DNA from: Fulvivirga sp. M361
GTDB taxonomy: Bacteria > Bacteroidota > Bacteroidia > Cytophagales > Cyclobacteriaceae
Assembly (NCBI RefSeq): GCF_007097395.1
Contig: NZ_VKDC01000006.1
Coordinates: forward strand, 210,073-274,072
DNA: 64,000 bases
Direction: 5' to 3'
Part shown: piece after piece, positions 1-64,000 of the stretch
Layout of the letters: the number at the start of each line of letters is the position of its first letter
Position numbering within the stretch: position 1 is the first letter of the stretch
The notes under the pieces: generated by a model
Told to the model about the DNA's origin: nothing
The model's database searches: none
What the model saw: only the letters and a program-made list of their open reading frames with translations
Program-made: the position numbers and the translations under genes

Positions 1-194
1 CTACCGGCAATCAAATGAATATGGCTGGGCATAATGCAATAAGCATAAACCACGAATGACTTGTTTTTAATGCAAAAATTTAGCGAATCGATGATGACCT
101 CTTTATAAACAGGCCGTGTGAAAAGATCTACCCAATCTATTACGGTGATGAAATGCGGGCGCTGCGATTCTCCAATTTTGTATTTTTCAGACAT
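1..194 (-). CDS. REP-associated tyrosine transposase (RAYT, Y1/IS200-like), N-terminal part
   Basis: The minus strand opens with an ATG at 194 and runs off the left edge after about 64 codons. It ends in the block YCIMPSHIHLI, whose His-x-His pair is the metal-binding HUH motif of the Y1 transposase family (COG1943). The start MSEKYKIG leading to HFITVIDW is typical of Bacteroidota RAYT proteins. These are single-strand nucleases that act on short palindromic REP sequences, and REP-like repeats lie just upstream at 276-390 and 1110-1420, which fits. The catalytic tyrosine would lie in the missing part, so an intact enzyme cannot be confirmed. Confidence 0.85.
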   Translation of the reverse strand, partial: MSEKYKIGESQRPHFITVIDWVDLFTRPVYKEVIIDSLNFCIKNKSFVVYAYCIMPSHIHLIAG

Positions 195-275
195 TAGATG
201 AAGTTGGGGGTAAAGGATTAGCTTTTAATCTAAATAAATTGGAGGGTATTACAAATGCTTTTTAGAGTTTTATAT

Positions 276-390
276 CTTCTTGATAAAGTATAGACTGAAT
301 AAGTTGCTTGTGCATATATAGATAGCCCGGATTACAAATCCTATTCCTAAATCGGCACGCATGACGCTGTCGCTATATGCGCGCCAGGTG
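276..390. repeat. REP-like intergenic repeat, copy 1
   Basis: This stretch shares two blocks with 1110-1420. The first is a 21-bp exact match (277-297 with 1116-1136). The second is a 19-bp block containing CGCTATATGCGC (364-382 with 1397-1415, one mismatch). It lies directly upstream of the RAYT gene, so a REP-type element mobilised by that protein is the likely explanation (inference). Confidence 0.6.
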
Positions 391-431
391 AATGAAGCTG
401 TCCTTTTGCAGTATGCGCATCCGGTGGTATC

Positions 432-986
432 TTAAAGGGTATTGGCATTTTTAATTAATTCAAGTTTCTTGTCAAGCTCTTGAATTTGATTGCTCCAGTA
501 GATACGAGCTTTACCAGCATCATATTTGGGCTTCTTTTTTGTTCCTATCCGAACGTCCTTGGGTACTCTGTAAAGGAACGAACTATTTGCGTTTTCATCT
601 CTGTTTATTTCATCTTGAGTTACTGGATCTTCTTTTCTTCTGGCCCAGAAATGTAAGTGTTGCAAATATGTTACCCTAATCCGAAAAAGATAATGTACAA
701 GCTCATCCGAGTCGCTAGGAATATACCCTGGTCCTGTACAGCCGCATGAATGGTAAGTGATTCCAACTTTGTAAAGAGTTGAAAGATGATTCCAAGCCTT
801 GATGTCACTTTTCCTTGGAGATTTAAAGTCAAGTCCCATATCTGCCATGAGATTACCACATTCAGGGCACTTTGCGGGTGTACTTTCATCCGTTTGACAA
901 ATTCCTCCTTGAATGTCAAATAAAAGTCTGCGTTTAAAAGTTTTTCGACAGTTGAAACAAGCATAGTGAGGTTTATATCTTGTCAT
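432..986 (-). CDS. Conserved hypothetical protein with two Cys-x-x-Cys pairs
   Basis: This 184-residue protein has no signal peptide or membrane segment. Near the N-terminus it has ACFNC and CPEC, a two-knuckle arrangement that could bind zinc, followed by a HSCGC element around residue 80. The C-terminal third is charged and lysine-rich, ending in a predicted helix with QELDKKLEL. I do not recognise a functional family, and proteins of this look are usually left as hypothetical in Bacteroidota. It stands alone on the minus strand between two REP-like repeats, so the neighbours give no hint. A nucleic-acid-binding role is possible from the zinc-ribbon look but not shown. Confidence 0.65.
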   Translation of the reverse strand: MTRYKPHYACFNCRKTFKRRLLFDIQGGICQTDESTPAKCPECGNLMADMGLDFKSPRKSDIKAWNHLSTLYKVGITYHSCGCTGPGYIPSDSDELVHYLFRIRVTYLQHLHFWARRKEDPVTQDEINRDENANSSFLYRVPKDVRIGTKKKPKYDAGKARIYWSNQIQELDKKLELIKNANTL

Positions 987-1109
987 TGACTATCTACACA
1001 TTCTTCTTTTATTAATGCTAGCAATTCGGTAAACCTACAAATTCATCTGTTTATTTCTTTTATTTCGCATCCGAATCTAACATAGGAGTGTTTGTGAAAT
1101 TATCTAATA

Positions 1110-1420
1110 GCAACTTTCTTGATAAAGTATAGACTGCATATGGGTGGTGAGGTGACATATATACACATTCCACGTCCGGCGATGATGGGATTGCTTCTTC
1201 CTCCTGCGTCGTCATCGCAATGGCGTTCATAAAAAAAGAAAGTGTCGTCACTGTAGGAGAGTGCGATTGCATACTGTCGCTAAAGTTTTCCCTGACGGTC
1301 ATTACCCTTGGAGAAGAACTTAGCATAGAAGCCGGCAGTCTCCCCATCGTGTGACGAGAAGTGACCTTAAACCCTACTTCTAACCCAACACGTATAACGC
1401 TATCGCTATATGCGCACTAG
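1110..1420. repeat. REP-like intergenic repeat, copy 2 (longer)
   Basis: This is the second, longer member of the repeat pair around the 432-986 gene. Besides the two blocks shared with 276-390, it contains GGGATTGCTTC (from 1190) and CGCAATGGCG (1217-1226). Together these resemble the very common bacterial intergenic repeat built on CATTGCGA ... AAGCAATC. A 95-codon open frame on the minus strand crosses this stretch, but the repeat explains the sequence better. The 618-bp gap 987-1604 holds nothing else I can name. Confidence 0.55.
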
Positions 1421-1604
1421 TTTTAAAATTAGGTATGTAATGAACCTTTGTTTCATCTTAGTGAAGAATCATGTATAGAATGTACTTTTGCCGGATAATG
1501 CTATAAATTGCTCAGATTCAAAAGGTATATCAATTAGGAAGGCAATCTTTGGAATTATTGAATAAATTAGGATCGTGGATCAGGGTTTCAAAAAACACTA
1601 AATT

Positions 1605-2411
1605 ATGTCAACGCTCAGTAAGCTATATAAGGAATACCGATCTCTTAAACTAAGTGACATTCAAAACTACGATCGCTACAATGAATTATTACTAATTCAT
1701 TCCAGTAGTGTCATGGAAGGTTCTACTCTTACTATTGATGAGACTGAAATGCTTATCGAAGAAGACACCACACCAAAAGGTAAGCCTTTGGAGCATTCGC
1801 TGATGATCAAAGACCATTTCCAGGCTTTGCAATATGTCATTGAACAGTCCAAAGAAATCAATGCTATTTCGGAGTCCATTATTAAGAAGATCAGGGTGTT
1901 GATCATGCGTTCTACCGGTGGTGAATACAGCGCTGCACTTGGAACCGTCGATTCTCGTTTAGGTGATTTCAGACTTTCAGCTTCTCGTGCTGCGGGAGGA
2001 AGCTATTATGTAAGTCATGATAAGATCGTACCTATGATGAACGACCTTTATAAAAATGTCAATGACAGTATAAACAAAACTTTGTCAATAGATGATGTTA
2101 TGACATTGTCTTCCTATGCACACCTTCAATTCTTAACGATTCATCCATTTGTTGATGGAAATGGCAGATCAGCAAGGTTACTTCAAAACCTGATTTTATT
2201 AAAACACAATTTGCCATTACTCATCATACGACATGAGAATAAAGCTGACTATATAGCAGCTATTAAATTATCTCGTCAGGAGGAGGAGGTAATTCACTTT
2301 GAAACGTTCCTGAAAAATGAATATATCTTCCATATTCAAAATGAAGTTAATAAGGCAAAAACCATGAAACAGGACGGATCTAAAGGGATATCATTTACCA
2401 TCAACTTATAA
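1605..2411 (+). CDS. Fic domain protein (putative AMP transferase) with N-terminal inhibitory helix
   Basis: Fic proteins usually transfer AMP from ATP to a hydroxyl group on a target protein. The core motif HPFVDGNGRSAR is intact: the catalytic His is residue 180, and the anion-binding GNGR is followed by Arg191. The inhibitory-helix motif [S/T]xxxE[G/N] is also visible near the N-terminus as S34-S-V-M-E38-G39, so this is a class II Fic protein whose Glu38 can reach the ATP site and keep the enzyme off. At 268 residues it is near the usual size for a stand-alone Fic protein. It has no signal peptide and no antitoxin-like neighbour. Targets cannot be predicted from the context. Confidence 0.9.
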   Translation: MSTLSKLYKEYRSLKLSDIQNYDRYNELLLIHSSSVMEGSTLTIDETEMLIEEDTTPKGKPLEHSLMIKDHFQALQYVIEQSKEINAISESIIKKIRVLIMRSTGGEYSAALGTVDSRLGDFRLSASRAAGGSYYVSHDKIVPMMNDLYKNVNDSINKTLSIDDVMTLSSYAHLQFLTIHPFVDGNGRSARLLQNLILLKHNLPLLIIRHENKADYIAAIKLSRQEEEVIHFETFLKNEYIFHIQNEVNKAKTMKQDGSKGISFTINL

Positions 2412-2567
2412 CCCCCATAAAACCCTCAATTATCTCTCCAAAATGAACCTTTTTCAGGGTTTAAATGAATCATAGCAAAACCATAAGTAACTCATACAGC
2501 ATACTACTGGATAGTTGCTAACCATTTACCGATCATCTTTATACGATCAAGAAATGTATTTGTGTGT

Positions 2568-4130
2568 ATGAGAGTAGTTATATCCTGTTTTGTTGTTCTG
2601 ATCTTTGTTTTTACTACACACGCTCAAACGTGTGAAACGGTAGATGACTTTAAGATCACCGTTATGGGGTCATCAGTAGCGTTAGGAGTAGGAGGCTCCG
2701 GCTTTGGATATGCCCGGAGGTATTCCGACCTGCTGGAAAAGCGATTTGATGAGGGCAATGTCAACGAATGGAAGATGGCTAATATCTCCATAGGAGGAAA
2801 CAACACCTTAAACATATTGAATCGGTGGTCTGAGGATTTGCTCCCAGAATGTGGCCGGTATGTGATGTACGGATTGTCATTGGCAAATGAAGGAATACAA
2901 TCAGGAGGTCAGGCTAAGTTTGACCAATTCCGGGATAATATGCTGTCGTTGATTGCCATGGTACGTGAGGAAGGCATCGAGCCTGTGATAGTAGGAAATT
3001 ATACACGGGGTAATTTCAGCCCAACAGACTATGACTTTATCAAAGAGATCAATATGCTTATTCATGGATGGGATGTGGCCAGTGTGAATGTCCTGGGGGC
3101 TGTGGATAATGGTTTTGGTCAGTGGGCTAACGGGCATTCGGCGGATGCAGGCCATCCTAACCAGGCAGGACACCGGGAGTTTTCTTTCACCATCGTTCCC
3201 TCCCTGTTTGATGCACTTCATGCAGGCAAGGCACAGCCCGTTTGGGTGGAAGGCACTTCAATGAACCTGGGAAGGGCTGCTTCCAGTGATCAATTGGTCA
3301 TTACCCCGGAAGAAATTTTACATCCGTTCACACTGTCTTTTGCTATAAAAACCACCTCGACCGGTGCTATAGCAGTTTTCGAGACAGATCAGGAGGAACC
3401 TGGTTCCATTACCATTGATAGAACCACAGGAACATTAAACTATACGTCACCCGCAGGGGAGGTGATCAAGGGAAATGAAGTAATCAATGATGGGCAATGG
3501 CATCGTATTACTTTGACCCATTACTATGCATGGGGTAAGACGTTTTTATATGCAGATGACGTACGGGAAGGAGAAGTAGACGAAAAACTTGCACCCACTA
3601 CGTTTTACATTAGTGATAAGAACGGTCCTGATGACGTTTTATTCAGAAATCTCTTGTTCTACAGATCAGGGATGAATGCCACTGAGATTGAGGCATTGAA
3701 TGAGGGTAAAATGTTAAAATCCAGCCTTGAGATCTATTCGCCACTGGATGAAGAAGGTGTGTTTAGCGAGGATGAACTCATTAACCTGGCACAAAGCACG
3801 AATAAACTGAAAAAAAGAGATGCGCTCAGTCTTTTGCCTTTAAGCATTGAGGATGATATGAATGGATTAGGCGTTGAAGTCTACCCTAATCCTGCCAGAC
3901 GTAATGTAACTTTCCGGTATACTGTGCCCAGGGCAGGACAAGTCACCCTGAAAATATATGACCTGAATGGTCGCATGGTCTCTTCATTGGAGAATAGTCA
4001 GAAAGCCGGATGGAATACCTACGAATGGGATTTGTCTGGTCCGGAATACAGCTTGTTAAAAAGCGGCATCTATAGCTATAGAATATCCTCTTCACAGGAA
4101 AGCCATACCGGGAGATTGATCATACAATAA
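2568..4130 (+). CDS. Secreted SGNH/GDSL esterase with LamG-like and T9SS sorting domains
   Basis: A signal peptide (residues 1-20, ending THAQ) leads into an SGNH hydrolase domain. Block I is VMGSSVALG with the likely nucleophile Ser36. Block V is DAGHPN with Asp193 and His196. Residues of about 225-370 look like a concanavalin/LamG jelly-roll. The last ~85 residues (VEVYPNPARRNVTF onward) are a T9SS type A sorting domain, so the protein is exported and anchored or released at the surface. It probably removes acyl groups from a glycan. It heads the operon with GH2 and GH78, only 17 bp before the GH2 gene. ATG 2568 was chosen over an in-frame GTG at 2562 because it gives a cleaner signal peptide. 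Confidence 0.85.
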   Translation: MRVVISCFVVLIFVFTTHAQTCETVDDFKITVMGSSVALGVGGSGFGYARRYSDLLEKRFDEGNVNEWKMANISIGGNNTLNILNRWSEDLLPECGRYVMYGLSLANEGIQSGGQAKFDQFRDNMLSLIAMVREEGIEPVIVGNYTRGNFSPTDYDFIKEINMLIHGWDVASVNVLGAVDNGFGQWANGHSADAGHPNQAGHREFSFTIVPSLFDALHAGKAQPVWVEGTSMNLGRAASSDQLVITPEEILHPFTLSFAIKTTSTGAIAVFETDQEEPGSITIDRTTGTLNYTSPAGEVIKGNEVINDGQWHRITLTHYYAWGKTFLYADDVREGEVDEKLAPTTFYISDKNGPDDVLFRNLLFYRSGMNATEIEALNEGKMLKSSLEIYSPLDEEGVFSEDELINLAQSTNKLKKRDALSLLPLSIEDDMNGLGVEVYPNPARRNVTFRYTVPRAGQVTLKIYDLNGRMVSSLENSQKAGWNTYEWDLSGPEYSLLKSGIYSYRISSSQESHTGRLIIQ

Positions 4131-4147
4131 TAGGAGGGCCTTAACCT

Positions 4148-7100
4148 ATGAGAATACTTTTTGCCATCCTGTTCATCATTTCCCATGGACTGATCGCGCA
4201 GCACAAACCCCACTGGCAGAACCCTGAAGTGGTCAATGTAAACAAGCTTCCGGCAAGGGCTACGTCAATATCTTATCCTACAAAAGCGCTGGCACTGGCC
4301 GCGGACCGTGATAAGTCGCCCAGAAAGAAGCTGTTGAATGGCGCCTGGAAATTTGCCTGGTATGAAGCGCCTAAACTTGTTCCTCAAGGAATTGAAAAAA
4401 GATCTTTTGTGGATGCATCATGGAAAACCATTCCTGTACCCGCCAATTGGGAGTTAGAAGGGTATGGAAAACCCTGGCACCGGCTTACACACCAGATATG
4501 GAAGCAGAAGGGAGTAAAGCAACCGAACATTCCTGAGGACTATAACCCCACGGGGGTCTACCGAAAGGAAATTACCGTGCCTAAAAGCTGGAAAGATCAT
4601 CAAATCACACTACACATCGGAGCAGCTTCCTCGTGTTTAACGGTTTGGGTAAATGATCAATACGTTGGGTACAGTGAAGATAACAGGCTTCCGGCAGAAT
4701 TTGATATCACCAACTTCCTGTCAGGAAAAAACGATCTGATCACACTCCAGGTATCACAGTGGAGCGACGGCAGTTACCTGGAAGACCAGGACCATTGGAG
4801 AATGAGTGGCATTACACGAGATGTGTTTATAGAAGCGGCTCCCAAAGTCCAACTCTATGATTTTGCGGTACGTACCGAGTTGGATGAAGCCTACGAAAAT
4901 GCCGAATTACAGGTACGGCCTGAGGTAATGATCCACGATGATATAGACGTAGAAGGGTGGAAAGTTACGGCAGAGCTGTTTGATGACCAGGATGAACCAG
5001 TGCTGGCCGAATCTATAAGCATTTCAGTGACTCAAATACTGAACGAAAGATATCCCGAGATCGGCAACCGACCTTTTGAGCACCTGATGAAAACCCGGGT
5101 GATCAACCCGAAAAAATGGTCAGCAGAATATCCGAATCTATATGTTCTGGTATTGTCCTTAACAGATGCAAACGGAAAACTGGTGGAAGCCAGAAGTACA
5201 AAAGTAGGTTTTCGAGAAATTGATATTTCCGATGGTCAGCTTAAGGTCAATGGCGTCCCGGTACTGCTTTATGGCGTCAATCGTCATGATTGGGACGCGA
5301 ATACTGGTAAAGCAGTAACGAAAGAAGCCATGAGACAGGATGCGCAGCTGATGAAGCGGCTGAATGTCAATGCTTCACGGTCTTCACACTATCCCAACCC
5401 TCCCTACTGGTATGAGCTATGTGATGAATACGGTATTTATGTGATGGATGAAGCTAATATAGAAAGTCATGGGCACGGATCACTGTTCAGCAATATCCCT
5501 TCGTGGCATACGTCGTTTTTAGAGCGAGGCATCCGGATGGTAGAACGTGATAAAAATTATCCCAGTATCATCAGCTGGTCGCTGGGAAATGAAGCGGGGT
5601 TTGGGCCTAATCATGCGGCTTTGTCCGCCTGGATCAAAGAATTTGACCCCACCCGACCTATCCATTCGGAAGGGGCGCAGAATATCTACGGCTATAACTG
5701 GCCTAAGCCTGAGCCAAAAGACCGGGTGTATACGGATATCATCAGCAGGATGTACCGCCTTACTGCTGACATGATCGACCTGGTAACCAAACCAGACGAC
5801 CACCGGCCTGTGATATGGTGTGAATACGCACATTCCCAGGGTAATTCAACGGGTGATCTGGAAGGTTACTGGTCGGCCATCAGGAAATACCCACGTTTTG
5901 CAGGAGCCTTTGTCTGGGACTGGCGTGATCAGTTGATTCGTAAGAATAATAATACCGACGGTAAAACACTTTGGGCGCACGGAGCTGACTTTGACCAAAA
6001 GCAGGAAGATTTAAATCCTGTTCAAAAGGGGCTGATAAGCGCGGATGGAAAAATCAAATCCGGCGGCTGGCAGGCTAAATATGTATGGCAGCGTGTACAC
6101 ATCTCTTCGGATGACCTTGGTGCAGGTAAACTGTTCGTTCATAATCGACATTTTAGAACAAACCTGGGAGACTATGACATTACCTGGGAAATCACGGAAG
6201 ACGGTAATACTGTATTTCATGGTAAGGCCGATAAAATGGATGTAGCGCCCGGAAAGCGAGGTAAGCTGGACCTGGACTTGCCGGAGTTGACCCCAGTGCC
6301 GGGTAAAAGGTATTATTTGAAAGTAGCCTTTGCATTGAAAGAGGCTGAGCCATGGGCTGAGAAAGGGTATGAAATAGCCTCTGAGCAATTTCTGTTCGCC
6401 TATTTGCCGCCGGTTGACGAGAAGGAAGTTTTAACAGATATTGAGAGCTCTGATCAGTATGCTATACTTGTTTCCAACGGTACAACGGCTAAAATCAGTA
6501 AAACAACGGGTTTATTGATAAATTTAGAGAGATCGGGTAACTCGTTCATCACAAAACCACTACGACCTAATTTTTGGAGAGCGCCTACTGATAACGATCA
6601 GGCCTCCGGTATTTTCGAAAGGCAAGTTCTTTGGAAAGAAGCCTCTGAAGACCTATCGTTAGTGCATTTTCAAAATACAAATTCAGCGGTGATCGCTACT
6701 TTAAAGACACCATCAGGAATTAAAGTAGTAATGACTTACACCATGTCGTTAGATGGAAGTTTAAAAATAGCGTATCAATTGCACCCGGTGGCAGACTTGC
6801 CGGACATCCCCAGGGTGGGTTTACAGATGCAGGTTCCTGCCCGGTACGATCAACTTAAATGGTTTGGCCGGGGCCCGTATGAGTCCTATCTTGATAAGAA
6901 AACCGGGGCTTTTTTTGGCAGGCACCGGGAATCTGTAAAAGAAGATTTTGTTCATTATGTTCGTCCCCAGGAAAGCAGTAATAAAAGTGACGTGTGGTGG
7001 TTTGAATTATCCATGCCTGGTGAAAAGGGATTGAAAATAAAAGCAATGAACGAACCACTGAGTGTCAGTGTCTGGCCGTTTTCCCAGGAAGCCATTGAAA

Positions 7101-7273
7101 AAGCAGACCGGATAGAAGAACTTTTCTTTGAAGATAACATCACCGTCAATATTGATCATGTACAAATGGGAGTGGGAGGTGATAATACCTGGAACATAGA
7201 TGCTCGTCCTCATGAGCCTTTCAGGATTCCTGCTGTTCCATATTCTTATAGCTTTGTAATATCGGTAAAATGA
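4148..7273 (+). CDS. GH2 beta-galactosidase (LacZ type), exported
   Basis: This 1041-residue protein has a signal peptide (residues 1-18, ending LIAQ) followed by the full LacZ-type layout: sugar-binding domain, Ig-like domain, TIM barrel, second Ig-like domain and the C-terminal small-chain domain (GRGPYESY near residue 905). The acid/base Glu lies in SLGNEAGFG (Glu482) and the nucleophile Glu in WCEYAHSQGN (Glu559). E. coli LacZ is 1023 residues, so the length fits. With the esterase before it and GH78 after it (ATGA overlap), it probably trims beta-galactose from a decorated polysaccharide in the periplasm. The exact substrate cannot be read from sequence; GH2 also contains other beta-glycosidases. 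Confidence 0.92.
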   Translation: MRILFAILFIISHGLIAQHKPHWQNPEVVNVNKLPARATSISYPTKALALAADRDKSPRKKLLNGAWKFAWYEAPKLVPQGIEKRSFVDASWKTIPVPANWELEGYGKPWHRLTHQIWKQKGVKQPNIPEDYNPTGVYRKEITVPKSWKDHQITLHIGAASSCLTVWVNDQYVGYSEDNRLPAEFDITNFLSGKNDLITLQVSQWSDGSYLEDQDHWRMSGITRDVFIEAAPKVQLYDFAVRTELDEAYENAELQVRPEVMIHDDIDVEGWKVTAELFDDQDEPVLAESISISVTQILNERYPEIGNRPFEHLMKTRVINPKKWSAEYPNLYVLVLSLTDANGKLVEARSTKVGFREIDISDGQLKVNGVPVLLYGVNRHDWDANTGKAVTKEAMRQDAQLMKRLNVNASRSSHYPNPPYWYELCDEYGIYVMDEANIESHGHGSLFSNIPSWHTSFLERGIRMVERDKNYPSIISWSLGNEAGFGPNHAALSAWIKEFDPTRPIHSEGAQNIYGYNWPKPEPKDRVYTDIISRMYRLTADMIDLVTKPDDHRPVIWCEYAHSQGNSTGDLEGYWSAIRKYPRFAGAFVWDWRDQLIRKNNNTDGKTLWAHGADFDQKQEDLNPVQKGLISADGKIKSGGWQAKYVWQRVHISSDDLGAGKLFVHNRHFRTNLGDYDITWEITEDGNTVFHGKADKMDVAPGKRGKLDLDLPELTPVPGKRYYLKVAFALKEAEPWAEKGYEIASEQFLFAYLPPVDEKEVLTDIESSDQYAILVSNGTTAKISKTTGLLINLERSGNSFITKPLRPNFWRAPTDNDQASGIFERQVLWKEASEDLSLVHFQNTNSAVIATLKTPSGIKVVMTYTMSLDGSLKIAYQLHPVADLPDIPRVGLQMQVPARYDQLKWFGRGPYESYLDKKTGAFFGRHRESVKEDFVHYVRPQESSNKSDVWWFELSMPGEKGLKIKAMNEPLSVSVWPFSQEAIEKADRIEELFFEDNITVNIDHVQMGVGGDNTWNIDARPHEPFRIPAVPYSYSFVISVK

Positions 7274-9687
7274 TAAGAGGGAAGATCATATCAATGCACA
7301 AACTGTTTTCAGAAACAGCCTGTAGACTCACACCTCGCAAAGGCGTAATTATACTGAGCTTGTTAGCCTCTTACCTGCTGTGTTCTTGTGATGATCAGAC
7401 GGAGCATCAAAACTCAACGCAAATAGCTGTCGATCTATCGGATATACCCTGGCAGGCGGATTGGATCACTGCAGATCAGCCCACCGCTGATAAAAATGTC
7501 TGGCTGGCCTTTAGAAGGTCTTTTGAATTGACAGAGGCTGTTCCATCGATTAAACTGAGGCTGGCAGTAGATACCAAGTATTGGTTGTGGGTCAACGGCA
7601 CGTTTACTGTGTTGGAAGGCGGGTTGAAACGAGGCCCAACTCCGGAGGATACTTACTTCGATGAAGTAAACCTATCGCTTAAAAAGGGGAAGAATACCAT
7701 AGCCCTTCTCCAGTGGTACTTTGGAAAAAATGGCATGACCCATAATTCCAGCGGACAGCCCGGGTTGATTGCCGAATTTTATAAGGAGAAAGAACTTCTG
7801 TTCAAAACAGATACTTCATGGAAAGCCATGGCCCATCCGGCATTCAATTCCGAAAGTGCAGACCCACAACCTAACTGGCGATTACCGGAGTCCAATATCG
7901 TTTTTGATGCAAGGAAAGATATCACGGAATGGATGACCAATAATTTTGATGACAGCAAATGGCCTTATGCAAAAATGTTAGGTAATGGCATTACAGCGCC
8001 CTGGAACCAATTAGTTAAAAGACCTGTGCCTTTCTGGAAAGATTTTGGCCTGACCGTCTACAAAAACAAGCTGGATTTTCCATTTATAAGTACGGGTGAC
8101 ACGATCGTTTGTAAACTTCCTTACAATGCACAGGTTACTCCATACCTTAAGGTAAAGGCCAAATCCGGTAAGAGAATAACCATGTTAACAGACCATTACA
8201 AAGGAGGCTCGGAGTACAATATGCGAGCCGAATACATCACCAAAGAAGGTGTACAGGAGTTTGAAGCTTTGGGTTGGATAAACGGAGAGAAAATGTATTA
8301 TGTGGTCCCTGAAGGAATAGAGGTATTAGCGCTTAAATATCGTGAAACAGGATATAATACAACGTTTGCCGGCAGTTTTGAATGTGATGATCCATTCTAC
8401 AATCAGCTATGGCAGAAAGCGTTACGAACGTTGTATGTCACTATGCGCGATAATTACATGGACTGCCCGGACAGGGAGCGTGCACAATGGTGGGGCGATG
8501 TCGTGCTGGAAAGTGGTGAGGCCTTTTACGCATTAGACCGCAATGCCGATGCGTTGACAAGGAAAGGAATGCTGGAACTGATGAACTGGCAGCGCCCTGA
8601 CAGTACAATATTCTCACCGGTGCCTGCCGGTAACTGGGATAAGGAGTTGCCCGGGCAGATGCTGGCCAGTGTGGGTTATTATGGTTTTTATAACTACTAC
8701 CTCCATACGGGTGATTTGGAAGTCATCCGGCAGGTGTGCGAACCGGTAAGGAAATACCTTAGCCTTTGGAAGTTAAAACCGGATGGTTCAGTTGCTATAC
8801 GGTCAGGAGGCTGGACCTGGGGTGATTGGGGTGATAACAGAGATGTGCCCTTACTTATCAACACCCAGTACTACCTTGCGCTTAAAGGTTTTGAAAGAAT
8901 GCTGGAAGCGGTAGGACAAAGTGCAGCGGCGGAGAAGACCCGGCAGCAGATGAAAGAATTTAAAGAGAGCTTTAATGAAGTGTTTTGGCAAGGGGACCAT
9001 TACCGGTCTGCCGGATATCACGGACTCACGGATGATCGTTCTCAAGGGCTTGCCGTGGTGGCAGGCCTGGCGGATGAGGAGCGCTATGAGTCCATTTCCC
9101 AGGTGCTTAAAACTCAGAAGCATGCCAGCCCATATATGGAAAAATATGTGCTTGAGGCATTGTTTCAAATGGGATATGAAGCATATGCCTTAGAGCGGAT
9201 GAAGGAACGGTTTTCTAAGATGGTTAACCATACAGAAACATCTACTTTGTGGGAAGGGTGGGGCATTGGCGCCGAAGGGTACGGTGGTGGTACTACCAAT
9301 CACGCATGGAGTGGTGGAGGACTTACATTGCTCTCACAGTATGTGGCCGGTATTTCTCCGGTAAAACCTGGTTATGAAGTATTTAGAATAAACCCTCAAT
9401 TGACCGAATTCAATACGATAAAGGCTAAAGTTCCTTCCATTAAAGGTATTATTGTGTTGGAAGTAAATAGAAAAGGAGATACTTATAACCTTACAACACA
9501 GGTTCCAGAGGAAACGAAAGCTTTGATATGCATCCCATTAAAGTATCAAACCATCACTATCAATGGAGAGACTTTTTTAGCATCGGGTGATCCTTTAACG
9601 ATTGAAAGTGTATTAGAACACTCTGAGGAACAAGACGTACGTGTGTTAAAAATGACCCCCGGAAAATATTATATTGAAGCCTTTTGA
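7270..9687 (+). CDS. GH78 alpha-L-rhamnosidase-like lipoprotein
   Basis: The 805-residue protein has a lipoprotein signal ending in LLCSCDD, so it is probably membrane-anchored. It then shows the GH78 order: N-terminal beta-sandwich domains with carbohydrate-binding look, then an (alpha/alpha)6 barrel. The family block MDCPDRERAQWWGD is present, where related enzymes read DCPQRDER. TWGDWGD and ETSTLWEGWG follow, and a C-terminal beta domain completes it. GH78 enzymes usually release terminal L-rhamnose, but this subgroup is diverse. The start overlaps the GH2 stop (ATGA), which implies translational coupling; an internal ATG at 7294 also gives a plausible signal peptide. Confidence 0.85.
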   Translation: MIRGKIISMHKLFSETACRLTPRKGVIILSLLASYLLCSCDDQTEHQNSTQIAVDLSDIPWQADWITADQPTADKNVWLAFRRSFELTEAVPSIKLRLAVDTKYWLWVNGTFTVLEGGLKRGPTPEDTYFDEVNLSLKKGKNTIALLQWYFGKNGMTHNSSGQPGLIAEFYKEKELLFKTDTSWKAMAHPAFNSESADPQPNWRLPESNIVFDARKDITEWMTNNFDDSKWPYAKMLGNGITAPWNQLVKRPVPFWKDFGLTVYKNKLDFPFISTGDTIVCKLPYNAQVTPYLKVKAKSGKRITMLTDHYKGGSEYNMRAEYITKEGVQEFEALGWINGEKMYYVVPEGIEVLALKYRETGYNTTFAGSFECDDPFYNQLWQKALRTLYVTMRDNYMDCPDRERAQWWGDVVLESGEAFYALDRNADALTRKGMLELMNWQRPDSTIFSPVPAGNWDKELPGQMLASVGYYGFYNYYLHTGDLEVIRQVCEPVRKYLSLWKLKPDGSVAIRSGGWTWGDWGDNRDVPLLINTQYYLALKGFERMLEAVGQSAAAEKTRQQMKEFKESFNEVFWQGDHYRSAGYHGLTDDRSQGLAVVAGLADEERYESISQVLKTQKHASPYMEKYVLEALFQMGYEAYALERMKERFSKMVNHTETSTLWEGWGIGAEGYGGGTTNHAWSGGGLTLLSQYVAGISPVKPGYEVFRINPQLTEFNTIKAKVPSIKGIIVLEVNRKGDTYNLTTQVPEETKALICIPLKYQTITINGETFLASGDPLTIESVLEHSEEQDVRVLKMTPGKYYIEAF

Positions 9688-9780
9688 TTTACTCCATTCC
9701 CCCGGCAGGATACATCAGGACAGAAAGCTAATGATCAATGCATAATTTGAAAGATCATTAGATCCATTGTAAAGCATCAA

Positions 9781-11169
9781 ATGGCGGAACAAGAAACAGC
9801 AATTATTAACGAATTTGAACGTGAACCGGTACCCGTTGCCAAACTGAAAGGCTGGAGAAGTTTTTTGGGCATGTATGCAGGCGAGCATGCGGCAGGTACT
9901 GAATTTATGATAGGACCACTTTTTCTGACGGCCGGTGTCAGTGCATTTGATCTGATCATTGGCCTGTTAGCAGGTAACTTACTGGCGGTGTTAAGCTGGC
10001 GTTACATATGTGCGGTAGTGGCTACAGAAGTCAGGCTGACACTATATTACAAATTAGAGAAAATATGTGGCAAGAATCTCGTTACCATTTACAACCTGGC
10101 TAACGGTATATTATTCTGTTTTCTTGCGGGAAGTATGATTACCGTCTCTGCTACGGCTGTAGGCATACCCTTTAACCTTGAAATGCCTCATTTGGATGAC
10201 GCACTGCCTAACGGTCCGTTATGGATTGGTATAGTCGTTATCATAGGCGCTGTTATTTCATTGGTGGCCGCTAAAGGTTACCACAGTGTGGCCCGCTTTG
10301 CCAACATAGCCTCCCCCTGGATGGTACTCATTTTTCTGGCCTGCGGTATTATTGCGCTTCAGCAGCTTAATATAAATTCATGGGAAGGTTTTTGGAGCAT
10401 ATGGGGAGAAGGCAGAGATCCGTTTCCCGGGCAAACAAAGTTTACCTTTTGGCATGTCGTTTTTTTTGCATGGTTTTGCAATGCCGCTATGCATATCGGA
10501 ATGGCAGACATGAGTGTATTTCGATATGCAAAGAACAGTTCGGCAGGTTGGACCTCATCCGCAGGGATGTATGTAGGGCACTTTATGGCATGGATAAGCG
10601 CAGCGTTATTATATGCAGTCTACCTTAAATCTCCGGAAGCTACTTCCTTACTGGCCAATGGGGAAGCTCCTCCTGTATCACCAGGTCCTATGGCCTACAA
10701 TGCGGTCGGTATTGCCGGACTCATCGTAGTAGTGATCGCCGGATGGACCACGGCTAACCCTACTATTTACAGGGCAGGGCTGGCATTCCAGGCCATTGCT
10801 CCCAAGAGTACCACTTTTGCGGTCACCATAGTCGCCGGTGTGTTAGCTACTGTAGCCGGAATATTCCCGGCTTTTGCCATGAAGCTACTCGGTTTTGTAG
10901 CGACTTACGGTTTTATCCTGGCACCGGTCGGAGCGATTATTGTATTTGACCACTACCTGGCTAAAAAAGTAGGCCTGATCTCAGACTATGCGGAATATAA
11001 AGGGACAAACTTTAATGTTGCCGTCTTGCTAGCTTGGGTGTTAAGCATGCTGGTGTTTTATGGGATTGCGGAGTATTATGGGTTGTTTCTGTCTTTTCTG
11101 ACATTCCCTGCCTGGATATCTTGTGGCGCCTTATTCCTATTGTTTAGTAAACTGATGCAAACAAAATGA
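9781..11169 (+). CDS. NCS1-type (purine/cytosine permease-like) transporter
   Basis: This 462-residue protein is almost entirely hydrophobic, with about 12 predicted membrane helices. It has the nucleobase:cation symporter-1 look, with a conserved MYAGEHAAGTEFMIGP start to helix 1 and a PTIYRAGLAFQA segment later. NCS1 proteins import nucleobases, hydantoins or vitamins with protons or sodium. In this operon, 93 bp after a GH78 gene, a sugar or rhamnose substrate is conceivable, but that is inference from position only. Its TGA stop overlaps the ATG of a small membrane protein, suggesting the two are made together. Confidence 0.8.
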   Translation: MAEQETAIINEFEREPVPVAKLKGWRSFLGMYAGEHAAGTEFMIGPLFLTAGVSAFDLIIGLLAGNLLAVLSWRYICAVVATEVRLTLYYKLEKICGKNLVTIYNLANGILFCFLAGSMITVSATAVGIPFNLEMPHLDDALPNGPLWIGIVVIIGAVISLVAAKGYHSVARFANIASPWMVLIFLACGIIALQQLNINSWEGFWSIWGEGRDPFPGQTKFTFWHVVFFAWFCNAAMHIGMADMSVFRYAKNSSAGWTSSAGMYVGHFMAWISAALLYAVYLKSPEATSLLANGEAPPVSPGPMAYNAVGIAGLIVVVIAGWTTANPTIYRAGLAFQAIAPKSTTFAVTIVAGVLATVAGIFPAFAMKLLGFVATYGFILAPVGAIIVFDHYLAKKVGLISDYAEYKGTNFNVAVLLAWVLSMLVFYGIAEYYGLFLSFLTFPAWISCGALFLLFSKLMQTK

Positions 11170-11345
11170 TAAAGACAATCTTGAAAACCCTATCAGTGAT
11201 TGGGTTGGCACTTACTCTTGTACCGGCATTTTTGGTGTTTTCAGGCACGATTTCTAATGACATGTGCAAATATCTGATGCTCACCGGTACGGTATTATGG
11301 TTTCTTTCATCGCCTTTTCTTGAGAAAGGAACCAAAGGGGTCTGA
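11166..11345 (+). CDS. Small two-helix membrane protein coupled to the NCS1 permease
   Basis: A 59-codon frame starts inside the permease stop (ATGA at 11166-11169). The product starts MIKTILKTLSVIG, has two hydrophobic stretches (about residues 8-27 and 35-50) joined by a short polar turn with NDMCKY, and ends in a basic tail (EKGTKGV). The overlap, the coherent hydrophobic pattern and a stop before the next promoter region support a real gene. It could be an accessory subunit of the transporter. I cannot assign it to a named family. Confidence 0.6.
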   Translation: MIKTILKTLSVIGLALTLVPAFLVFSGTISNDMCKYLMLTGTVLWFLSSPFLEKGTKGV

Positions 11346-11568
11346 TTAGGTCTGTCCGGATACACTTCTTTGCAAATTTTAAGATTACCTGGGTTTTGTT
11401 TTCAGCAGGTTGGCCACGCTTTTCATGAGGTAATGATTTAAAAATCAAAGAAAATTATAATTTTAACGCGTTATGGCGTTTAATTAGGTGGTGTATTTGC
11501 CGTTCCAATGTTAATGGGGTCATTGAACATTATTAACCTACTTCAAATTCAAGACAAGCCGATATCTT

Positions 11569-12135
11569 TTGGATAAGACCGATTCATCCACATCAGGTTT
11601 TTTTAAATCAGGCGATACCAAAGCCTTTGAAGTATTGTTTAAGACTTACTATCCGGCGCTATGCATTTATGCGAAAAAAATAGTAAATGATCTGGACGAG
11701 GCGAAAGACATAGTTCAGGATGTCTTTGTCAAAATGTATGATAATCGTGCTACCATGGAGGTAAATGCCTCTGTCAAATCTTATCTCTACCGCTCTGTTC
11801 ACAACGCTTGCCTGAATCATTTGAAAAGAAAGAATACGCATAATAATCACAATGAGTACCTCAAATATCAAACACAGCAGAGTGATAACCATGATACCAT
11901 GGAGCAGACCGAGTTAGAAGAAAAAATATGGAACATAATTCAGGGGTTGCCAGAGCAATGCCGGAGGATATTTACAATGAACCGTTTTGAAGGTTTGAAA
12001 AATAAAGAAATTGCTGAAACGTTGGGTATTTCTATCCGTACTGTTGAGACCCAGATCAGCAAAGCGTTAAAAGTCTTGCGGGAGCACCTGGCTGATTTTT
12101 TAATGACGTTCTTGCTCCTCGCCCTTTCCGTCTAG
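11569..12135 (+). CDS. ECF-type RNA polymerase sigma factor (Bacteroidota sigma-70 family)
   Basis: The 188-residue protein has sigma region 2 (YYPALCIYAKKIV, then DIVQDVFVKMY at about residues 25-65) and region 4 (GLPEQCRRIFTMNRFEGLKNKEIAETLGIS, HTH at about 125-165). It would direct RNA polymerase to the TonB receptor operon that follows, with the adjacent FecR protein as its membrane-bound regulator. No ATG lies in frame between the upstream stop (11524) and the conserved region, so the start is the TTG at 11569. It ends in a hydrophobic tail (LMTFLLLALSV), which is unusual for a soluble sigma factor. Confidence 0.92.
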   Translation: MDKTDSSTSGFFKSGDTKAFEVLFKTYYPALCIYAKKIVNDLDEAKDIVQDVFVKMYDNRATMEVNASVKSYLYRSVHNACLNHLKRKNTHNNHNEYLKYQTQQSDNHDTMEQTELEEKIWNIIQGLPEQCRRIFTMNRFEGLKNKEIAETLGISIRTVETQISKALKVLREHLADFLMTFLLLALSV

Positions 12136-12198
12136 AACTTTTTTCATTTTCCTATACGTGTATACACACTGTTAATTGTCATACCTAAAGAAGTAGCC

Positions 12199-13224
12199 AT
12201 GAGCGATCCTTTTAATAAACATATAGACCATGAGTTATTAGTGAGATTTCTATCCGGAGATGCCAATGGTATGGAAATAGACCAGGTGAAGATATGGATA
12301 GAGGCGGACGAGCGAAACAGGCAATATGTCGATCAGATGAGGCTGCTATGGGAATCCAGCGGTAACGTGAAAGATTTTATGTCCATTAACGTAAAGGAAG
12401 ATTGGGAAAAAGTGAGCGGGAGAATTAATAAAGCCACTTCGACAAGGTGTGTAACACAGCCTATACAGAAAAAAGGGATTATCTATCAATGGATGCGTTT
12501 AGCGGCCGCAATCACCATTTTGCTGAGCGCGTATTTCACCTGGCCGACATTGAAAAGTTATTGGATAAAGGATGTGGTTTCTATTGCTGCCACAGACACT
12601 CATTCATCATTCTCGCTGCCTGATGGGAGTGAGGTATATCTCAATAAGAATGCCCGCCTGTCTTATACCAGTGATTTTGATGGTGATACCAGAACAGTTG
12701 AACTGGAGGGAGAGGCATTTTTTAAAGTGACAAAAGACGAAACCAGGCCTTTTATGATCAAGTTGGGTCAGGCGGTCACCGAAGTGGTGGGTACCTCTTT
12801 CAACGTCAATAGCACCGGTCCGGGTCAGGTAGTAGTTACAGTGGTGACGGGTAAAGTTTTGCTGTATGGACAGATAAAGGATACTGCCAGCGTAGCTCTG
12901 ACCGCGGGAGAGCAGGGTAAGTTTGATCTGCAACATGGGTTAACAAAAGTGTCCAATGAAGATATCAACTTTTTATCGTGGAAAACCGGAGAGCTGGTAT
13001 TTCATAATACAGGGCTTCCGAAGGTTGTGGCAGATTTAAACAGACACTATGGAAAAGTGATTCAATTGGCCTCACCAGCTCTTGAAAGTTGTACGCTGAC
13101 CTCTACTTTCCGGGAACAGCCTTTGGAAGAAATATTGCGGGAGTTGCAAATGGTGTTGCCGGTTCAAATAAAGAAAAAAGAGAATATGATCGTCCTGAGT
13201 GGTGAGGGATGTAAGTCAAGGTAA
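12199..13224 (+). CDS. FecR family anti-sigma factor
   Basis: This 341-residue protein follows the FecR plan. A cytoplasmic N-terminal part (residues 1-95) begins with HELLVRFLSGDA. One membrane helix follows around residues 97-112 (RLAAAITILLSAYF). The periplasmic FecR domain contains SLPDGSEVYLNKNARLSY and GEAFFKVTKD, and a C-terminal DUF4974-like segment closes it. It would hold the ECF sigma factor until the receptor downstream signals through its N-terminal domain. It sits 63 bp after the sigma gene and 4 bp before the receptor start, so the three form one cassette. Confidence 0.93.
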   Translation: MSDPFNKHIDHELLVRFLSGDANGMEIDQVKIWIEADERNRQYVDQMRLLWESSGNVKDFMSINVKEDWEKVSGRINKATSTRCVTQPIQKKGIIYQWMRLAAAITILLSAYFTWPTLKSYWIKDVVSIAATDTHSSFSLPDGSEVYLNKNARLSYTSDFDGDTRTVELEGEAFFKVTKDETRPFMIKLGQAVTEVVGTSFNVNSTGPGQVVVTVVTGKVLLYGQIKDTASVALTAGEQGKFDLQHGLTKVSNEDINFLSWKTGELVFHNTGLPKVVADLNRHYGKVIQLASPALESCTLTSTFREQPLEEILRELQMVLPVQIKKKENMIVLSGEGCKSR

Positions 13225-13228
13225 GCCT

Positions 13229-15841
13229 ATGTCAAAACAACAGATACAATTATTCATCCTTTTACTGGTTATTCCCCACTCGATCCGGGCACAAAATGAT
13301 CTGTTGAGCAAAAGAATACAATTAGACAGTAGCAATGGAACGATTGAAGAGGTCCTGGACAGGATCAGCGAACATGGAGGCTTTACATTTTCCTATAGTA
13401 ATCAACTTGATCTCACAAAAAACGTCCACCTGCAAATTGATAATCAGACGGTTCGGTCCTTGCTTGACCAGTTGTTTTCCGGTGAAGTACAATACGTTGC
13501 CAGCGTAAATAAGATCATCCTATATTCAAAAAGGGATAAAAAAAAAGACACAACGGATCTAACCATTCATGGAAGTTTAAAGGATATAAATACGGGAGAG
13601 GCGCTTTATGGAGCAAATGTCTGGATCAAAGAATTGGCTACCGGAGTGTCTGGCAATGCTTATGGTTTTTATGCCCTTACCGTTCCACCGGGACGTTATA
13701 CGCTATATTTTAGCTATGTGGGATATGAGACCCTCAAAAAGGAGATCAAGCTGCAGAAGGACCTTAAAATGGATGTGGAGTTGTCCGCAGATACTACGGA
13801 GTTAGACGTCATTGAGATTACTTCTGACGCAGCCTTAAAGAAAAATGTCTTTTCTGAGGAAATGAGTATTCACCGGCTTTCCATTGAAAGTATTGAAAAC
13901 ATGCCTGTTTTTGGAGCTAATCCTGATGTTATTAAATCCATTCAGTTACTTCCCGGCGTGACCACAGTAGGAGAGGGTTCTACCGGGTTCTTCGTACGAG
14001 GCGGTGGCAGGGACCAGAACCTGATTTTGCTGGATGAAGCGCCGGTATATAATCCTTCCCATTTTCTGGGGTTTTTGTCGGTTTTCAATACGGATGCCAT
14101 TAACAACATGACGTTTTACAAGGGAGGTATCCCCGCACGGCATGGAGGCAGGGCATCATCCATTTTAGATATTAGAATGAAAGAGGGAAATACCAGGGAA
14201 TTCACCGGTTCAGGAGGGATCAGCCTGGTAGGAGGCGCTAAACTGACCGTTGGGGCCCCCATCCGGAAAGGAAAAGGATCGTTCATGATGTCCGGGCGAA
14301 GGACCTATGCAGATCCTCTTTTTTGGGCCCTCGGCAGGGTGGAACCCTTAGCGAAAGGAATAGACCTGTTCTTTTACGATTTGAATGCCAAGGCAAACTA
14401 TACCATCAATGAAAAGAACCGGCTGTTTATATCAGGATACTTTGGAAGAGATGTAAATACACTGCCCATCCTGGATTTTGATGTACGGTGGGGAAACCAA
14501 ACAGGTACTTTGAGATGGAACCACCTCTTCAGCAACAGACTTTTTTCCAATTTTACACTAACATACAGTGGCTATGATTACAAGCTGGATATCCCTGCGG
14601 CCCAGGTTCCGGTGGGGTGGGAGTCTACCATAAGAGATATTAACTTTAAGGGAGACTTTACTTTGTTCGCCAATCCTACCACTACACTCAATTTTGGGCT
14701 CCAAAGTATTCATCACTCGTTCAATCCTGGTAGCAATGACTTTGATCCGCAGTTTAATGTGCCTAATAGCAATGCGCTGGAGTCCGGGGTTTATTTAAGT
14801 ATGGAAAAAGAGATAGGGAGTTCAATTTCCCTGGAAGCGGGAGTGAGAGGGTCATTATTCCAAAACATCGGTGAAACGAGTGTTTTTAAGTTTGATGATG
14901 ATTTTATGGTCGTAGATACTACTCAGTATACAGCGGGTGAGTGGTATAAAAGTCGCCATAACCTGGAACCACGACTTTCTGCACGGTTTTTAATAGATGA
15001 GAAGCAATCTATTAAAGTGAGTTACAATCGTATGGCCCAGTACTTACATTTATTGGCTAATTCATCGTTGTCTTTTACGGCTTTTGACGTATGGTATCCC
15101 AGTGGTCCCAACATCGAGCCATTGCTGGTAGACCAGATCACCATCGGTTTTTTTAGAAACTTCAGGAATAACCAGATTGAAGCGTCCATTGAAGGGTACT
15201 ACAAAAACATTGATAACCAAATTGATTATAAAGATTTTGCCCGGATCGCTTTTAACCCGGTGCTGGAAGGGGATTTGAGGACAGGAAAAGCCTGGTCATA
15301 TGGCATTGAATTTTTTCTGAAAAAGAAGACCGGGAAGCTTACCGGCTGGATGAGTTACACCTGGTCAAGGGCCATTCATAAAATACCCGGTATCAACAAC
15401 GGAGGATCCTTCCCCGCTATTTATGATCAACCCCATAAAATTGCGATTACTTCCTCCTATCAACTCTCGAAAAAGTTTTCTTTTGGAGCTAACTGGACCT
15501 ATAATACCGGTGGACCTCTCACTTTACCTGTAGAAAGTTATACTTTTGAGGGACAAGCTATTCCCGTACCCGTCTATAATTCAAGGAATGCTTCCAGGCT
15601 GCCGGATTACCATCGCCTGGACCTTTCAGCAAAATTAAACTCGCAAAAAAAGATCAAAGACAAAATAAAAGTAGCGTACGTGCTTTCCGTATACAATGCA
15701 TATGCCCGGCAAAATGCGTTGGCCGTGTTTGTAGGTGATGACCTGTCGAATACAGATGATGAAGCAGATCCCAGGGTAGTAGGGAATAAGGTCTCGTTAT
15801 TTTCAATTATTCCAACAGCGTCTTTATTATTTAGTTTTTAG
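13229..15841 (+). CDS. TonB-dependent receptor with N-terminal STN signalling domain
   Basis: After a signal peptide ending in IRAQ comes an STN domain (about residues 25-95), which contacts FecR in transducing receptors. A carboxypeptidase-like beta-sandwich follows (about 110-195, GEALYGANVWIKE). Then come the plug (GVTTVGEGSTGFFVRGGG, LLDEAPVYNPSH) and a 22-strand barrel ending in aromatic SLLFSF. ATG 13229 was preferred to the GTG at 13199 because it removes overlap with fecR and gives a clean leader. The receptor plus the DUF4249 lipoprotein 5 bp later probably take up one ligand at the outer membrane. The ligand is unknown; a sugar is not required. Confidence 0.92.
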   Translation: MSKQQIQLFILLLVIPHSIRAQNDLLSKRIQLDSSNGTIEEVLDRISEHGGFTFSYSNQLDLTKNVHLQIDNQTVRSLLDQLFSGEVQYVASVNKIILYSKRDKKKDTTDLTIHGSLKDINTGEALYGANVWIKELATGVSGNAYGFYALTVPPGRYTLYFSYVGYETLKKEIKLQKDLKMDVELSADTTELDVIEITSDAALKKNVFSEEMSIHRLSIESIENMPVFGANPDVIKSIQLLPGVTTVGEGSTGFFVRGGGRDQNLILLDEAPVYNPSHFLGFLSVFNTDAINNMTFYKGGIPARHGGRASSILDIRMKEGNTREFTGSGGISLVGGAKLTVGAPIRKGKGSFMMSGRRTYADPLFWALGRVEPLAKGIDLFFYDLNAKANYTINEKNRLFISGYFGRDVNTLPILDFDVRWGNQTGTLRWNHLFSNRLFSNFTLTYSGYDYKLDIPAAQVPVGWESTIRDINFKGDFTLFANPTTTLNFGLQSIHHSFNPGSNDFDPQFNVPNSNALESGVYLSMEKEIGSSISLEAGVRGSLFQNIGETSVFKFDDDFMVVDTTQYTAGEWYKSRHNLEPRLSARFLIDEKQSIKVSYNRMAQYLHLLANSSLSFTAFDVWYPSGPNIEPLLVDQITIGFFRNFRNNQIEASIEGYYKNIDNQIDYKDFARIAFNPVLEGDLRTGKAWSYGIEFFLKKKTGKLTGWMSYTWSRAIHKIPGINNGGSFPAIYDQPHKIAITSSYQLSKKFSFGANWTYNTGGPLTLPVESYTFEGQAIPVPVYNSRNASRLPDYHRLDLSAKLNSQKKIKDKIKVAYVLSVYNAYARQNALAVFVGDDLSNTDDEADPRVVGNKVSLFSIIPTASLLFSF

Positions 15842-15846
15842 GTGGT

Positions 15847-16725
15847 ATGAGCAAAAGAATATCAGTACCTGTCATTTTAACCTTTTTACCCTTACTATTC
15901 GTAGCATGTGTCGAAGAAATTGACCTTAATAAGCTCAATGGCCCCGTTTCAAACAGATTGGTAATAGAGGGTAGTATTACCAATGAAATGAAACCTCATG
16001 CTGTGATATTATCCAGAACAGATGTGGCCATCCCTGATGCTGAAGTTAAAAAGGATAAAGTCAGCGGGGCGAGTGTGGAGATTAGCGATGGAGTGAACAG
16101 TTATATCTTAAATGAGTCAGATACACTTCCCGGGGTATATTTTACAGCACCGGACGTAAAAGGCGAGGTAGGAAAAACTTATACACTTACCGTGGAGATC
16201 GGTCAGACTACCTATACCGCTTCTGATAGTATGGAACCGGTAACTCCTTTTGAGCCCACAGATGAACTATTTGCATTGCCAAATCGTGTGGAGGAGTTTG
16301 ATAATATTCCAGGTGTGACGGATGTCTATGAGCATCGTTTCCCTCATGTCAGGTATGGCACAGCAGCGCCTTCAAAACAAGTGTTGTTTGCATATGACTC
16401 TGTGATAAGCGGATTGCGTCAGGCCACTTTTTATGAGTTTCCGAGGATTGATCCACAAGGGTTTTTGCTAAGCTTTCAAGGTGATAATCCAAGACTTATT
16501 ATAGAAGAAGGATCTACTATTGTTCAGTTTAAATCGTCTATGTCCATAGCGCATTATCTTTTTGTCAGGGCTGTTTATGCAGAAACCAGGTTTCGAGGCG
16601 GCATTTTTGATGTGGTACCAGGAAACGCCCCAACAAACGTTAGTCATGATGGTTTAGGCTTTTTCTCTGCATCAGAAGTGATAAGTAGGACGTTTACAGT
16701 TGCTCAAGCTGATCTGGACCAATAA
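15847..16725 (+). CDS. DUF4249 family lipoprotein
   Basis: The 292-residue protein has a lipobox FVACVEE (Cys21) and the opening typical of DUF4249 proteins: a short EIDLNKLNGPVSNRLVIEGSI region, then a beta-rich domain with GEVGKTYTLTVE. DUF4249 proteins commonly follow TonB receptors of this class in Bacteroidota and are thought to be surface partners of the receptor. The C-terminal GFFSASEVISRTF matches the family ending, so the gene looks complete despite being on the short side. It starts 5 bp after the receptor stop. Confidence 0.88.
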   Translation: MSKRISVPVILTFLPLLFVACVEEIDLNKLNGPVSNRLVIEGSITNEMKPHAVILSRTDVAIPDAEVKKDKVSGASVEISDGVNSYILNESDTLPGVYFTAPDVKGEVGKTYTLTVEIGQTTYTASDSMEPVTPFEPTDELFALPNRVEEFDNIPGVTDVYEHRFPHVRYGTAAPSKQVLFAYDSVISGLRQATFYEFPRIDPQGFLLSFQGDNPRLIIEEGSTIVQFKSSMSIAHYLFVRAVYAETRFRGGIFDVVPGNAPTNVSHDGLGFFSASEVISRTFTVAQADLDQ

Positions 16726-16939
16726 GAATGATACTAAAAACCGGTCAAAAGACCTGATCCGTATTTTGTGATCAGTTAAAATGCGTCATGCAATCTCTAA
16801 TCTGAAATAATACAGCTTAGCTGATGTATGTCATATGATATTAGTAGCTGGTACTGCTATTTTTGACGAAAAATATTCAAAGAATTTCTAAGATCCATTC
16901 TCCGTAGTTTTAGGACAACAGGTTTAAACTCCAGTACGA

Positions 16940-17398
16940 ATGTATAGTCATCACAAAGTCCGTGTAACGAAAGAATTTAGTTTTGAAATGGCTCATGCAC
17001 TTGAAGGTTATGATGGAAAATGTCGTAATATTCATGGCCATTCCTACCACTTGTCGGTCACGATCATAGGGACACCCATTAACAATCTTAACAATCCTAA
17101 AAATGGTATGGTGATGGACTTTGGTGACCTTAAGGGTATTGTGGAACGCGTGGTCATAGAGCCATTGGATCACAGTCTGGTGCTTTTTGAAGAATCCGAA
17201 TTTAAGAAAGGGATAAAAAACTGTTCAGGCCAGTTGGTAGTCTTTAAGCCTTACAACCCAACCTGTGAAAACCTGATCATTGATTTTGCAAGGCAAATTC
17301 GCTTTGCATTACCGGGAGGGGCACAACTCCACAGTCTGAAACTTCGTGAAACCCAGACGGGGTATGCTGAATGGCATGCCAGTGATAACGGTACCTGA
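16940..17398 (+). CDS. queD: 6-carboxytetrahydropterin synthase (QueD/PTPS family)
   Basis: This 152-residue enzyme has the zinc site of the family: His19, and His32 and His34 in the block CRNIHGHSYHL, with the catalytic Cys28 just before. QueD converts dihydroneopterin triphosphate to 6-carboxytetrahydropterin, the second step of queuosine/7-deazaguanine synthesis. The C-terminal LRETQTGYAEW supplies the conserved Glu that binds the pterin. It stands as a single gene; no other queuosine gene is in the window. A 6-pyruvoyl-tetrahydropterin synthase activity is the alternative for this fold. Confidence 0.92.
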   Translation: MYSHHKVRVTKEFSFEMAHALEGYDGKCRNIHGHSYHLSVTIIGTPINNLNNPKNGMVMDFGDLKGIVERVVIEPLDHSLVLFEESEFKKGIKNCSGQLVVFKPYNPTCENLIIDFARQIRFALPGGAQLHSLKLRETQTGYAEWHASDNGT

Positions 17399-17474
17399 AC
17401 AAATGGACGAGTTATGTCATTAAAGGTCAAATGGTGTCCTCGTTTCTTTGGGATCGTTGTCCGACGTTCGGTTA

Positions 17475-18413
17475 TTACTTGGAAATTTCCAGCATACGAC
17501 GTACGGGTAATAGTGCTTTTAGCCTTATGCTTTCATCAACATCTATAGAAGGGCTTTCATTTTTCAAACACAGGTAAAGCTTTTCCAACGTATTCATTTT
17601 CATATAGCCACATTCACTGCAAGCACAGGTGTTGTCCTCTGAGACCGGTGCCGGAATGAGTTTTGTGCCAGGCACTTCTTTTTGCATTGCATGTAAAATG
17701 CCAGCTTCCGTGGCCACAATAAATTGCTCGTTGTCATGCTCCTTTACATAGCGTATCATACCTGCCGTAGAACCGATGTAACTGGCCGTTTTAAGAATGT
17801 GCTCTTCTGATTCAGGGTGAGCAATAATTTTGGATTCAGGGTACTTTTTATGAAGTTCCAATAATTTGTCAATGGAAAAGGCTTCATGTACCAGGCAAGC
17901 ACCCTCCCATAGTAAGAGGTCACGCCCCGTTTGCTCGATGAGATACCTGCCAAGGTTTTTGTCCGGAGCAAAAATAATCGGTTGATCCTCAGGTACTGAA
18001 TTGATCACCTTCAACGCGTTGGAAGAAGTGCAAATGACATCACTCATAGCTTTGATCTCAGCAGAACAGTTGATGTAACTGATGACGCAGTGACCGGGGT
18101 ATTTGCCTATGAATTTCTCAAAATCTTTGGGAGGACATGAATCGGCAAGAGAACAGCCGGCATTTGCATCCGGTATGAGTACTTTCTTATCAGGATTCAG
18201 GATCTTCACCGTTTCTGCCATGAAATGTACTCCGGCCATTATGATAATGTCACTCTCGGTTTTGTTAGCTTGCTGTGCTAAATAAAGACTATCTCCTACG
18301 TGATCTGCAATATCTTGTATGGCAGACTCCTGGTAGTAGTGTGCCAGCAGGGTAGCATTCTTTTCTTTCTTCAGATCCAGGATCTCTGTCGTAATATCTT
18401 GCAAAACTTCCAA
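17475..18413 (-). CDS. nadA: Quinolinate synthase
   Basis: NadA condenses iminoaspartate with dihydroxyacetone phosphate to quinolinate in de novo NAD synthesis and carries a [4Fe-4S] cluster. Visible are LLAHYYQESAIQDIAD near the N-terminus, AGVHFMAETVKILNP, DANAGCSLADSCPP with a cluster-type cysteine, HPES, and the C-terminal CACSECGYM. The 312-residue length fits the compact NadA form. The gene is convergent with queD, and nadB and nadC are not nearby. It is a housekeeping gene between two unrelated clusters. Confidence 0.97.
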   Translation of the reverse strand: MEVLQDITTEILDLKKEKNATLLAHYYQESAIQDIADHVGDSLYLAQQANKTESDIIIMAGVHFMAETVKILNPDKKVLIPDANAGCSLADSCPPKDFEKFIGKYPGHCVISYINCSAEIKAMSDVICTSSNALKVINSVPEDQPIIFAPDKNLGRYLIEQTGRDLLLWEGACLVHEAFSIDKLLELHKKYPESKIIAHPESEEHILKTASYIGSTAGMIRYVKEHDNEQFIVATEAGILHAMQKEVPGTKLIPAPVSEDNTCACSECGYMKMNTLEKLYLCLKNESPSIDVDESIRLKALLPVRRMLEISK

Positions 18414-18636
18414 AATAGTATCTGTTAACCAAGGTAAATGAGCAAATGAAATATCGCTGTAGTTACAAAATTAAGATAATTAGATCTATAAGTCTATAGT
18501 AAATAAGTTTAAAACCGCTATTCGGTGAACGACTATACTCTTACTTTTCTGAAGAATCGATCTGCTCATCAAAACCTTAATAATCAGGTCAGAGTTCACT
18601 ATGCATAAGCGTAAGAAAATGATCCATATGTCACGG

Positions 18637-19824
18637 TTAATCGAAATTTAAAATTCTGTTATTCAGTAATTTATGATTATAATCTGTCGTGTCGAAAAGG
18701 TCATTAAGTCGCATGTACTTAAAGGCCTCTACTCTTTCATTATTTATTTTTACTACAATGATCCTGTTGGCATGTCCATAGATACGGTGCCTGTTTTGCT
18801 GGTATATTGGAGGACCGAATAACCGTTCTAATTCACCCACTGCTGTGTTCACGATATCCAGTTGGTTTAATGCAGACTCTTTGATAGCACATTGTATTTC
18901 CACCAGTGATTCCTGAAGAGTATTAAATTGCTCATTTCCGGTGAACGGTTCTGTCAAGGCTGTGGTGATATGAAAATCTTCTTTTAAGGGGTATTCCTGT
19001 TTCGAATTAACCCGGTCATTACCTTTCCGGTGTTGTTTGGCAAAATAATAATAAGTGTACCGGATACGGTCGGGGTAACTGAATAAGTGAGTGCTGTTAT
19101 TCACTGAACTATGTGCCGGCCCTTGCCATTTCTTGTAATGTTTAAGGTCCAACGGGGCATATATCCTGTTCATTTGTTCACGCGTTTTACCGCCCGATAA
19201 CTGCATCACCAGCGTATCGCTAAATTCGAACCAATGACCTGCGCTTTTACAGCTTACCAGGTAAATTTTATTGCCTTCTACCCAGTCGTACCGGGGTGGT
19301 TTGGTGAATTCATTACCCCGCAAAGAGTCGCGTAATAAGACACCCCAACGTTCTGCGTTTATTGGGTCTTTAAACGTCCATTCTTCCATCAACACATCTT
19401 GAAAACCACTATTTCTTCCTTTGAAAGATGCCTGGCGTATCATTTCGATCTGTAAGTGGTCCTCCGGAGTAGGAAGTTTCATTTGTAACCTGGTGGAACG
19501 CGCTGAAGAGTCGCGGAACAGGTGTTGACGTTTTCTTTCAATAGCCCTTAACAACCAGTGCTCTTGGTGTGTATCCAGCGTATCAATTAGTCGAGGGTGC
19601 TTTGGAGAATACCCGGGAAACGTGTCATGAAAGCTTTTTATGCTAACTGTGAATTTGTCTTCCTTTGGTTTTACCTCGGTTAGCTTTTTGGCAGCCGGAA
19701 TGGTGTCGGAAATGGATATACCTGACGTATCGTTAACGGCTGTGTGGGTGAGCGTCTCTCTTTTTTTTGAATTACACCCTAAGGCAATAACCAATAATAG
19801 AGCTTCCGGTTTGATAAATTTCAT
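18637..19824 (-). CDS. Hypothetical lipoprotein
   Basis: This 395-residue protein starts MKFIKPEALLLVIALGCNSKK, a lipoprotein signal with the Cys at position 17 and no Asp after it, so outer-membrane placement is likely. A Ser/Thr-rich linker follows, then a charged, mixed alpha/beta region rich in Arg, Lys and aromatic residues. I recognise no catalytic motif or domain family. It is monocistronic, facing away from the two-component genes at 20178. Two features are unusual: many His and Trp residues around VEGNKIYLVSCKSAGHWFEF, and a C-terminal half predicted as mainly helical. Confidence 0.65.
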   Translation of the reverse strand: MKFIKPEALLLVIALGCNSKKRETLTHTAVNDTSGISISDTIPAAKKLTEVKPKEDKFTVSIKSFHDTFPGYSPKHPRLIDTLDTHQEHWLLRAIERKRQHLFRDSSARSTRLQMKLPTPEDHLQIEMIRQASFKGRNSGFQDVLMEEWTFKDPINAERWGVLLRDSLRGNEFTKPPRYDWVEGNKIYLVSCKSAGHWFEFSDTLVMQLSGGKTREQMNRIYAPLDLKHYKKWQGPAHSSVNNSTHLFSYPDRIRYTYYYFAKQHRKGNDRVNSKQEYPLKEDFHITTALTEPFTGNEQFNTLQESLVEIQCAIKESALNQLDIVNTAVGELERLFGPPIYQQNRHRIYGHANRIIVVKINNERVEAFKYMRLNDLFDTTDYNHKLLNNRILNFD

Positions 19825-20177
19825 ATCAGAAATTGATTAAATTATTTATGGAGTCAGTACTACAGTCCCATTTCGACGACGTAAAAATTGATATATAACT
19901 ATTCCATCAGGTGCTGCTTTCATAACATTAAAAACGACGACTTCATAATAATTTGTTCACAATCATTTGAAAGTTAACAAACTACGAAATACATTTTTTA
20001 AATCATAAAGTAGAGACGGCTGGTTTTGATGGCATTGGGTCTTATATTCTCCATTCCTGTATGTCCTTAAAAAGTATGATTCATGACTAAATTCATGTGC
20101 ATGTCTTCAATTAGTCATTATCAAATAGCGTTCATAAAATTACTTTCGCTGTAAAACCGGATAGAACATAAGATCCC
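19825..20177. other. Divergent intergenic region without recognised elements
   Basis: This 353-bp AT-rich gap separates the divergent lipoprotein and histidine-kinase genes and must carry both promoters. I found no clear TTTG/TAnnTTTG pair, strong palindrome or small gene in it. Confidence 0.5.
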
Positions 20178-21578
20178 ATGGAAAACCTCTTTATAAAAGG
20201 TGAACCTATATCAAACCTGGCCGAAGATCACATTTTTCGTAAGCTGTTTGAATTTTCTGTAGAAGGAATGATCATACTTGACAGGCAAGGGGTCATTCTT
20301 AATGTCAATCCCAGCTGCCTGGCAATGTTTGGATATGAAAAGGAAGAGTTGATTAGTCAATCTATAGAAAAGCTATTTCCCTCTGGATATAAGGTTTTCT
20401 ATCCTGTCGATGGGGAAACAAATATAGCAGGAAAACCCATTCTCAATGGACTGCATAGTAGTAAAGAGACTTTTCCGGTAAGTGTAAGCATTAGTTGTGC
20501 CCGAACAGAAGCCGAAAACCTCGTGATTGGCTTTCTTATTGATCTAACTGAACGTATTAAGGCTGAACAGGGACATGCTCAGTTTTCCAGGATTTTTGAT
20601 GAATCCCTCAATGAGATCTACATTTTGGACGCCTGTTCCTGGGAATTTCTTTCTGTAAATAAAGGTGCATTACTTCATCTCGGATATACCCTGGAGGAGA
20701 TGAGGCAAATGACTATTTTCGATATTAATCCTACCTTGAGCAGAAGAGAAATTGAAGAGATTACTTATCCGCTGAAGGTTGGAATTACTGATAAGATTCA
20801 GTTTGAAACGACACGTCTGAGAAAGAATGGTAGTACATATCCTGTCCAGGTACATATTCAACTCACCAGTTATTTTTCCAAAAAGGTTTTTCTGATCATA
20901 GCTATGGATATTACAGAACGGAAAAATATTCAGCAAAGGCTCATGAGTGCGATAGTAACAGGCCAGGAGAAAGAAAGAAAGCGGATCGCCAAAGAGCTTC
21001 ACGATGGTCTCGGGCAATATTTATCAGCAGCTAACTATAACCTGGATACGCTGGAATTCCAAACAAAGGCAGATGCCAGGCAAAAAAAGACGGTGCTCAG
21101 CGTTAGAAGGATCATTGAAAATGCCATAGAAGAACTAAAGGCTATTTCGAGAAATTTACATCCTAGAGTGCTGGAAAATCAAGGATTGTCCAGGGCCATT
21201 ACAGCTTTGTGCGAAACGATAGATTCGTCTAACAACCTGAAGATCCAGACGCACATCGATGATTTTGAACCCAGGCTTCCTTATGCTATGGAGATGGGGC
21301 TTTATCGTATTGTCCAGGAGTTGGTCAATAATATGTTGAAACATGCCCGGGCCAGGGAGGTTAACCTGCAATTAGTGAGACACCGGAATAGTTTACTTCT
21401 ATTAATGGAGGACGATGGTGTGGGCTTTCAGACTTCCGGGTTAAATGAATACAAGTTTGAAGGCCTCGGTATACGTAACATCATTACACAGGTGAAAGCC
21501 TTAAATGGTATTTATCATTTTGATTCAAGTCCGGGAAAAGGGACCTCGATAACTATTGAAATACCTTTTAAACAGTAA
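20178..21578 (+). CDS. PAS-PAS sensor histidine kinase (HisKA_3/NarX type)
   Basis: The 466-residue kinase has no membrane helices, so it probably senses a cytoplasmic signal. PAS domain 1 covers about residues 20-130 (FEFSVEGMIILDRQGVILNVNPS) and PAS 2 about 135-255. A HisKA_3 dimerisation helix holds the phospho-acceptor His275 in KELHDGLGQYLSA. A HATPase domain follows with QELVNNMLKHA (N box), DDGVGF and GLGIRNI. This is the class that pairs with NarL/LuxR regulators, and such a gene starts 1 bp after its stop. The signal cannot be read from sequence. It is not evidently tied to the glycan loci. Confidence 0.93.
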   Translation: MENLFIKGEPISNLAEDHIFRKLFEFSVEGMIILDRQGVILNVNPSCLAMFGYEKEELISQSIEKLFPSGYKVFYPVDGETNIAGKPILNGLHSSKETFPVSVSISCARTEAENLVIGFLIDLTERIKAEQGHAQFSRIFDESLNEIYILDACSWEFLSVNKGALLHLGYTLEEMRQMTIFDINPTLSRREIEEITYPLKVGITDKIQFETTRLRKNGSTYPVQVHIQLTSYFSKKVFLIIAMDITERKNIQQRLMSAIVTGQEKERKRIAKELHDGLGQYLSAANYNLDTLEFQTKADARQKKTVLSVRRIIENAIEELKAISRNLHPRVLENQGLSRAITALCETIDSSNNLKIQTHIDDFEPRLPYAMEMGLYRIVQELVNNMLKHARAREVNLQLVRHRNSLLLLMEDDGVGFQTSGLNEYKFEGLGIRNIITQVKALNGIYHFDSSPGKGTSITIEIPFKQ

Positions 21579-21579
21579 G

Positions 21580-22236
21580 ATGAATTTGAAACCTGTCAAT
21601 GTATTCATTGTAGACGACCACAGCCTGATAAGAGAAGGGATCAAGTCATCCCTTGAAAACTTTCGTACAGTTACCGTGGTGGGGGAGGCGGCTAACGGTA
21701 AACAGGCTTTGGCTGAACTCGCTAAACAATCCGTTGATATAGTATTAATGGACATCAGTATGTCAGTAATGGATGGGATAGAAGCCACCCGGAAGATCAG
21801 AAAATTATTTCCTGATTTGAAGGTATTGGCATTGACAATGCATGATGATAACTCCCATATCTTAAAAATGATGAAAGCCGGTGCTCTTGGCTATGTCTTG
21901 AAATCAGAAAATAGCAAAAATTTGGTGAAAGCCATTGAAACGGTGGCTAAAGGTCAGACTTATTTTGGTAAAAAGGTGTCTGATACAATGATGAATCACC
22001 TGATGTCAGTGAAAACTAAAAAAAGCACTTTTGGCTTCTCTCAATTGACCAAAAGAGAAGTAGAAATACTCCGGCATATAGCTGAAGGGCTTACTAATCC
22101 TGAAATTGCCAAAAAGTTATTTATAGGGCATCGCACCGTTGATACACATCGCAGGAACCTGATACAGAAGCTAAATGTAAAAAATACTGCCGGGTTGGTA
22201 AGAGTGGCTATTAAAAATGGAGTTGTAGAGGTTTAG
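21580..22236 (+). CDS. NarL/LuxR family response regulator
   Basis: The receiver domain shows VFIVDDHS near the N-terminus, the phospho-acceptor Asp58 in DIVLMDISM, and a conserved Lys in YVLKSE. The C-terminal LuxR-type HTH covers about residues 150-215 (LTKREVEILRHIAEGLTNPEIAKKL, HRTVDTHRRNLIQKL). It is the partner of the kinase directly upstream, with a 1-bp gap (TAAG then ATG). ATG 21580 was chosen; the open frame extends back into the kinase gene. A hairpin follows 5 bp after the stop. The targets are unknown. Confidence 0.94.
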   Translation: MNLKPVNVFIVDDHSLIREGIKSSLENFRTVTVVGEAANGKQALAELAKQSVDIVLMDISMSVMDGIEATRKIRKLFPDLKVLALTMHDDNSHILKMMKAGALGYVLKSENSKNLVKAIETVAKGQTYFGKKVSDTMMNHLMSVKTKKSTFGFSQLTKREVEILRHIAEGLTNPEIAKKLFIGHRTVDTHRRNLIQKLNVKNTAGLVRVAIKNGVVEV

Positions 22237-22241
22237 ATAAC

Positions 22242-22285
22242 CCAGGTGACAAATAACCTTATTTTAAAAAGGCTTCACCACCTGG
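22242..22285. terminator. Probable bidirectional terminator hairpin
   Basis: CCAGGTG (22242-22248) pairs with CACCTGG (22279-22285). An inner CCTT/AAGG pairing and A/T-rich runs lie in the loop. It lies between the convergent regulator gene and the small gene at 22327, so it may stop both transcripts. Confidence 0.5.
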
Positions 22286-22326
22286 AAATTATCTAATCAA
22301 ACAAGTTTATAGTTAATAGTATTATG

Positions 22327-22554
22327 TTAATCTTTAAAAGAATGCATGTGGGCCAATGTAACCCGGCCTATTCCGGCCAGTTCTTTGTCTGTGAGGTCAT
22401 CTTCAGGACGGATCTCGCCTTCTTTGATCTCTGCATCTAATTCTACATTAAGGGCCTCTTTGAATTCCGAAATATCAAAGGTAACAAAATCTACGTTCAG
22501 TTTTTCGGCAATGATTTTAGCTTCGCTTTCATCAATATGATTTTCCGCTTTCAT
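22327..22554 (-). CDS. Small DUF5661-like protein
   Basis: This 75-residue acidic protein starts MKAENHIDESEAK. It contains LNVDFVTFDISEFKEALNVELD, then an acidic spacer, and ends GIGRVTLAHMHSFKD. The pattern of a VDF..F...EF..AL.VEL core followed by G-R/K-x-x-x-AH is like the DUF5661 family of small proteins, whose role is unknown. A longer frame reaches upstream to 22614, but the ATG at 22554 fits the family start and avoids overlap with the stress-protein gene. It lies 29 bp downstream of the Usp gene on the same strand, so co-transcription is likely. Confidence 0.6.
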   Translation of the reverse strand: MKAENHIDESEAKIIAEKLNVDFVTFDISEFKEALNVELDAEIKEGEIRPEDDLTDKELAGIGRVTLAHMHSFKD

Positions 22555-22583
22555 TTTTATATGCTTTAGTTTGTTGAATAAGA

Positions 22584-23432
22584 TTAGTCCCACATATCGA
22601 CACGGCAGGTCCATATAGGAAGTGTTGAATAGCCAGCTATTTTTTCAGCGATGCTTCCACTCAGCAGATGAGGTAATCCGGTGTTTCCGTGGGTCATTAC
22701 CGCTATCATATCTGTGTTTTGGTCTTCGGAATAATGAATGATCCCTTCGACAGCGGTGTAGTCATCGTATATTTTCATCTCGTAATTTTCTATTTGATGC
22801 TGGTCCGTGAATGCCTTTACCTCTGTTTCAATCTCTCGGTTTGTACGCCATTCATTTTTAGTATTAATGGTGAGTATCTGCAAATTAACTTCAAGAACCC
22901 TTGTTAGAGCTTGAATTTCATTTGTAACATAAAAAGGAGTTCTGGTAAAATTGGTGGCAAACACTATGTTTTTCAGGGCATCAATATTTATACTGTTTTT
23001 GACGGTCAGAACAGGGCAGTGTGAATTCCTGATCATTCTTTGTGACGTTGATCCCAGGTATATGTCTTTGAACTCACCCACACCTTTTGAGCCCATAATG
23101 ACAAGGTCTGCCTTGCTATCTATGGCTAATTTCTTTAAGCTGGGATAAGCATTGCCAATTTCCACCCGGGGTTCGATCTTTACATCCTGAAAATTCGCCT
23201 GTTCTTTAATGGAAGTCATTCTTTCATTAAAATGTGTCATTAATTGCTTAACATACATTTTTTCACTGTCCGCCCCTTCTAACTTGCCGGTGTTACGATA
23301 AAAATGGCCTGGCATTTCTATGATATGAGGCATAAGAATCTCAGCTTCACTTTTTCTTGCAATGGCCACGGCAGCTTCCATAGCATACATTGCTTCTTCA
23401 GAAAAATCCATCGGAACAAGTATCTTTTTCAT
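22584..23432 (-). CDS. Universal stress protein with two UspA domains
   Basis: Two UspA domains lie in tandem. The first covers about residues 1-145 with ILVPMDFSEEA and the nucleotide motif GSKGVGEFKDIYLGSTS. The second covers about 150-280 with FATNF and THGNTGLPHLLSGSIAEK. Tandem Usp proteins of about 280 residues are common in Bacteroidota and are induced in starvation or redox stress. Both G-x2-G-x9-G(S/T)-type motifs look preserved, so ATP binding is plausible. ATG 23432 was taken because it begins MKKILVPMDF; a longer start at 23444 is possible. Confidence 0.92.
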   Translation of the reverse strand: MKKILVPMDFSEEAMYAMEAAVAIARKSEAEILMPHIIEMPGHFYRNTGKLEGADSEKMYVKQLMTHFNERMTSIKEQANFQDVKIEPRVEIGNAYPSLKKLAIDSKADLVIMGSKGVGEFKDIYLGSTSQRMIRNSHCPVLTVKNSINIDALKNIVFATNFTRTPFYVTNEIQALTRVLEVNLQILTINTKNEWRTNREIETEVKAFTDQHQIENYEMKIYDDYTAVEGIIHYSEDQNTDMIAVMTHGNTGLPHLLSGSIAEKIAGYSTLPIWTCRVDMWD

Positions 23433-23568
23433 GATGACATGCATTTAAATACTAAAAAATATCCTCGGTACGCTATAAAAAATAGGCGAAATCAATCGTC
23501 AGAATGTGTTTCTGATGAATCGATTTTCACTGATAGTAAATTTAAAAGACAGTAAAAGAAACTGCCTG

Positions 23569-23607
23569 ACGTGAAAACGGTATTTGGAAAAATAAGTGTT
23601 TTCACGT
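23569..23607. repeat. Perfect 10-bp inverted repeat upstream of the Usp gene
   Basis: ACGTGAAAAC (23569-23578) and GTTTTCACGT (23598-23607) form perfect arms around a 19-nt spacer, 137 bp before the Usp start. It lacks a T-run, so an operator or a transcript-end structure for the convergent side are both possible. Confidence 0.45.
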
Positions 23608-23662
23608 AGGCCTGACGGGGACAGTATTCTGATCCGGATGTTTCACAAAATACGTTCGTCTG

Positions 23663-24169
23663 TCAGCTGAGTACCAGGTTAAAGGTAAATACCATAGGGT
23701 GAGAATGAGGTGTGGGCCTGTAGGTATACGATAGGCTAATGCTGTTCTTCTTAACTTTTCCTACCCGGAGTGATATTTCTTCACCTAATACCAATTGTTG
23801 GTTACTTACGCTGATACGGTAAGGCCCGCTCAATGGCCAGATCTTACTCAGAATAGAGTCATCCGCCTCACATTGAAATTGACCCTCAGCCCCAAGGGTT
23901 AAGTAGAATTTTTTCATGTCATGTGTGAAGTCCACGTTATTGATCAGGACCCCACCTACCACAGATACTTTCCATTTGCCATAAAGCTGTTCAGGGGAGG
24001 TCATGCGTGGTATGCCTATCCATTCGCGTAAATTTGATATCAGCTTTTTCATAGTATCATCTTTTTTTAACCGCACCAATCTGTTTATCAGTTCATTAAC
24101 AAATCCGATAAAACGGCTGGAAAACTGGTAAGAGATTGGGTAGGAGGATTTTAACGAACCAAATTTCAT
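23663..24169 (-). CDS. Hypothetical protein, lipocalin-like beta domain
   Basis: From residue 55 on, this 168-residue protein looks like a small beta-barrel. LYGKWKVSVVGG resembles the GxW opening of lipocalin-like domains, and alternating strands follow up to YRPTPHSHPMVFTF at the end. The first 40 residues are basic and partly amphipathic without a clear signal peptide. An internal ATG at 24052 (MKKLISNLREWIG) could be the true start. I do not recognise a functional family. It is monocistronic, and no ligand can be proposed. Confidence 0.55.
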   Translation of the reverse strand: MKFGSLKSSYPISYQFSSRFIGFVNELINRLVRLKKDDTMKKLISNLREWIGIPRMTSPEQLYGKWKVSVVGGVLINNVDFTHDMKKFYLTLGAEGQFQCEADDSILSKIWPLSGPYRISVSNQQLVLGEEISLRVGKVKKNSISLSYTYRPTPHSHPMVFTFNLVLS

Positions 24170-24763
24170 GGTCGCTTAATTATGGTTAATGTTTGATGTT
24201 CTATTAATCTTTTAAGTAACATGACCCGACAAAGGTTGTTCAGATCATTTCAAAGAAAGAAGAATTTTAAAAACCTGACAATGAACGATTCGGTAGTTGT
24301 CTTGGCCCAGGATGCTTTTGAAAAGGAGGGAGGAACTGTGTTTTCTGGCGGTTTCAGAAGCATTCGGTATCTTGATTCAAGGTTCTGTAGTTTATTGAGA
24401 CCATAGTGTTACCAATTTTTTGGTATCCTTATTTACTATCACCGCCAAAAAACGGATATCTATGAGTTAACAGCGTTCGTTTTGGGTGAAATACTTCTAA
24501 TAATTGGAAATTAGGCCTTTCATCTTAACTGAACATATTTTACATTAGCTTATAAAATGGCTGACTTTAATATAAATTATTACAATAAATATTTATTTGT
24601 GTCTATTACAGAGTTGAGAAGAGGCTTGATGCAGGGCTGATGGCACCAATAACACTCAAAAGAATCATTGTTTAGACATTTATTTTAAGAATTTACTTTA
24701 ATTTAAAGACACCAACAGGCCAACCTACTTTCTTTTGATAAAGAGTTTTAAAGCAATTTAAAG
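24170..24763. other. Long intergenic region upstream of the LacI regulator gene
   Basis: This AT-rich 594-bp stretch contains a 61-codon open frame (24221-24406) with no recognisable product. It also holds a small hairpin TACCAA/TTGGTA near 24413-24426 and a 13-bp AT-only-core palindrome CTTTAATTTAAAG (24696-24708) 55 bp before the LacI start. That palindrome lacks the central CG of the other operators but could serve autoregulation. Confidence 0.5.
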
Positions 24764-25768
24764 ATGAAAAGAGTATCACTTGATATGATAGCCAAGGAAG
24801 TAAAACTTTCTAAAACCACCGTATCAATGGTACTTAATGGAAAGGGAGATCTGCACAAAATCAATCCTGATACGCAAACACTGATCCTTAGTGTAGCTAA
24901 ACGGCTCAAGTTCAGACCTAATATGATTGCCAGAAATTTGTCCACGGGTAGCAGTATGACTTTGGCATTGATTGTCCCGCGTATGATCGATACGTACTAC
25001 GGCCTTATCGCCGAATCGATGGAACAAATATTGTCAAAATTGGGATATCAGGTTTTACTGGGAACCACCCATGAGGATCCTGTCAAGGAAAAGGAGCTTT
25101 TATTAACATTTGAGGCACAGCAGGTGGATGGTATTTTAATTGCGTCCACTCAGCACAATCTTGAAGATATAAAAGCCATTTCAGATGCAGGGTTGCCAAT
25201 AGTGCTGTTTGATCGTCACTACCCTGAGGCAGACTTGCCTTATGTGGTGGTGGATAATTACCTGGGTGCCCAAAAATTGGTGAGGCATTTGATAGAGGCC
25301 GGAAGAAAGAATATAGGCTATATCGGGTTAAACCTGGACTTAACAGCTATAAAGGACAGACAAATTGGTTTTGAAAACGCCATTGAAGATCACGTAAAAG
25401 ATCAGCATAACCTCAAAATTGTTGACCATAAAAATGCTAAATCAGACTGTCGCCAGGCAGTGGAGGAGCTAATTTTAGATCAGGGGGTGGATGGTATCGT
25501 ATTTGAAACCCACTATCTTGCCTTATTCGGGATTGCCAAGATCAGAGAAATGGATGTTGACTACCCTAATGCTGTTTCAATTGTAAGTTTTGGTGATCAC
25601 GAGGTGTTTTCTATTTTTCGGCCGGAGGTGACCGCTTTAGTGCAACCCGTAGAAAAAATTGCTCAAAATTCTATCGATATGCTTATGAAGCAAATTGAGA
25701 ATAAGCTGAACAGCACTTCGAAGTTACACGAGGTGGTAGAGCCCAGTATGGAAGTTAGGAGCACTTAA
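24764..25768 (+). CDS. LacI/GalR family transcriptional regulator
   Basis: The N-terminal HTH (SLDMIAKEVKLSKTTVSMVLNG, residues 5-26) and the hinge with NMIARNLSTG are standard LacI. The rest is a periplasmic-binding-type sugar-sensing domain (IVPRMIDTYYGLIAESMEQ to GDHEVFSIFRPEVTALVQP). It is the only LacI-type regulator in the window. Five near-identical CG-centred palindromes of LacI-operator type lie downstream, two of them 62 and 120 bp beyond its stop, so it is the best candidate to bind them and to govern the mannose/N-glycan genes. The inducer is probably mannose or a glycan fragment (inference). Confidence 0.93.
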   Translation: MKRVSLDMIAKEVKLSKTTVSMVLNGKGDLHKINPDTQTLILSVAKRLKFRPNMIARNLSTGSSMTLALIVPRMIDTYYGLIAESMEQILSKLGYQVLLGTTHEDPVKEKELLLTFEAQQVDGILIASTQHNLEDIKAISDAGLPIVLFDRHYPEADLPYVVVDNYLGAQKLVRHLIEAGRKNIGYIGLNLDLTAIKDRQIGFENAIEDHVKDQHNLKIVDHKNAKSDCRQAVEELILDQGVDGIVFETHYLALFGIAKIREMDVDYPNAVSIVSFGDHEVFSIFRPEVTALVQPVEKIAQNSIDMLMKQIENKLNSTSKLHEVVEPSMEVRST

Positions 25769-25829
25769 CAACTCAAACATTTTAACGGAATTTGTTGGAT
25801 TAAAGGTTTATTATCTTTATAGTTGTGTA

Positions 25830-25845
25830 ACTAAATCGCTTTAGT
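25830..25845. promoter_or_regulatory. LacI-type operator, site 1
   Basis: The 16-mer ACTAAATCGCTTTAGT is a palindrome except for its seventh and tenth bases and has a central CG. It matches the sites at 25888, 41356, 43432 and 50371. It lies about 200 bp before the first GH38 gene. Confidence 0.8.
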
Positions 25846-25887
25846 AAACTATTGAGCTTATGGATTTAAGCTTTTTTTTAATTAAAT

Positions 25888-25903
25888 ACTAAATCGGTTT
25901 AGT
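25888..25903. promoter_or_regulatory. LacI-type operator, site 2
   Basis: ACTAAATCGGTTTAGT lies in a longer dyad (TACTAAA...TTTAGTTA). Its centre is 58 bp from that of site 1, between five and six helical turns, a spacing that could allow looping by one tetramer or paired dimers (inference). Confidence 0.82.
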
Positions 25904-25923
25904 TAAATAATACAAAGAAAGTG

Positions 25924-25933
25924 CAAACGTTTG
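25924..25933. promoter_or_regulatory. Second-type CG-centred palindrome
   Basis: CAAACGTTTG is a perfect 10-bp palindrome of the PurR/CcpA-like LacI-family kind, 20 bp downstream of operator 2 and upstream of the GH38 gene. It differs from the ACTAAA sites, so a second regulator encoded elsewhere may act here. Confidence 0.45.
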
Positions 25934-26028
25934 TCGGTACCCCCTGTATGTGCTTTGAAAAATCAGGACTCCAGGCTAAAGTTCTTAGAAAAAACTGAGG
26001 CCTTGAAGATTAGAAAAATGGGATCTGT

Positions 26029-28935
26029 ATGAAGTTTCGGACTAGACTGAATAATAAAACCTTTAAACTACACGCTACTATGAGGGGCACCTTTTTGGTA
26101 TTATTCGTGCTTGCCATGAGCTGGCCGAGGCTGTGGGCCCAGGATGGTAAAATCCATTATTCTACTCCTTTAAATTATCAAAAACAGGGAGAGCGTATTA
26201 TAGTAAGTTCCAAAATGTACCTCAGCGGTGGCTTTAAAGGGCTAAGTATCTATTTAGAGGGTACAAAGATACCTTATAAAGCTATTGGTAAAGATACAGT
26301 GCAACTCCAACTACCCTTAATTGGAGACAATGTTGAATTGACCATAAAACGGAGGGGGAAGCCGGACCTGGTAAAAGTTTTCACCCCACTTGTGCCGGCC
26401 GATTGGAGCTATTTTCAGGAAGGTACCATACACATTATTGTTTCTTCACATCAGGATATTGCGTGGATGAATACGCCGGAGTATTGTCGGGATGAAAGAA
26501 TCCATGATATTATTCTTCCTGCATTAGATACAATGCGTCTCTATGATGAATACCGGTTCGAAATGGAGCAGACCTTGAACCTGATGGAACTGCTGGATGA
26601 GTATCCTGAAAAGAAATCGGTGGTGTTAGACGCCTATAATAAAGGACAATTTGAATGGGGAGCCACCTTTAATCAACCCTATGAGGGGATAGAAAGTAGT
26701 GAGCAACTGATACGCCAGCTTTATCTTGGAAGAAAGTGGATCAAAGACAATATACCTGGCATGGATGCTCATACAGCTTTCAATGTGGATGTTCCCGGTC
26801 GTAGTTTTCAATTTCCACAAATTTTGAACAAGGGTGGCGTTAAAAATCTGGTGATCAGCCGTTTTAGGGAAGGCTTTTACGATTGGAAAAGTCCGGATGG
26901 TTCCAGCATTTTTACGTATAGTCCGGGTAATTACGGTTGGCCGGTGATCTTTTATAAATATTTTGATAAAGAAGCGCCCTATGGTATGAAGGCGCTGCAT
27001 GCAAATCTGAAGGACTGGCATGATTACTACAAGAAAAGAAATATTCCACCACATTATGCTGTGATGATCAGCCAGGATGCTGCAGGTCCGATCTACTACA
27101 GGGAAGTAGTGAAGGAATGGAATAACATAGTGAGTATGTCCGATATTAAATTACCCGGTTTACGTCATTCTACGGCAGATGAGTTTCTGGGTTTTGTGAA
27201 CGTACCCGAAGCTACGTTCGATGAGATCTACGGGGAAAGGGCCAATATCTGGATGTACATTCACGGGCCTGGTCACTATCAGGCCATCAAAGCCAAGAAA
27301 AAAGCGGCTGTTAGCTTGCCGGCCGCTGAAATGTTTTCCACCATCTCGGCCATGATAAATGATGATTTTGATAATTATCCCGGTGACGATTTTGAGAAAG
27401 CCTGGTTTAAGGCCATTTATCCGGATCATGGTTGGGGAGGCCTCAATGGTGGAGTAACGGATAGTACATTTCTTGCCAAGTTGAGCCAGGCCCATTCAGA
27501 GGGGACCCACCTGCTACAGAAAGCCCTCAAAAACATCACCAAGCACATCAAAACAACGAAAAAGAATGCTTATGCTGTTTTCAATGATCTTACCTGGAAG
27601 CGGAATGCACCGGTGTCTATTTCGCTACCTTCTACTAACAAAACGTACTTGGTTCAGGACGATCTGGGAAAAACCATTCCGAGCCAGAAAGTGACGGATG
27701 ACCAGGGAACCCGGTTAGTAGTTGCCGCTGAGGAGCTTTCTTCCGTAGGCTACAATGTCGTTTATTTATCAGAAACAAGAAAAAAGCCTGTCAGGACGAC
27801 CAAACAAGGAGCCAATTTTTACGAAAACGACTACTACAGGGTAGTCCTGGGTAACGGCGGAATAACTTCTTTGTATGATAAGAAACTGGGCAAAGAAATC
27901 CTTAATACTTCAAGGTATGCCGGAGGTGACGTGATCTCTATGCATTACAATGGTAACGGAGCCGGGGAATTCAATCAGATGAAAAAGCCCGATATGCGTC
28001 GTTTCGATAAGCTCAGCTTAAAAAACAGTCATTGGAAAATTAAAAGTAACGGCCCTGTCTTTACATCATTTGAATGCGACTATGAACTCAATGAAATATC
28101 AATTGTTCAGCGCATTACCATTTTCAATACGATCAAGAGAATTGATTTTGAATACGATATCCCGGAATGGGACGGGCGAAAAGAACGTCAATGGAGGTTT
28201 GCGCTTCCTATGAATGCTATGGAAGCTGAGGTGAACTATGAATCCCCTGCAGGTGTCGTGACCGTTGGTGAGGATGATTTAGATATGGAGCCGGGAGGGT
28301 GGTCATGGGAAGGTACTTATCGTCAAAGGCCAAAGTACATCCATCCAAGAGAAGTGTTGGATTTTATGTCGTTGAATGGAGTTGAATTTGGTATCACGGT
28401 TTCCGGTACCGTATCCGTGATGGATTGGATAGATCCGGTACGTGATGCCAGGAATCATCCGGTATTTCAGGGAATTATGATCTCTACCCACAAAAGTTGT
28501 CATGGAATGGGACCCTATTACACACAGGAGGGACGGCACACGTTCCATTTTTCACTGACCTCACACGAAAGTGGGTGGGAAAATGGATATGTGTTCGCCA
28601 AAGAATTTCAGCATGAACCGTGGGCAACAAAACTTGAAAATGCCAATGGTTCAGGAAAACTGGACACCAGACATAGCTTTTTAAAAGTGAATTCTCCATT
28701 TACAGCACTGAGTACCTTCAAGAAAAGCGATTATGATAACGATGTGATTTTGAGATTTATAGATATGAGTGGCAAGGATAGTCAATACACGATTGATTTT
28801 CCATGGAAGTATAAAAAATGGGGAAAAACTAATCTGGTGGAGGAAAGTTATAAGGAGGTCGATACGAGGGGTGGGGAAACGTTGAATATTTCAATCGGCA
28901 AAAACGCTATTGAAACATTCAAAATTGACTTTTGA
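26029..28935 (+). CDS. GH38-type alpha-mannosidase, exported (divergent)
   Basis: After a leader ending in PRLWAQ (the start may instead be ATG 26080) come an N-terminal beta region, the GH38 barrel, a helical bundle and large C-terminal beta domains. The metal/active-site block reads SSHQDIAWM with His141 and Asp143. The nucleophile block reads FNVDVPGRS with Asp254, where classic GH38 enzymes have HxHxDxGW and DPFGHS, so the core residues are kept but the context is divergent. It would remove alpha-mannose from N-glycans or mannans. It heads a six-gene unit behind two operators. A second relative is at 43587. Specificity (1,2-, 1,3- or 1,6-linkage) cannot be told. Confidence 0.85.
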   Translation: MKFRTRLNNKTFKLHATMRGTFLVLFVLAMSWPRLWAQDGKIHYSTPLNYQKQGERIIVSSKMYLSGGFKGLSIYLEGTKIPYKAIGKDTVQLQLPLIGDNVELTIKRRGKPDLVKVFTPLVPADWSYFQEGTIHIIVSSHQDIAWMNTPEYCRDERIHDIILPALDTMRLYDEYRFEMEQTLNLMELLDEYPEKKSVVLDAYNKGQFEWGATFNQPYEGIESSEQLIRQLYLGRKWIKDNIPGMDAHTAFNVDVPGRSFQFPQILNKGGVKNLVISRFREGFYDWKSPDGSSIFTYSPGNYGWPVIFYKYFDKEAPYGMKALHANLKDWHDYYKKRNIPPHYAVMISQDAAGPIYYREVVKEWNNIVSMSDIKLPGLRHSTADEFLGFVNVPEATFDEIYGERANIWMYIHGPGHYQAIKAKKKAAVSLPAAEMFSTISAMINDDFDNYPGDDFEKAWFKAIYPDHGWGGLNGGVTDSTFLAKLSQAHSEGTHLLQKALKNITKHIKTTKKNAYAVFNDLTWKRNAPVSISLPSTNKTYLVQDDLGKTIPSQKVTDDQGTRLVVAAEELSSVGYNVVYLSETRKKPVRTTKQGANFYENDYYRVVLGNGGITSLYDKKLGKEILNTSRYAGGDVISMHYNGNGAGEFNQMKKPDMRRFDKLSLKNSHWKIKSNGPVFTSFECDYELNEISIVQRITIFNTIKRIDFEYDIPEWDGRKERQWRFALPMNAMEAEVNYESPAGVVTVGEDDLDMEPGGWSWEGTYRQRPKYIHPREVLDFMSLNGVEFGITVSGTVSVMDWIDPVRDARNHPVFQGIMISTHKSCHGMGPYYTQEGRHTFHFSLTSHESGWENGYVFAKEFQHEPWATKLENANGSGKLDTRHSFLKVNSPFTALSTFKKSDYDNDVILRFIDMSGKDSQYTIDFPWKYKKWGKTNLVEESYKEVDTRGGETLNISIGKNAIETFKIDF

Positions 28936-28953
28936 CTACACTAAATCTGGAAT

Positions 28954-30348
28954 ATGAACTCAAACCAAAATACCAAGTACCTGTTTCTAGTTTCCATCAC
29001 AGCCGGACTGGGAGGTTTTTTGTTTGGGTTTGATACAGCTGTGGCGTCTGGTACCATTGGTTTTCTGCGGGAGAAGTTTGCACTAAATGAGGTCATGGAA
29101 GGGTGGATCATGAGTTCTGCACTACTGGGAAGTGTTGTCGGAGCAGCAATTTCAGGGTTTTTGAGTGATAAATATGGAAGAAGGCTGATTTTGATGTTTT
29201 CTGCTTTATTGTTCTTAGTATCTGCTTTGGCTTCTACCATTCCTGAGGCACCTGGTTTTTTGGTGGCCGCCAGGCTTATTGGAGGTATAGGAGTAGGGAT
29301 CGCTGCTATGGTAGCGCCTTTGTACATTTCTGAACTGGCCCCGGCAAATTTACGCGGCAGATTGGTGTCCCTCTATCAGTTTGCTATTACACTGGGTATA
29401 TTGTTCTCATACCTCTCAAACACCTTCCTCCTCAATAATGCCACTAATAGTGAAGTAACCAGTGGTTTTTTAAACTACATATTTGTTGAAGAAGTCTGGC
29501 GTGGCATGTTTGGTTCGGAAACATTACCGGCCATATTATTTTTCGTACTGCTCTTCTTTGTTCCCAAGAGCCCGAGGTGGTTGACAAAAGAGGGCCAGTC
29601 TGAAGAGGCCTCAGCGGTCTTGACAAAAATACATGGTGAGACCATGGCCAAGGTGGAAATGGAGGAGATCACGGACACAATCAGCCACGAGTCAGGAAGT
29701 TTCAAACAGCTATTCAGCAAAGGACTAAGGGTCGCCCTGGTCATAGGATTGGTACTGCCACTCGTAAGCCAATTTACAGGTATTACCACTGTCATGTACT
29801 ATGCACCAACCATTTTCGAATTAGCGGGTTTTCAATCCGGTTCGGCTTTTGGAACAGCCGCCTTGATTGGATTCGTTAACATGATATTTACCCTTGTTGC
29901 CATCTGGAAGATAGATCATTTTGGCAGGAAACCAATTTTAATGGCAGGTTTCCTGGGTTTAAGTATCGCACTTTTTCTGATTGGTTTTCAGTTTACAGGA
30001 AGTCAGGAGATAGACCAGGCGGGAACGGCCATAGTTGCATCGTTTTTATTTTATATCATGGTGTTTGCAGCTACCATCGGTCCGGGCGTCTGGGTACTGC
30101 TGTCGGAGATCTATCCTACAAAAGTCAGAGGGAGAGCCATGGCCATAGGCACATTCTGCCTGTTTGTCGGATCCACTCTGGTGACTCAAACTTTCCCCAT
30201 GTTACGCGGCTGGCTTGGTATCGGGCCTACCTTTTGGGTCTATGCGGCTATTATGCTCCCTGGATTATACTTCGTATGGAAAGTTGTGCCGGAGACAAAG
30301 AATAAGACCCTGGAAGAGATAGAAAAAATGTGGATCAAAAAAAATTAG
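28954..30348 (+). CDS. MFS sugar porter (XylE/GLUT type)
   Basis: This protein of 464 residues has 12 predicted helices and the sugar-porter signatures: GFLFGFDTAVASG in helix 1, DKYGRR in the loop 2-3, PKSPRWL after helix 6, and PETKNKTLEEIE at the end. The family imports free hexoses or pentoses by proton symport. It starts 19 bp after the GH38 mannosidase, so mannose is the likely cargo (inference). Entry as free sugar fits a downstream pathway that begins with oxidation and not with a kinase. Confidence 0.92.
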   Translation: MNSNQNTKYLFLVSITAGLGGFLFGFDTAVASGTIGFLREKFALNEVMEGWIMSSALLGSVVGAAISGFLSDKYGRRLILMFSALLFLVSALASTIPEAPGFLVAARLIGGIGVGIAAMVAPLYISELAPANLRGRLVSLYQFAITLGILFSYLSNTFLLNNATNSEVTSGFLNYIFVEEVWRGMFGSETLPAILFFVLLFFVPKSPRWLTKEGQSEEASAVLTKIHGETMAKVEMEEITDTISHESGSFKQLFSKGLRVALVIGLVLPLVSQFTGITTVMYYAPTIFELAGFQSGSAFGTAALIGFVNMIFTLVAIWKIDHFGRKPILMAGFLGLSIALFLIGFQFTGSQEIDQAGTAIVASFLFYIMVFAATIGPGVWVLLSEIYPTKVRGRAMAIGTFCLFVGSTLVTQTFPMLRGWLGIGPTFWVYAAIMLPGLYFVWKVVPETKNKTLEEIEKMWIKKN

Positions 30349-30356
30349 TGCCTTTT

Positions 30357-30815
30357 ATGAATCGATTAGAAAAATACAGTAACAAACTTCCGGGATACCA
30401 TCCTATTCTGATAAGGGAGGGCTGGCAAGTGGCCCAGCTCAATTATATGGAGGAGCAGGATGTAATGAACATCAAAAGAATAGATGTACACCGGCAGACC
30501 GATGAAGTTTTTTGGTTACAAAAAGGTCAGGTGGCACTGATTACTGCTGAGTTAAATGATGGCAAACCCAAATTTTATGCAGAATTAATGTTGCCGGAAG
30601 TGGTGTATAACATACCTGAAAATGTTTGGCACAACATCGCAATGACTCCGGGCAGCGAAGTGGTAATTGTCGAAAAGTCGAATACGCATTTAGCGGATTT
30701 TGAATTTTTTGATCTGAGCGATCAGGAGTGCCTGGAATTGAAGGAAACAGTGTTTAATGTATTTAATGCACCTAAACTTAGTGAGCGAGTAAATGGAAAT
30801 TTGGAAAGACGATAG
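30357..30815 (+). CDS. Small cupin-like protein
   Basis: The 152-residue protein has a single beta-barrel pattern: ...RIDVHRQTDEVFWLQKGQVALITAE, then YNIPENVWHNIAMTPGSEVVIVE. This resembles a cupin, with His residues at H-x-x-T-D-E-V and W-H-N-I as possible metal ligands. ATG 30357 was chosen (8 bp after the porter stop) over the GTG at 30330 that overlaps it. It lies between the sugar porter and the aldolase-like gene, so it may be a sugar or sugar-acid isomerase or a lactone-handling helper. No precise reaction can be assigned. Confidence 0.65.
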   Translation: MNRLEKYSNKLPGYHPILIREGWQVAQLNYMEEQDVMNIKRIDVHRQTDEVFWLQKGQVALITAELNDGKPKFYAELMLPEVVYNIPENVWHNIAMTPGSEVVIVEKSNTHLADFEFFDLSDQECLELKETVFNVFNAPKLSERVNGNLERR

Positions 30816-31485
30816 CGAGCTATTCAGTATAGCTAAAAAGGAACTTTTTGTTGCTCTGGTAGGAGATGTTCTGGACAAATTAGGATTTCAGCATCAATTC
30901 CTGTCGCCTCAGGTTAAACCTCTTCGGGATGATTTTATCACCATAGGGCGTGCCATGCCAGCCCTTGAGGCGGATGTCTTTGAAGAGGTAGTTGAAAACA
31001 CGAATAACCCAATGATGAGAAAGCCATTTGGGATCATGTTTGAAGCGTTGGATAGCCTGAAAGAAAATGAAGTTTATATCTGCTCCGGTGCTTCCCCCCG
31101 ATATGCCTTATGGGGAGGGCTTATGAGCACACGGGCTATCAAACTCGGAGCGGCAGGAGCAGTATTAAATGGTTACTCAAGGGATACCAATGAGATTCTC
31201 AACCTCAATTTCCCGACCTTCTCATTTGGCGGATATGCCCAGGACCAGGGGCCAAGAGGGAAAGTGATCGATTATAATGTGTCCATTGAGTTTGATAACA
31301 TTCGTGTCAATCCGGGAGATATTATCTATGGAGATAGGGACGGTGTCCTGGTCATTCCACAAGAAGTGGAAAACGATGCTTTCGCTGGGGCCATTGAGAA
31401 AGCCCGTGGAGAAAAATTAGTACAAAAAGCGCTTCAGGAAGGAATGAGTACGGTGGATGCGTTTGACAAATTCGGAATAATGTAA
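30793..31485 (+). CDS. RraA-like aldolase/decarboxylase
   Basis: The 230-residue protein has the RraA (HMG aldolase-like) fold signs: GDVLDKLG near the N-terminus, WGGLMSTRAIKLGAAGAVLNGYSRD with the Arg-Asp pair that binds metal and oxo acid, and YGDRDGVLVIP. Family members cleave 4-hydroxy-2-oxo acids to pyruvate plus an aldehyde, or act as RNase E inhibitors in E. coli. Next to mannonate dehydratase, whose product 2-keto-3-deoxygluconate is such a 4-hydroxy-2-oxo acid, an aldolase role on that product is attractive (inference). It overlaps the cupin gene by 23 bp and the SDR gene by 1 bp. Confidence 0.85.
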   Translation: MEIWKDDSELFSIAKKELFVALVGDVLDKLGFQHQFLSPQVKPLRDDFITIGRAMPALEADVFEEVVENTNNPMMRKPFGIMFEALDSLKENEVYICSGASPRYALWGGLMSTRAIKLGAAGAVLNGYSRDTNEILNLNFPTFSFGGYAQDQGPRGKVIDYNVSIEFDNIRVNPGDIIYGDRDGVLVIPQEVENDAFAGAIEKARGEKLVQKALQEGMSTVDAFDKFGIM

Positions 31486-32309
31486 TGTCAGGGATAGTGA
31501 ATGAAATAAACCTTAAGGGGAAAAAAGCATTAGTTACTGGTGGTAGCCAGGGAATAGGTGCAGGGATATGTCGAAAACTGGCTGCTTGTGGCGCTGATGT
31601 AATTATTAATTACTATCGGAATAAAGAAAAAGCGGAATTGTTAGCCTCAGATATTAAGTCGCAATTCGGAGTGAATGCATGGACATGTTATGCCAATGTA
31701 GGTAAGGGTTCGGATATAACGGACATGTTCACTTTTATGGATGGCAAGACCGGAGGGATCGATATTCTCATCAATAACGCAGGCATTGAAACGGTCACCC
31801 ATGTGCTGGATATGACCGAAAAGGAATGGGACAGGATCATGGATGTAAACCTTAAAGGACCTTGGTTATGCGCGCAACACGCCGGAAGAAGAATGGAAAA
31901 GGCCGGAGGCGGAGTGATCATCAACATTTCCTCTATTCATGATGTCGTACCCAGAAAGGGGCTAATACATTACTGCACCTCAAAAGCAGGACTGAAAATG
32001 ATGTCCAAATGTCTGTCACTTGAACTGGTAGATAAAAATATCAGGGTGGTTTCAGTAGCTCCCGGAGCTATTTACACTGAAATGAACCGTGAAGAAATTA
32101 AAAAATTCGGAGTGGAAAAATTTGAAAAGTGGATCCCGTCCGGAAACGTTGGCGAGGTAGAGGACATCGCAAATGCCGTTGCATTTTTAGCAAGTGGTCT
32201 TTCTTCCTACATACACGGGGCGGACTTGTATATCGATGGGGGATACATGAACAATACGATTCAGTATGATCCAAGACCTCCAAGAAAAAATAACAATGCA
32301 GAATCTTAA
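31485..32309 (+). CDS. SDR family dehydrogenase (possible mannose dehydrogenase)
   Basis: Classic short-chain dehydrogenase of 274 residues. It has the cofactor motif TGGSQGIG near residue 18, NNAG in strand 4, and the catalytic Ser/Tyr/Lys set with Tyr163-C-T-S-Lys167. The C-terminal GADLYIDGGY is usual for glucose-1-dehydrogenase-like SDRs. An Asn-Tyr rather than an acidic residue after strand 2 (VIINYYRNKEKA) suggests NADP or mixed use. It lies between RraA and mannonate dehydratase. Oxidation of mannose to its lactone is the simplest assignment, but reduction or oxidation of a keto acid is also possible. Confidence 0.88.
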   Translation: MSGIVNEINLKGKKALVTGGSQGIGAGICRKLAACGADVIINYYRNKEKAELLASDIKSQFGVNAWTCYANVGKGSDITDMFTFMDGKTGGIDILINNAGIETVTHVLDMTEKEWDRIMDVNLKGPWLCAQHAGRRMEKAGGGVIINISSIHDVVPRKGLIHYCTSKAGLKMMSKCLSLELVDKNIRVVSVAPGAIYTEMNREEIKKFGVEKFEKWIPSGNVGEVEDIANAVAFLASGLSSYIHGADLYIDGGYMNNTIQYDPRPPRKNNNAES

Positions 32310-32344
32310 AGTAGCGAATAAAAATACAGAAAACAGGGTATAAG

Positions 32345-33415
32345 ATGATTAAGCTTGGTTTCGGACTATACAGACACATGCTCAATGAAGCGCATTACAA
32401 ATTTGCCAAACAATGCGGGGCTACACATTTGGTCATTCACATGGTTGATTATTTTGGGCATGAGAAGAACTCAAAGGACAATACGAATCAACCGGTAGGT
32501 GAGAAAGAGGGCTGGGGTAAGGCCGGTACCGGTTCTCCGATATGGTCAACGGACCAGCTTAAAAGCATAAAGTCTGAGATCAATAGTCATGGCCTGGAAT
32601 TAGAGGCGATAGAAAATTTTGATCCGGCACATTGGTACGACATTTTACTGGATGGGCCGAAGAAAACAGAACAAATCGAAGACTTAAAACAACTCATCCG
32701 GAATGTAGGAGAAACGGGTATTCCTGTTTTTGGATACAACTTTTCATTGGCTGGTGTGAGTTCCCGGATCATGGGTGAGTTTGCCCGGGGGGGTGCCATA
32801 TCGGTAGCTATGGAAAAAGGAGATGAAACTCCAATTCCCAACGGGATGGTGTGGAATATGGTGTACGACGAAAATGCACCTGAAGGAGTGATGCCTGAGA
32901 TCGACCATAACGAACTATGGGAAAGGGTAGAATATTTTTTGCAAGAGTTGTTGCCTGTAGCTGAGGAGGCGGGTGTGAAACTGGCTGCCCATCCGGATGA
33001 CCCTCCATTGCCCTATATCAGAAAGACACCCCGGTTGGTTTTTCAACCGGACTTGTATCAGAGGCTTATTGATATAAAAGAGAGCAAGGCCAACAACCTG
33101 GAATTTTGCTTGGGATCTATTGCCGAAATGACGGAAGGCGATGTATACGAAGCTACAGACCAGTACAGCCGGCAGGGGAAAATAGCCTACATACATTTTA
33201 GAAACGTGGTAGGAAAAGTGCCCAGGTACAAAGAAGTATTTGTAGATGAAGGGGACATTGACATGCTAGAGATATTGAAAATTTTAAAGAAAAATGAGTT
33301 TGACGGAGTGCTCATACCTGATCATACACCACAAATGAGTTGTGATGCACCCTGGTATGCCGGAATGGCTTATGCTATGGGGTATATGAAAGCTTTGATA
33401 AAGCAAGTTGAGTAG
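32345..33415 (+). CDS. uxuA: D-mannonate dehydratase (UxuA family)
   Basis: UxuA dehydrates D-mannonate to 2-keto-3-deoxy-D-gluconate with a divalent metal. The 356-residue protein shows the TIM-barrel metal-site blocks of this family: HPDDPPLP, FCLGSIAEM with Cys-Leu-Gly-Ser, YIHFRNVVG, DEGDIDM and IPDHTPQM. In the hexuronate pathway UxuA works with UxaC and UxuB, but neither is here. Instead it is in one unit with an SDR, a sugar porter and an alpha-mannosidase, which points to mannonate made from mannose. It is the last gene before a strong hairpin at 33608. Confidence 0.92.
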   Translation: MIKLGFGLYRHMLNEAHYKFAKQCGATHLVIHMVDYFGHEKNSKDNTNQPVGEKEGWGKAGTGSPIWSTDQLKSIKSEINSHGLELEAIENFDPAHWYDILLDGPKKTEQIEDLKQLIRNVGETGIPVFGYNFSLAGVSSRIMGEFARGGAISVAMEKGDETPIPNGMVWNMVYDENAPEGVMPEIDHNELWERVEYFLQELLPVAEEAGVKLAAHPDDPPLPYIRKTPRLVFQPDLYQRLIDIKESKANNLEFCLGSIAEMTEGDVYEATDQYSRQGKIAYIHFRNVVGKVPRYKEVFVDEGDIDMLEILKILKKNEFDGVLIPDHTPQMSCDAPWYAGMAYAMGYMKALIKQVE

Positions 33416-33607
33416 AAGAAACGATATTATTATCTGTGAAATACAAAGAATTACAAATAAAGAGACTGAGGTTGTCGCGTGTTGTTTTTGGACGAGGTGG
33501 AAGAACAATTAGCCCTGATAAAAAATGCGACTATTCAAACGATGAAGTGTAATAAAAATGATCCTTACTATAACCAAATGAAATATGATATAAGCAAATG
33601 TTCTAAA

Positions 33608-33636
33608 AAAACGATGCTACCAGGTAGCACCGTTTT
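33608..33636 (+). terminator. Rho-independent-like hairpin after the mannonate dehydratase gene
   Basis: Two 14-nt arms (AAAACGATGCTACC at 33608-33621 and GGTAGCACCGTTTT at 33623-33636) pair with one mismatch around a minimal loop, ending in TTTT. It separates unit 1 from susC. The surrounding 304-bp gap 33416-33719 also contains a 65-codon frame that I do not consider a gene. Confidence 0.7.
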
Positions 33637-33719
33637 CCAGTGTCTAAGGTGTCAAAACCTCGCAAAAAATTTATGACACCAGACCACTTTAAATACTTAT
33701 TAATTAAACTTTCAAATAT

Positions 33720-36700
33720 ATGAAAATTGAAGCTTTACAGAGAATTAAGAAATTAATGAAGCTGGCTTCTTATGGAATTATTTGCCAGATATTGATTATC
33801 AATACAATAACGGCAAATAATCTATCTGCGAAAGAAATCCAGCAGGCCTCAGACATTCAGGTTTCCGGCAAGGTGTTGGATGAAAACGGTGAATCCTTAC
33901 CAGGAGTGAATGTACTTATTAAAGGAACTACGAATGGAACGGTAACCGATTTTGATGGTAATTATAACATTCAAGTTCCTGAAGATGGGACTTTGGTCTT
34001 TAGTTATGTCGGATACGCAAGGCAGGAGATAAATATCAATAATAGGACCGTTATTGATGTAAATATGGAACTGGATGCTTCACAGTTAGGTGAGATCATT
34101 GTGATCGGCTATGGAGAGACAAAAAAGGAAGATGTTACCGGTTCTTTAGGCGCAATAGACACTGAACGAATTGAACGAAGGGTTTCGGTCAATCCTCTCG
34201 ATAACTTACAAGGTGAGGTGGCTGGCGTTAATGTCGTTAATACTTCCGGTAGACCGGGTGGAGGTATCAACGTATTAGTTAGAGGTATTACTTCCATCAG
34301 CGCTACTAATCAGCCGTTATATGTTATTGACGGTATTATCGATGCCGATATCTCGCAGATCAATACAAACGATATTGAGAGCATTACAGTACTAAAAGAT
34401 GCCTCTGCTACAGCTATTTATGGTTTTATAGCATCGAACGGTGTAGTGATCGTTACTACTAAAAGAGGAACAAGCGAAGGAGTTACCCTTGATGTAAATT
34501 ACAATTTGCAAGTAGGCAGATTAACGAATAAACCTGAGGTGCTGAACTCGCAGGAGTATTGGGGTGATTTAAAACCTCGTGTAGACCAACAGTTAAGAGA
34601 TATTGGGGCTGATGATGGTTTCTTTACCGATAACTACGCAGCAAGGTTTCCATTATTGTTTAATCCTAGTGATGCTGAATCAGTTTATGGAGACCCAAGA
34701 TTTGATACGGATTGGTTAGATGAATCTACCCGAACCAGTGTATCACACCAATATTTTGCTAATCTACGTGCAGGTGGTGAAAATTACGCGCTTTCTTTTT
34801 CTGTAGGTAGCCAGGATGACGAAGGTATTGTGCTCAATACTTCTCTGGAAAAGAATACGATGCGTTTTAATGGGGACTACTATGTCAAAGATTGGTTAAA
34901 GGTAGGAGGTAGTTTGTCCTATGCGGAGACAAAGACCAACAGAGTAGATGACTATCGTGTAGGTGCAGATGGCTTGACATATGCCTCACTTTTTTACTTA
35001 CCTATATACCCAACACGTTATGACGATGGTTCAGTAGTGAATGCTGATGATCTTGTAAAGCCAAACGGCCAATGGGATGTGTGGTATGGCAGAACTCCTT
35101 CCGAACGATTGAATATGCTAACCAGGGAGTCAAAGACTACGCAGTTATTGAGGAATGTCTTCGTAGAGATAGATTTTTTGAAAAACCTTAAATTCAGAAC
35201 TGCTTTGTCACAGGAACAGATCGAGAACGATGGTAATACTCACGTGCCTAAAGAACTGGATACTTTTGTGAATCGAACTTCTGCGACTGTTTCGAACAGT
35301 GAGTTTTTATCCACGCAATGGGAAAATACATTGAATTATAACACGCAATTCGGTGCTGATCATGACCTTAATATACTAGCCGGTGCTTCCTGGTATAGCA
35401 CTGAATCATTTGCATTTAGCGCAAGTGGTCAGGATTTTGACGATTTTTTCAGATTTTATAACTTGGCACAATCAGATGATGAATTCGAACGTATTACCAG
35501 TGGACAATCTGAAAGTAAGGCGGTATCATTTTTTGGTAGGGCTAATTATACTTACAAAGGCAAATACCTGGTTACAGCTACCGGTAGGTATGATGGATCC
35601 TCAAGGTTTGGTGCAAACAATGAGTTTGCCTTTTTTCCATCAGCTGCCGTAGGATGGAGAATCAGTGAAGAGGGCTTCCTGAAGGATAATAGTACCATGA
35701 GTAATTTAAAATTGAGGGCGAGCTGGGGTAAAACCGGTAATTCCAATATCCCCAATTTTCAAAGATTTGGACAGCCCGGTCAACAAAATGCAATTTTCGG
35801 TGGTAGGTCCGTAAATAGTACTTCTCAGGGAAGGATTGGAAATGATGATTTAAAATGGGAAGTGACCACTGAAACTAATGTTGGTCTGGACATTGGTTTA
35901 TTCGATAGAGTGAACCTTACATTCGATTATTATACAAAAGAAAGTGATGATCTGCTTCTTGGTATACCCATAGCTAGATTTACAGGTTACAGTAATATTT
36001 TCGGTAACGCCGGGTCTCTTCAAAATCGGGGTATAGAATTGGGAATCAATTCACAAAATATAGCTACGAACGACTTCAGTTGGAATACCTCATTGAATTT
36101 TGCCAGAAATGTAAATGAGGTAACCTCTTTGGGTATTGATGATTCAGATTTTATACGATCAGTCCAGTTTGGAGGGTTCAATGAGCAAATCTTTAGAGTG
36201 GGAGAGGCTGCCGGATCTTTCTATGGCTATAACAGATTAGGTACCTGGAATATAGGTGAAGAGGATGAGGCTGCTATTTATGGTGCTGTACCAGGTGACA
36301 TTAGGATTGAAGATGTCAATGATGATGATGTGATTGATTCGGAAGATTTACAGATCATCGGTAACGGACTTCCCGACTTCACACTGAATATAGGAAATAC
36401 ATTCACCTATAAGAATTTCGCTTTGTCATTTGACATCAGAGTGGTTCAAGGTAGCGAGATTGTCGATTATTCAGTTCTCCTGAATGTTGATCGTCAGGGA
36501 TATGGTAATACGTATAGGGAGTTTTTCCAGCAGGCCTGGACCCCGGAAAATCAGAATACCATGTATCCAAGGGTAAGAAGGGATTTGAAATTCTTTAGAG
36601 GAATTGACACAGGTCATGTGTTTGATGCAAGCTTTATTAGAGGGCAAAACCTCAGTTTGTCATATGATTTTAATACCAACATTGTAGAGAGAATTGGGCT

Positions 36701-36869
36701 GGGTGGAGCTCAGATATATCTGAATTTTCAAAACTGGTTCTTGATTACTGATTACCATGGATACGATCCTGAAGCCAGTTCATACAATGATGAATTCTTC
36801 ATAGGTTACGAATTGAACGGTTATCCGAAAGCGTTGATTACGAACATTGGAATTAGAGCTAATTTTTAA
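33720..36869 (+). CDS. SusC-type TonB-dependent outer-membrane transporter
   Basis: 1049 residues: a leader of about 40 residues, a carboxypeptidase-D-like domain (VSGKVLDENGESLPGVNVLIKGT to YVGYARQE), a TonB box region (GEIIVIGYG), the plug with RGITSISATNQPLYVIDG, and a 22-strand barrel ending in ITNIGIRANF. No STN domain is present, so it is a transporter and not a FecR-signalling receptor. SusC proteins import oligosaccharides with the SusD lid encoded 10 bp further on. Its place inside the mannosidase locus suggests N-glycan or manno-oligosaccharide uptake (inference). No ACTAAA operator was seen in front of it. Confidence 0.95.
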   Translation: MKIEALQRIKKLMKLASYGIICQILIINTITANNLSAKEIQQASDIQVSGKVLDENGESLPGVNVLIKGTTNGTVTDFDGNYNIQVPEDGTLVFSYVGYARQEININNRTVIDVNMELDASQLGEIIVIGYGETKKEDVTGSLGAIDTERIERRVSVNPLDNLQGEVAGVNVVNTSGRPGGGINVLVRGITSISATNQPLYVIDGIIDADISQINTNDIESITVLKDASATAIYGFIASNGVVIVTTKRGTSEGVTLDVNYNLQVGRLTNKPEVLNSQEYWGDLKPRVDQQLRDIGADDGFFTDNYAARFPLLFNPSDAESVYGDPRFDTDWLDESTRTSVSHQYFANLRAGGENYALSFSVGSQDDEGIVLNTSLEKNTMRFNGDYYVKDWLKVGGSLSYAETKTNRVDDYRVGADGLTYASLFYLPIYPTRYDDGSVVNADDLVKPNGQWDVWYGRTPSERLNMLTRESKTTQLLRNVFVEIDFLKNLKFRTALSQEQIENDGNTHVPKELDTFVNRTSATVSNSEFLSTQWENTLNYNTQFGADHDLNILAGASWYSTESFAFSASGQDFDDFFRFYNLAQSDDEFERITSGQSESKAVSFFGRANYTYKGKYLVTATGRYDGSSRFGANNEFAFFPSAAVGWRISEEGFLKDNSTMSNLKLRASWGKTGNSNIPNFQRFGQPGQQNAIFGGRSVNSTSQGRIGNDDLKWEVTTETNVGLDIGLFDRVNLTFDYYTKESDDLLLGIPIARFTGYSNIFGNAGSLQNRGIELGINSQNIATNDFSWNTSLNFARNVNEVTSLGIDDSDFIRSVQFGGFNEQIFRVGEAAGSFYGYNRLGTWNIGEEDEAAIYGAVPGDIRIEDVNDDDVIDSEDLQIIGNGLPDFTLNIGNTFTYKNFALSFDIRVVQGSEIVDYSVLLNVDRQGYGNTYREFFQQAWTPENQNTMYPRVRRDLKFFRGIDTGHVFDASFIRGQNLSLSYDFNTNIVERIGLGGAQIYLNFQNWFLITDYHGYDPEASSYNDEFFIGYELNGYPKALITNIGIRANF

Positions 36870-36879
36870 ATCAAACATT

Positions 36880-38358
36880 ATGAAAAAGTATTTAATTCTA
36901 GCATTGGCTGGTGTTTTAAGTTTTACATCATGCACCGATCAGTTGGAGGTGACACCAGATTCTTTTAAAGGAGTTGTTGGGACTACCCTTTTGGATGCGC
37001 AAGAATCCGTGAACGGAGCTTACGTATTCCTTAGAAACCCATATGGTAAATATGCTTTTGCTTCGATAGGGTTTAGCATATTAGAGGTGCCTACTGGTAC
37101 TATGAAACCTGCTGCAGGTACACAAGATACAGGTATGGAACAGGCATACGCATTGACTTTTGATGACAATAATAATAATGCATTTGTCCTTTGGCAGGCC
37201 TATTTCGACGGCATAGAAGCTGCTAATATTGCTATTGCCTCGATACCAAATATTTCAGACCCTGATCTGACGGATGAATTAGCCAGTTCTTTACTGGGGC
37301 AAGCCTATTTCCTTCGTGCATATTACTACTTTCAGTTGGTTCAGATCTTTGGAGATATTCCGTTGAAAACTACACCTTCATCATCATTGTCTGATGGTAA
37401 ATTGCCAAAATCAAGTGTGCAGGAGATTTATGAGCAGGTGATTGTTCCCGATCTTCAACAGGCCGAAGCAGCCGGACTTCCTTCTACCAGCGCTGAAGGT
37501 AGGGTAACACTGGGAGCCGTGAAATCTTTATTGGCTAAGGTATATCTTACCATGGCAGGCAGTCCGTTGAATCAAACAGACAAATATACCCTGGCGGCTG
37601 AAAAAGCGCTTGAGGTAATTAACTCAGGAGCCTTTTCTTTATTTCAAGATGGTGGAGGCTTCAGATGGGTTGACAAATTAAGAGAACCTGATTTTGATTT
37701 AACAGAAGAGCATATTTTCATGGCTCAGTTTGCCACGGCAATACCTTCGTCTTTTTCACAGTATTTTACGCCTATAGGAGGAGTTGAAATAAGCGCCCAG
37801 ACATTACACTTTGGTGGTATGGAGCCGGAAGAAGATTTCTACAACAGCTATGATCCTTCAGATGTCAGGGGCCAGAACCAGGGGTTTTTCTTCGATTCTT
37901 TCGATGGCGTTTCATTTAACCTTTCCGTATATAAATATTTTGACGAAACATTTCGAAATCAGGCACAAGGTCTTGGGACTAAGAGTTTTCCATTATTGCG
38001 ATATGCTGATGTCTTGTTAATTTATGCAGAAGCACAAAATGAATCCGGAACAGCTAATACCCAAGCCTATACCGCTTTGAACTCAATTCGTGGAAGAGCA
38101 GGATTATCCGATGTCGCCGGACTTTCTCAGAACGACTTTAGAGAGGAAGTATGGAGACAACGCGCATGGGAGTTTCCTGCTGAGGGTGGTTATGTTTGGT
38201 TTGATATGAAACGTACCATGAAAGTATTCAATGGTACAGGATTTGACGACTTCGTTGGTGCTACTTTGCCTAATGGAAATACCTTAGGCTCAGATAACAT
38301 TTACTTTCCTATACCTGCAGGAGATGTTCTTTTGAATCCTGCTTTGGGTGACGGATAA
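36880..38358 (+). CDS. SusD/RagB family glycan-binding lipoprotein
   Basis: A lipobox (SFTSCTD, Cys18) places it on the outer membrane. The N-terminal part has the SusD start (VTPDSFKG...LLDAQESVNGAYVFLR), the TPR-like region AYFLRAYYYFQLVQIFGDIPL, and the C-terminal RYADVLLIYAEAQNESG and WFDMKRTMKVF typical of the family. It lids the SusC barrel and binds the glycan. The ATG at 36880 was chosen, 11 bp after the SusC stop; the frame is open further upstream but overlaps susC. At 492 residues it is within the normal range. Confidence 0.95.
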   Translation: MKKYLILALAGVLSFTSCTDQLEVTPDSFKGVVGTTLLDAQESVNGAYVFLRNPYGKYAFASIGFSILEVPTGTMKPAAGTQDTGMEQAYALTFDDNNNNAFVLWQAYFDGIEAANIAIASIPNISDPDLTDELASSLLGQAYFLRAYYYFQLVQIFGDIPLKTTPSSSLSDGKLPKSSVQEIYEQVIVPDLQQAEAAGLPSTSAEGRVTLGAVKSLLAKVYLTMAGSPLNQTDKYTLAAEKALEVINSGAFSLFQDGGGFRWVDKLREPDFDLTEEHIFMAQFATAIPSSFSQYFTPIGGVEISAQTLHFGGMEPEEDFYNSYDPSDVRGQNQGFFFDSFDGVSFNLSVYKYFDETFRNQAQGLGTKSFPLLRYADVLLIYAEAQNESGTANTQAYTALNSIRGRAGLSDVAGLSQNDFREEVWRQRAWEFPAEGGYVWFDMKRTMKVFNGTGFDDFVGATLPNGNTLGSDNIYFPIPAGDVLLNPALGDG

Positions 38359-38460
38359 TGTATAAAGAGTAGTAGAGTTGTGGTGCCCTGCTTGGGTGCC
38401 ATAACTCCTACAACTGAATATGCAGATCTCTTTTAATGTGATGAATCAACGATCGTACCT

Positions 38461-39525
38461 ATGAAGTTATACATCGGTTGTTATACCAAGCAGATAACTG
38501 AGGAGTTAGTGGGAAAGGGAGACGGTATATATGTGTTAGACTTTAATCCATCTGATGGTTCAATTCGATACTCTGATTGCATCCCGGCTACTAATCCTAG
38601 TTATCTGAACATTTCATCGGATTGTAAAATTTTATTTGCTTTAGAGGAAAATCCAATTGAAGAATGGCCAAAGGTTTGTTCCTATCGAATAGGTGAAGCC
38701 TCCGAAGATCGGCATTTGGAATTAATCAATAAGCAGGAACTGCCAGGGTCATTTGCGTGTCATTTGTCACCTTCAAAGTCAGGGAATCATTTGATCGTAG
38801 GAGCATATATGTCTGGTAACATACTTGTTTACCCTATCACGTCTGAGGGTTGCATTGAGCCCTATATTCATAATGTAACTCATAAGGGTAACGGGCCAAA
38901 TAAAATACGTCAGGAAGCTCCACATGTTCATTTTGTCTGTCCGAATGATATAGGTCAGTTTTACGCGGTTGATCTGGGAACAGACATGGTGAAATCTTAT
39001 AGGTTCACAGACGATTGGATCAAAGAGCAACCGGAGGAGAATATTCAGGTTGACACTGGTGCAGGCCCAAGACATATGGTAATAAGCCCATCGGGGGAAT
39101 ACATTTTTGTTTTCTCTGAATTAGATGCGAAAATCCATAGTTATAAGAAAAGCAACGGAAAATTTGAATGTTTAGAATCAGTGGCTACACTTCCTAAAGA
39201 TTTCAAAGGGGTGCCAAGCGGTGCGGCAATAAGGATGCATCCGAATGGAAGATTTATATATGTTTCCAACCGGGAGTATAATGGGATCACAATCTTATCC
39301 TTCGATAAAATCAGTGAAAAAATAGTTTTGATAGGCTTTGTTTCTTCGGGAGGAAAGACGCCGAGAGATATGAATATAGATCCTGATGGGAACTGGTTAA
39401 TTTGTGCTAATCAAGACTCTGATAACCTTATTGTATTCCGTATTCATCAAACATCAGGAAGATTATCTCAAATCAGTGTAAATGAGGAGATAAAAACCCC
39501 GAGTTGTGTATTATTTGGAAAATAA
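38461..39525 (+). CDS. Lactonase family beta-propeller (6-phosphogluconolactonase-like)
   Basis: The 354-residue protein is a seven-bladed propeller of the YbhE/Pgl-type lactonase family: repeated blocks of about 45-50 residues with IYVLDFN, VDLGTDMVKSYRF, GAGPRHMVISPSGEYIFV, IRMHPNGRFIYVSNREYNGI and TPRDMNIDPDGNWL. It has no signal peptide, so it acts in the cytosol. The family hydrolyses sugar lactones such as 6-phosphogluconolactone. Here, near an SDR and mannonate dehydratase, hydrolysis of mannonolactone is the fitting role (inference). It follows susD by 102 bp. Confidence 0.88.
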   Translation: MKLYIGCYTKQITEELVGKGDGIYVLDFNPSDGSIRYSDCIPATNPSYLNISSDCKILFALEENPIEEWPKVCSYRIGEASEDRHLELINKQELPGSFACHLSPSKSGNHLIVGAYMSGNILVYPITSEGCIEPYIHNVTHKGNGPNKIRQEAPHVHFVCPNDIGQFYAVDLGTDMVKSYRFTDDWIKEQPEENIQVDTGAGPRHMVISPSGEYIFVFSELDAKIHSYKKSNGKFECLESVATLPKDFKGVPSGAAIRMHPNGRFIYVSNREYNGITILSFDKISEKIVLIGFVSSGGKTPRDMNIDPDGNWLICANQDSDNLIVFRIHQTSGRLSQISVNEEIKTPSCVLFGK

Positions 39526-39718
39526 CCTTGAGCACTAAATAGTACCATTTGGACAGGTATTAAAAAAATGACAAAAATTTATTTTCAACTAGAAAAGTTA
39601 CAAAAACTGTATTTATTAAGCCTCTTATTTTATAAGACGACATTACAAATCTTTATTGAATCAGAAGAGGCCTAACTCATCCATTGAGGAATATAGAAAT
39701 ACTTAAATTATAAAGATT

Positions 39719-40732
39719 ATGAAAACGAAAGCTTTACTATTATTTGGACTATTTATAGGTTCGTTTCTGACTTTCACCTCTTGTGGTGATGATGATTCAG
39801 GGTCTGTAAACTTAGATTCCAATCTCGTAGCGCAGTGGGAAACTGAGGTCGAAGAGGCCCGTCAGTTGGCAGCTAATTCGCAGGAAGGGTCTCTTCCCGG
39901 AGATTATTTCCCTGGGGCAATTGCTCAACTTGAAGAAGAGATCGCCAAGGCTCAGGATATTTTTGATCGTGCGACTGCTGATATTCGTATTGAAAGTGCA
40001 CTACTCGTACTAGAATTTGCACTCAAAGAGTTTGAAGTTAGCCTTGTCCAGGAGGCTATTCCATTATTTTCGAACCTGGCTTCAGAAATGCTGTCAACCG
40101 TGCCTGATGCAGCACTGTCACCCGATGAATTTACAGCAGAATTTAGAGTTAGATTGCAAAGTTATGATGCGGATCAAATTGTAGCTGATATGGTTGGTAC
40201 CTTAAACCAAGTTTCCGGGTTAAATACGTCAGGTTGGGCTATTCGATATTTCACAACGCCTTTTGCCAACACGGGAGTCGTAGATTTTATTATTGGAGTA
40301 GGACCAGAAGCACCTTTCTTTGTTGAGCCTGATGTCCCGGATTATATTATTCCATTGAATGAGTGGGTCCATATTGCGGCTACATACAACAATCAAAACA
40401 TGAAACTATATATTGATGGTGTCAAGCTACTTGAATTCGATTCACCCTTACCTATGAATCCGGATCCTGCAGGTTCTTTTTTTAGAATTGGTAATAGCGT
40501 ATTCAAAGATGGAAGGTATACCAATGGTAATATAATCGATGTACGTTTTTGGGATGTCGAAAGAACAGAGGAGGAAATCAATGATAATTTGAGTGATTTC
40601 TTAGAACCTCCTTTTGATCACCCCAACTTAAAGCTTTATTTTCCACTTAATGCCAACCTGGGGAAAGTACTTACGGATGAGACAAAAACCTATAAGGTTG
40701 ATGTAGCTGGTGTTACATGGCAAGAACAATGA
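39719..40732 (+). CDS. Surface lipoprotein with helical bundle and LamG domain (glycan-binding candidate)
   Basis: The lipobox SCGDDDSG (Cys22 followed by acidic residues) is the Bacteroidota signal for surface-exposed lipoproteins. Residues of about 35-115 form a helical, FIVAR-like bundle (WETEVEEARQLA, AIAQLEEEIAKAQDIFDRA). From about 130 to 310 a concanavalin/LamG-type domain follows, with WVHIAATYNNQNMKLYIDG and IIDVRFWDVERTEEEI. It sits after SusC/SusD where surface glycan-binding proteins are usually encoded, so a role in holding glycan or glycoprotein at the surface is likely. It has no evident catalytic residues. Confidence 0.75.
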   Translation: MKTKALLLFGLFIGSFLTFTSCGDDDSGSVNLDSNLVAQWETEVEEARQLAANSQEGSLPGDYFPGAIAQLEEEIAKAQDIFDRATADIRIESALLVLEFALKEFEVSLVQEAIPLFSNLASEMLSTVPDAALSPDEFTAEFRVRLQSYDADQIVADMVGTLNQVSGLNTSGWAIRYFTTPFANTGVVDFIIGVGPEAPFFVEPDVPDYIIPLNEWVHIAATYNNQNMKLYIDGVKLLEFDSPLPMNPDPAGSFFRIGNSVFKDGRYTNGNIIDVRFWDVERTEEEINDNLSDFLEPPFDHPNLKLYFPLNANLGKVLTDETKTYKVDVAGVTWQEQ

Positions 40733-40779
40733 TTGCTACCGGTTCCATGAATTGACTTATAATCAATGGCATATTTGTA

Positions 40780-40813
40780 AACCACTCTATCTACTAGGTA
40801 GGGTGGTTTTTTT
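40780..40813 (+). terminator. Rho-independent terminator
   Basis: AACCACTCTATC (40780-40791) pairs with GGTAGGGTGGTT (40797-40808), all 12 positions with two G-U wobbles, loop TACTA, followed by a run of seven T. It ends the SusC/D-lactonase-lipoprotein transcript 47 bp after the last stop. Confidence 0.85.
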
Positions 40814-40960
40814 GAAGGTCTGGCATTGCTTTTAGTTCGTAAGGAACTTTTTATACTCATAAAAGCCCATGGCCAAAGGGAGATGTAATACATTGTCTAC
40901 GGTCACCAAAGCGCATTTGGTTACTCGGACTTTGGGTGACGACTGTTGAATAGGCCTTAC

Positions 40961-41031
40961 TCAGTCGCTTGGGTTTCCGAGTGACAACTATTAAATAGGC
41001 CTCCGGCCGGGGTGGGTTACGAATACGAAAA
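40961..41031. repeat. 70-bp repeat, copy 1
   Basis: Unit runs from TCAGTCGCTTGGGTTTCCGA through the core GCCTCCGGCC to GAATACGAAAA. A decayed partial copy precedes it at about 40917-40959. It opens the duplicated promoter segment. Confidence 0.8.
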
Positions 41032-41355
41032 ATTAATAAAAATACTTATAAAGATTTACCTGAACACAAAACCCTTTCTTTACACGTTTACACCACATAT
41101 CAATAAGTATTAAGCAACGAAAGAACTAGCACTGGCATTTTTCAGAGGAACCGTCCATTATTCCTTGAGAAAGTTTCGGTTGCCTGGCCAGGAGGGGTAC
41201 TGTACGGGTGAATATATCCACAATACCCTGACCATCTTTTTACCAATATATTATGCTTCTAATACGGCATGAGCAGGTTCTACCTCTTCCGTTAAATGGA
41301 AAAATATACTTATGTTACAAAAACTAATTAAATTTTAATTTGCTGAAATATAATA

Positions 41356-41371
41356 ACTAAAACGATTTAGT
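41356..41371. promoter_or_regulatory. LacI-type operator, site 3
   Basis: ACTAAAACGATTTAGT, identical to site 4 because it belongs to the duplicated segment. It sits 4 bp before a -7 element, where a bound repressor would block initiation. Confidence 0.8.
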
Positions 41372-41375
41372 TAGC

Positions 41376-41383
41376 TATATTTG
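41376..41383 (+). promoter_or_regulatory. Bacteroidota -7 promoter element
   Basis: TATATTTG matches the TAnnTTTG consensus exactly. A matching TTTG at the usual -33 distance was not found, so promoter strength is uncertain. Confidence 0.5.
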
Positions 41384-41510
41384 ATAACAAATCAAACACC
41401 CTGTTAAGGTCATGGAGCATAAATTCTCTGGTAGCGGCCAGGTTAGTAACAGCCTCAACCCGCAATATTCTTTATTTAAAGCGACTTCCGAAGGTCTCAT
41501 CAATGTATCG

Positions 41511-41846
41511 ATGAAAAAGTTTTTTGCACTTTTTATACTTCTAGCATTTTACGGTAATTCCTTCGCTCACGAAGGGGCCAGTAACAATCATATTCACACG
41601 ATCAACACCAACTACAAGCTCTATCAACAATGCAAAGGAGATGTAGAAGGCTATGCCAATAAGTTGAGTGGGGGAGAATATGATTATCCCTCTCTTCGGG
41701 ACGACCATAGGGATGCAATGATCTCCAGGGCTACCACGGGTAAAAATGGATTTGAATTCATGACCGGAAAAGTTCCGGAAGACTATAAAGGGAATCATGT
41801 TACCTCATTCAGTCGCTTGGATTTCCGAGTGACAACTATAAAATAG
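41511..41846 (+). pseudogene. Truncated duplicate of the GH38 gene at 43587
   Basis: The first 98 codons match the start of the GH38 gene at 43587: the signal peptide MKKFFALFILLAFYGNSFAHEG and the N-terminal domain down to EDYKGNHVT. After the breakpoint at 41805 the frame runs into the 70-bp repeat, which adds 13 foreign codons (SFSRLDFRVTTIK) before the stop. No catalytic domain is present, so no mannosidase can be made. Promoter and operator upstream are intact, so the fragment may still be transcribed and exported. The N-terminal half of the shared region carries several substitutions, the second half none. Confidence 0.85.
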
Positions 41847-41879
41847 GCCTCCGGCCGGGGTAAATTATGAATACGAAAA
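41809..41879. repeat. 70-bp repeat, copy 2
   Basis: The same unit as copy 1, beginning four bases after the breakpoint of the truncated GH38 gene and supplying its stop codon. It has the same GCCTCCGGCC core and GAATACGAAAA end (written ATGAATACGAAAA here). Confidence 0.8.
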
Positions 41880-42144
41880 GACCATGGAAGGGCCGGTAGA
41901 GATATCCGCTTTTGCAAGCGTATAGTAAGCCAGATATCTTAAAAACTGTTCCCTTTTTATATTTCCGATGCTGTGTCAGCAGCCCTTATTTAATTAATAT
42001 ACTTGAATTATTCTTGAACAACATATTGATAACCTTTTCTAATTCTATCCTAAGCATCTTAATGTAAACCGATCTGAGTAACACCTAATACTTGCTCAAG
42101 GGGCAAGCGATTGTTACACTTTTTTGAACATACTAGCGACTGAG

Positions 42145-42227
42145 GAGCAAATAAAAACGTTATCTTTACAAATATGTGTACATATTCAAAGAACATGATC
42201 TCTTTATTTCTGAGGTGTTATTTGCTC
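42145..42227. promoter_or_regulatory. Nested inverted repeats upstream of the toxin-antitoxin pair
   Basis: GAGCAAATAA (42145-42154) and TTATTTGCTC (42218-42227) are perfect distant arms. Inside lies AATATGTGTACATATT (42171-42186), a dyad with 7-bp arms. Such palindromes are typical operators for autoregulating antitoxins. The rest of the 41847-42262 gap shows nothing else I can name. Confidence 0.6.
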
Positions 42228-42262
42228 AATAAATATTTTTGTATCACTAAATAGGAGGGGGT

Positions 42263-42469
42263 ATGCAAAAGATCACATTAATGGTAAAAGATGACAGTAA
42301 AATTAGTTTTTTCTTAGAATTGATAAAACAGTTTGATTTTATTGAAGTGCAACGTTCTTCACGAAGTATATCAAAAGACTATAATTTTTTCGAATCAGCA
42401 GGTTTGTGGAAAGATAGAAATGTAACCGGAGATCAACTTCGTGAGCAAGCATGGAAGAGGGACAACTAA
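42263..42469 (+). CDS. VapB-like antitoxin of a PIN toxin
   Basis: The 68-residue protein starts MQKITLMVKDDSKISFFLELIKQ and ends with FFESAGLWKDRNVTGDQLREQAWKR. The terminal FFxxAGxWKDRxxTxxxLRxxAW pattern is characteristic of small antitoxins encoded before PIN toxins in Bacteroidota, where the C-terminus wraps the toxin. It overlaps the toxin gene by 19 bp, as expected for a coupled pair. A palindrome upstream (42171-42186) is a likely operator. No clear ribbon-helix-helix can be assigned by eye at the N-terminus. Confidence 0.85.
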   Translation: MQKITLMVKDDSKISFFLELIKQFDFIEVQRSSRSISKDYNFFESAGLWKDRNVTGDQLREQAWKRDN

Positions 42470-42837
42470 TACTGTGCGACACAAATATTATCATCGAGTT
42501 TTACAAAGAAAATCCAGTCATACTTAATATCCTTCAAACAATAGGCCAGTCTAATATAGCATTGAGCATCATTACAATGGGTGAGTTATTGTATGGAGCC
42601 TTGAATAAGAATGAGTTAAAGCTTATTCGTAGGGACATTGACCACCTTCATGTTAAGCATATAACTCCGGCTATTGGAGAACGTTTTATAGCATTAATGG
42701 AGCAATATGCTTTAAGCCACAAACTAAGCTTACCGGATGGCCTGATAGCCGCTACCGCATTAGAGGAAAACATACCTCTATACACGTTAAATCAAAAAGA
42801 TTTTAAATACATAAAAGGGCTCCGTCTTTATAAATAG
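42451..42837 (+). CDS. PIN domain toxin (VapC family)
   Basis: VapC toxins are Mg-dependent ribonucleases that usually cut tRNA or rRNA. The 128-residue protein keeps the four acidic metal ligands: Asp10 (LCDTNIII), Glu45 (MGELLYGA), Asp96 (LPDGLIAATAL) and Asp117 (LNQKDFKYI). Full length and the intact antitoxin gene upstream suggest a working module. It lies between the two copies of the duplicated GH38 promoter region, flanked by 70-bp repeats, so it probably arrived or was trapped during the rearrangement. Confidence 0.92.
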   Translation: MEEGQLILCDTNIIIEFYKENPVILNILQTIGQSNIALSIITMGELLYGALNKNELKLIRRDIDHLHVKHITPAIGERFIALMEQYALSHKLSLPDGLIAATALEENIPLYTLNQKDFKYIKGLRLYK

Positions 42838-42985
42838 TGTTCAAGGCTGGAAGCCATTTTCGGGTTCACAAACCTCAGACCGTTGCTTGTTAAGAAAAGC
42901 ACATAACTACCTTATGGCAAGGTATTGTTTAGCAGAATGTTTCTGGTACTCGGGGAGGATTGCGCTTCACTTAACTCGGTCTCTC

Positions 42986-43045
42986 TCAGTTGCTCGGGTT
43001 TCCAAGTGACAATTACAAAATAGGCCTCCGGCCAGGATGGATTAT
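42986..43045. repeat. 70-bp repeat, copy 3 (shortened)
   Basis: TCAGTTGCTCGGGTTTCCAA onward to the core GCCTCCGGCC; it lacks the GAATACGAAAA end and runs directly into copy 4. Confidence 0.75.
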
Positions 43046-43048
43046 CTC

Positions 43049-43118
43049 TCAGTCCTTGGGTTTCCGAGTGACGGCTATTAACCAGGCCTCCGGCCGGGAT
43101 GGACCATGAATACGAAAA
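43049..43118. repeat. 70-bp repeat, copy 4
   Basis: Full unit from TCAGTCCTTGGGTTTCCGAG to GAATACGAAAA, in tandem with copy 3. It opens the right copy of the duplicated segment. Confidence 0.8.
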
Positions 43119-43881
43119 ATTACGGAAAGTACTGATAAAGATGTACTCGAACACAAAGCCCTACCTAACCCATCTACGCTATGGATTAAGAAGTGTTAAG
43201 CAACGAAAGAGCCAGCATTTTTTAACTAATTGTAAATTATTCCTTGAGAAAGTTATGTCAACCTCACCAGAAGCAGTACTTTGCCGGTTAGTATATCCAC
43301 AATGATCTGATCATCAAGTCAATACATTATGCTTCCAATACAGCATGAGCAGCCCCCATCTCTTCGGTTAAACCGAAAAACATGCTAGTGGTACAAAAAC
43401 TAATTAAATTTTAATTTGCTGAAATATAATAACTAAAACGATTTAGTTAGCTATATTTGATAATAAATCAAACACCCTGTTAAGGTCATGGAGCATAAAT
43501 TCTCTGGTAGCGGCCAGGTTGGTAATAGCCTCAACCTGCAATATTCTTCATTTAAAGCGATTTTGGAAGGTCTTATTAACAGACCTATGAAAAAGTTTTT
43601 TGTACTTTTTATGCTTCTGGCATGTTCCGGTAATTCCTTTGCTCACGAAGGGGCCAGTAACAATCACATCCACACCATCAACACCAATTACAGGCTTTAC
43701 CAACAATGTAAGGGAGATGTAGAAGGCTATGCCGCTAAGCTAAGCGGGGGAGAATACGATTATCCCTCTCTTCGGGACGACCATAGGGATGCAATGATCT
43801 CCAGGGCTACCACGGGTAAAAATGGATTTGAATTCATGACCGGAAAAGTTCCGGAAGACTATAAAGGGAATCATGTTACCT
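43109..43881. repeat. Segmental duplication, right copy
   Basis: Counterpart of 41022-41805, offset by 2076 bp in its coding part. It holds operator 4, the -7 element and the first 98 codons of the intact GH38 gene. The 749-bp gap 42838-43586 otherwise contains only repeats 3 and 4 and this promoter region. Confidence 0.85.
43432..43447. promoter_or_regulatory. LacI-type operator, site 4
   Basis: ACTAAAACGATTTAGT, 140 bp before the GH38 start and 4 bp before the -7 element TATATTTG (43452-43459). Confidence 0.82.
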
Positions 43882-46800
43882 TCTTCTTTTATTCGGATGT
43901 TGATCTCAACAAGCGCCAGCCCTACGATGTCAAAGTGAATGACAGGGCATTACTTACTTTCCGTGCCAGGGAAGATGGTACGATGGAAGTCCTTGAAAAT
44001 CCTGGAAACGGAAAAATAGAGTACATTTTAGTCAAAAGAGATGGGAATGGTGACGGTGTTGGTGCATTGAGGCTAACCGTTCCAAAAAGCATAGTTAAGA
44101 ACGGAACCCAGGCTAAGATCTCTGTTTACGGGCATCATAAAGGAAGTAATTCCTGGTTTATGATCTTCAAAGTGCCGGATGCAGTTGCTCAACTGGCTAA
44201 GTCGGCCACTCAGGAGGTTTCCTTCCGGATCCGTCAGTTCAATGATATGCTGCTCATTGATGCTCCACTGCGCATGGCCGGAAAGTCAGTACAATTGGTT
44301 AGTGATAAGAAAAAGAGCGAAGAAGCCATTTTTAAAGTTCAGGGGGAATTGGCGAAAGCCTCTGTAAAGATCGCAGCGCCACAAAAGTCCTTTGCCATCC
44401 ACTTTGAAGGGGACGTATTTTACCTGAAGGTTGAAGACCCTTCCAAAGATATTAACCAGTCGGAAGTGATCGGAGAGTTTGTCTATCATGTGCATTCACA
44501 TGCTTCCAGCGACTGGTCAATGACATTCAGCAAGTTTTACCGGCCGAAGCATTTTGAAACCTATACCAACTTTTTTGATGCGAAATATGCCAAAAGCAAG
44601 GTTTCCATCATGAACTCCAGCCACCAGGACATTGCCTGGGTAGACCGACCCGAAGTATGTATTATCATGCGGGATACCTTGCTGCTTACACCCGTTTTGA
44701 AGGATGCATTTGAGCGTGCGGATTATGGTTTTGATGTGGAGGATGCCCTTATGCTACGCGAGTATATGGACCGGCACCCGGATGCGAAAGACAAGATAAG
44801 TGAATTGCTGAAAAGACAACTTTTGTCCATAGGTGCTACCTATAACTGCCCTTATGAAGATATGTACAGTGGTGAAGACCTGGTGCGCCAGCTTTACGTT
44901 GGAAAGAGATGGCTTAAAAGCACTTTTGACGGATATGACTCAAAGGTTTACTGGAACGTGGATGTACCTGGTAAAACGTTGCAGATGCCACAGATATTGA
45001 AAAAAGCGGGTGTGGATTACATGATCATCAGCCGGCATGCCAAGAGCTTCTTTCATTGGGGAAGCCCGGACGGTAGTTCTGTTTTTACCTATTCTCCCGG
45101 GCATTACGGGACAGACCTGATCCACCTATCCCAGGACCGTGGGAACCAGCTCAGGTATGGCGCCGAGCAGGTGGTATGGTGGGGGCAGTATTCTGAAGAA
45201 AAAGACCATTATACGCCATTATTGTCCAGCCAGGACATGCTGCCGGCCATTGATTACTCGGAGTTCATAGAAGCGTGGAACGAAAAGGAAAGTATTAAAG
45301 ACGCTAAGAAAAAGAAGAAAAAGATCTACTTACCGGATATGGAGCTGATGACAGTGGACGAGTTCATGCCATTAGCCGCCCAAAACGTTGATTTGGTGGA
45401 TACCATTGTGGGAGAACGGCCTAATGTATGGGTGTATATCCATGGACCAACGCACCATACCGCACTCACTGCCAGTAGAGAAGGTTCCAAACTACTTACT
45501 GCCGCGGAAAAGTTCTCTACCGCATCTTATCTTTTAGATAAATCGAAAATGCCTTACCCGACAGCTGCATTGGACCAGGCATGGCAGGACAAAGTATATC
45601 CTGACCACGGTTGGGGCGGGCATGACGGAGACATCACGGATGGCTTGTTTGAATCGAAGTTTGTTAGTTCCAGGGTGCAGGGGCAACAGCTGCTTGACAA
45701 AGCGCTCACCTTTCTATCCAGCCGGGTGAACACTAAAGAAGATAAAGGCATCCCGGTCGTGATTTTCAATAGCTTGTCATGGGAACGAACGGACCCTGTC
45801 ACCATAGACATCGACCTTCCGCAAGGCGTGACTAAAAGCATCTCGATAAAAGATGCAGGCGGAAGGGAGTTGACTTCACAAGTTTCAGACCTTACAACGT
45901 ACGGCGATGGGTTCATTAACAAGGCGAAGCTGACGTTCATTGCTGAAAAAGTACCTTCTGTGGGGTATAAGACTTTTTACCTGCACCACTCGACGCCTGG
46001 TTCTAATGGACTGAATGATCTTGCCAAAGAAGCTTCCTACGAAAACCCTTACTACCAGCTAACTTTTACGGAAGGTGGACTTTCACAGGTCTACGACAAA
46101 GATTTGAAGAAAAACCTGTTCCTTACGAATGATTTTAAAACCGGTGAGATATTCACATTAGAGTCCGTGGGCAACGGAGCAGGAGAATTTGGTGATATTC
46201 AGCAACCTTTCATGAACGACTTTGACAAGGTGAGTATCCATGCGCCTAAAGTGGAAATAATCGAAAACGGGAGTGTCTTTACCACCTATCGGATCAAACA
46301 GCAAATATTACATGCCATAGCACAGCAGGACATCACCATTTATCACAAACTGAAGCGTGTTCAATTTGACAACAAACTACTGAACTGGAACGGAGAGCTC
46401 TACCGTGAGTTCCGCACTGCCTATCCGGTGAATATGAAAAATGCTACGATCACCTATGATGTGCCATTTGGCTCCGTACAAGTCGGGCGTGATGAAATCC
46501 ATACGGCTGGTGAGCGCTACACGCCACTTTGTAAAGACGTGCATCCTCGTGCCATTATGGATTGGATCTCAGCTTCTGATGGAGATATGACGGTCACGCT
46601 CAGCTCTTCGGTAGCTGCGGCAGATTGGATAGACCCAACCAAAGAGAATGACCGGGCGGTGCTCCAGCACTTGCTATTGGCCAGCCGAAAGTCTTGCCAC
46701 TGGGAAGGCAACCTGTATTCGCAGGAAGGGAGCCATAGTTATTCCCACATAGTGACTTCCGCGCCGGCAGGTGACCGGTCGGGGGGGCTCGTGGCGGAGC

Positions 46801-47114
46801 AGTTTAATGAACCGCTTTTTGTGGTCTATAACCCGGATAAATCATCCAAAGCGAACTTGTCAGACGAAGAAAGCTTTTTTACCGCACAAGGAAAGGACGT
46901 GATCGTTTCTGCGATCAAAAAAGCGGAAGATTCGGATGATGTGGTATTTCGACTTTACAATAGGGAAGGGGAGAGTACAAACGTGAATATCAACTCTTAT
47001 TTTGAATACGACCGTATGTTTCAAACCAACATCATTGAAGAAGAGCCAAAAGAAGTGAAACAACTGAGTCTGGGGAAATATGCCATCGAGACGGTGATAT
47101 TGGATGTGAAATGA
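43587..47114 (+). CDS. GH38-type alpha-mannosidase with large N-terminal domain
   Basis: 1175 residues from the ATG at 43587, which gives the signal peptide MKKFFVLFMLLACSGNSFAHEG; the frame is open back to 43488, but that part looks like leader. About 300 residues of beta-rich, unassigned N-terminal sequence precede the GH38 barrel. The active-site blocks are SSHQDIAWVD (His346, Asp348) and WNVDVPGKT (nucleophile Asp459). WGSPDGSSVFTYSPGHYG and PDHGWGGHDGDITDG are shared with the 26029 enzyme. It is thus a second member of the same divergent subfamily, probably acting on a different mannose linkage. It heads the unit with the solute-binding-like and CoA genes, 62 bp before them. Confidence 0.87.
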   Translation: MKKFFVLFMLLACSGNSFAHEGASNNHIHTINTNYRLYQQCKGDVEGYAAKLSGGEYDYPSLRDDHRDAMISRATTGKNGFEFMTGKVPEDYKGNHVTFFFYSDVDLNKRQPYDVKVNDRALLTFRAREDGTMEVLENPGNGKIEYILVKRDGNGDGVGALRLTVPKSIVKNGTQAKISVYGHHKGSNSWFMIFKVPDAVAQLAKSATQEVSFRIRQFNDMLLIDAPLRMAGKSVQLVSDKKKSEEAIFKVQGELAKASVKIAAPQKSFAIHFEGDVFYLKVEDPSKDINQSEVIGEFVYHVHSHASSDWSMTFSKFYRPKHFETYTNFFDAKYAKSKVSIMNSSHQDIAWVDRPEVCIIMRDTLLLTPVLKDAFERADYGFDVEDALMLREYMDRHPDAKDKISELLKRQLLSIGATYNCPYEDMYSGEDLVRQLYVGKRWLKSTFDGYDSKVYWNVDVPGKTLQMPQILKKAGVDYMIISRHAKSFFHWGSPDGSSVFTYSPGHYGTDLIHLSQDRGNQLRYGAEQVVWWGQYSEEKDHYTPLLSSQDMLPAIDYSEFIEAWNEKESIKDAKKKKKKIYLPDMELMTVDEFMPLAAQNVDLVDTIVGERPNVWVYIHGPTHHTALTASREGSKLLTAAEKFSTASYLLDKSKMPYPTAALDQAWQDKVYPDHGWGGHDGDITDGLFESKFVSSRVQGQQLLDKALTFLSSRVNTKEDKGIPVVIFNSLSWERTDPVTIDIDLPQGVTKSISIKDAGGRELTSQVSDLTTYGDGFINKAKLTFIAEKVPSVGYKTFYLHHSTPGSNGLNDLAKEASYENPYYQLTFTEGGLSQVYDKDLKKNLFLTNDFKTGEIFTLESVGNGAGEFGDIQQPFMNDFDKVSIHAPKVEIIENGSVFTTYRIKQQILHAIAQQDITIYHKLKRVQFDNKLLNWNGELYREFRTAYPVNMKNATITYDVPFGSVQVGRDEIHTAGERYTPLCKDVHPRAIMDWISASDGDMTVTLSSSVAAADWIDPTKENDRAVLQHLLLASRKSCHWEGNLYSQEGSHSYSHIVTSAPAGDRSGGLVAEQFNEPLFVVYNPDKSSKANLSDEESFFTAQGKDVIVSAIKKAEDSDDVVFRLYNREGESTNVNINSYFEYDRMFQTNIIEEEPKEVKQLSLGKYAIETVILDVK

Positions 47115-47176
47115 AAGCAGTGATGGATTGTTGAGCCAGGCTGGAAAACGATAATACTATTCAAAAAGGAACGTAA

Positions 47177-48331
47177 ATGATTGAATTGAGAGGAATAGCA
47201 TGGGACCATCCCAGGGGGTATGAACCGTTGATAAAACTTTCTGAAAAATATTCGGAGCTGAACCCGGCAGTTCAGATAAAGTGGGACGTACGCTCCCTCA
47301 AGGAGTTCGGCGATATGCCTATTGAAGACCTGATAGAACGTTATGATCTTCTCACCATAGACCATCCTTACATGGGACAGGCGCATGAAAACAAGTTATT
47401 GCGTGACCTGAAGCCCTACCTTTCATCCTATCTGTTGAACGAGCACTCCAAACAGTCTGTTGGACCGGGTTTTCAATCGTACTTTTTCGATGATCATCTG
47501 TATGCTTTGCCGATTGATGCGGCGGCCCTGGTAGCTGCTTATCGTAAGGACCTGTTAGAGCGACATCAGCTTACTTTCCCGGAAACCTGGGCTGAACTTA
47601 AGCATTTTTACACCCTTGTGCCAACAGGACATGCAGTGGCATGGCCCCTTTGCCCGACCGACTTATGGTGTTCCTTCCTGACGCTCTGTGCACAGTCTGC
47701 GGGGCGTGATTTTATCCGCGATTTTAAGGTGAACGAAAAGGCAGGGATCATTGCTTTGGACGAGTTAAAATTCCATTTGGAATACCTTCATCCCGATTCG
47801 ATCCATTGGAATCCGATACAGATCTTAGACCGGATGAGTGATGAGGATGAGATCATTTATTCTCCTTATTTATTTGGATATTCCAATTACTCGCGTGAAG
47901 GCTACGCCTCGAAACTGGTGCATTTTGCAAACAGCCCTCAAAATCCTCAACAAGATATTTCAACCATTCTTGGAGGCGTGGGACTGGCAGTTTCAGCGCA
48001 TTGCGAAGCTACAAAAGAGGCTGTTGATTTTGCGAACTATGTGGCCCATCCGGAGAACCAGGAAGGAGCCTATTTACAGCATGCCGGACAGCCGGGAAGC
48101 CTAAAGGCCTGGGAAAGTGAGCAAGGTAACGCCCTGTGTCATAACTTCTTCCGTGATACATTGGCGACACTTGAAAAAGCCTATGTCCGGCCACAACATC
48201 CCGGATGGAATAATTTTCAGGAACAGGGAGCGGATCTCTTGCATGAAGGATTAATCAAAAATCAACCCTCGGACACTTTGATCAAACAGCTAAACGAACT
48301 GTACAAAACCATATTACAACATGTCGGGTAG
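47177..48331 (+). CDS. Family 1 solute-binding-like protein lacking a signal peptide
   Basis: The 384-residue sequence has the fold signs of sugar ABC-transporter binding proteins: an N-terminal lobe with LSEKYSELNPAVQIKWD and YDLLTIDHPYMG, the hinge segment ALPIDAAALVAAYRKDLLE, FPETWAELKHF, and the late GGVGLAVSAHCEATKEAVDFANYVAHPE. It starts MIELRGIAWDHPRG with no signal peptide or lipobox, and no ABC permease or ATPase gene is near, so it cannot be an ordinary transporter subunit. It overlaps the enoyl-CoA hydratase gene by 11 bp. A cytosolic ligand-binding or enzymatic role coupled to the two CoA enzymes is likely, but undefined. Confidence 0.8.
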   Translation: MIELRGIAWDHPRGYEPLIKLSEKYSELNPAVQIKWDVRSLKEFGDMPIEDLIERYDLLTIDHPYMGQAHENKLLRDLKPYLSSYLLNEHSKQSVGPGFQSYFFDDHLYALPIDAAALVAAYRKDLLERHQLTFPETWAELKHFYTLVPTGHAVAWPLCPTDLWCSFLTLCAQSAGRDFIRDFKVNEKAGIIALDELKFHLEYLHPDSIHWNPIQILDRMSDEDEIIYSPYLFGYSNYSREGYASKLVHFANSPQNPQQDISTILGGVGLAVSAHCEATKEAVDFANYVAHPENQEGAYLQHAGQPGSLKAWESEQGNALCHNFFRDTLATLEKAYVRPQHPGWNNFQEQGADLLHEGLIKNQPSDTLIKQLNELYKTILQHVG

Positions 48332-49094
48332 TTACGAACATATCGAAATTCTCATGGAAGAAGACCTGGCATTCCTGGTGTTCAATCGCCCGGATCAACT
48401 CAATGCCATGAATAGAAAGATGATGGGAGAGATTGTCACGGGTATTGAGGAGATCAATTTGAATGAACAAGTCAAAGTTGCGGTAATAAAAGGAAAAGGT
48501 CGCGCCTTTATGGCAGGTGCTGACATTAAAGAATATGGCAGCCAAACACCTGAAGAGTTCAGGTCCTTCCAGGAAAATGGAAAAAAACTCTATGAATCTA
48601 TAGAGCAATCTTCCAAGCCCTGGATCGCAGCGGTTGACGGTTTTGCCTTAGGCGGCGGATGTGAAATAGCCTTGTGCTGTGATTTGATCCTGGCCTCAAA
48701 CCGCTCGAAAATGGGATTGCCTGAGGTCCACCTGAGTCTGATCCCCGGAGGTGGAGGGACACAGCGTCTGACGCAAAAAGTAGGGATTAACCGTGCGAAA
48801 GAAATGCTTTTTACCGGTGGACAATATACGGCTATGGAGCTATATGGTTGGGGGATCGTAAACCGTGTTTTTGAAGATGAAAATTTTGATGAGGAAGTTC
48901 AAACCTTTGCCAAAAAGCTGACCAGGAGATCGGCTCAGTCCATTACCCAGTTGAAGCGACTCGCCCAATTAAGTTTGACAAACACCCCCTTTCAGGACCG
49001 CATTAACGATGAAGGACGCACTGTGGAACAACTTTTTTTGACAGAAGAGGCACAACAGGCGATAGAAGCATTTATTTCAAAAACTAAAAGTTAG
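48321..49094 (+). CDS. Enoyl-CoA hydratase/isomerase (crotonase) family
   Basis: The 257-residue protein keeps the crotonase essentials: the oxyanion-hole block GRAFMAGADIKEYG, DGFALGGGCEIALCCD, and GLPEVHLSLIPGGGGTQRL. Both catalytic glutamates of the hydratase (rat Glu144 and Glu164) are present as Glu115 and Glu135 with the right 20-residue spacing, so a hydratase/dehydratase reaction on an acyl-CoA is expected. It lies between the solute-binding-like and CoA-transferase genes. The same pairing of a crotonase with a class III CoA-transferase is used in carnitine metabolism (CaiD/CaiB), which is the nearest known precedent. Confidence 0.92.
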   Translation: MSGSYEHIEILMEEDLAFLVFNRPDQLNAMNRKMMGEIVTGIEEINLNEQVKVAVIKGKGRAFMAGADIKEYGSQTPEEFRSFQENGKKLYESIEQSSKPWIAAVDGFALGGGCEIALCCDLILASNRSKMGLPEVHLSLIPGGGGTQRLTQKVGINRAKEMLFTGGQYTAMELYGWGIVNRVFEDENFDEEVQTFAKKLTRRSAQSITQLKRLAQLSLTNTPFQDRINDEGRTVEQLFLTEEAQQAIEAFISKTKS

Positions 49095-49097
49095 CAC

Positions 49098-50291
49098 ATG
49101 GAAAAAAATGGCCCGTTAAAAGGATTAGTGATTGCTGATTTTTCACAATTGGCACAGGGACCTTTTGCTACTCAAATGCTCAGTGACATGGGGGCGGAGG
49201 TGATCAAGATCGAACCTGTAAAAGGTGATTGGATGAGACACTACTCTTATGGCAATCTTTATCCTGAAGGAGAGAGTATTTCATTTGTCAGCTTTAACAG
49301 GAACAAACGCAGCATTGCCCTTGACCTCAAAGATCCGGAGCAAAGTAAGATAGCCATCGGGATCATTAAAAAGTCGGATATTCTGATCGAGAATTTTCGC
49401 CCGGGTGTGATGGAAAGGCTGGAATTGGGGTATGCAGAGATGAAACCCCTCAATCCAAGACTTGTTTATTGTTCCAGCTCCGGTTACGGCGCGTCCGGGC
49501 CATACCTCAAACGTCCCGGACAAGATCTGATGGCCCAGTCGATATCAGGAAGTGCCGCTTTGAATGGAAAGAAAGGGGATATTCCTATAGCCACAGCAGT
49601 AGGTCAGGCCGATTTACTTACCAGCCTGTTTATTGTACAATCTGTGCTTGCGGCCATTTATTCAAGAGAAAAAACGGGAAAAGGTCAAAAAATTGAAGCC
49701 AACTTATTGAATTCAGCCGTAGGGTTTCACGTGCAGGAAGTTACCGCTTTTCTGCACAAAGGAAGTAACCCGGAGCGTAGCGAAAGCGGGATCCCCAACC
49801 CTTGGTTAGGAGCACCCTATGGTATCTATCATACACGAGATGGATATGTGTCCGTAGGGATGAATTCTGTTAGAAGGTTAGCACGCGCACTTAACTTTGC
49901 CAAGTACGATTCGGAAGAGTATGATTCGAATAATATCATTGAAAACCGCGATGAGATCCGAAAGGACTTTGAAGAAGTTTTCCGCCAAAAAACAACCGAA
50001 GAATGGCTGATTATTTTACTGGAAGAGGATATCTGGTGCTCACAGGTAAATACTTTTGAGGAGATGGTCGAAGACCCTCAGATCAAGCACAACAATATGA
50101 TCCTGGAGTACGAGCATCCAACCATAGGACCGGTGAAGACCACTGGTTTTCCCGTATCCTTCAGCGATACACCACAGCGGATTTCCAGGCCGGCGCCGTT
50201 ACTTAATGAGCATGCTGCAGAAATTCTTAAAGAGTTTTGCAATTATGATGATCAGCAGGTTGAACATTTTTTGTCAAAAGAATTGACTTAG
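49098..50291 (+). CDS. Class III CoA-transferase (CaiB/BaiF family)
   Basis: At 397 residues it has the length and blocks of the family: GLVIADFSQLAQGPFATQMLSDMGAEVIKIEP at the start, LDLKDPE, ENFRPGVMERLELGY, YCSSSGYG and RPGQDLMAQSISG. The last carries the catalytic Asp143, which forms the acyl anhydride with the acid substrate. C-terminal elements such as NTFEEMVEDPQ also match. The enzyme moves CoA between carboxylic acids. It starts 3 bp after the crotonase stop and ends unit 3. The acid substrate is unknown; carnitine-, oxalate- or mandelate-like acids are known for relatives. Confidence 0.93.
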   Translation: MEKNGPLKGLVIADFSQLAQGPFATQMLSDMGAEVIKIEPVKGDWMRHYSYGNLYPEGESISFVSFNRNKRSIALDLKDPEQSKIAIGIIKKSDILIENFRPGVMERLELGYAEMKPLNPRLVYCSSSGYGASGPYLKRPGQDLMAQSISGSAALNGKKGDIPIATAVGQADLLTSLFIVQSVLAAIYSREKTGKGQKIEANLLNSAVGFHVQEVTAFLHKGSNPERSESGIPNPWLGAPYGIYHTRDGYVSVGMNSVRRLARALNFAKYDSEEYDSNNIIENRDEIRKDFEEVFRQKTTEEWLIILLEEDIWCSQVNTFEEMVEDPQIKHNNMILEYEHPTIGPVKTTGFPVSFSDTPQRISRPAPLLNEHAAEILKEFCNYDDQQVEHFLSKELT

Positions 50292-50370
50292 GTTGAGTTT
50301 CCCCGGGTAATATCTATAGAAACATAGTTTAGCCATGTGAAAAGTAAGTAAGAGTAATTTTGGTTTTGAA

Positions 50371-50386
50371 ACTAAACCGATTTAGT
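50371..50386. promoter_or_regulatory. LacI-type operator, site 5, inside a promoter
   Basis: ACTAAACCGATTTAGT lies between a TTTG (50365-50368) and TATATTCG (50387-50394), 18 nt apart, near the -33/-7 spacing of Bacteroidota promoters. A bound repressor would cover the promoter of the GH92-to-GH85 unit. Confidence 0.8.
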
Positions 50387-50504
50387 TATATTCGTTTAAT
50401 AGACTTTCAACTTAAGCCCCTGATATTATATGGGAAGTAATTGAATTCAGATACCACAGAACTATGAAGAAATACGCACCGACTCCTGCACAACTTATCA
50501 TTAG

Positions 50505-52739
50505 ATGAATACAATGATCAGACATATACTGGTGGCTTTATCGGGCGTATTATGTCTGAATGGTTTTGCCCAAAGTAAACTGGATTATGTCAATCCTTTC
50601 ATTGGTACTTCTAATTTCGGAGCAACGAACCCCGGAGCTCTCGTACCTCAAGGAATGGCTTCTGTGGTACCCTTTAATGTTACAGGCTCTGAGGCAAATA
50701 CGTGGGATAAAGATAAACGGTGGTGGTCAACGCCTTATTCATTGGAGAATGAGTATTTCACAGGTTACTCTCATGTCAATCTGAGTGGTGTGGGTTGCCC
50801 CGACCTGGGGGTTATTTTGGTCATGCCTACCACGGGCAACATGACCGCCAACCCGAGGGAATATGGATCGAAAATGGCAGAGCAAAAGGCATCTCCGGGG
50901 TATTACAGTACTTCGCTTGTCAAGTATGATATACTTACTGAGGTAACTGCCACACAACGGGCCGGACTTAGCAAATTCACCTTTCCGAAGGGAAAATCCA
51001 ATATACTGATTGATTTAGGCAATGGGCTTACCAACGAAACAGGTGGGTCAATAAGGATCGTAAATAGAAAAGAAATTGAAGGTCACCGAATGACCGGTAC
51101 CTTTTGTTACAATGATGGTACCGAACGTCCGGTATACTTTGTGGCGCAGTTCAGTAAAGCCGCTGAAGAAATGGGGGCCTGGAAAAAAATGCCTGAAATG
51201 ACTGCCGAGCGATCATGGTCTTCCACCAGTGGAGCGTTCAAATATTATCTTGATTACCAATCCATGGTATCAGGTGATAGTATTGGAGCTTTTATGAGCT
51301 TTCATACAGAAGCGGACGAGGAAGTCCTGGTGAAAGTGGGAGTTTCTTATGTAAGTATAAATAATGCCAGGCAAAACCTGAATACCGAAATACCTGGGTT
51401 TGATTTTGACAACACGTTAAAAAAGGCGCAATCCGATTGGGAGAAAGCTCTCTCAAAGGTATCTGTCAAAGGAGGTACGGAAGACCAGAAAACCGTGTTT
51501 TATACTGCATTATACCATATGCAGATCCACCCCAATGTGATCAACGATATTAACGGTGAATATCCAATGATGGAGTCGTTCAAAGTAGGGAAGACCGAAA
51601 ATGGGGATAGATATACTGTTTTTTCGCTTTGGGACACCTATCGAAACTTTCATCCTTTTATGAGCCTGGTCTATCCTGGGCAGCAACTGGATATGGTGCG
51701 CTCTATGGTTCAAATGTATAGAGAAAGCGGCTGGTTGCCCAAGTGGGAGCTTAACAGCGCTGAAACACTGGTCATGGAAGGAGACCCCGCTATTCCCGTA
51801 ATCGTGGATAGCTATTTCAGAGGATTGAGGGATTTTGATGTAGAGCTCACTTATGAGGCCATGATAAAATCAGCCACCACCCGTGGTGCAGAAAACAAAC
51901 TCCGGCCGGATATTGATTTTTACCTGGATAAAGGATATGTGCCTTATGAAAAAGAATTCGATAATTCTGTCTCACATGCACTGGAATACTACATTGCCGA
52001 CTGGAACCTGGGCCAGTTCGCCCGTTCCCTGGGGAAAGAAGAAGATCACAAGCGCTTTCATCGACAGTCGTTGCGCTATAAGGAATATTTTGATCATGAA
52101 GAATTCAATATGATCCGCCCACGGCTGGCAGATCGTACGTTCTATGCTGATTTTGATCCAAAGCAAGGAGTTAATTTCGAACCCTCTCCGGGATTTCATG
52201 AAGGTACCGCATGGCAATATACTTTTGGTGTTCCGCACGATATACAAGGTTTGGTAAGGCTTTTCGGAGGAAAAAGAAAGTTCACTTCTACGCTTCAGCG
52301 GGTATTCGATGAAGGCCTTTTCGATATGGCCAATGAGCCTGATATTCACTACCCCTGGCTGTTTAATTATGTGCGCGGAGAAGAATGGCGGACACAGAAA
52401 GAGGTGAACACACTGCTGGATACTTATTATAAAAACACTTCCGACGGACTGCCGGGGAATGACGACTGCGGTACACTCTCTGCATGGGCTGCTTTCGCAA
52501 TGATGGGGCTTTATCCCGTTTGCCCGGGCGATATGGACTTTGCGATCTCCGAACCGGTATTTGATGAGATTATCATAGACCTGGATAAAAACTATTACGA
52601 AGGTAAGCAGCTGATCATCCGTAAATCCGGACAAAGGGAATATATCAGTTCGATTAAAAAAGACGGACGGTCAGTAAACGGCTTTTTTATCGATCATCAT
52701 GAGCTTACAAAGGGAGGGGTTTTAGAAATTAAAAAATAG
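50505..52739 (+). CDS. GH92 alpha-mannosidase, exported
   Basis: GH92 enzymes are calcium-dependent exo-alpha-mannosidases of the inverting type, found in Bacteroidota N-glycan loci. After a leader ending NGFAQ, the 744-residue protein shows YVNPFIGTSNFGATNPGALVPQG at the start. SLWDTYRNFHPFMSL follows, then HEGTAWQYTFGVPHDIQGL with the probable acid Glu566, and GNDDCGTLSAWAAFAMMG with the base pair Asp653/Asp654. Length is normal. It heads unit 4 behind operator 5. The linkage cleaved (alpha-1,2, 1,3 or 1,4) cannot be told here. Confidence 0.96.
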   Translation: MNTMIRHILVALSGVLCLNGFAQSKLDYVNPFIGTSNFGATNPGALVPQGMASVVPFNVTGSEANTWDKDKRWWSTPYSLENEYFTGYSHVNLSGVGCPDLGVILVMPTTGNMTANPREYGSKMAEQKASPGYYSTSLVKYDILTEVTATQRAGLSKFTFPKGKSNILIDLGNGLTNETGGSIRIVNRKEIEGHRMTGTFCYNDGTERPVYFVAQFSKAAEEMGAWKKMPEMTAERSWSSTSGAFKYYLDYQSMVSGDSIGAFMSFHTEADEEVLVKVGVSYVSINNARQNLNTEIPGFDFDNTLKKAQSDWEKALSKVSVKGGTEDQKTVFYTALYHMQIHPNVINDINGEYPMMESFKVGKTENGDRYTVFSLWDTYRNFHPFMSLVYPGQQLDMVRSMVQMYRESGWLPKWELNSAETLVMEGDPAIPVIVDSYFRGLRDFDVELTYEAMIKSATTRGAENKLRPDIDFYLDKGYVPYEKEFDNSVSHALEYYIADWNLGQFARSLGKEEDHKRFHRQSLRYKEYFDHEEFNMIRPRLADRTFYADFDPKQGVNFEPSPGFHEGTAWQYTFGVPHDIQGLVRLFGGKRKFTSTLQRVFDEGLFDMANEPDIHYPWLFNYVRGEEWRTQKEVNTLLDTYYKNTSDGLPGNDDCGTLSAWAAFAMMGLYPVCPGDMDFAISEPVFDEIIIDLDKNYYEGKQLIIRKSGQREYISSIKKDGRSVNGFFIDHHELTKGGVLEIKK

Positions 52740-52744
52740 CAAAC

Positions 52745-52846
52745 ATGAAAACATCCTTTTTAATTTCTAATGATAACAACGCAGATGATACGGGCAAAAT
52801 GCGGCATGAAATTTTGAAGAAACATACAAAAGAATTTGAACACTAA
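52745..52846 (+). CDS. Possible 33-residue leader peptide before the MFS gene
   Basis: An ATG at 52745, 5 bp after the GH92 stop, opens a 33-codon frame (MKTSFLISNDNNADD... ending KKHTKEFEH). Its TAA overlaps the TTG start of the MFS gene by 11 bp. It would allow translational coupling of the MFS gene, which otherwise has a weak start. The product resembles nothing I know, so this is tentative. Confidence 0.3.
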   Translation: MKTSFLISNDNNADDTGKMRHEILKKHTKEFEH

Positions 52847-54146
52847 AACGAGAAATAGTTCCCTCCATCCGGGTTTTTGGATTCCCACGGTCTATTTTGC
52901 TATGGGGCTTCCTTTTATTGCCATAGCACAGGCTTCTACATTGATGTTCAAGAATATGGGTATCACCGATACGAAGATCGCTTTTTGGACATCGGTCATT
53001 ATGATGCCGTGGACCTTAAAACCGCTCTGGAGTCCAATTCTTGAAATGTTTCGGACCAAGAAATACTTTGTGGTGATCACGCAGGTCATCACAGGAGTGG
53101 TCTTTGCGCTGATAGCTTTTTCCTTACAACTTCCGGATTTCTTTGCCTACGCTATCGGACTGTTAGCCGTGGTAGCGCTCAGTGGCTCTACGCATGACAT
53201 AGCTACTGACGGCCTTTACATGGACGTATTGAACGCCCAGGACCAGGCCAAATACATTGGATGGCAGGGAGCGGCTTATAATCTGGCTAAGATTTTAGTA
53301 GGGGGTGCATTCATCTATATAGCCGGTCAATTAGAAGATGCGCTGGGAGTAACACAAGCCTGGACCATTGTAATAGGTGCTTTCGGGGTACTTATGTTAA
53401 GTATCGGCTTTTATCACGGTCGTATGTTGCCTTCAGGAAAAACGGCTGAAGGTGTACAGACTTTCCGTGAAGGAGTTAACACTCTTTTAGAGGTTTTAAA
53501 AGGGTTCTTTAACAAGAAATATGCCTGGGTCTATATTGGGTTTATCTTACTGTATCGATTTGCCGAAGGGTTTGCCATCAAAATAGTACAACTTTTTTTC
53601 AAAGCGCCTCTGTCCGAAGGTGGCTTAGGGTTAACTACCTCTGATATAGGGTTGGTTTATGGTGTGTTTGGGGCTGCTGCTTTCGTTATCGGTTCGTTAC
53701 TGGCCGGTTATGTCATTGCAGCCAGAGGTTTGAAGAAAACCTTATTCATTATGTGCTGCTGTCTTAACCTCCCTTTTTTAGGGTATGCTGCACTAGCCAT
53801 TTTCCAGCCTGAAAATATTTACCTCATTGGGCTTGCCGCTGTGACGGATTACTTCGGTTATGGGTTTGGGTTCGTGGGACTGATCCTTTTTATGATGCAG
53901 CAAGTTGCCCCCGGAAAATACAAAATGGCACACTATGCCTTTGCCTCCGGCATTATGAATCTGGGGTTTATGTTACCCGCAATGATCAGCGGGTATTTAA
54001 GCGATTGGTTAGGATATAAAAACTTTTTCATTTGGGTATTGATCGCTACTCTTCCTTCACTATTGGCAGCGTGGTTTGTGCCATTTGCTCACCCTGACAA
54101 TCGTGAAATACAAAAAATGAAGCAATTAGAAACTAAAGAAATTTGA
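52836..54146 (+). CDS. AmpG-like MFS transporter
   Basis: The 436-residue protein has about 12 membrane helices and AmpG-like features: [26 protein letters not shown] at the start, [11 protein letters not shown], and [13 protein letters not shown]. AmpG relatives import amino-sugar disaccharides. Transporters of this kind accompany GH130 genes in Bacteroidota N-glycan loci, where they are thought to carry Man-beta-1,4-GlcNAc. The next gene here is GH130, overlapping nothing but only 2 bp away. The start is TTG 52836, since an in-frame stop lies at 52815 and no ATG follows before the first helix. Confidence 0.85.
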
Positions 54147-54148
54147 AA

Positions 54149-55135
54149 ATGAATGATCTGGTAACAACGAGTAATCTGGTAAAAATACCCTGGGAGGAGC
54201 GACCACTCGGTTCATCGGAAGTAATGTGGCGTTATTCTGCCAACCCCATCATCGGAAGGTATGATATACCGACCTCCAACAGTATTTTTAACAGTGCAGT
54301 CGTGCCGTTCGGAGATGGTTTTGCAGGTGTATTTCGTTGCGACAACAGGGCAGTTCAGATGAATATTTACGCTGGTTTCAGTGAGGATGCTATCCACTGG
54401 AAAATCAATCATGAGCCTATAGAAATGGTGCCGGGAAATACTGAAATGATTTCCTCTGATTACAAGTACGACCCACGTGTTACATTCATCGAAGACCGTT
54501 ACTGGATTACCTGGTGCAACGGCTTCCATGGTCCGACCATCGGTGTGGCCTATACCTTCGACTTTGAGACTTTTCACATGTGTGAAAATGCTTTTCTTCC
54601 ATTCAATAGAAATGGAGTGCTTTTCCCTGAGAAGATCAATGGAAAATATGCCATGCTAAGCCGGCCAAGTGATAACGGGCATACACCTTTCGGAGATATT
54701 TTCATCAGCTATAGCCCGGATATGAAGTATTGGGGAGAACACCGATGTGTAATGAAAGTGACCCCCTTTGAACAGAGCGCGTGGCAATGCACTAAAATCG
54801 GGGCCGGTTCCGTGCCCATTCGTACGGAAGATGGCTGGCTGATGTTCTACCATGGAGTGATCAATACAGCGAATGGGTATCGATATTCCATGGGAGCAGC
54901 CTTGTTAGATTTGGAGCGCCCGGATAAAGTATTGTACCGTACCCAGCCCTATTTATTAGCTCCGGCAGAACTATATGAGCTTACCGGAGATGTGCCTAAC
55001 GTCGTATTTCCATGTGCTGCCCTGGCAGATGATGACAAGATCGCCGTTTATTATGGCGCTGCAGATACGGTAGTGGCTGTAGCTTTTGGCTATCGGTCAG
55101 AGATCATTTCATTTATTAAATCGAATTCTATTTAG
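54149..55135 (+). CDS. GH130 beta-1,4-mannosyl-GlcNAc phosphorylase
   Basis: GH130 enzymes phosphorolyse beta-mannosides, giving mannose 1-phosphate. The 328-residue five-bladed propeller shows [50 protein letters not shown] with the catalytic Asp in [23 protein letters not shown], and the end [22 protein letters not shown]. There is no signal peptide, so it acts in the cytosol on imported Man-beta-1,4-GlcNAc, the N-glycan core. ATG 54149 follows the MFS stop by 2 bp. Man-beta-1,4-Glc is the alternative substrate for this family. Confidence 0.94.
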
Positions 55136-55165
55136 CGAGGATTCTATCCATAAACACTTAAAACA

Positions 55166-57076
55166 ATGATCCGGACTTCCTTCAACAAATTTGAAAAAAT
55201 ACCCCTGGCAATATTTCAGGATGCCACGGAAGCCTCCGTTAAAACGGCCCGGGAAATTGCGGACTTGATCATATCCAAAGAAAAAGAAGGGCAGCAATGT
55301 GTACTGGGATTAGCTACAGGTTCCTCACCGAAAGGCGTTTATACCGAACTGATCAGGCTACACAAAGAAGAAGCCTTGAGTTTCCAACACGTGGTGACCT
55401 TCAATCTTGACGAATACTATCCCATACCTCCCGACGCTTTACAGAGCTATTACAGGTTCATGCATGAATATCTTTTCGATCATGTCGATATCAAACCTGA
55501 AAATGTACATATTCCTGACGGTACGCTTCCGGTCGACAAAGTTGCCCAATATTGTAAGGATTATGAGGCAAAAATAGAGGCGCTTGGTGGCCTTGATCTT
55601 CAGCTTTTAGGTATTGGACGGACCGGGCATATTGGCTTTAACGAGCCCGGATCATCGATCAATAGCCCCACAAGAATGATCACCCTGGACCACATTACCA
55701 AGATGGATGCAGCCAGTGATTTTTTCGGAGAGGAGAATGTACCCATTAAAGCCATCACCATGGGTGTAGGGACCATCATGAAAGCGAAAAGGATCATTAT
55801 CATGGCGTGGGGGGAAGGTAAAAGTTTGATCATAAAAAGGTCTGTTGAAGAGGAGGTGAGCACGAACGTACCTGCTACTTTCCTGCAACAGCATTCGAAT
55901 ACAGCGTTCGTCATTGACCAGGTAGCCAGTGCAAAATTGACCCGGTCTCTGGAGCCATGGCTATTCGAGCAAGTTGTTTGGGACGACCAGATGATGAAAA
56001 AGGCAGTGATACTGCTTTGTGAAAAGGTGAACAAACCCATTCTCAAGCTGACAGACAGGGATTATATTGATCATGGGCTCGCGGATCTGATACATCAGCA
56101 CGGAAAGGCCTACGATATTAATATTCACATTTTCAACAAGATCCAGCACACGATCACGGGCTGGCCAGGAGGAAAACCTCTGGCAGATGATACTAACCGG
56201 CCGGAGCGCGCTGAACCTTCAAAGAAACGTGTGGTGATCTTCAGTCCTCACCCTGATGATGATATTATTTCAATGGGAGGCACCTTTATCCGGTTACAAG
56301 ATCAGGGACATGATGTACACGTGGCCTATCAAACATCCGGTAACATTGCCGTATTCGATGAAGATGTTGCCGATTTTGCTGAGTTTGCCAAAGAGTATTC
56401 TCTCGCTTTTCACCTGGGAGATAAGGAAAAATCAACGAAGTTTTATGAAGAGGTTACTGAAGACCTTCATCATAAAAAACCCGGTGAAATTGATACAAAA
56501 GAGGTGCGGTTTATAAAGGGGCTAATAAGAAAAATAGAGGCCAAATCCACTTGCCGGTATGTGGGAATACCGGATGGGAACGTGCATCACTTAGAGCTGC
56601 CATTTTATGAAACAGGACTGGTCAAAAAGAGCCCACCCACGGTAAAAGATATCAGGATCACTACCGATCTACTTCAGGAGATCAAACCACAGCAGATTTT
56701 TGCTGCCGGTGATCTCTCCGATCCGCACGGAACCCATAGAGTGTGCCTGGATATTATTTTCAGGGCCCTTGAAGAATTAAAACAGGAAGCCTGGATGAAA
56801 GATTGCTGGATATGGCTTTATCGCGGAGCCTGGCAGGAATGGGAGATTGATCAGATTGAAATGGCAGTACCTCTCAGCCCGGACGAGTTACTTAAGAAAC
56901 GCAGGGGTATTTTTAAGCACCAATCTCAGAAGGACCGTCCCTTATTTCCCGGTACAGATAACAGAGAATTCTGGCAAAGGTCTGAGCAGAGAAATCGAGC
57001 GACAGCGGAAGAATACCATAAGCTGGGCCTGGCAGAATATGAGGCAATTGAAGCTTTTAAACGGGGTCAGTTATGA
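55166..57076 (+). CDS. nagB: Glucosamine-6-phosphate deaminase fused to PIG-L deacetylase
   Basis: Residues 1 to about 270 are NagB: ATGSSPKGVY, TFNLDEYYP with the catalytic Asp, GIGRTGHIGFNEPGSS, and SAKLTRSLEPW. After a linker, residues from about 350 to 600 are a PIG-L/LmbE deacetylase with VVIFSPHPDDDIISMGG (zinc ligands His, Asp-Asp) and GDLSDPHGTHRVC. The fusion of about 640 residues is known across Bacteroidota. It would deacetylate and deaminate GlcNAc-6-P to fructose-6-P, covering NagA and NagB, though the exact deacetylase substrate is not proven. It follows GH130 by 30 bp, matching the GlcNAc released there. Confidence 0.93.
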   Translation: MIRTSFNKFEKIPLAIFQDATEASVKTAREIADLIISKEKEGQQCVLGLATGSSPKGVYTELIRLHKEEALSFQHVVTFNLDEYYPIPPDALQSYYRFMHEYLFDHVDIKPENVHIPDGTLPVDKVAQYCKDYEAKIEALGGLDLQLLGIGRTGHIGFNEPGSSINSPTRMITLDHITKMDAASDFFGEENVPIKAITMGVGTIMKAKRIIIMAWGEGKSLIIKRSVEEEVSTNVPATFLQQHSNTAFVIDQVASAKLTRSLEPWLFEQVVWDDQMMKKAVILLCEKVNKPILKLTDRDYIDHGLADLIHQHGKAYDINIHIFNKIQHTITGWPGGKPLADDTNRPERAEPSKKRVVIFSPHPDDDIISMGGTFIRLQDQGHDVHVAYQTSGNIAVFDEDVADFAEFAKEYSLAFHLGDKEKSTKFYEEVTEDLHHKKPGEIDTKEVRFIKGLIRKIEAKSTCRYVGIPDGNVHHLELPFYETGLVKKSPPTVKDIRITTDLLQEIKPQQIFAAGDLSDPHGTHRVCLDIIFRALEELKQEAWMKDCWIWLYRGAWQEWEIDQIEMAVPLSPDELLKKRRGIFKHQSQKDRPLFPGTDNREFWQRSEQRNRATAEEYHKLGLAEYEAIEAFKRGQL

Positions 57077-57243
57077 AGAGTCCCGGAGTCGTATGCATGC
57101 TGGATTTCTTTAACAAAACTTACTTTATAAGATGGTATAGACCGGCAAATATGCGCTCTGTTTCACCCTACTTACTTAAAACAAATCCAAACATAGGCTG
57201 GTACCAGCTGACCAGGCAGATCAAAAATCAAACCCAACAAAAG

Positions 57244-59682
57244 ATGAAACAGAATTACAGATTAAAATGGATGATAGTCGCGTTAGGGGCCGTCTTACTC
57301 TGGTCTGCTGCATCAGGCCAGAGTAACATGGTTTTTAGCGGAGGAGCGCTATATCATGACATTGACGAGAATTCAGACATTATACGGTCTTCCGGCTTTA
57401 ACACGGTGGTGTTATGGAGTGTTCACATTGGACCTACCGGTGATCTGATATTGAATGATGGTCTTATTGCGGAAGATGGTGAATATGCAGGGAGAGCAGA
57501 TTGGCCTGCGAGTGTACACAAGTTGTTAGAGGCCCCCACCTCCGTAGAGCGGATCGAATTGTCGGTGGGGTCCGCCCAGGTTCCGGATTGGGAAAACATC
57601 GAAGCACTTGTTAATGCAGAGGGAACCGGGCCGACAAGTACATTGTATAAAAACTTTGCCAAATTAAAGGAGATCCTTCCAATAACAGCGATCAATAACG
57701 ATGATGAAAGTAATTACGATGTGCCAACTACGGTGGCATTTTCAAAAATGCTCATTGACCTTGGGTACAAGATCACTTTTGCACCGTATACCCGTGGAAC
57801 GCTTTATTGGCAACCGGTATATGATGAATTGGAAGCTTACCAGGCAGGAAGCGTTGATAAAGTGTATTTACAAGCGTATGCTGGCGGTTCGGGAAACAAT
57901 CCGGCAGACTGGAATAACCTGTTTGGGATCGAAGTAACGCCAGGTTTGTGGAGCTACAATGCGAGTTGTGCCTCGGGAGACAGCCCTCAAAGCATGGAAA
58001 CCCGGATGAAAGATTGGGATGCCGCTGCAGGTATTGATGGTGGATTTATCTGGCTGTTTGAAGACATTCTAAGGTGTAGCGAAATGGCAACGGCACGAGA
58101 CTATGCAAATGCCATTAACAGAGCTTTTAATATTCCTGCACCTGCATTGTCCAAAGCGTCTGACCCGACACCTGTTCATCAAGCCACCGAGATCAGCGTG
58201 GATGGCGATTTAAGTTGGACGGCAGGAACTTATGATGCGACACACGTTCTATATTTTGGAACCGATCCCAGCCTGACTGATAGTGATCTGAAAGGAGAGC
58301 TTACAGCTTCTTTTTATGACCCGGGAACGCTTGTAAATAATACCGTTTACTACTGGCGTGTTGACGAAAAAAACAGTACAGGTGAGTTAGAGGGAGATAC
58401 ATGGTCTTTTACAACAGAAGTGACCACACCTCTTCCAGGAGCAAGCACAAGTCCGGTTCCTGCCAACATGGCGACAGGCATAAGAGCAACTACGCCGTTG
58501 AGTTGGGAGGCTGGTGCTAATGCGGTTTCTTATGATGTGTATTTTGGAACAGAAAATCCGCCGCCATTCATTGGAAATCAAAGTGCCACAAGTTATGCGC
58601 CAGCTGATCTTCAACCCCTGACAACTTACTATTGGCAGGTAAACAGTGTAAACTCTACCGGAACAACTACAGGTGAGATCTGGTCTTATACCGTTCAGGA
58701 GCCTAATATTGCTCCTATTGCAACGGTAACGGTGTCTTCAGAGTTTAATTCGAATTTCTCGGGGAGTAAACTTGTGGACGGGATTTCAGGAGTGGCTGCC
58801 AACGGTATAGGGGAATGGGCTTCCTCCGGAGAACAAACACCAACAGCAAAACTTACGTGGGACAATGAAGTGAGTATAAAGAAAGTGGTGCTTTACGACC
58901 GTCCCAGTGGTGCAGAAAGGATCGATGCCGGTATTCTTGAATTTGGAGATGGAAGCACAGTGATGGTAGGTGCGTTACCAAATAATGGTTCGGCGCTGGA
59001 AGTGAATTTCCCTGAAAAAAATACTACTTCTGTTGAATTTAGAGTAACGGCTGGTGAAGGGCCCAACGTAGGCATGTCAGAATTTGAAGTATTTGGGTTA
59101 GACCTTATAGGTGGATCGCCTTCAAAACCCAGACTTACCAGACCAAGGAACGAATCGGTCGATATTGATAAGGACATTACCTTGGATTGGGGGTTTACGA
59201 AAAATGCCACTACGTTCAAAGTGTACCTGAGTGAGAGCAGTACCATTACGGAAAATGATCTGTTAGAAGAGGTGACCGCAACAGAATTAGACGTCACCGG
59301 ATTGAAAGCCAATACCACTTATCACTGGAGGGTGGATGCTATGAATTTTTTGGCTACAATAGAAAGCGATGTATTCAGTTTTACGACCATAGAAGAGAAT
59401 ACAGTAACGTCTATCGATGCTGAAGATCTTACGGATGCAATTCAAATTTACCCAAACCCTACAACAGGAGTTTTAGCTATTGAATTTCAGAATAATAATG
59501 CTCCAATATCCTTACTAGTATATGCTCCATTAGGCAATAAAATACTTGAACAGAATAGAACAATTGTTGACCATAAAATAACCCTTGACTTGAGCAGAAT
59601 AGCATCTGAATATAAGGGGATTTACTTCTTGCGTTTTACTCAATCCGGCAAGCAGATCAACAGAAAAATAATGTTAGAATAA
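57244..59682 (+). CDS. GH18 EndoH/EndoF-like glycosidase with FN3, F5/8-type and T9SS domains
   Basis: The signal peptide MKQNYRLKWMIVALGAVLLWSAASGQ supports ATG 57244 over the longer frame from 57073, which overlaps nagB. The catalytic domain (about 28-295) has the block TAINNDDESNYD with Glu155, which matches the DGVDFDDE active site of EndoH/EndoF-type GH18 enzymes, and VYLQAYAGG. Two fibronectin-type repeats (from about 300), a discoidin-type domain (about 490-620), a third FN3 repeat and a T9SS sorting tail (IQIYPNPTTG) follow. It would cut the chitobiose core of N-glycans outside the cell. It starts 167 bp after nagB and has a paralogue at 59825. Confidence 0.68.
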   Translation: MKQNYRLKWMIVALGAVLLWSAASGQSNMVFSGGALYHDIDENSDIIRSSGFNTVVLWSVHIGPTGDLILNDGLIAEDGEYAGRADWPASVHKLLEAPTSVERIELSVGSAQVPDWENIEALVNAEGTGPTSTLYKNFAKLKEILPITAINNDDESNYDVPTTVAFSKMLIDLGYKITFAPYTRGTLYWQPVYDELEAYQAGSVDKVYLQAYAGGSGNNPADWNNLFGIEVTPGLWSYNASCASGDSPQSMETRMKDWDAAAGIDGGFIWLFEDILRCSEMATARDYANAINRAFNIPAPALSKASDPTPVHQATEISVDGDLSWTAGTYDATHVLYFGTDPSLTDSDLKGELTASFYDPGTLVNNTVYYWRVDEKNSTGELEGDTWSFTTEVTTPLPGASTSPVPANMATGIRATTPLSWEAGANAVSYDVYFGTENPPPFIGNQSATSYAPADLQPLTTYYWQVNSVNSTGTTTGEIWSYTVQEPNIAPIATVTVSSEFNSNFSGSKLVDGISGVAANGIGEWASSGEQTPTAKLTWDNEVSIKKVVLYDRPSGAERIDAGILEFGDGSTVMVGALPNNGSALEVNFPEKNTTSVEFRVTAGEGPNVGMSEFEVFGLDLIGGSPSKPRLTRPRNESVDIDKDITLDWGFTKNATTFKVYLSESSTITENDLLEEVTATELDVTGLKANTTYHWRVDAMNFLATIESDVFSFTTIEENTVTSIDAEDLTDAIQIYPNPTTGVLAIEFQNNNAPISLLVYAPLGNKILEQNRTIVDHKITLDLSRIASEYKGIYFLRFTQSGKQINRKIMLE

Positions 59683-59702
59683 TGATAAATATATAAGAAC
59701 GT

Positions 59703-59746
59703 CAGGCATCATCAGACATTTTGTATGAGCATTCATGCTCTGCCTG
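59703..59746. promoter_or_regulatory. Nested hairpin between the two GH18-like genes
   Basis: CAGGCA/TGCCTG (59703-59708, 59741-59746) encloses GAGCA/TGCTC (59727-59731, 59736-59740). No T-run follows, so it may adjust mRNA stability or expression of the second gene more than end transcription. Confidence 0.4.
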
Positions 59747-59824
59747 CTAAAAAACAATTGATTATTGCTGGTATCAATTTATTTTATATCCGAGAAATAG
59801 AAGTTAGATGAAACCCTATTAATA

Positions 59825-62233
59825 ATGAAAACACTTATAACAATTATTGCTAGTCTTCTTATGGCCTTTCAGCTTCATGCGCAGGTCTCTGCCGTTTATG
59901 TAGGAGGACCTTTCGTGCGACAGACTAATGAGGAAATAGATGAACTTCGGGCATCGGGATTTAATACGGTGATCCTCTGGACTATTCATGTAGATGCGAA
60001 TGGTAAACTGAGTGATGGAGGTGTAGACTTTACAGATAGTGATGGAAACTATATTGGTGACCCTGAATGGGGAGCTAAAGTGGCAAGGTTGAAACAATTC
60101 CCCTCATCCATAGATAGGGTAGAGCTCTGTATATCAGCTTATAACAGAGATGATTTTAAAAATATTAACACAATCATCGACAGAGAAGGCACTGGTCCCG
60201 AGAGTATCCTTTACAAGGCCTTTACCACTGTAAAGAATGAATTAGGGGTAGATGCCATAAACTATGACGATGAAGATCACTATGACGCTGCATCAATGAC
60301 CGCCTTAAGCATTATGTTGGCAGATATAGGTTTCAAAGTAACATTAGTCCCTTACACAGTACAAGATGTCTGGGGTCAGGTATACACCGATACGGAAGCG
60401 GCACGACCCGGGGCAATTGACAGAGTTTATCTCCAAGGTTATGCCGGAGGATCTAATAATCAACCGTCAACATGGAATCCATCTTTTGGAGATCTGAAAA
60501 TGATACACGGCCTATGGTCAAAAAATGGCGCTGGCTGTGGCTCAGGAGACAGTCCCGCACAAATGAAACAAAAATTCACCAACTTCAAAAGTGACATTTC
60601 GGGTGGGTTTGTTTGGGTAGATGTTGATGTAAGAAATTGTGAATCAGCGGGTACCCTGAAAGATTATGCCACCGCAATTAATGAAGTTTTTGATATACTA
60701 CCACCTGCAATAGAAAAAGCTTCAAACCCACTGCCAGCGGATGGCGCAACCGAAGTAAGCGTAGATGCAGACCTGACTTGGACAGGAGGAACTTATGATG
60801 CTGTCCACTCGGTATATTTTGGAACAACACCTACGCTTTCCAGTGGCGATCTAAAAGGAGAATCCATTGCATCTACTTATGATCCGGGTACTCTGGTAAA
60901 CAACACAACCTACTATTGGCGGGTAGATGAGAAAAACAGTACCGGTGAAGTAACCGGAGATACATGGTCATATACAACCGAAGTGACAACTCCTCTTCCC
61001 GGGGCAGTAGCTAATCCATTTCCTGCTGATATGGCAACTGAGGACGTTCGGACAGATGCAACACTAACCTGGGATGCCGGGGCTGGTGCAATATCTTATG
61101 ACGTATATTTTGGCAAAGAAAATCCACCCCCATTCATGGCTAATCAAACGGGCCTGAGTTATACTCCTGAAGATATCGAACCTTTGACCACCTATTACTG
61201 GCAAATTAATAGTGTTAACTCGACCGGAACCACTACAGGAGCTATCTGGTCTTACACTACTCAAGATCCAAATATTGCGCCTGCAGCTACAGTAACTGTT
61301 TCTACCGAATTTAATTCAGACTTTTCAGGAACCAAATTGACTGATGGTATTATAGGACGAAGCGGTATAGGAGAATGGGCATCAAATGGGGAATCAACAC
61401 CATGGGCAAAACTCACCTGGGATAACGAAGTTACCATCAAAAAAGTAGTACTATATGACCGTGCCAGTAATGAAGACATTTTATCAGGCGTTCTTGAGTT
61501 CGGAGAAGGTACTACAATGAACATCGAATCAATACCAGGTGATGGTTCTGGTTTGGAGTTAGATTTTTCTGATATAAAAACCAACTCGGTTGAATTTAGG
61601 GTTTTGACATCAGTCGGGCCTAATATAGGCATGACAGAATTCGAAGTATTTGGAATTGATGAAATAGGTGGATTGCCCTCGAAACCAAGGCTTACCAGGC
61701 CACAAAATGAATCGGTTGATGTGGCTACAGACGTTACTCTGGATTGGGGTTTCACAAAAAATGCTACCTCTTTTAACGTATATCTAAGCGAGAGCGATGC
61801 TATTGAAGAAGGTGATTTACTAAACACTGTGACAGCCACTCAATTGGAAACTATGGAATTAAAAGGTAGTACAACCTACTATTGGAGAGTGGATGCTGTA
61901 AACTTTTTAGGAACAACACAAAGTGATGTATTTAGCTTTACAACTGCCGGAGTAGTGACCTCAATCGATTCGGAAGATTTGCAGGATCGAATTAAAATTT
62001 ATCCCAATCCTACGGAAGGACGCTTACAGATTCAATTTCGAAATAATAACACTCCGGTGTCTTTGGCGCTGTATTCTCCTTTAGGCAATAAAGTATATGA
62101 ACAAACCCGTGTAATTACCGGCGATAAGATCACACTTGATTTAAGCAAAATAACATCTTCCGGTAAGGATATTTATCTCTTGCGTTTTGTTCAATCGGAT
62201 AAACAAGTGAATCGAACGATAGTATTAGAATAG
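59825..62233 (+). CDS. GH18 EndoH/EndoF-like glycosidase, paralogue
   Basis: The 802-residue protein has the leader MKTLITIIASLLMAFQLHAQ and the same architecture as the gene before it: barrel, two FN3 repeats, a discoidin-type domain, FN3 and T9SS tail (IKIYPNPTEG). Its active-site block is closer to the GH18 pattern: VDAINYDDEDHYD with Asp148, Asp149 and catalytic Glu150. The two catalytic domains are clearly related but differ at many sites, including the loops near RDDF and SAYN, so they may prefer different glycan types. The C-terminal domains are much more alike than the catalytic ones. Confidence 0.7.
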   Translation: MKTLITIIASLLMAFQLHAQVSAVYVGGPFVRQTNEEIDELRASGFNTVILWTIHVDANGKLSDGGVDFTDSDGNYIGDPEWGAKVARLKQFPSSIDRVELCISAYNRDDFKNINTIIDREGTGPESILYKAFTTVKNELGVDAINYDDEDHYDAASMTALSIMLADIGFKVTLVPYTVQDVWGQVYTDTEAARPGAIDRVYLQGYAGGSNNQPSTWNPSFGDLKMIHGLWSKNGAGCGSGDSPAQMKQKFTNFKSDISGGFVWVDVDVRNCESAGTLKDYATAINEVFDILPPAIEKASNPLPADGATEVSVDADLTWTGGTYDAVHSVYFGTTPTLSSGDLKGESIASTYDPGTLVNNTTYYWRVDEKNSTGEVTGDTWSYTTEVTTPLPGAVANPFPADMATEDVRTDATLTWDAGAGAISYDVYFGKENPPPFMANQTGLSYTPEDIEPLTTYYWQINSVNSTGTTTGAIWSYTTQDPNIAPAATVTVSTEFNSDFSGTKLTDGIIGRSGIGEWASNGESTPWAKLTWDNEVTIKKVVLYDRASNEDILSGVLEFGEGTTMNIESIPGDGSGLELDFSDIKTNSVEFRVLTSVGPNIGMTEFEVFGIDEIGGLPSKPRLTRPQNESVDVATDVTLDWGFTKNATSFNVYLSESDAIEEGDLLNTVTATQLETMELKGSTTYYWRVDAVNFLGTTQSDVFSFTTAGVVTSIDSEDLQDRIKIYPNPTEGRLQIQFRNNNTPVSLALYSPLGNKVYEQTRVITGDKITLDLSKITSSGKDIYLLRFVQSDKQVNRTIVLE

Positions 62234-62239
62234 CACAAA

Positions 62240-64000
62240 ATGCCAAAGTTGAACTACGAAATGTTCCATAAAACACACCTATCTAAAATGTATATTGTAC
62301 TCCGTAGTGTAGTAGGTACAACTTTGACATTTCTTCTTTTTTTATCAAGTAGTATTGCACAACCTACGTACGAGGCTAATCAACCTTATTCCTCCTATTG
62401 GTTTATCAATGAATTCCTTCAATGGAATCCGGAAAAGGACCCTCATGCGAAATTTAATGTTAGCCATGTGGCGTTAAAGGCACGTTTTGTCGATTCCAGT
62501 ACCCAGCTTCGACCTGAATTAAGCGCAGAGCCATCCATAGTTTCTCTTGTTCCCACATATCGTTCAACTTCTAAGCACCCTTCTCAGGGTTTTCAAACCG
62601 TAGAAGAATATGCTTTTCCGTTTTGGCAATACATCGATTATTTCGTGCAATGGGGAGGTTCTGCCGGAGAAGGATTGATCGTAACCCCGGCTGTTCCTTG
62701 GGTGGATGCGGCACATCGAAACGGTGTGAAAGTGTTGGGGACAGTGTTCTTCCCCCCAAATGCCTATGGAGGGAAAGAAGAATGGGTCAGAGAATTTCTC
62801 CGGAAAGATGAACAGGGAAATTTCCCTGTAGCAGATAAAATGATTGAGGTGGCCGGATACTATGGGTTTGAAGGTTGGTTCATTAATCAGGAGACTAAGG
62901 GTTTGAATGAGACTGATGCGCTGAACATGCAAGCCTTCCTGGCTTATTATCAGCAGAGATCCAAAGGGAGGTTTAAAGTGATGTGGTATGATGCCATGAT
63001 TGAAGACGGAAGAGTGATCTGGCAGGATGAGTTGAATCATCACAATTCAGGCTATTGGCAAAAGAATGATCAAAAATTGTCAGATATTTTATTCATTGAT
63101 TTTGGCTGGAGTACCACACAACAGGAGGATTCACATCAACGGGCCAGGGACCTTGGCAGGAGTCCGTGGGAACTGTATTCAGGGATCGATGTACAACAAA
63201 GGAGCTATAAATCCCCTGTCAACTGGAAAGGTCTTTACAAAAACGATAAACCCTATACAACGTCGATAGGTCTTTACTGGCCAAGTTCCACGTTCAACAT
63301 AGCACAAGACAAACAGCCGGAATCAGTCTATTTAGAAGAACAAAAATTTTGGAACGGGACCGTACTGGATGAAGATGTTCCGGCATGGCGATCCAAAGAA
63401 TGGAAAGGATTTGCCAGGTATTTTCCTGCCCGGTCCGTCCTCAGTGAGTTGCCATTTGTTACGAATTTTAATTATGGCCTGGGCAGGTTTTACAATGAAA
63501 AGGGAAAACGTCTTTCTGATGCTGAGTGGCATAACCTGAGCAACCAGGACATATTACCCACATGGCAATGGCAGGTAGATACCACAAAACTCGCTGCAGC
63601 TTTTGACTTTAATGAAAGCTACAACGGAGGCTCCTGTCTTCGATTCGATTTTAAGCAAAAAGATGAAGAGGTTTTTGTTCCATTGTATAAAACCAATTTT
63701 GATTTGCAAGGGAATGAAAAGATCGAACTGGTGGCTAAGGGAAAAGGAAAATTAAAACTGACGGTAAATTTTGCGAATGGAACGAGTAAAGATCATGCTG
63801 TTGAGGTGACCGAAAAATGGCAGTTATTCTCCTTTAAAACTCTTGACCACACATCTGAAAGAATAGTGAAGATCGGGATAAAAACACAAGGCAACGTTGG
63901 TGACTTTATTCATATCGGACAGCTGGCTGTGCGTGCAGGTACTCATACCAAAATTGCGAGACCAACGATTTCCTGTGAATCATTCATAAAAGGTGATAAA
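62240..64000 (+). CDS. GH85 endo-beta-N-acetylglucosaminidase (cut by window edge)
   Basis: The open frame runs from ATG 62240 (alternatives 62261, 62288) through the window end without a stop, 587 codons. After a signal peptide ending in SSSIAQ the GH85 barrel begins with SYWFINEFLQWNP. The active site GWFINQET carries Asn216 and the acid/base Glu218, the Asn/Glu pair of GH85 enzymes. Further blocks are VMWYDAMIEDGRVIWQDEL, FIDFGWS and YSGIDVQQRS. From about residue 440 a jelly-roll domain starts. GH85 enzymes release high-mannose N-glycans by cutting the GlcNAc-GlcNAc core. It starts 6 bp after the second GH18-like gene. Confidence 0.95.
   Translation, partial: MPKLNYEMFHKTHLSKMYIVLRSVVGTTLTFLLFLSSSIAQPTYEANQPYSSYWFINEFLQWNPEKDPHAKFNVSHVALKARFVDSSTQLRPELSAEPSIVSLVPTYRSTSKHPSQGFQTVEEYAFPFWQYIDYFVQWGGSAGEGLIVTPAVPWVDAAHRNGVKVLGTVFFPPNAYGGKEEWVREFLRKDEQGNFPVADKMIEVAGYYGFEGWFINQETKGLNETDALNMQAFLAYYQQRSKGRFKVMWYDAMIEDGRVIWQDELNHHNSGYWQKNDQKLSDILFIDFGWSTTQQEDSHQRARDLGRSPWELYSGIDVQQRSYKSPVNWKGLYKNDKPYTTSIGLYWPSSTFNIAQDKQPESVYLEEQKFWNGTVLDEDVPAWRSKEWKGFARYFPARSVLSELPFVTNFNYGLGRFYNEKGKRLSDAEWHNLSNQDILPTWQWQVDTTKLAAAFDFNESYNGGSCLRFDFKQKDEEVFVPLYKTNFDLQGNEKIELVAKGKGKLKLTVNFANGTSKDHAVEVTEKWQLFSFKTLDHTSERIVKIGIKTQGNVGDFIHIGQLAVRAGTHTKIARPTISCESFIKGDK

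Follow-up and report, generated by a model that had tools for sequence, protein, structure and literature searches.

A conserved Bacteroidota operon that appears to oxidise mannose stepwise before any phosphorylation, probably ending with an RraA-family enzyme

The locus described here, part of a stretch of 64,000 nucleotides from Fulvivirga sp. M361 (the window), raises the question of how free mannose may be broken down by its encoded enzymes, and which of them would act last. An earlier note on this DNA had proposed a mannose oxidation pathway comprising a porter, an SDR, a PF10282 lactonase, a UxuA-like dehydratase and an RraA-like aldolase, and reading frames of all five families are present where it placed them, as confirmed by ORF and family scans (Table 1). 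The GH38 alpha-mannosidase with which the note opened the unit is likewise found, albeit outside the coordinates that the note gives (28954-39525) and behind the gene of a LacI-family regulator; a LacI cluster is present in 16 of 85 related loci. The porter, cupin, RraA and SDR genes are successive neighbours that touch or overlap, only 35 bases part the SDR gene from the UxuA-like gene, and the SusC and SusD genes separate the latter from the lactonase gene; ORFs resembling the SusC-type transporter occur in other loci. The cupin (152-161 residues), absent from the earlier gene list, lies between the porter and RraA, matches no Pfam or NCBIfam family and has 3d0j as its nearest solved relative. 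L-rhamnose 1-dehydrogenase and glucose dehydrogenase relatives also match the SDR, below cut-off.

Table 1. Features of the proposed mannose operon and of the adjoining glycan cluster in the window.
Feature	Coordinates	Strand	Basis
LacI-family regulator	24764..25768	+	PF00356, PF00532; likely controls unit
GH38 alpha-mannosidase, first gene of unit	26029..28935	+	PF01074, PF07748, PF17677
SP-family MFS sugar porter, proposed mannose importer	28954..30348	+	PF00083 388.7 bits; TIGR00879 above cut-off
Cupin	30357..30815	+	phmmer 3d0j E 1.8e-14; alternative GTG start at 30330
RraA-fold protein, proposed KDG aldolase	30793..31485	+	PF03737; model; 3noj match
SDR, proposed mannose 1-dehydrogenase	31485..32309	+	NF005559 'glucose 1-dehydrogenase' subfamily above cut-off
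Divergent UxuA, proposed mannonate dehydratase	32345..33415	+	PF03786; 3ban E 3.3e-36
SusC-type TonB-dependent transporter	33720..36869	+	ORF; named from sequence and position before SusD
SusD-type lipoprotein	36880..38358	+	PF07980, PF14322
PF10282 lactonase, proposed mannonolactonase	38461..39525	+	303 bits
Second GH38 protein, start of adjoining cluster	43488..47114	+	PF01074, PF07748, PF17677
Solute-binding-like protein, enoyl-CoA hydratase family protein, CaiB-type CoA-transferase	47177..50291	+	Pfam
GH92, MFS, GH130, NagB/PIG-L genes	50505..57076	+	Pfam; mannose and GlcNAc glycan context

The reading that we favour, with a probability of roughly 0.56, is that the operon serves the catabolism of free mannose and ends with RraA as an aldolase of 2-keto-3-deoxygluconate (KDG). 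Families, gene order, conservation, conserved residues and genomic contexts were computed, and it is from these that we infer every substrate and every reaction. Alpha-mannans or N-glycans would yield free mannose, which would enter through the SP-family porter and be oxidised at C1 by the SDR to mannonolactone; ring opening by the PF10282 lactonase would give mannonate, dehydration by the divergent UxuA would give KDG, and the RraA-fold protein, acting as an aldolase, would split KDG into pyruvate and glyceraldehyde. The glyceraldehyde would be converted to glycerate and then handled by a glycerate kinase encoded elsewhere in the genome, where that family (PF02595) is present. Among the recurrent clusters that were annotated, which are a part of all clusters, no aldehyde dehydrogenase was noticed. 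A ManA-family protein is encoded on contig C94 of the genome.

The gene set of the window is a conserved operon. Across 85 UxuA-anchored loci, 50 encode an SDR that shares 50% identity or more with that of the window, which defines them as mannose-type, and within these 50 loci RraA is present in 48, the porter in 47, GH38 in 44 and the cupin in 42; retention in other genomes indicates more than a chance neighbourhood. The PF10282 lactonase is found in 39 of the 50, and an M24-fold gene occurs in 7 of the 11 loci that lack this lactonase and in none of the 39 that have it. Of the 35 other loci, 19 are without RraA in the region covered, which is short in many of these 19. A GH76 protein recurs near 17 of the UxuA-anchored loci and a cellobiose-2-epimerase-like protein near four. 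The three-gene module that follows the second GH38 gene of the window is located within the mannose operon in other genomes (61, 64 and 80% identity to the operon-linked copies), and all three of its genes are present in 26 of the 85 loci. With GH76, GH92 and GH130 proteins nearby and the gene content conserved, the route from mannose through mannonolactone and mannonate to KDG is well supported by context, its substrates and reactions being inferred. The oxidative route of the earlier note is thus supported as far as KDG by the gene content of the 50 mannose-type loci, with contextual support for the RraA end step.

The UxuA-like protein passes the PF03786 cut-off (183.4 versus 23.7 bits) and falls below both NCBIfam mannonate dehydratase cut-offs (148.3 versus 191 and 116.9 versus 199.55 bits); by these sequence scores it is a divergent relative and not UxuA proper. 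Four of its residues, His 216, Cys 255, His 284 and His 327, which we take to be metal-site ligands, are invariant in 16 sequences that include E. coli UxuA and the canonical UxuA of the same genome. The absence of UxaC and UxuB reported earlier holds for the window, which has no match to UxaC or to E. coli UxuB; elsewhere in the genome, on contig C68, a UxaC gene adjoins those of a canonical UxuA (60% identical to that of E. coli) and an SDR. Because the window lacks UxaC and a canonical set exists on contig C68, a canonical hexuronate role for the UxuA-like protein of the window is thought unlikely.

The predicted model of the RraA-fold protein (pLDDT 94.8) matches the HMG/CHA aldolase structure 3NOJ in a Foldseek comparison (TM 0.77/0.75, E 6.1e-17), and the two proteins agree in fold and in the positions of a glycine, an Arg-Asp pair and a glutamate: Gly 108, Arg 130, Asp 131 and Glu 207, invariant across 45 sequences, align with Gly101, Arg123, Asp124 and Glu199 of the aldolase. 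The paper on that enzyme names these as its pocket glycine, catalytic arginine and metal-binding aspartate and glutamate (PMC5065237). The two differ in that HMG/CHA aldolase belongs to an aromatic-acid pathway and the RraA of the window to a sugar operon, at 22% identity. Scores far under the NCBIfam HMG/CHA aldolase cut-offs (53.1 versus 179 and 49.2 versus 304.5 bits) mean that the window protein is not filed as this enzyme. A role as an RNase regulator is thought unlikely on account of the catabolic operon setting and the retained aldolase residues.

Beyond the mannose operon, relatives of this RraA (57-83% identical) keep company with other sugar-acid gene sets. RraA adjoins UxaC, SDR and UxuA genes in four loci, and the Fulvivirga genome itself encodes another RraA 3.8 kb from KduI, the latter on the opposite strand and behind a regulator. 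In nine of 23 RraA-anchored maps, RraA stands beside a gluconate/galactonate-dehydratase-like protein of the enolase superfamily, accompanied by an SDR in eight and an SMP30-like protein in six, and in six maps it stands beside a second enolase-superfamily type together with SDR, RidA-like and creatininase-like genes. Outside UxuA operons, 17 of 22 RraA genes have a PF13378 gene within 5 kb, against an expectation of 0.29. The RraA proteins of the UxaC, KduI, second-enolase and mannose loci are united in one supported clade (95/89). The block UxaC-SDR-transporter-UxuA occurs in six loci, two of which (L053 and L058) lack RraA in the region retrieved and encode it elsewhere in their genomes, and in a sample of the phylum no RraA was found at 1e-40 in the four genomes whose UxuA reaches just 52-56% identity. 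The RraA of Agaribacillus aureus (L105) is 90% identical to that of the window, and Maribacter luteus RZ05 and Algibacter pectinivorans each have a single RraA match at 1e-40. KDG aldolase is probably the activity of RraA, a prediction better supported than the earlier note could see. More tentatively, at close to even odds, the clade may comprise 2-keto-3-deoxy sugar acid aldolases that form the shared last step of at least four kinase-free Bacteroidota routes, namely those for mannose, for hexuronates and for the keto-uronate derived from pectin, plus one or two that are galactonate-like. Dehydratases from two unrelated superfamilies would feed this step, as would lactone-openers that replace one another (PF10282, SMP30-like, M24-fold and creatininase-like).

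The aldolase claim gains from these varied makers of KDG or KDG-like acids and from the conserved aldolase residues, but the genome also encodes a possible kinase outlet. The earlier note had named KDG kinase with KDPG aldolase as the alternative to RraA; a KDG kinase gene (71% to the operon-linked KDG kinase of locus L078) beside a KDPG aldolase gene on contig C46 means that RraA is not the only possible exit for KDG. In a rather unlikely alternative, mannose is oxidised to KDG as proposed, the C46 pair consumes the KDG, and RraA has a subsidiary function: it may decarboxylate oxaloacetate, as HMG/CHA aldolase also does (PMC5065237), or remove a by-product. The adjacency of the two genes in the same genome favours this, as do reports, in the accessible parts of the respective papers, that Flavobacterium UMI-01 employs such a pair for alginate breakdown (PMC5334617) and that a Maribacter strain on arabinogalactan induces a sugar kinase, KDPG aldolase and other sugar-acid enzymes (PMC11036162). 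KDPG aldolase (PF01081) was also present in all 50 genomes tested, which were drawn from 80 named loci, favouring those that carry RraA, lie on long contigs or come from isolates; none of these 50 combines a UxuA-like gene with the lack of a KDPG aldolase, and hence no case was found in which RraA must act as the aldolase. Nor was mutual exclusion seen, since 7 of the 50 mannose-type loci contain RraA, KDG kinase and KDPG aldolase together. However, the pair is missing from the fetched stretch in the other 43, compared with the presence of RraA in 48 of 50, no tblastn match to it was obtained in the window, it lies near none of the 23 RraA genes outside UxuA operons, and a side job would leave the association of RraA with several kinds of sugar-acid gene set unexplained.

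It is improbable that the operon acts on another aldose, or on a sugar acid of mannose-like stereochemistry, in place of mannose: the SDR and porter families are of broad specificity and UxuA-like and RraA genes also accompany UxaC, but the frequency of GH38 in the mannose-type loci, the recurrent GH76, the GH92 and GH130 genes of the window and the known activity of the UxuA family on mannonate argue for mannose. That RraA instead acts on a 2-keto-3-deoxy acid as a dehydratase/decarboxylase is very improbable, since the RraA-family FlDet of Flavobacterium that suggests it acts, in the part of the report available, on 2-keto-3-deoxyglucarate (PMC8563752), whereas the KDG formed from mannonate lacks a second carboxylate that could be removed, and an alpha-ketoglutaric-semialdehyde-dehydrogenase-like gene is labelled, among the 23 RraA-anchored maps, only in L138, the query source.

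FlDet (from Flavobacterium sp. UMI-01) resembles the candidate aldolase in family, in its Bacteroidota origin and in using a 2-keto-3-deoxy sugar acid, and differs in substrate, reaction and its alginate route (PMC8563752).

To our knowledge, neither ManD nor the KDG aldolase Ta1157 of Thermoplasma acidophilum belongs to the RraA family. With AldT, these enzymes in purified form showed that the conversion of mannose to KDG and on to pyruvate and glyceraldehyde is feasible (PMC6901390), and the phosphorylation-free sequence of intermediates is the one proposed here. The same paper describes an archaeal route in which the lactone opens spontaneously (PMC6901390), whereas the operon of the window is bacterial and brings along a lactonase, a porter and a mannosidase, together with a UxuA-family dehydratase and an RraA-fold candidate aldolase. 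Natronoglomus mannanivorans, in the sections available, has mannan gene clusters with mannonate dehydratases and an RraA-family gene in a cluster figure legend; this archaeal mannose route is predicted only, and in it KDG is assigned to a kinase followed by KDPG aldolase (PMC10963439). The open-licence literature searched, as far as its texts were accessible, held no report of the operon or of RraA as a KDG aldolase, which does not prove absence, and the available portions of PMC10444878, PMC13274419 and PMC5673643 contain nothing on RraA. The oxidative mannose route thus has an archaeal in vitro precedent, and what would be new is the candidate role of RraA: the last enzyme of the operon probably belongs to a family for which sugar-acid cleavage is not a known activity.

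If this is true, many Bacteroidota would own a phosphate-free branch for mannose, which is a main sugar both of N-glycans and of the mannans of algae and fungi. It would also offer an alternative reading for the UxuA-RraA neighbours that were recently assigned to lignin breakdown in Paenibacillus and Agrobacterium (PMC12673573), and proteins annotated merely as RraA-family would gain a testable sugar function.

The porter, SDR, lactonase, UxuA-like and RraA-like genes that the earlier note read as a possible oxidative route for mannose are all identified in the window, all on the plus strand (see table). The porter, cupin, RraA and SDR genes abut or overlap, and a gap of 35 bases precedes the UxuA gene. 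On the proposed route, mannose would be converted to mannonolactone by the SDR, to mannonate by the lactonase and to 2-keto-3-deoxygluconate (KDG) by the UxuA-like protein, with the RraA-like protein as the candidate KDG aldolase.

The operon is conserved. The best 80 of 455 candidate stretches encoding UxuA relatives (64-89% identical), mainly from Bacteroidota but also from a few bins of verrucomicrobial or planctomycete type, were combined with five further loci, and ORFs were called in these 85 loci and clustered; UxuA was the anchor, so that its own count is uninformative. Among the 50 mannose-type loci, defined by an SDR that shares 50% identity or more with that of the window, RraA is found in 48, the porter in 47, a GH38 match in 44, the cupin in 42 and the PF10282 lactonase in 39, with KDG kinase and KDPG aldolase in 7 each. 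Of the two loci without an RraA ORF, L101 does encode RraA by tblastn, the ORF having been hidden by an overlapping frame, and in L042 RraA was not found in range. The other 35 loci have RraA in the stretch in 16 cases and none in 19, many of the latter on short contigs. Eleven mannose-type loci lack the PF10282 lactonase; 7 of these have an M24-fold gene, which never occurs together with that lactonase in one locus (Fisher 3e-6, a guide only given the kinship of the loci). The M24-fold protein is read as a putative, unrelated stand-in lactonase.

Features of the window and of the compared loci
Feature	Location	Details
Plus-strand set	window	LacI regulator, GH38 alpha-mannosidase, sugar porter, cupin, RraA-like, SDR, UxuA-like, SusC, SusD, PF10282 lactonase, LamG-domain protein
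Cupin	30357-30815	3d0j-related
Duplication	41157-43619	300-base stretch (89%) plus flanks, copies ~2.08 kb apart
Short GH38 copy	41412-41846	start of second GH38 gene
Second mannose cluster	further along window	GH38, solute-binding-like, enoyl-CoA hydratase family, CaiB-type CoA-transferase, GH92, MFS, GH130, NagB/PIG-L
Accessory module	47177-50291	solute-binding-like, enoyl-CoA hydratase family, CaiB CoA-transferase
Third UxuA-family protein of own genome	L111:9824-10873 (G000:C94)	31% identical to window's
M24-fold protein in loci lacking PF10282 lactonase	L056, L057, L095, L096, L099, L101, L104	

The proposed chemistry has no place for the cupin, which could have lactone or ring forms as its substrates and is unlabelled in the four loci that pair RraA with UxaC (below), or for the accessory module, whose three genes occur together in 26/85 loci, mostly inside the operon. 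Relatives of its solute-binding-like protein lack a signal peptide by eye. The duplication near the second GH38 gene, which gave rise to the short copy, has a PIN-domain gene between its two copies.

By sequence, the UxuA-like protein represents a separate subfamily. Its identity with E. coli UxuA, with the canonical UxuA of the same genome and with the third family member on contig C94 is 28-31%, and it does not reach the NCBIfam cut-offs; H216, C255, H284 and H327 are common to all 16 aligned sequences. No tblastn match to RraA or UxaC was obtained within ~10 kb of the third gene. In a phylum sample of 395 genomes, including this one, a UxuA relative was detected at 1e-20 in 20, six of them with at least 52% identity; RraA is present in both genomes with UxuA of at least 78%, was not detected at 1e-40 in the four with 52-56%, and is present in three without a close UxuA, indicating that UxuA and RraA are linked only within the close subfamily.

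The RraA structure model (pLDDT 94.8) has the HMG/CHA aldolase 3NOJ as its fifth-ranked structural match (22% identity). G108, R130, D131 and E207, invariant in 45 aligned sequences of its clade, fall exactly in a profile alignment on Gly101, Arg123, Asp124 and Glu199 of the 3NOJ chain, given as pocket, catalytic and metal residues in the available part of PMC5065237. Pyruvate-enolate chemistry is therefore likely from these residues, which do not give the substrate; the argument for the substrate rests on gene context.

In four loci, RraA (76-83% identical) lies in one block with glucuronate isomerase (UxaC), another SDR, a transporter and a UxuA-like gene, a block that represents another route to KDG; in two further loci with this UxaC block (L053, L058) RraA is missing from the stretch and is encoded elsewhere in the genome. 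The genome under study (8.1 Mb, 148 contigs, the window on C105) has two more RraA genes. One (72%) is 3.8 kb away from KduI, which lies on the opposite strand beyond a regulator and adjoins GH105-like and hexuronate-porter-like genes (named by eye); the second (64%) is accompanied by an SDR and an enolase-superfamily protein. When 50 genomes were searched for RraA at 1e-40 and the genes outside UxuA operons were fetched, most fell into two kinds, adjoining different enolase-superfamily proteins. The type A kind (nine maps, SDR in 8/9, SMP30-like protein in 6/9) has a protein whose best NCBIfam matches, below cut-off, are gluconate/galactonate dehydratases. The type B kind (six maps: L138, L140-L143, L154) occurs with an SDR, RidA-like and creatininase-like proteins and, in some, sulfatase-like genes; its protein has weak matches only to named families, so that calling it a dehydratase is a guess, and these loci are a candidate sugar-acid route.

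Overall, outside UxuA operons 22 RraA genes from 17 genomes were counted, and 17 of them have an enolase-superfamily (PF13378) gene no more than 5 kb away, against 0.29 expected by chance (128 such genes in ~98 Mb), a probability not to be taken literally because many loci are related, yet several dehydratase types are involved. The count leaves out G119 (L135), because of its short 3.9-kb contig, which holds an SDR and the transporter, and has among the 17 L143, ~6 kb from a mannose-type UxuA with genes on the other strand between. The five exceptions are L133, next to KduI; L145, beside an SDR and a sulfatase; L137, a single ORF with a type B-like start that runs on into the RidA-like protein (by eye); and L144 and L155, with PF13378 at 9 kb, that of L144 being type A (L158). 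In a tree of 86 RraA proteins, one supported clade (95/89) groups two mannose loci (L040, L050) with the four UxaC loci, the KduI locus and three type B loci, so the enzyme stays much the same as its context shifts. A distant RraA, 45-49% identical, is encoded in six mannose loci from Chitinophagaceae and Sphingobacteriaceae, and the mannose context thus acquired RraA from two branches.

Some observations count against RraA as the KDG aldolase, and KDG may have a mixed fate, passing through both RraA and the kinase/KDPG aldolase pair. KDG kinase genes elsewhere in the genome, a point raised in the earlier note, do exist: on contig C46 a kinase with 71% identity to its operon-linked counterpart in L078 is directly next to a KDPG aldolase. 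The KDPG aldolase family PF01081 is present in 50/50 tested genomes, and both genes lie near RraA in seven mannose-type loci; neither was found in the 23 stretches around RraA genes outside UxuA operons (L133-L138, L140-L155, L157), some of them short. The RraA family is also capable of other chemistry on such acids, as with FlDet (PMC8563752, in part), and the genome additionally encodes a ManA-family protein. It encodes a glycerate kinase, though none of the DUF4147 type was found in it, and no aldehyde dehydrogenase was noticed among the annotated recurrent clusters of the loci.

The reaction sequence works with purified Thermoplasma acidophilum enzymes (PMC6901390) and has been predicted for haloarchaea (PMC10963439), according to the available portions of these papers; in the accessible text of open-licence papers, no report was found of the route in Bacteroidota or of an RraA-fold KDG aldolase. 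A 2025 paper, in its available sections, describes UxuA next to an RraA-family aldolase in Paenibacillus and in the vicinity of one in Agrobacterium, and interprets the two as a hydratase and an aldolase that act in lignin breakdown (PMC12673573). The present contexts suggest a sugar-acid reading of those pairs as an alternative.
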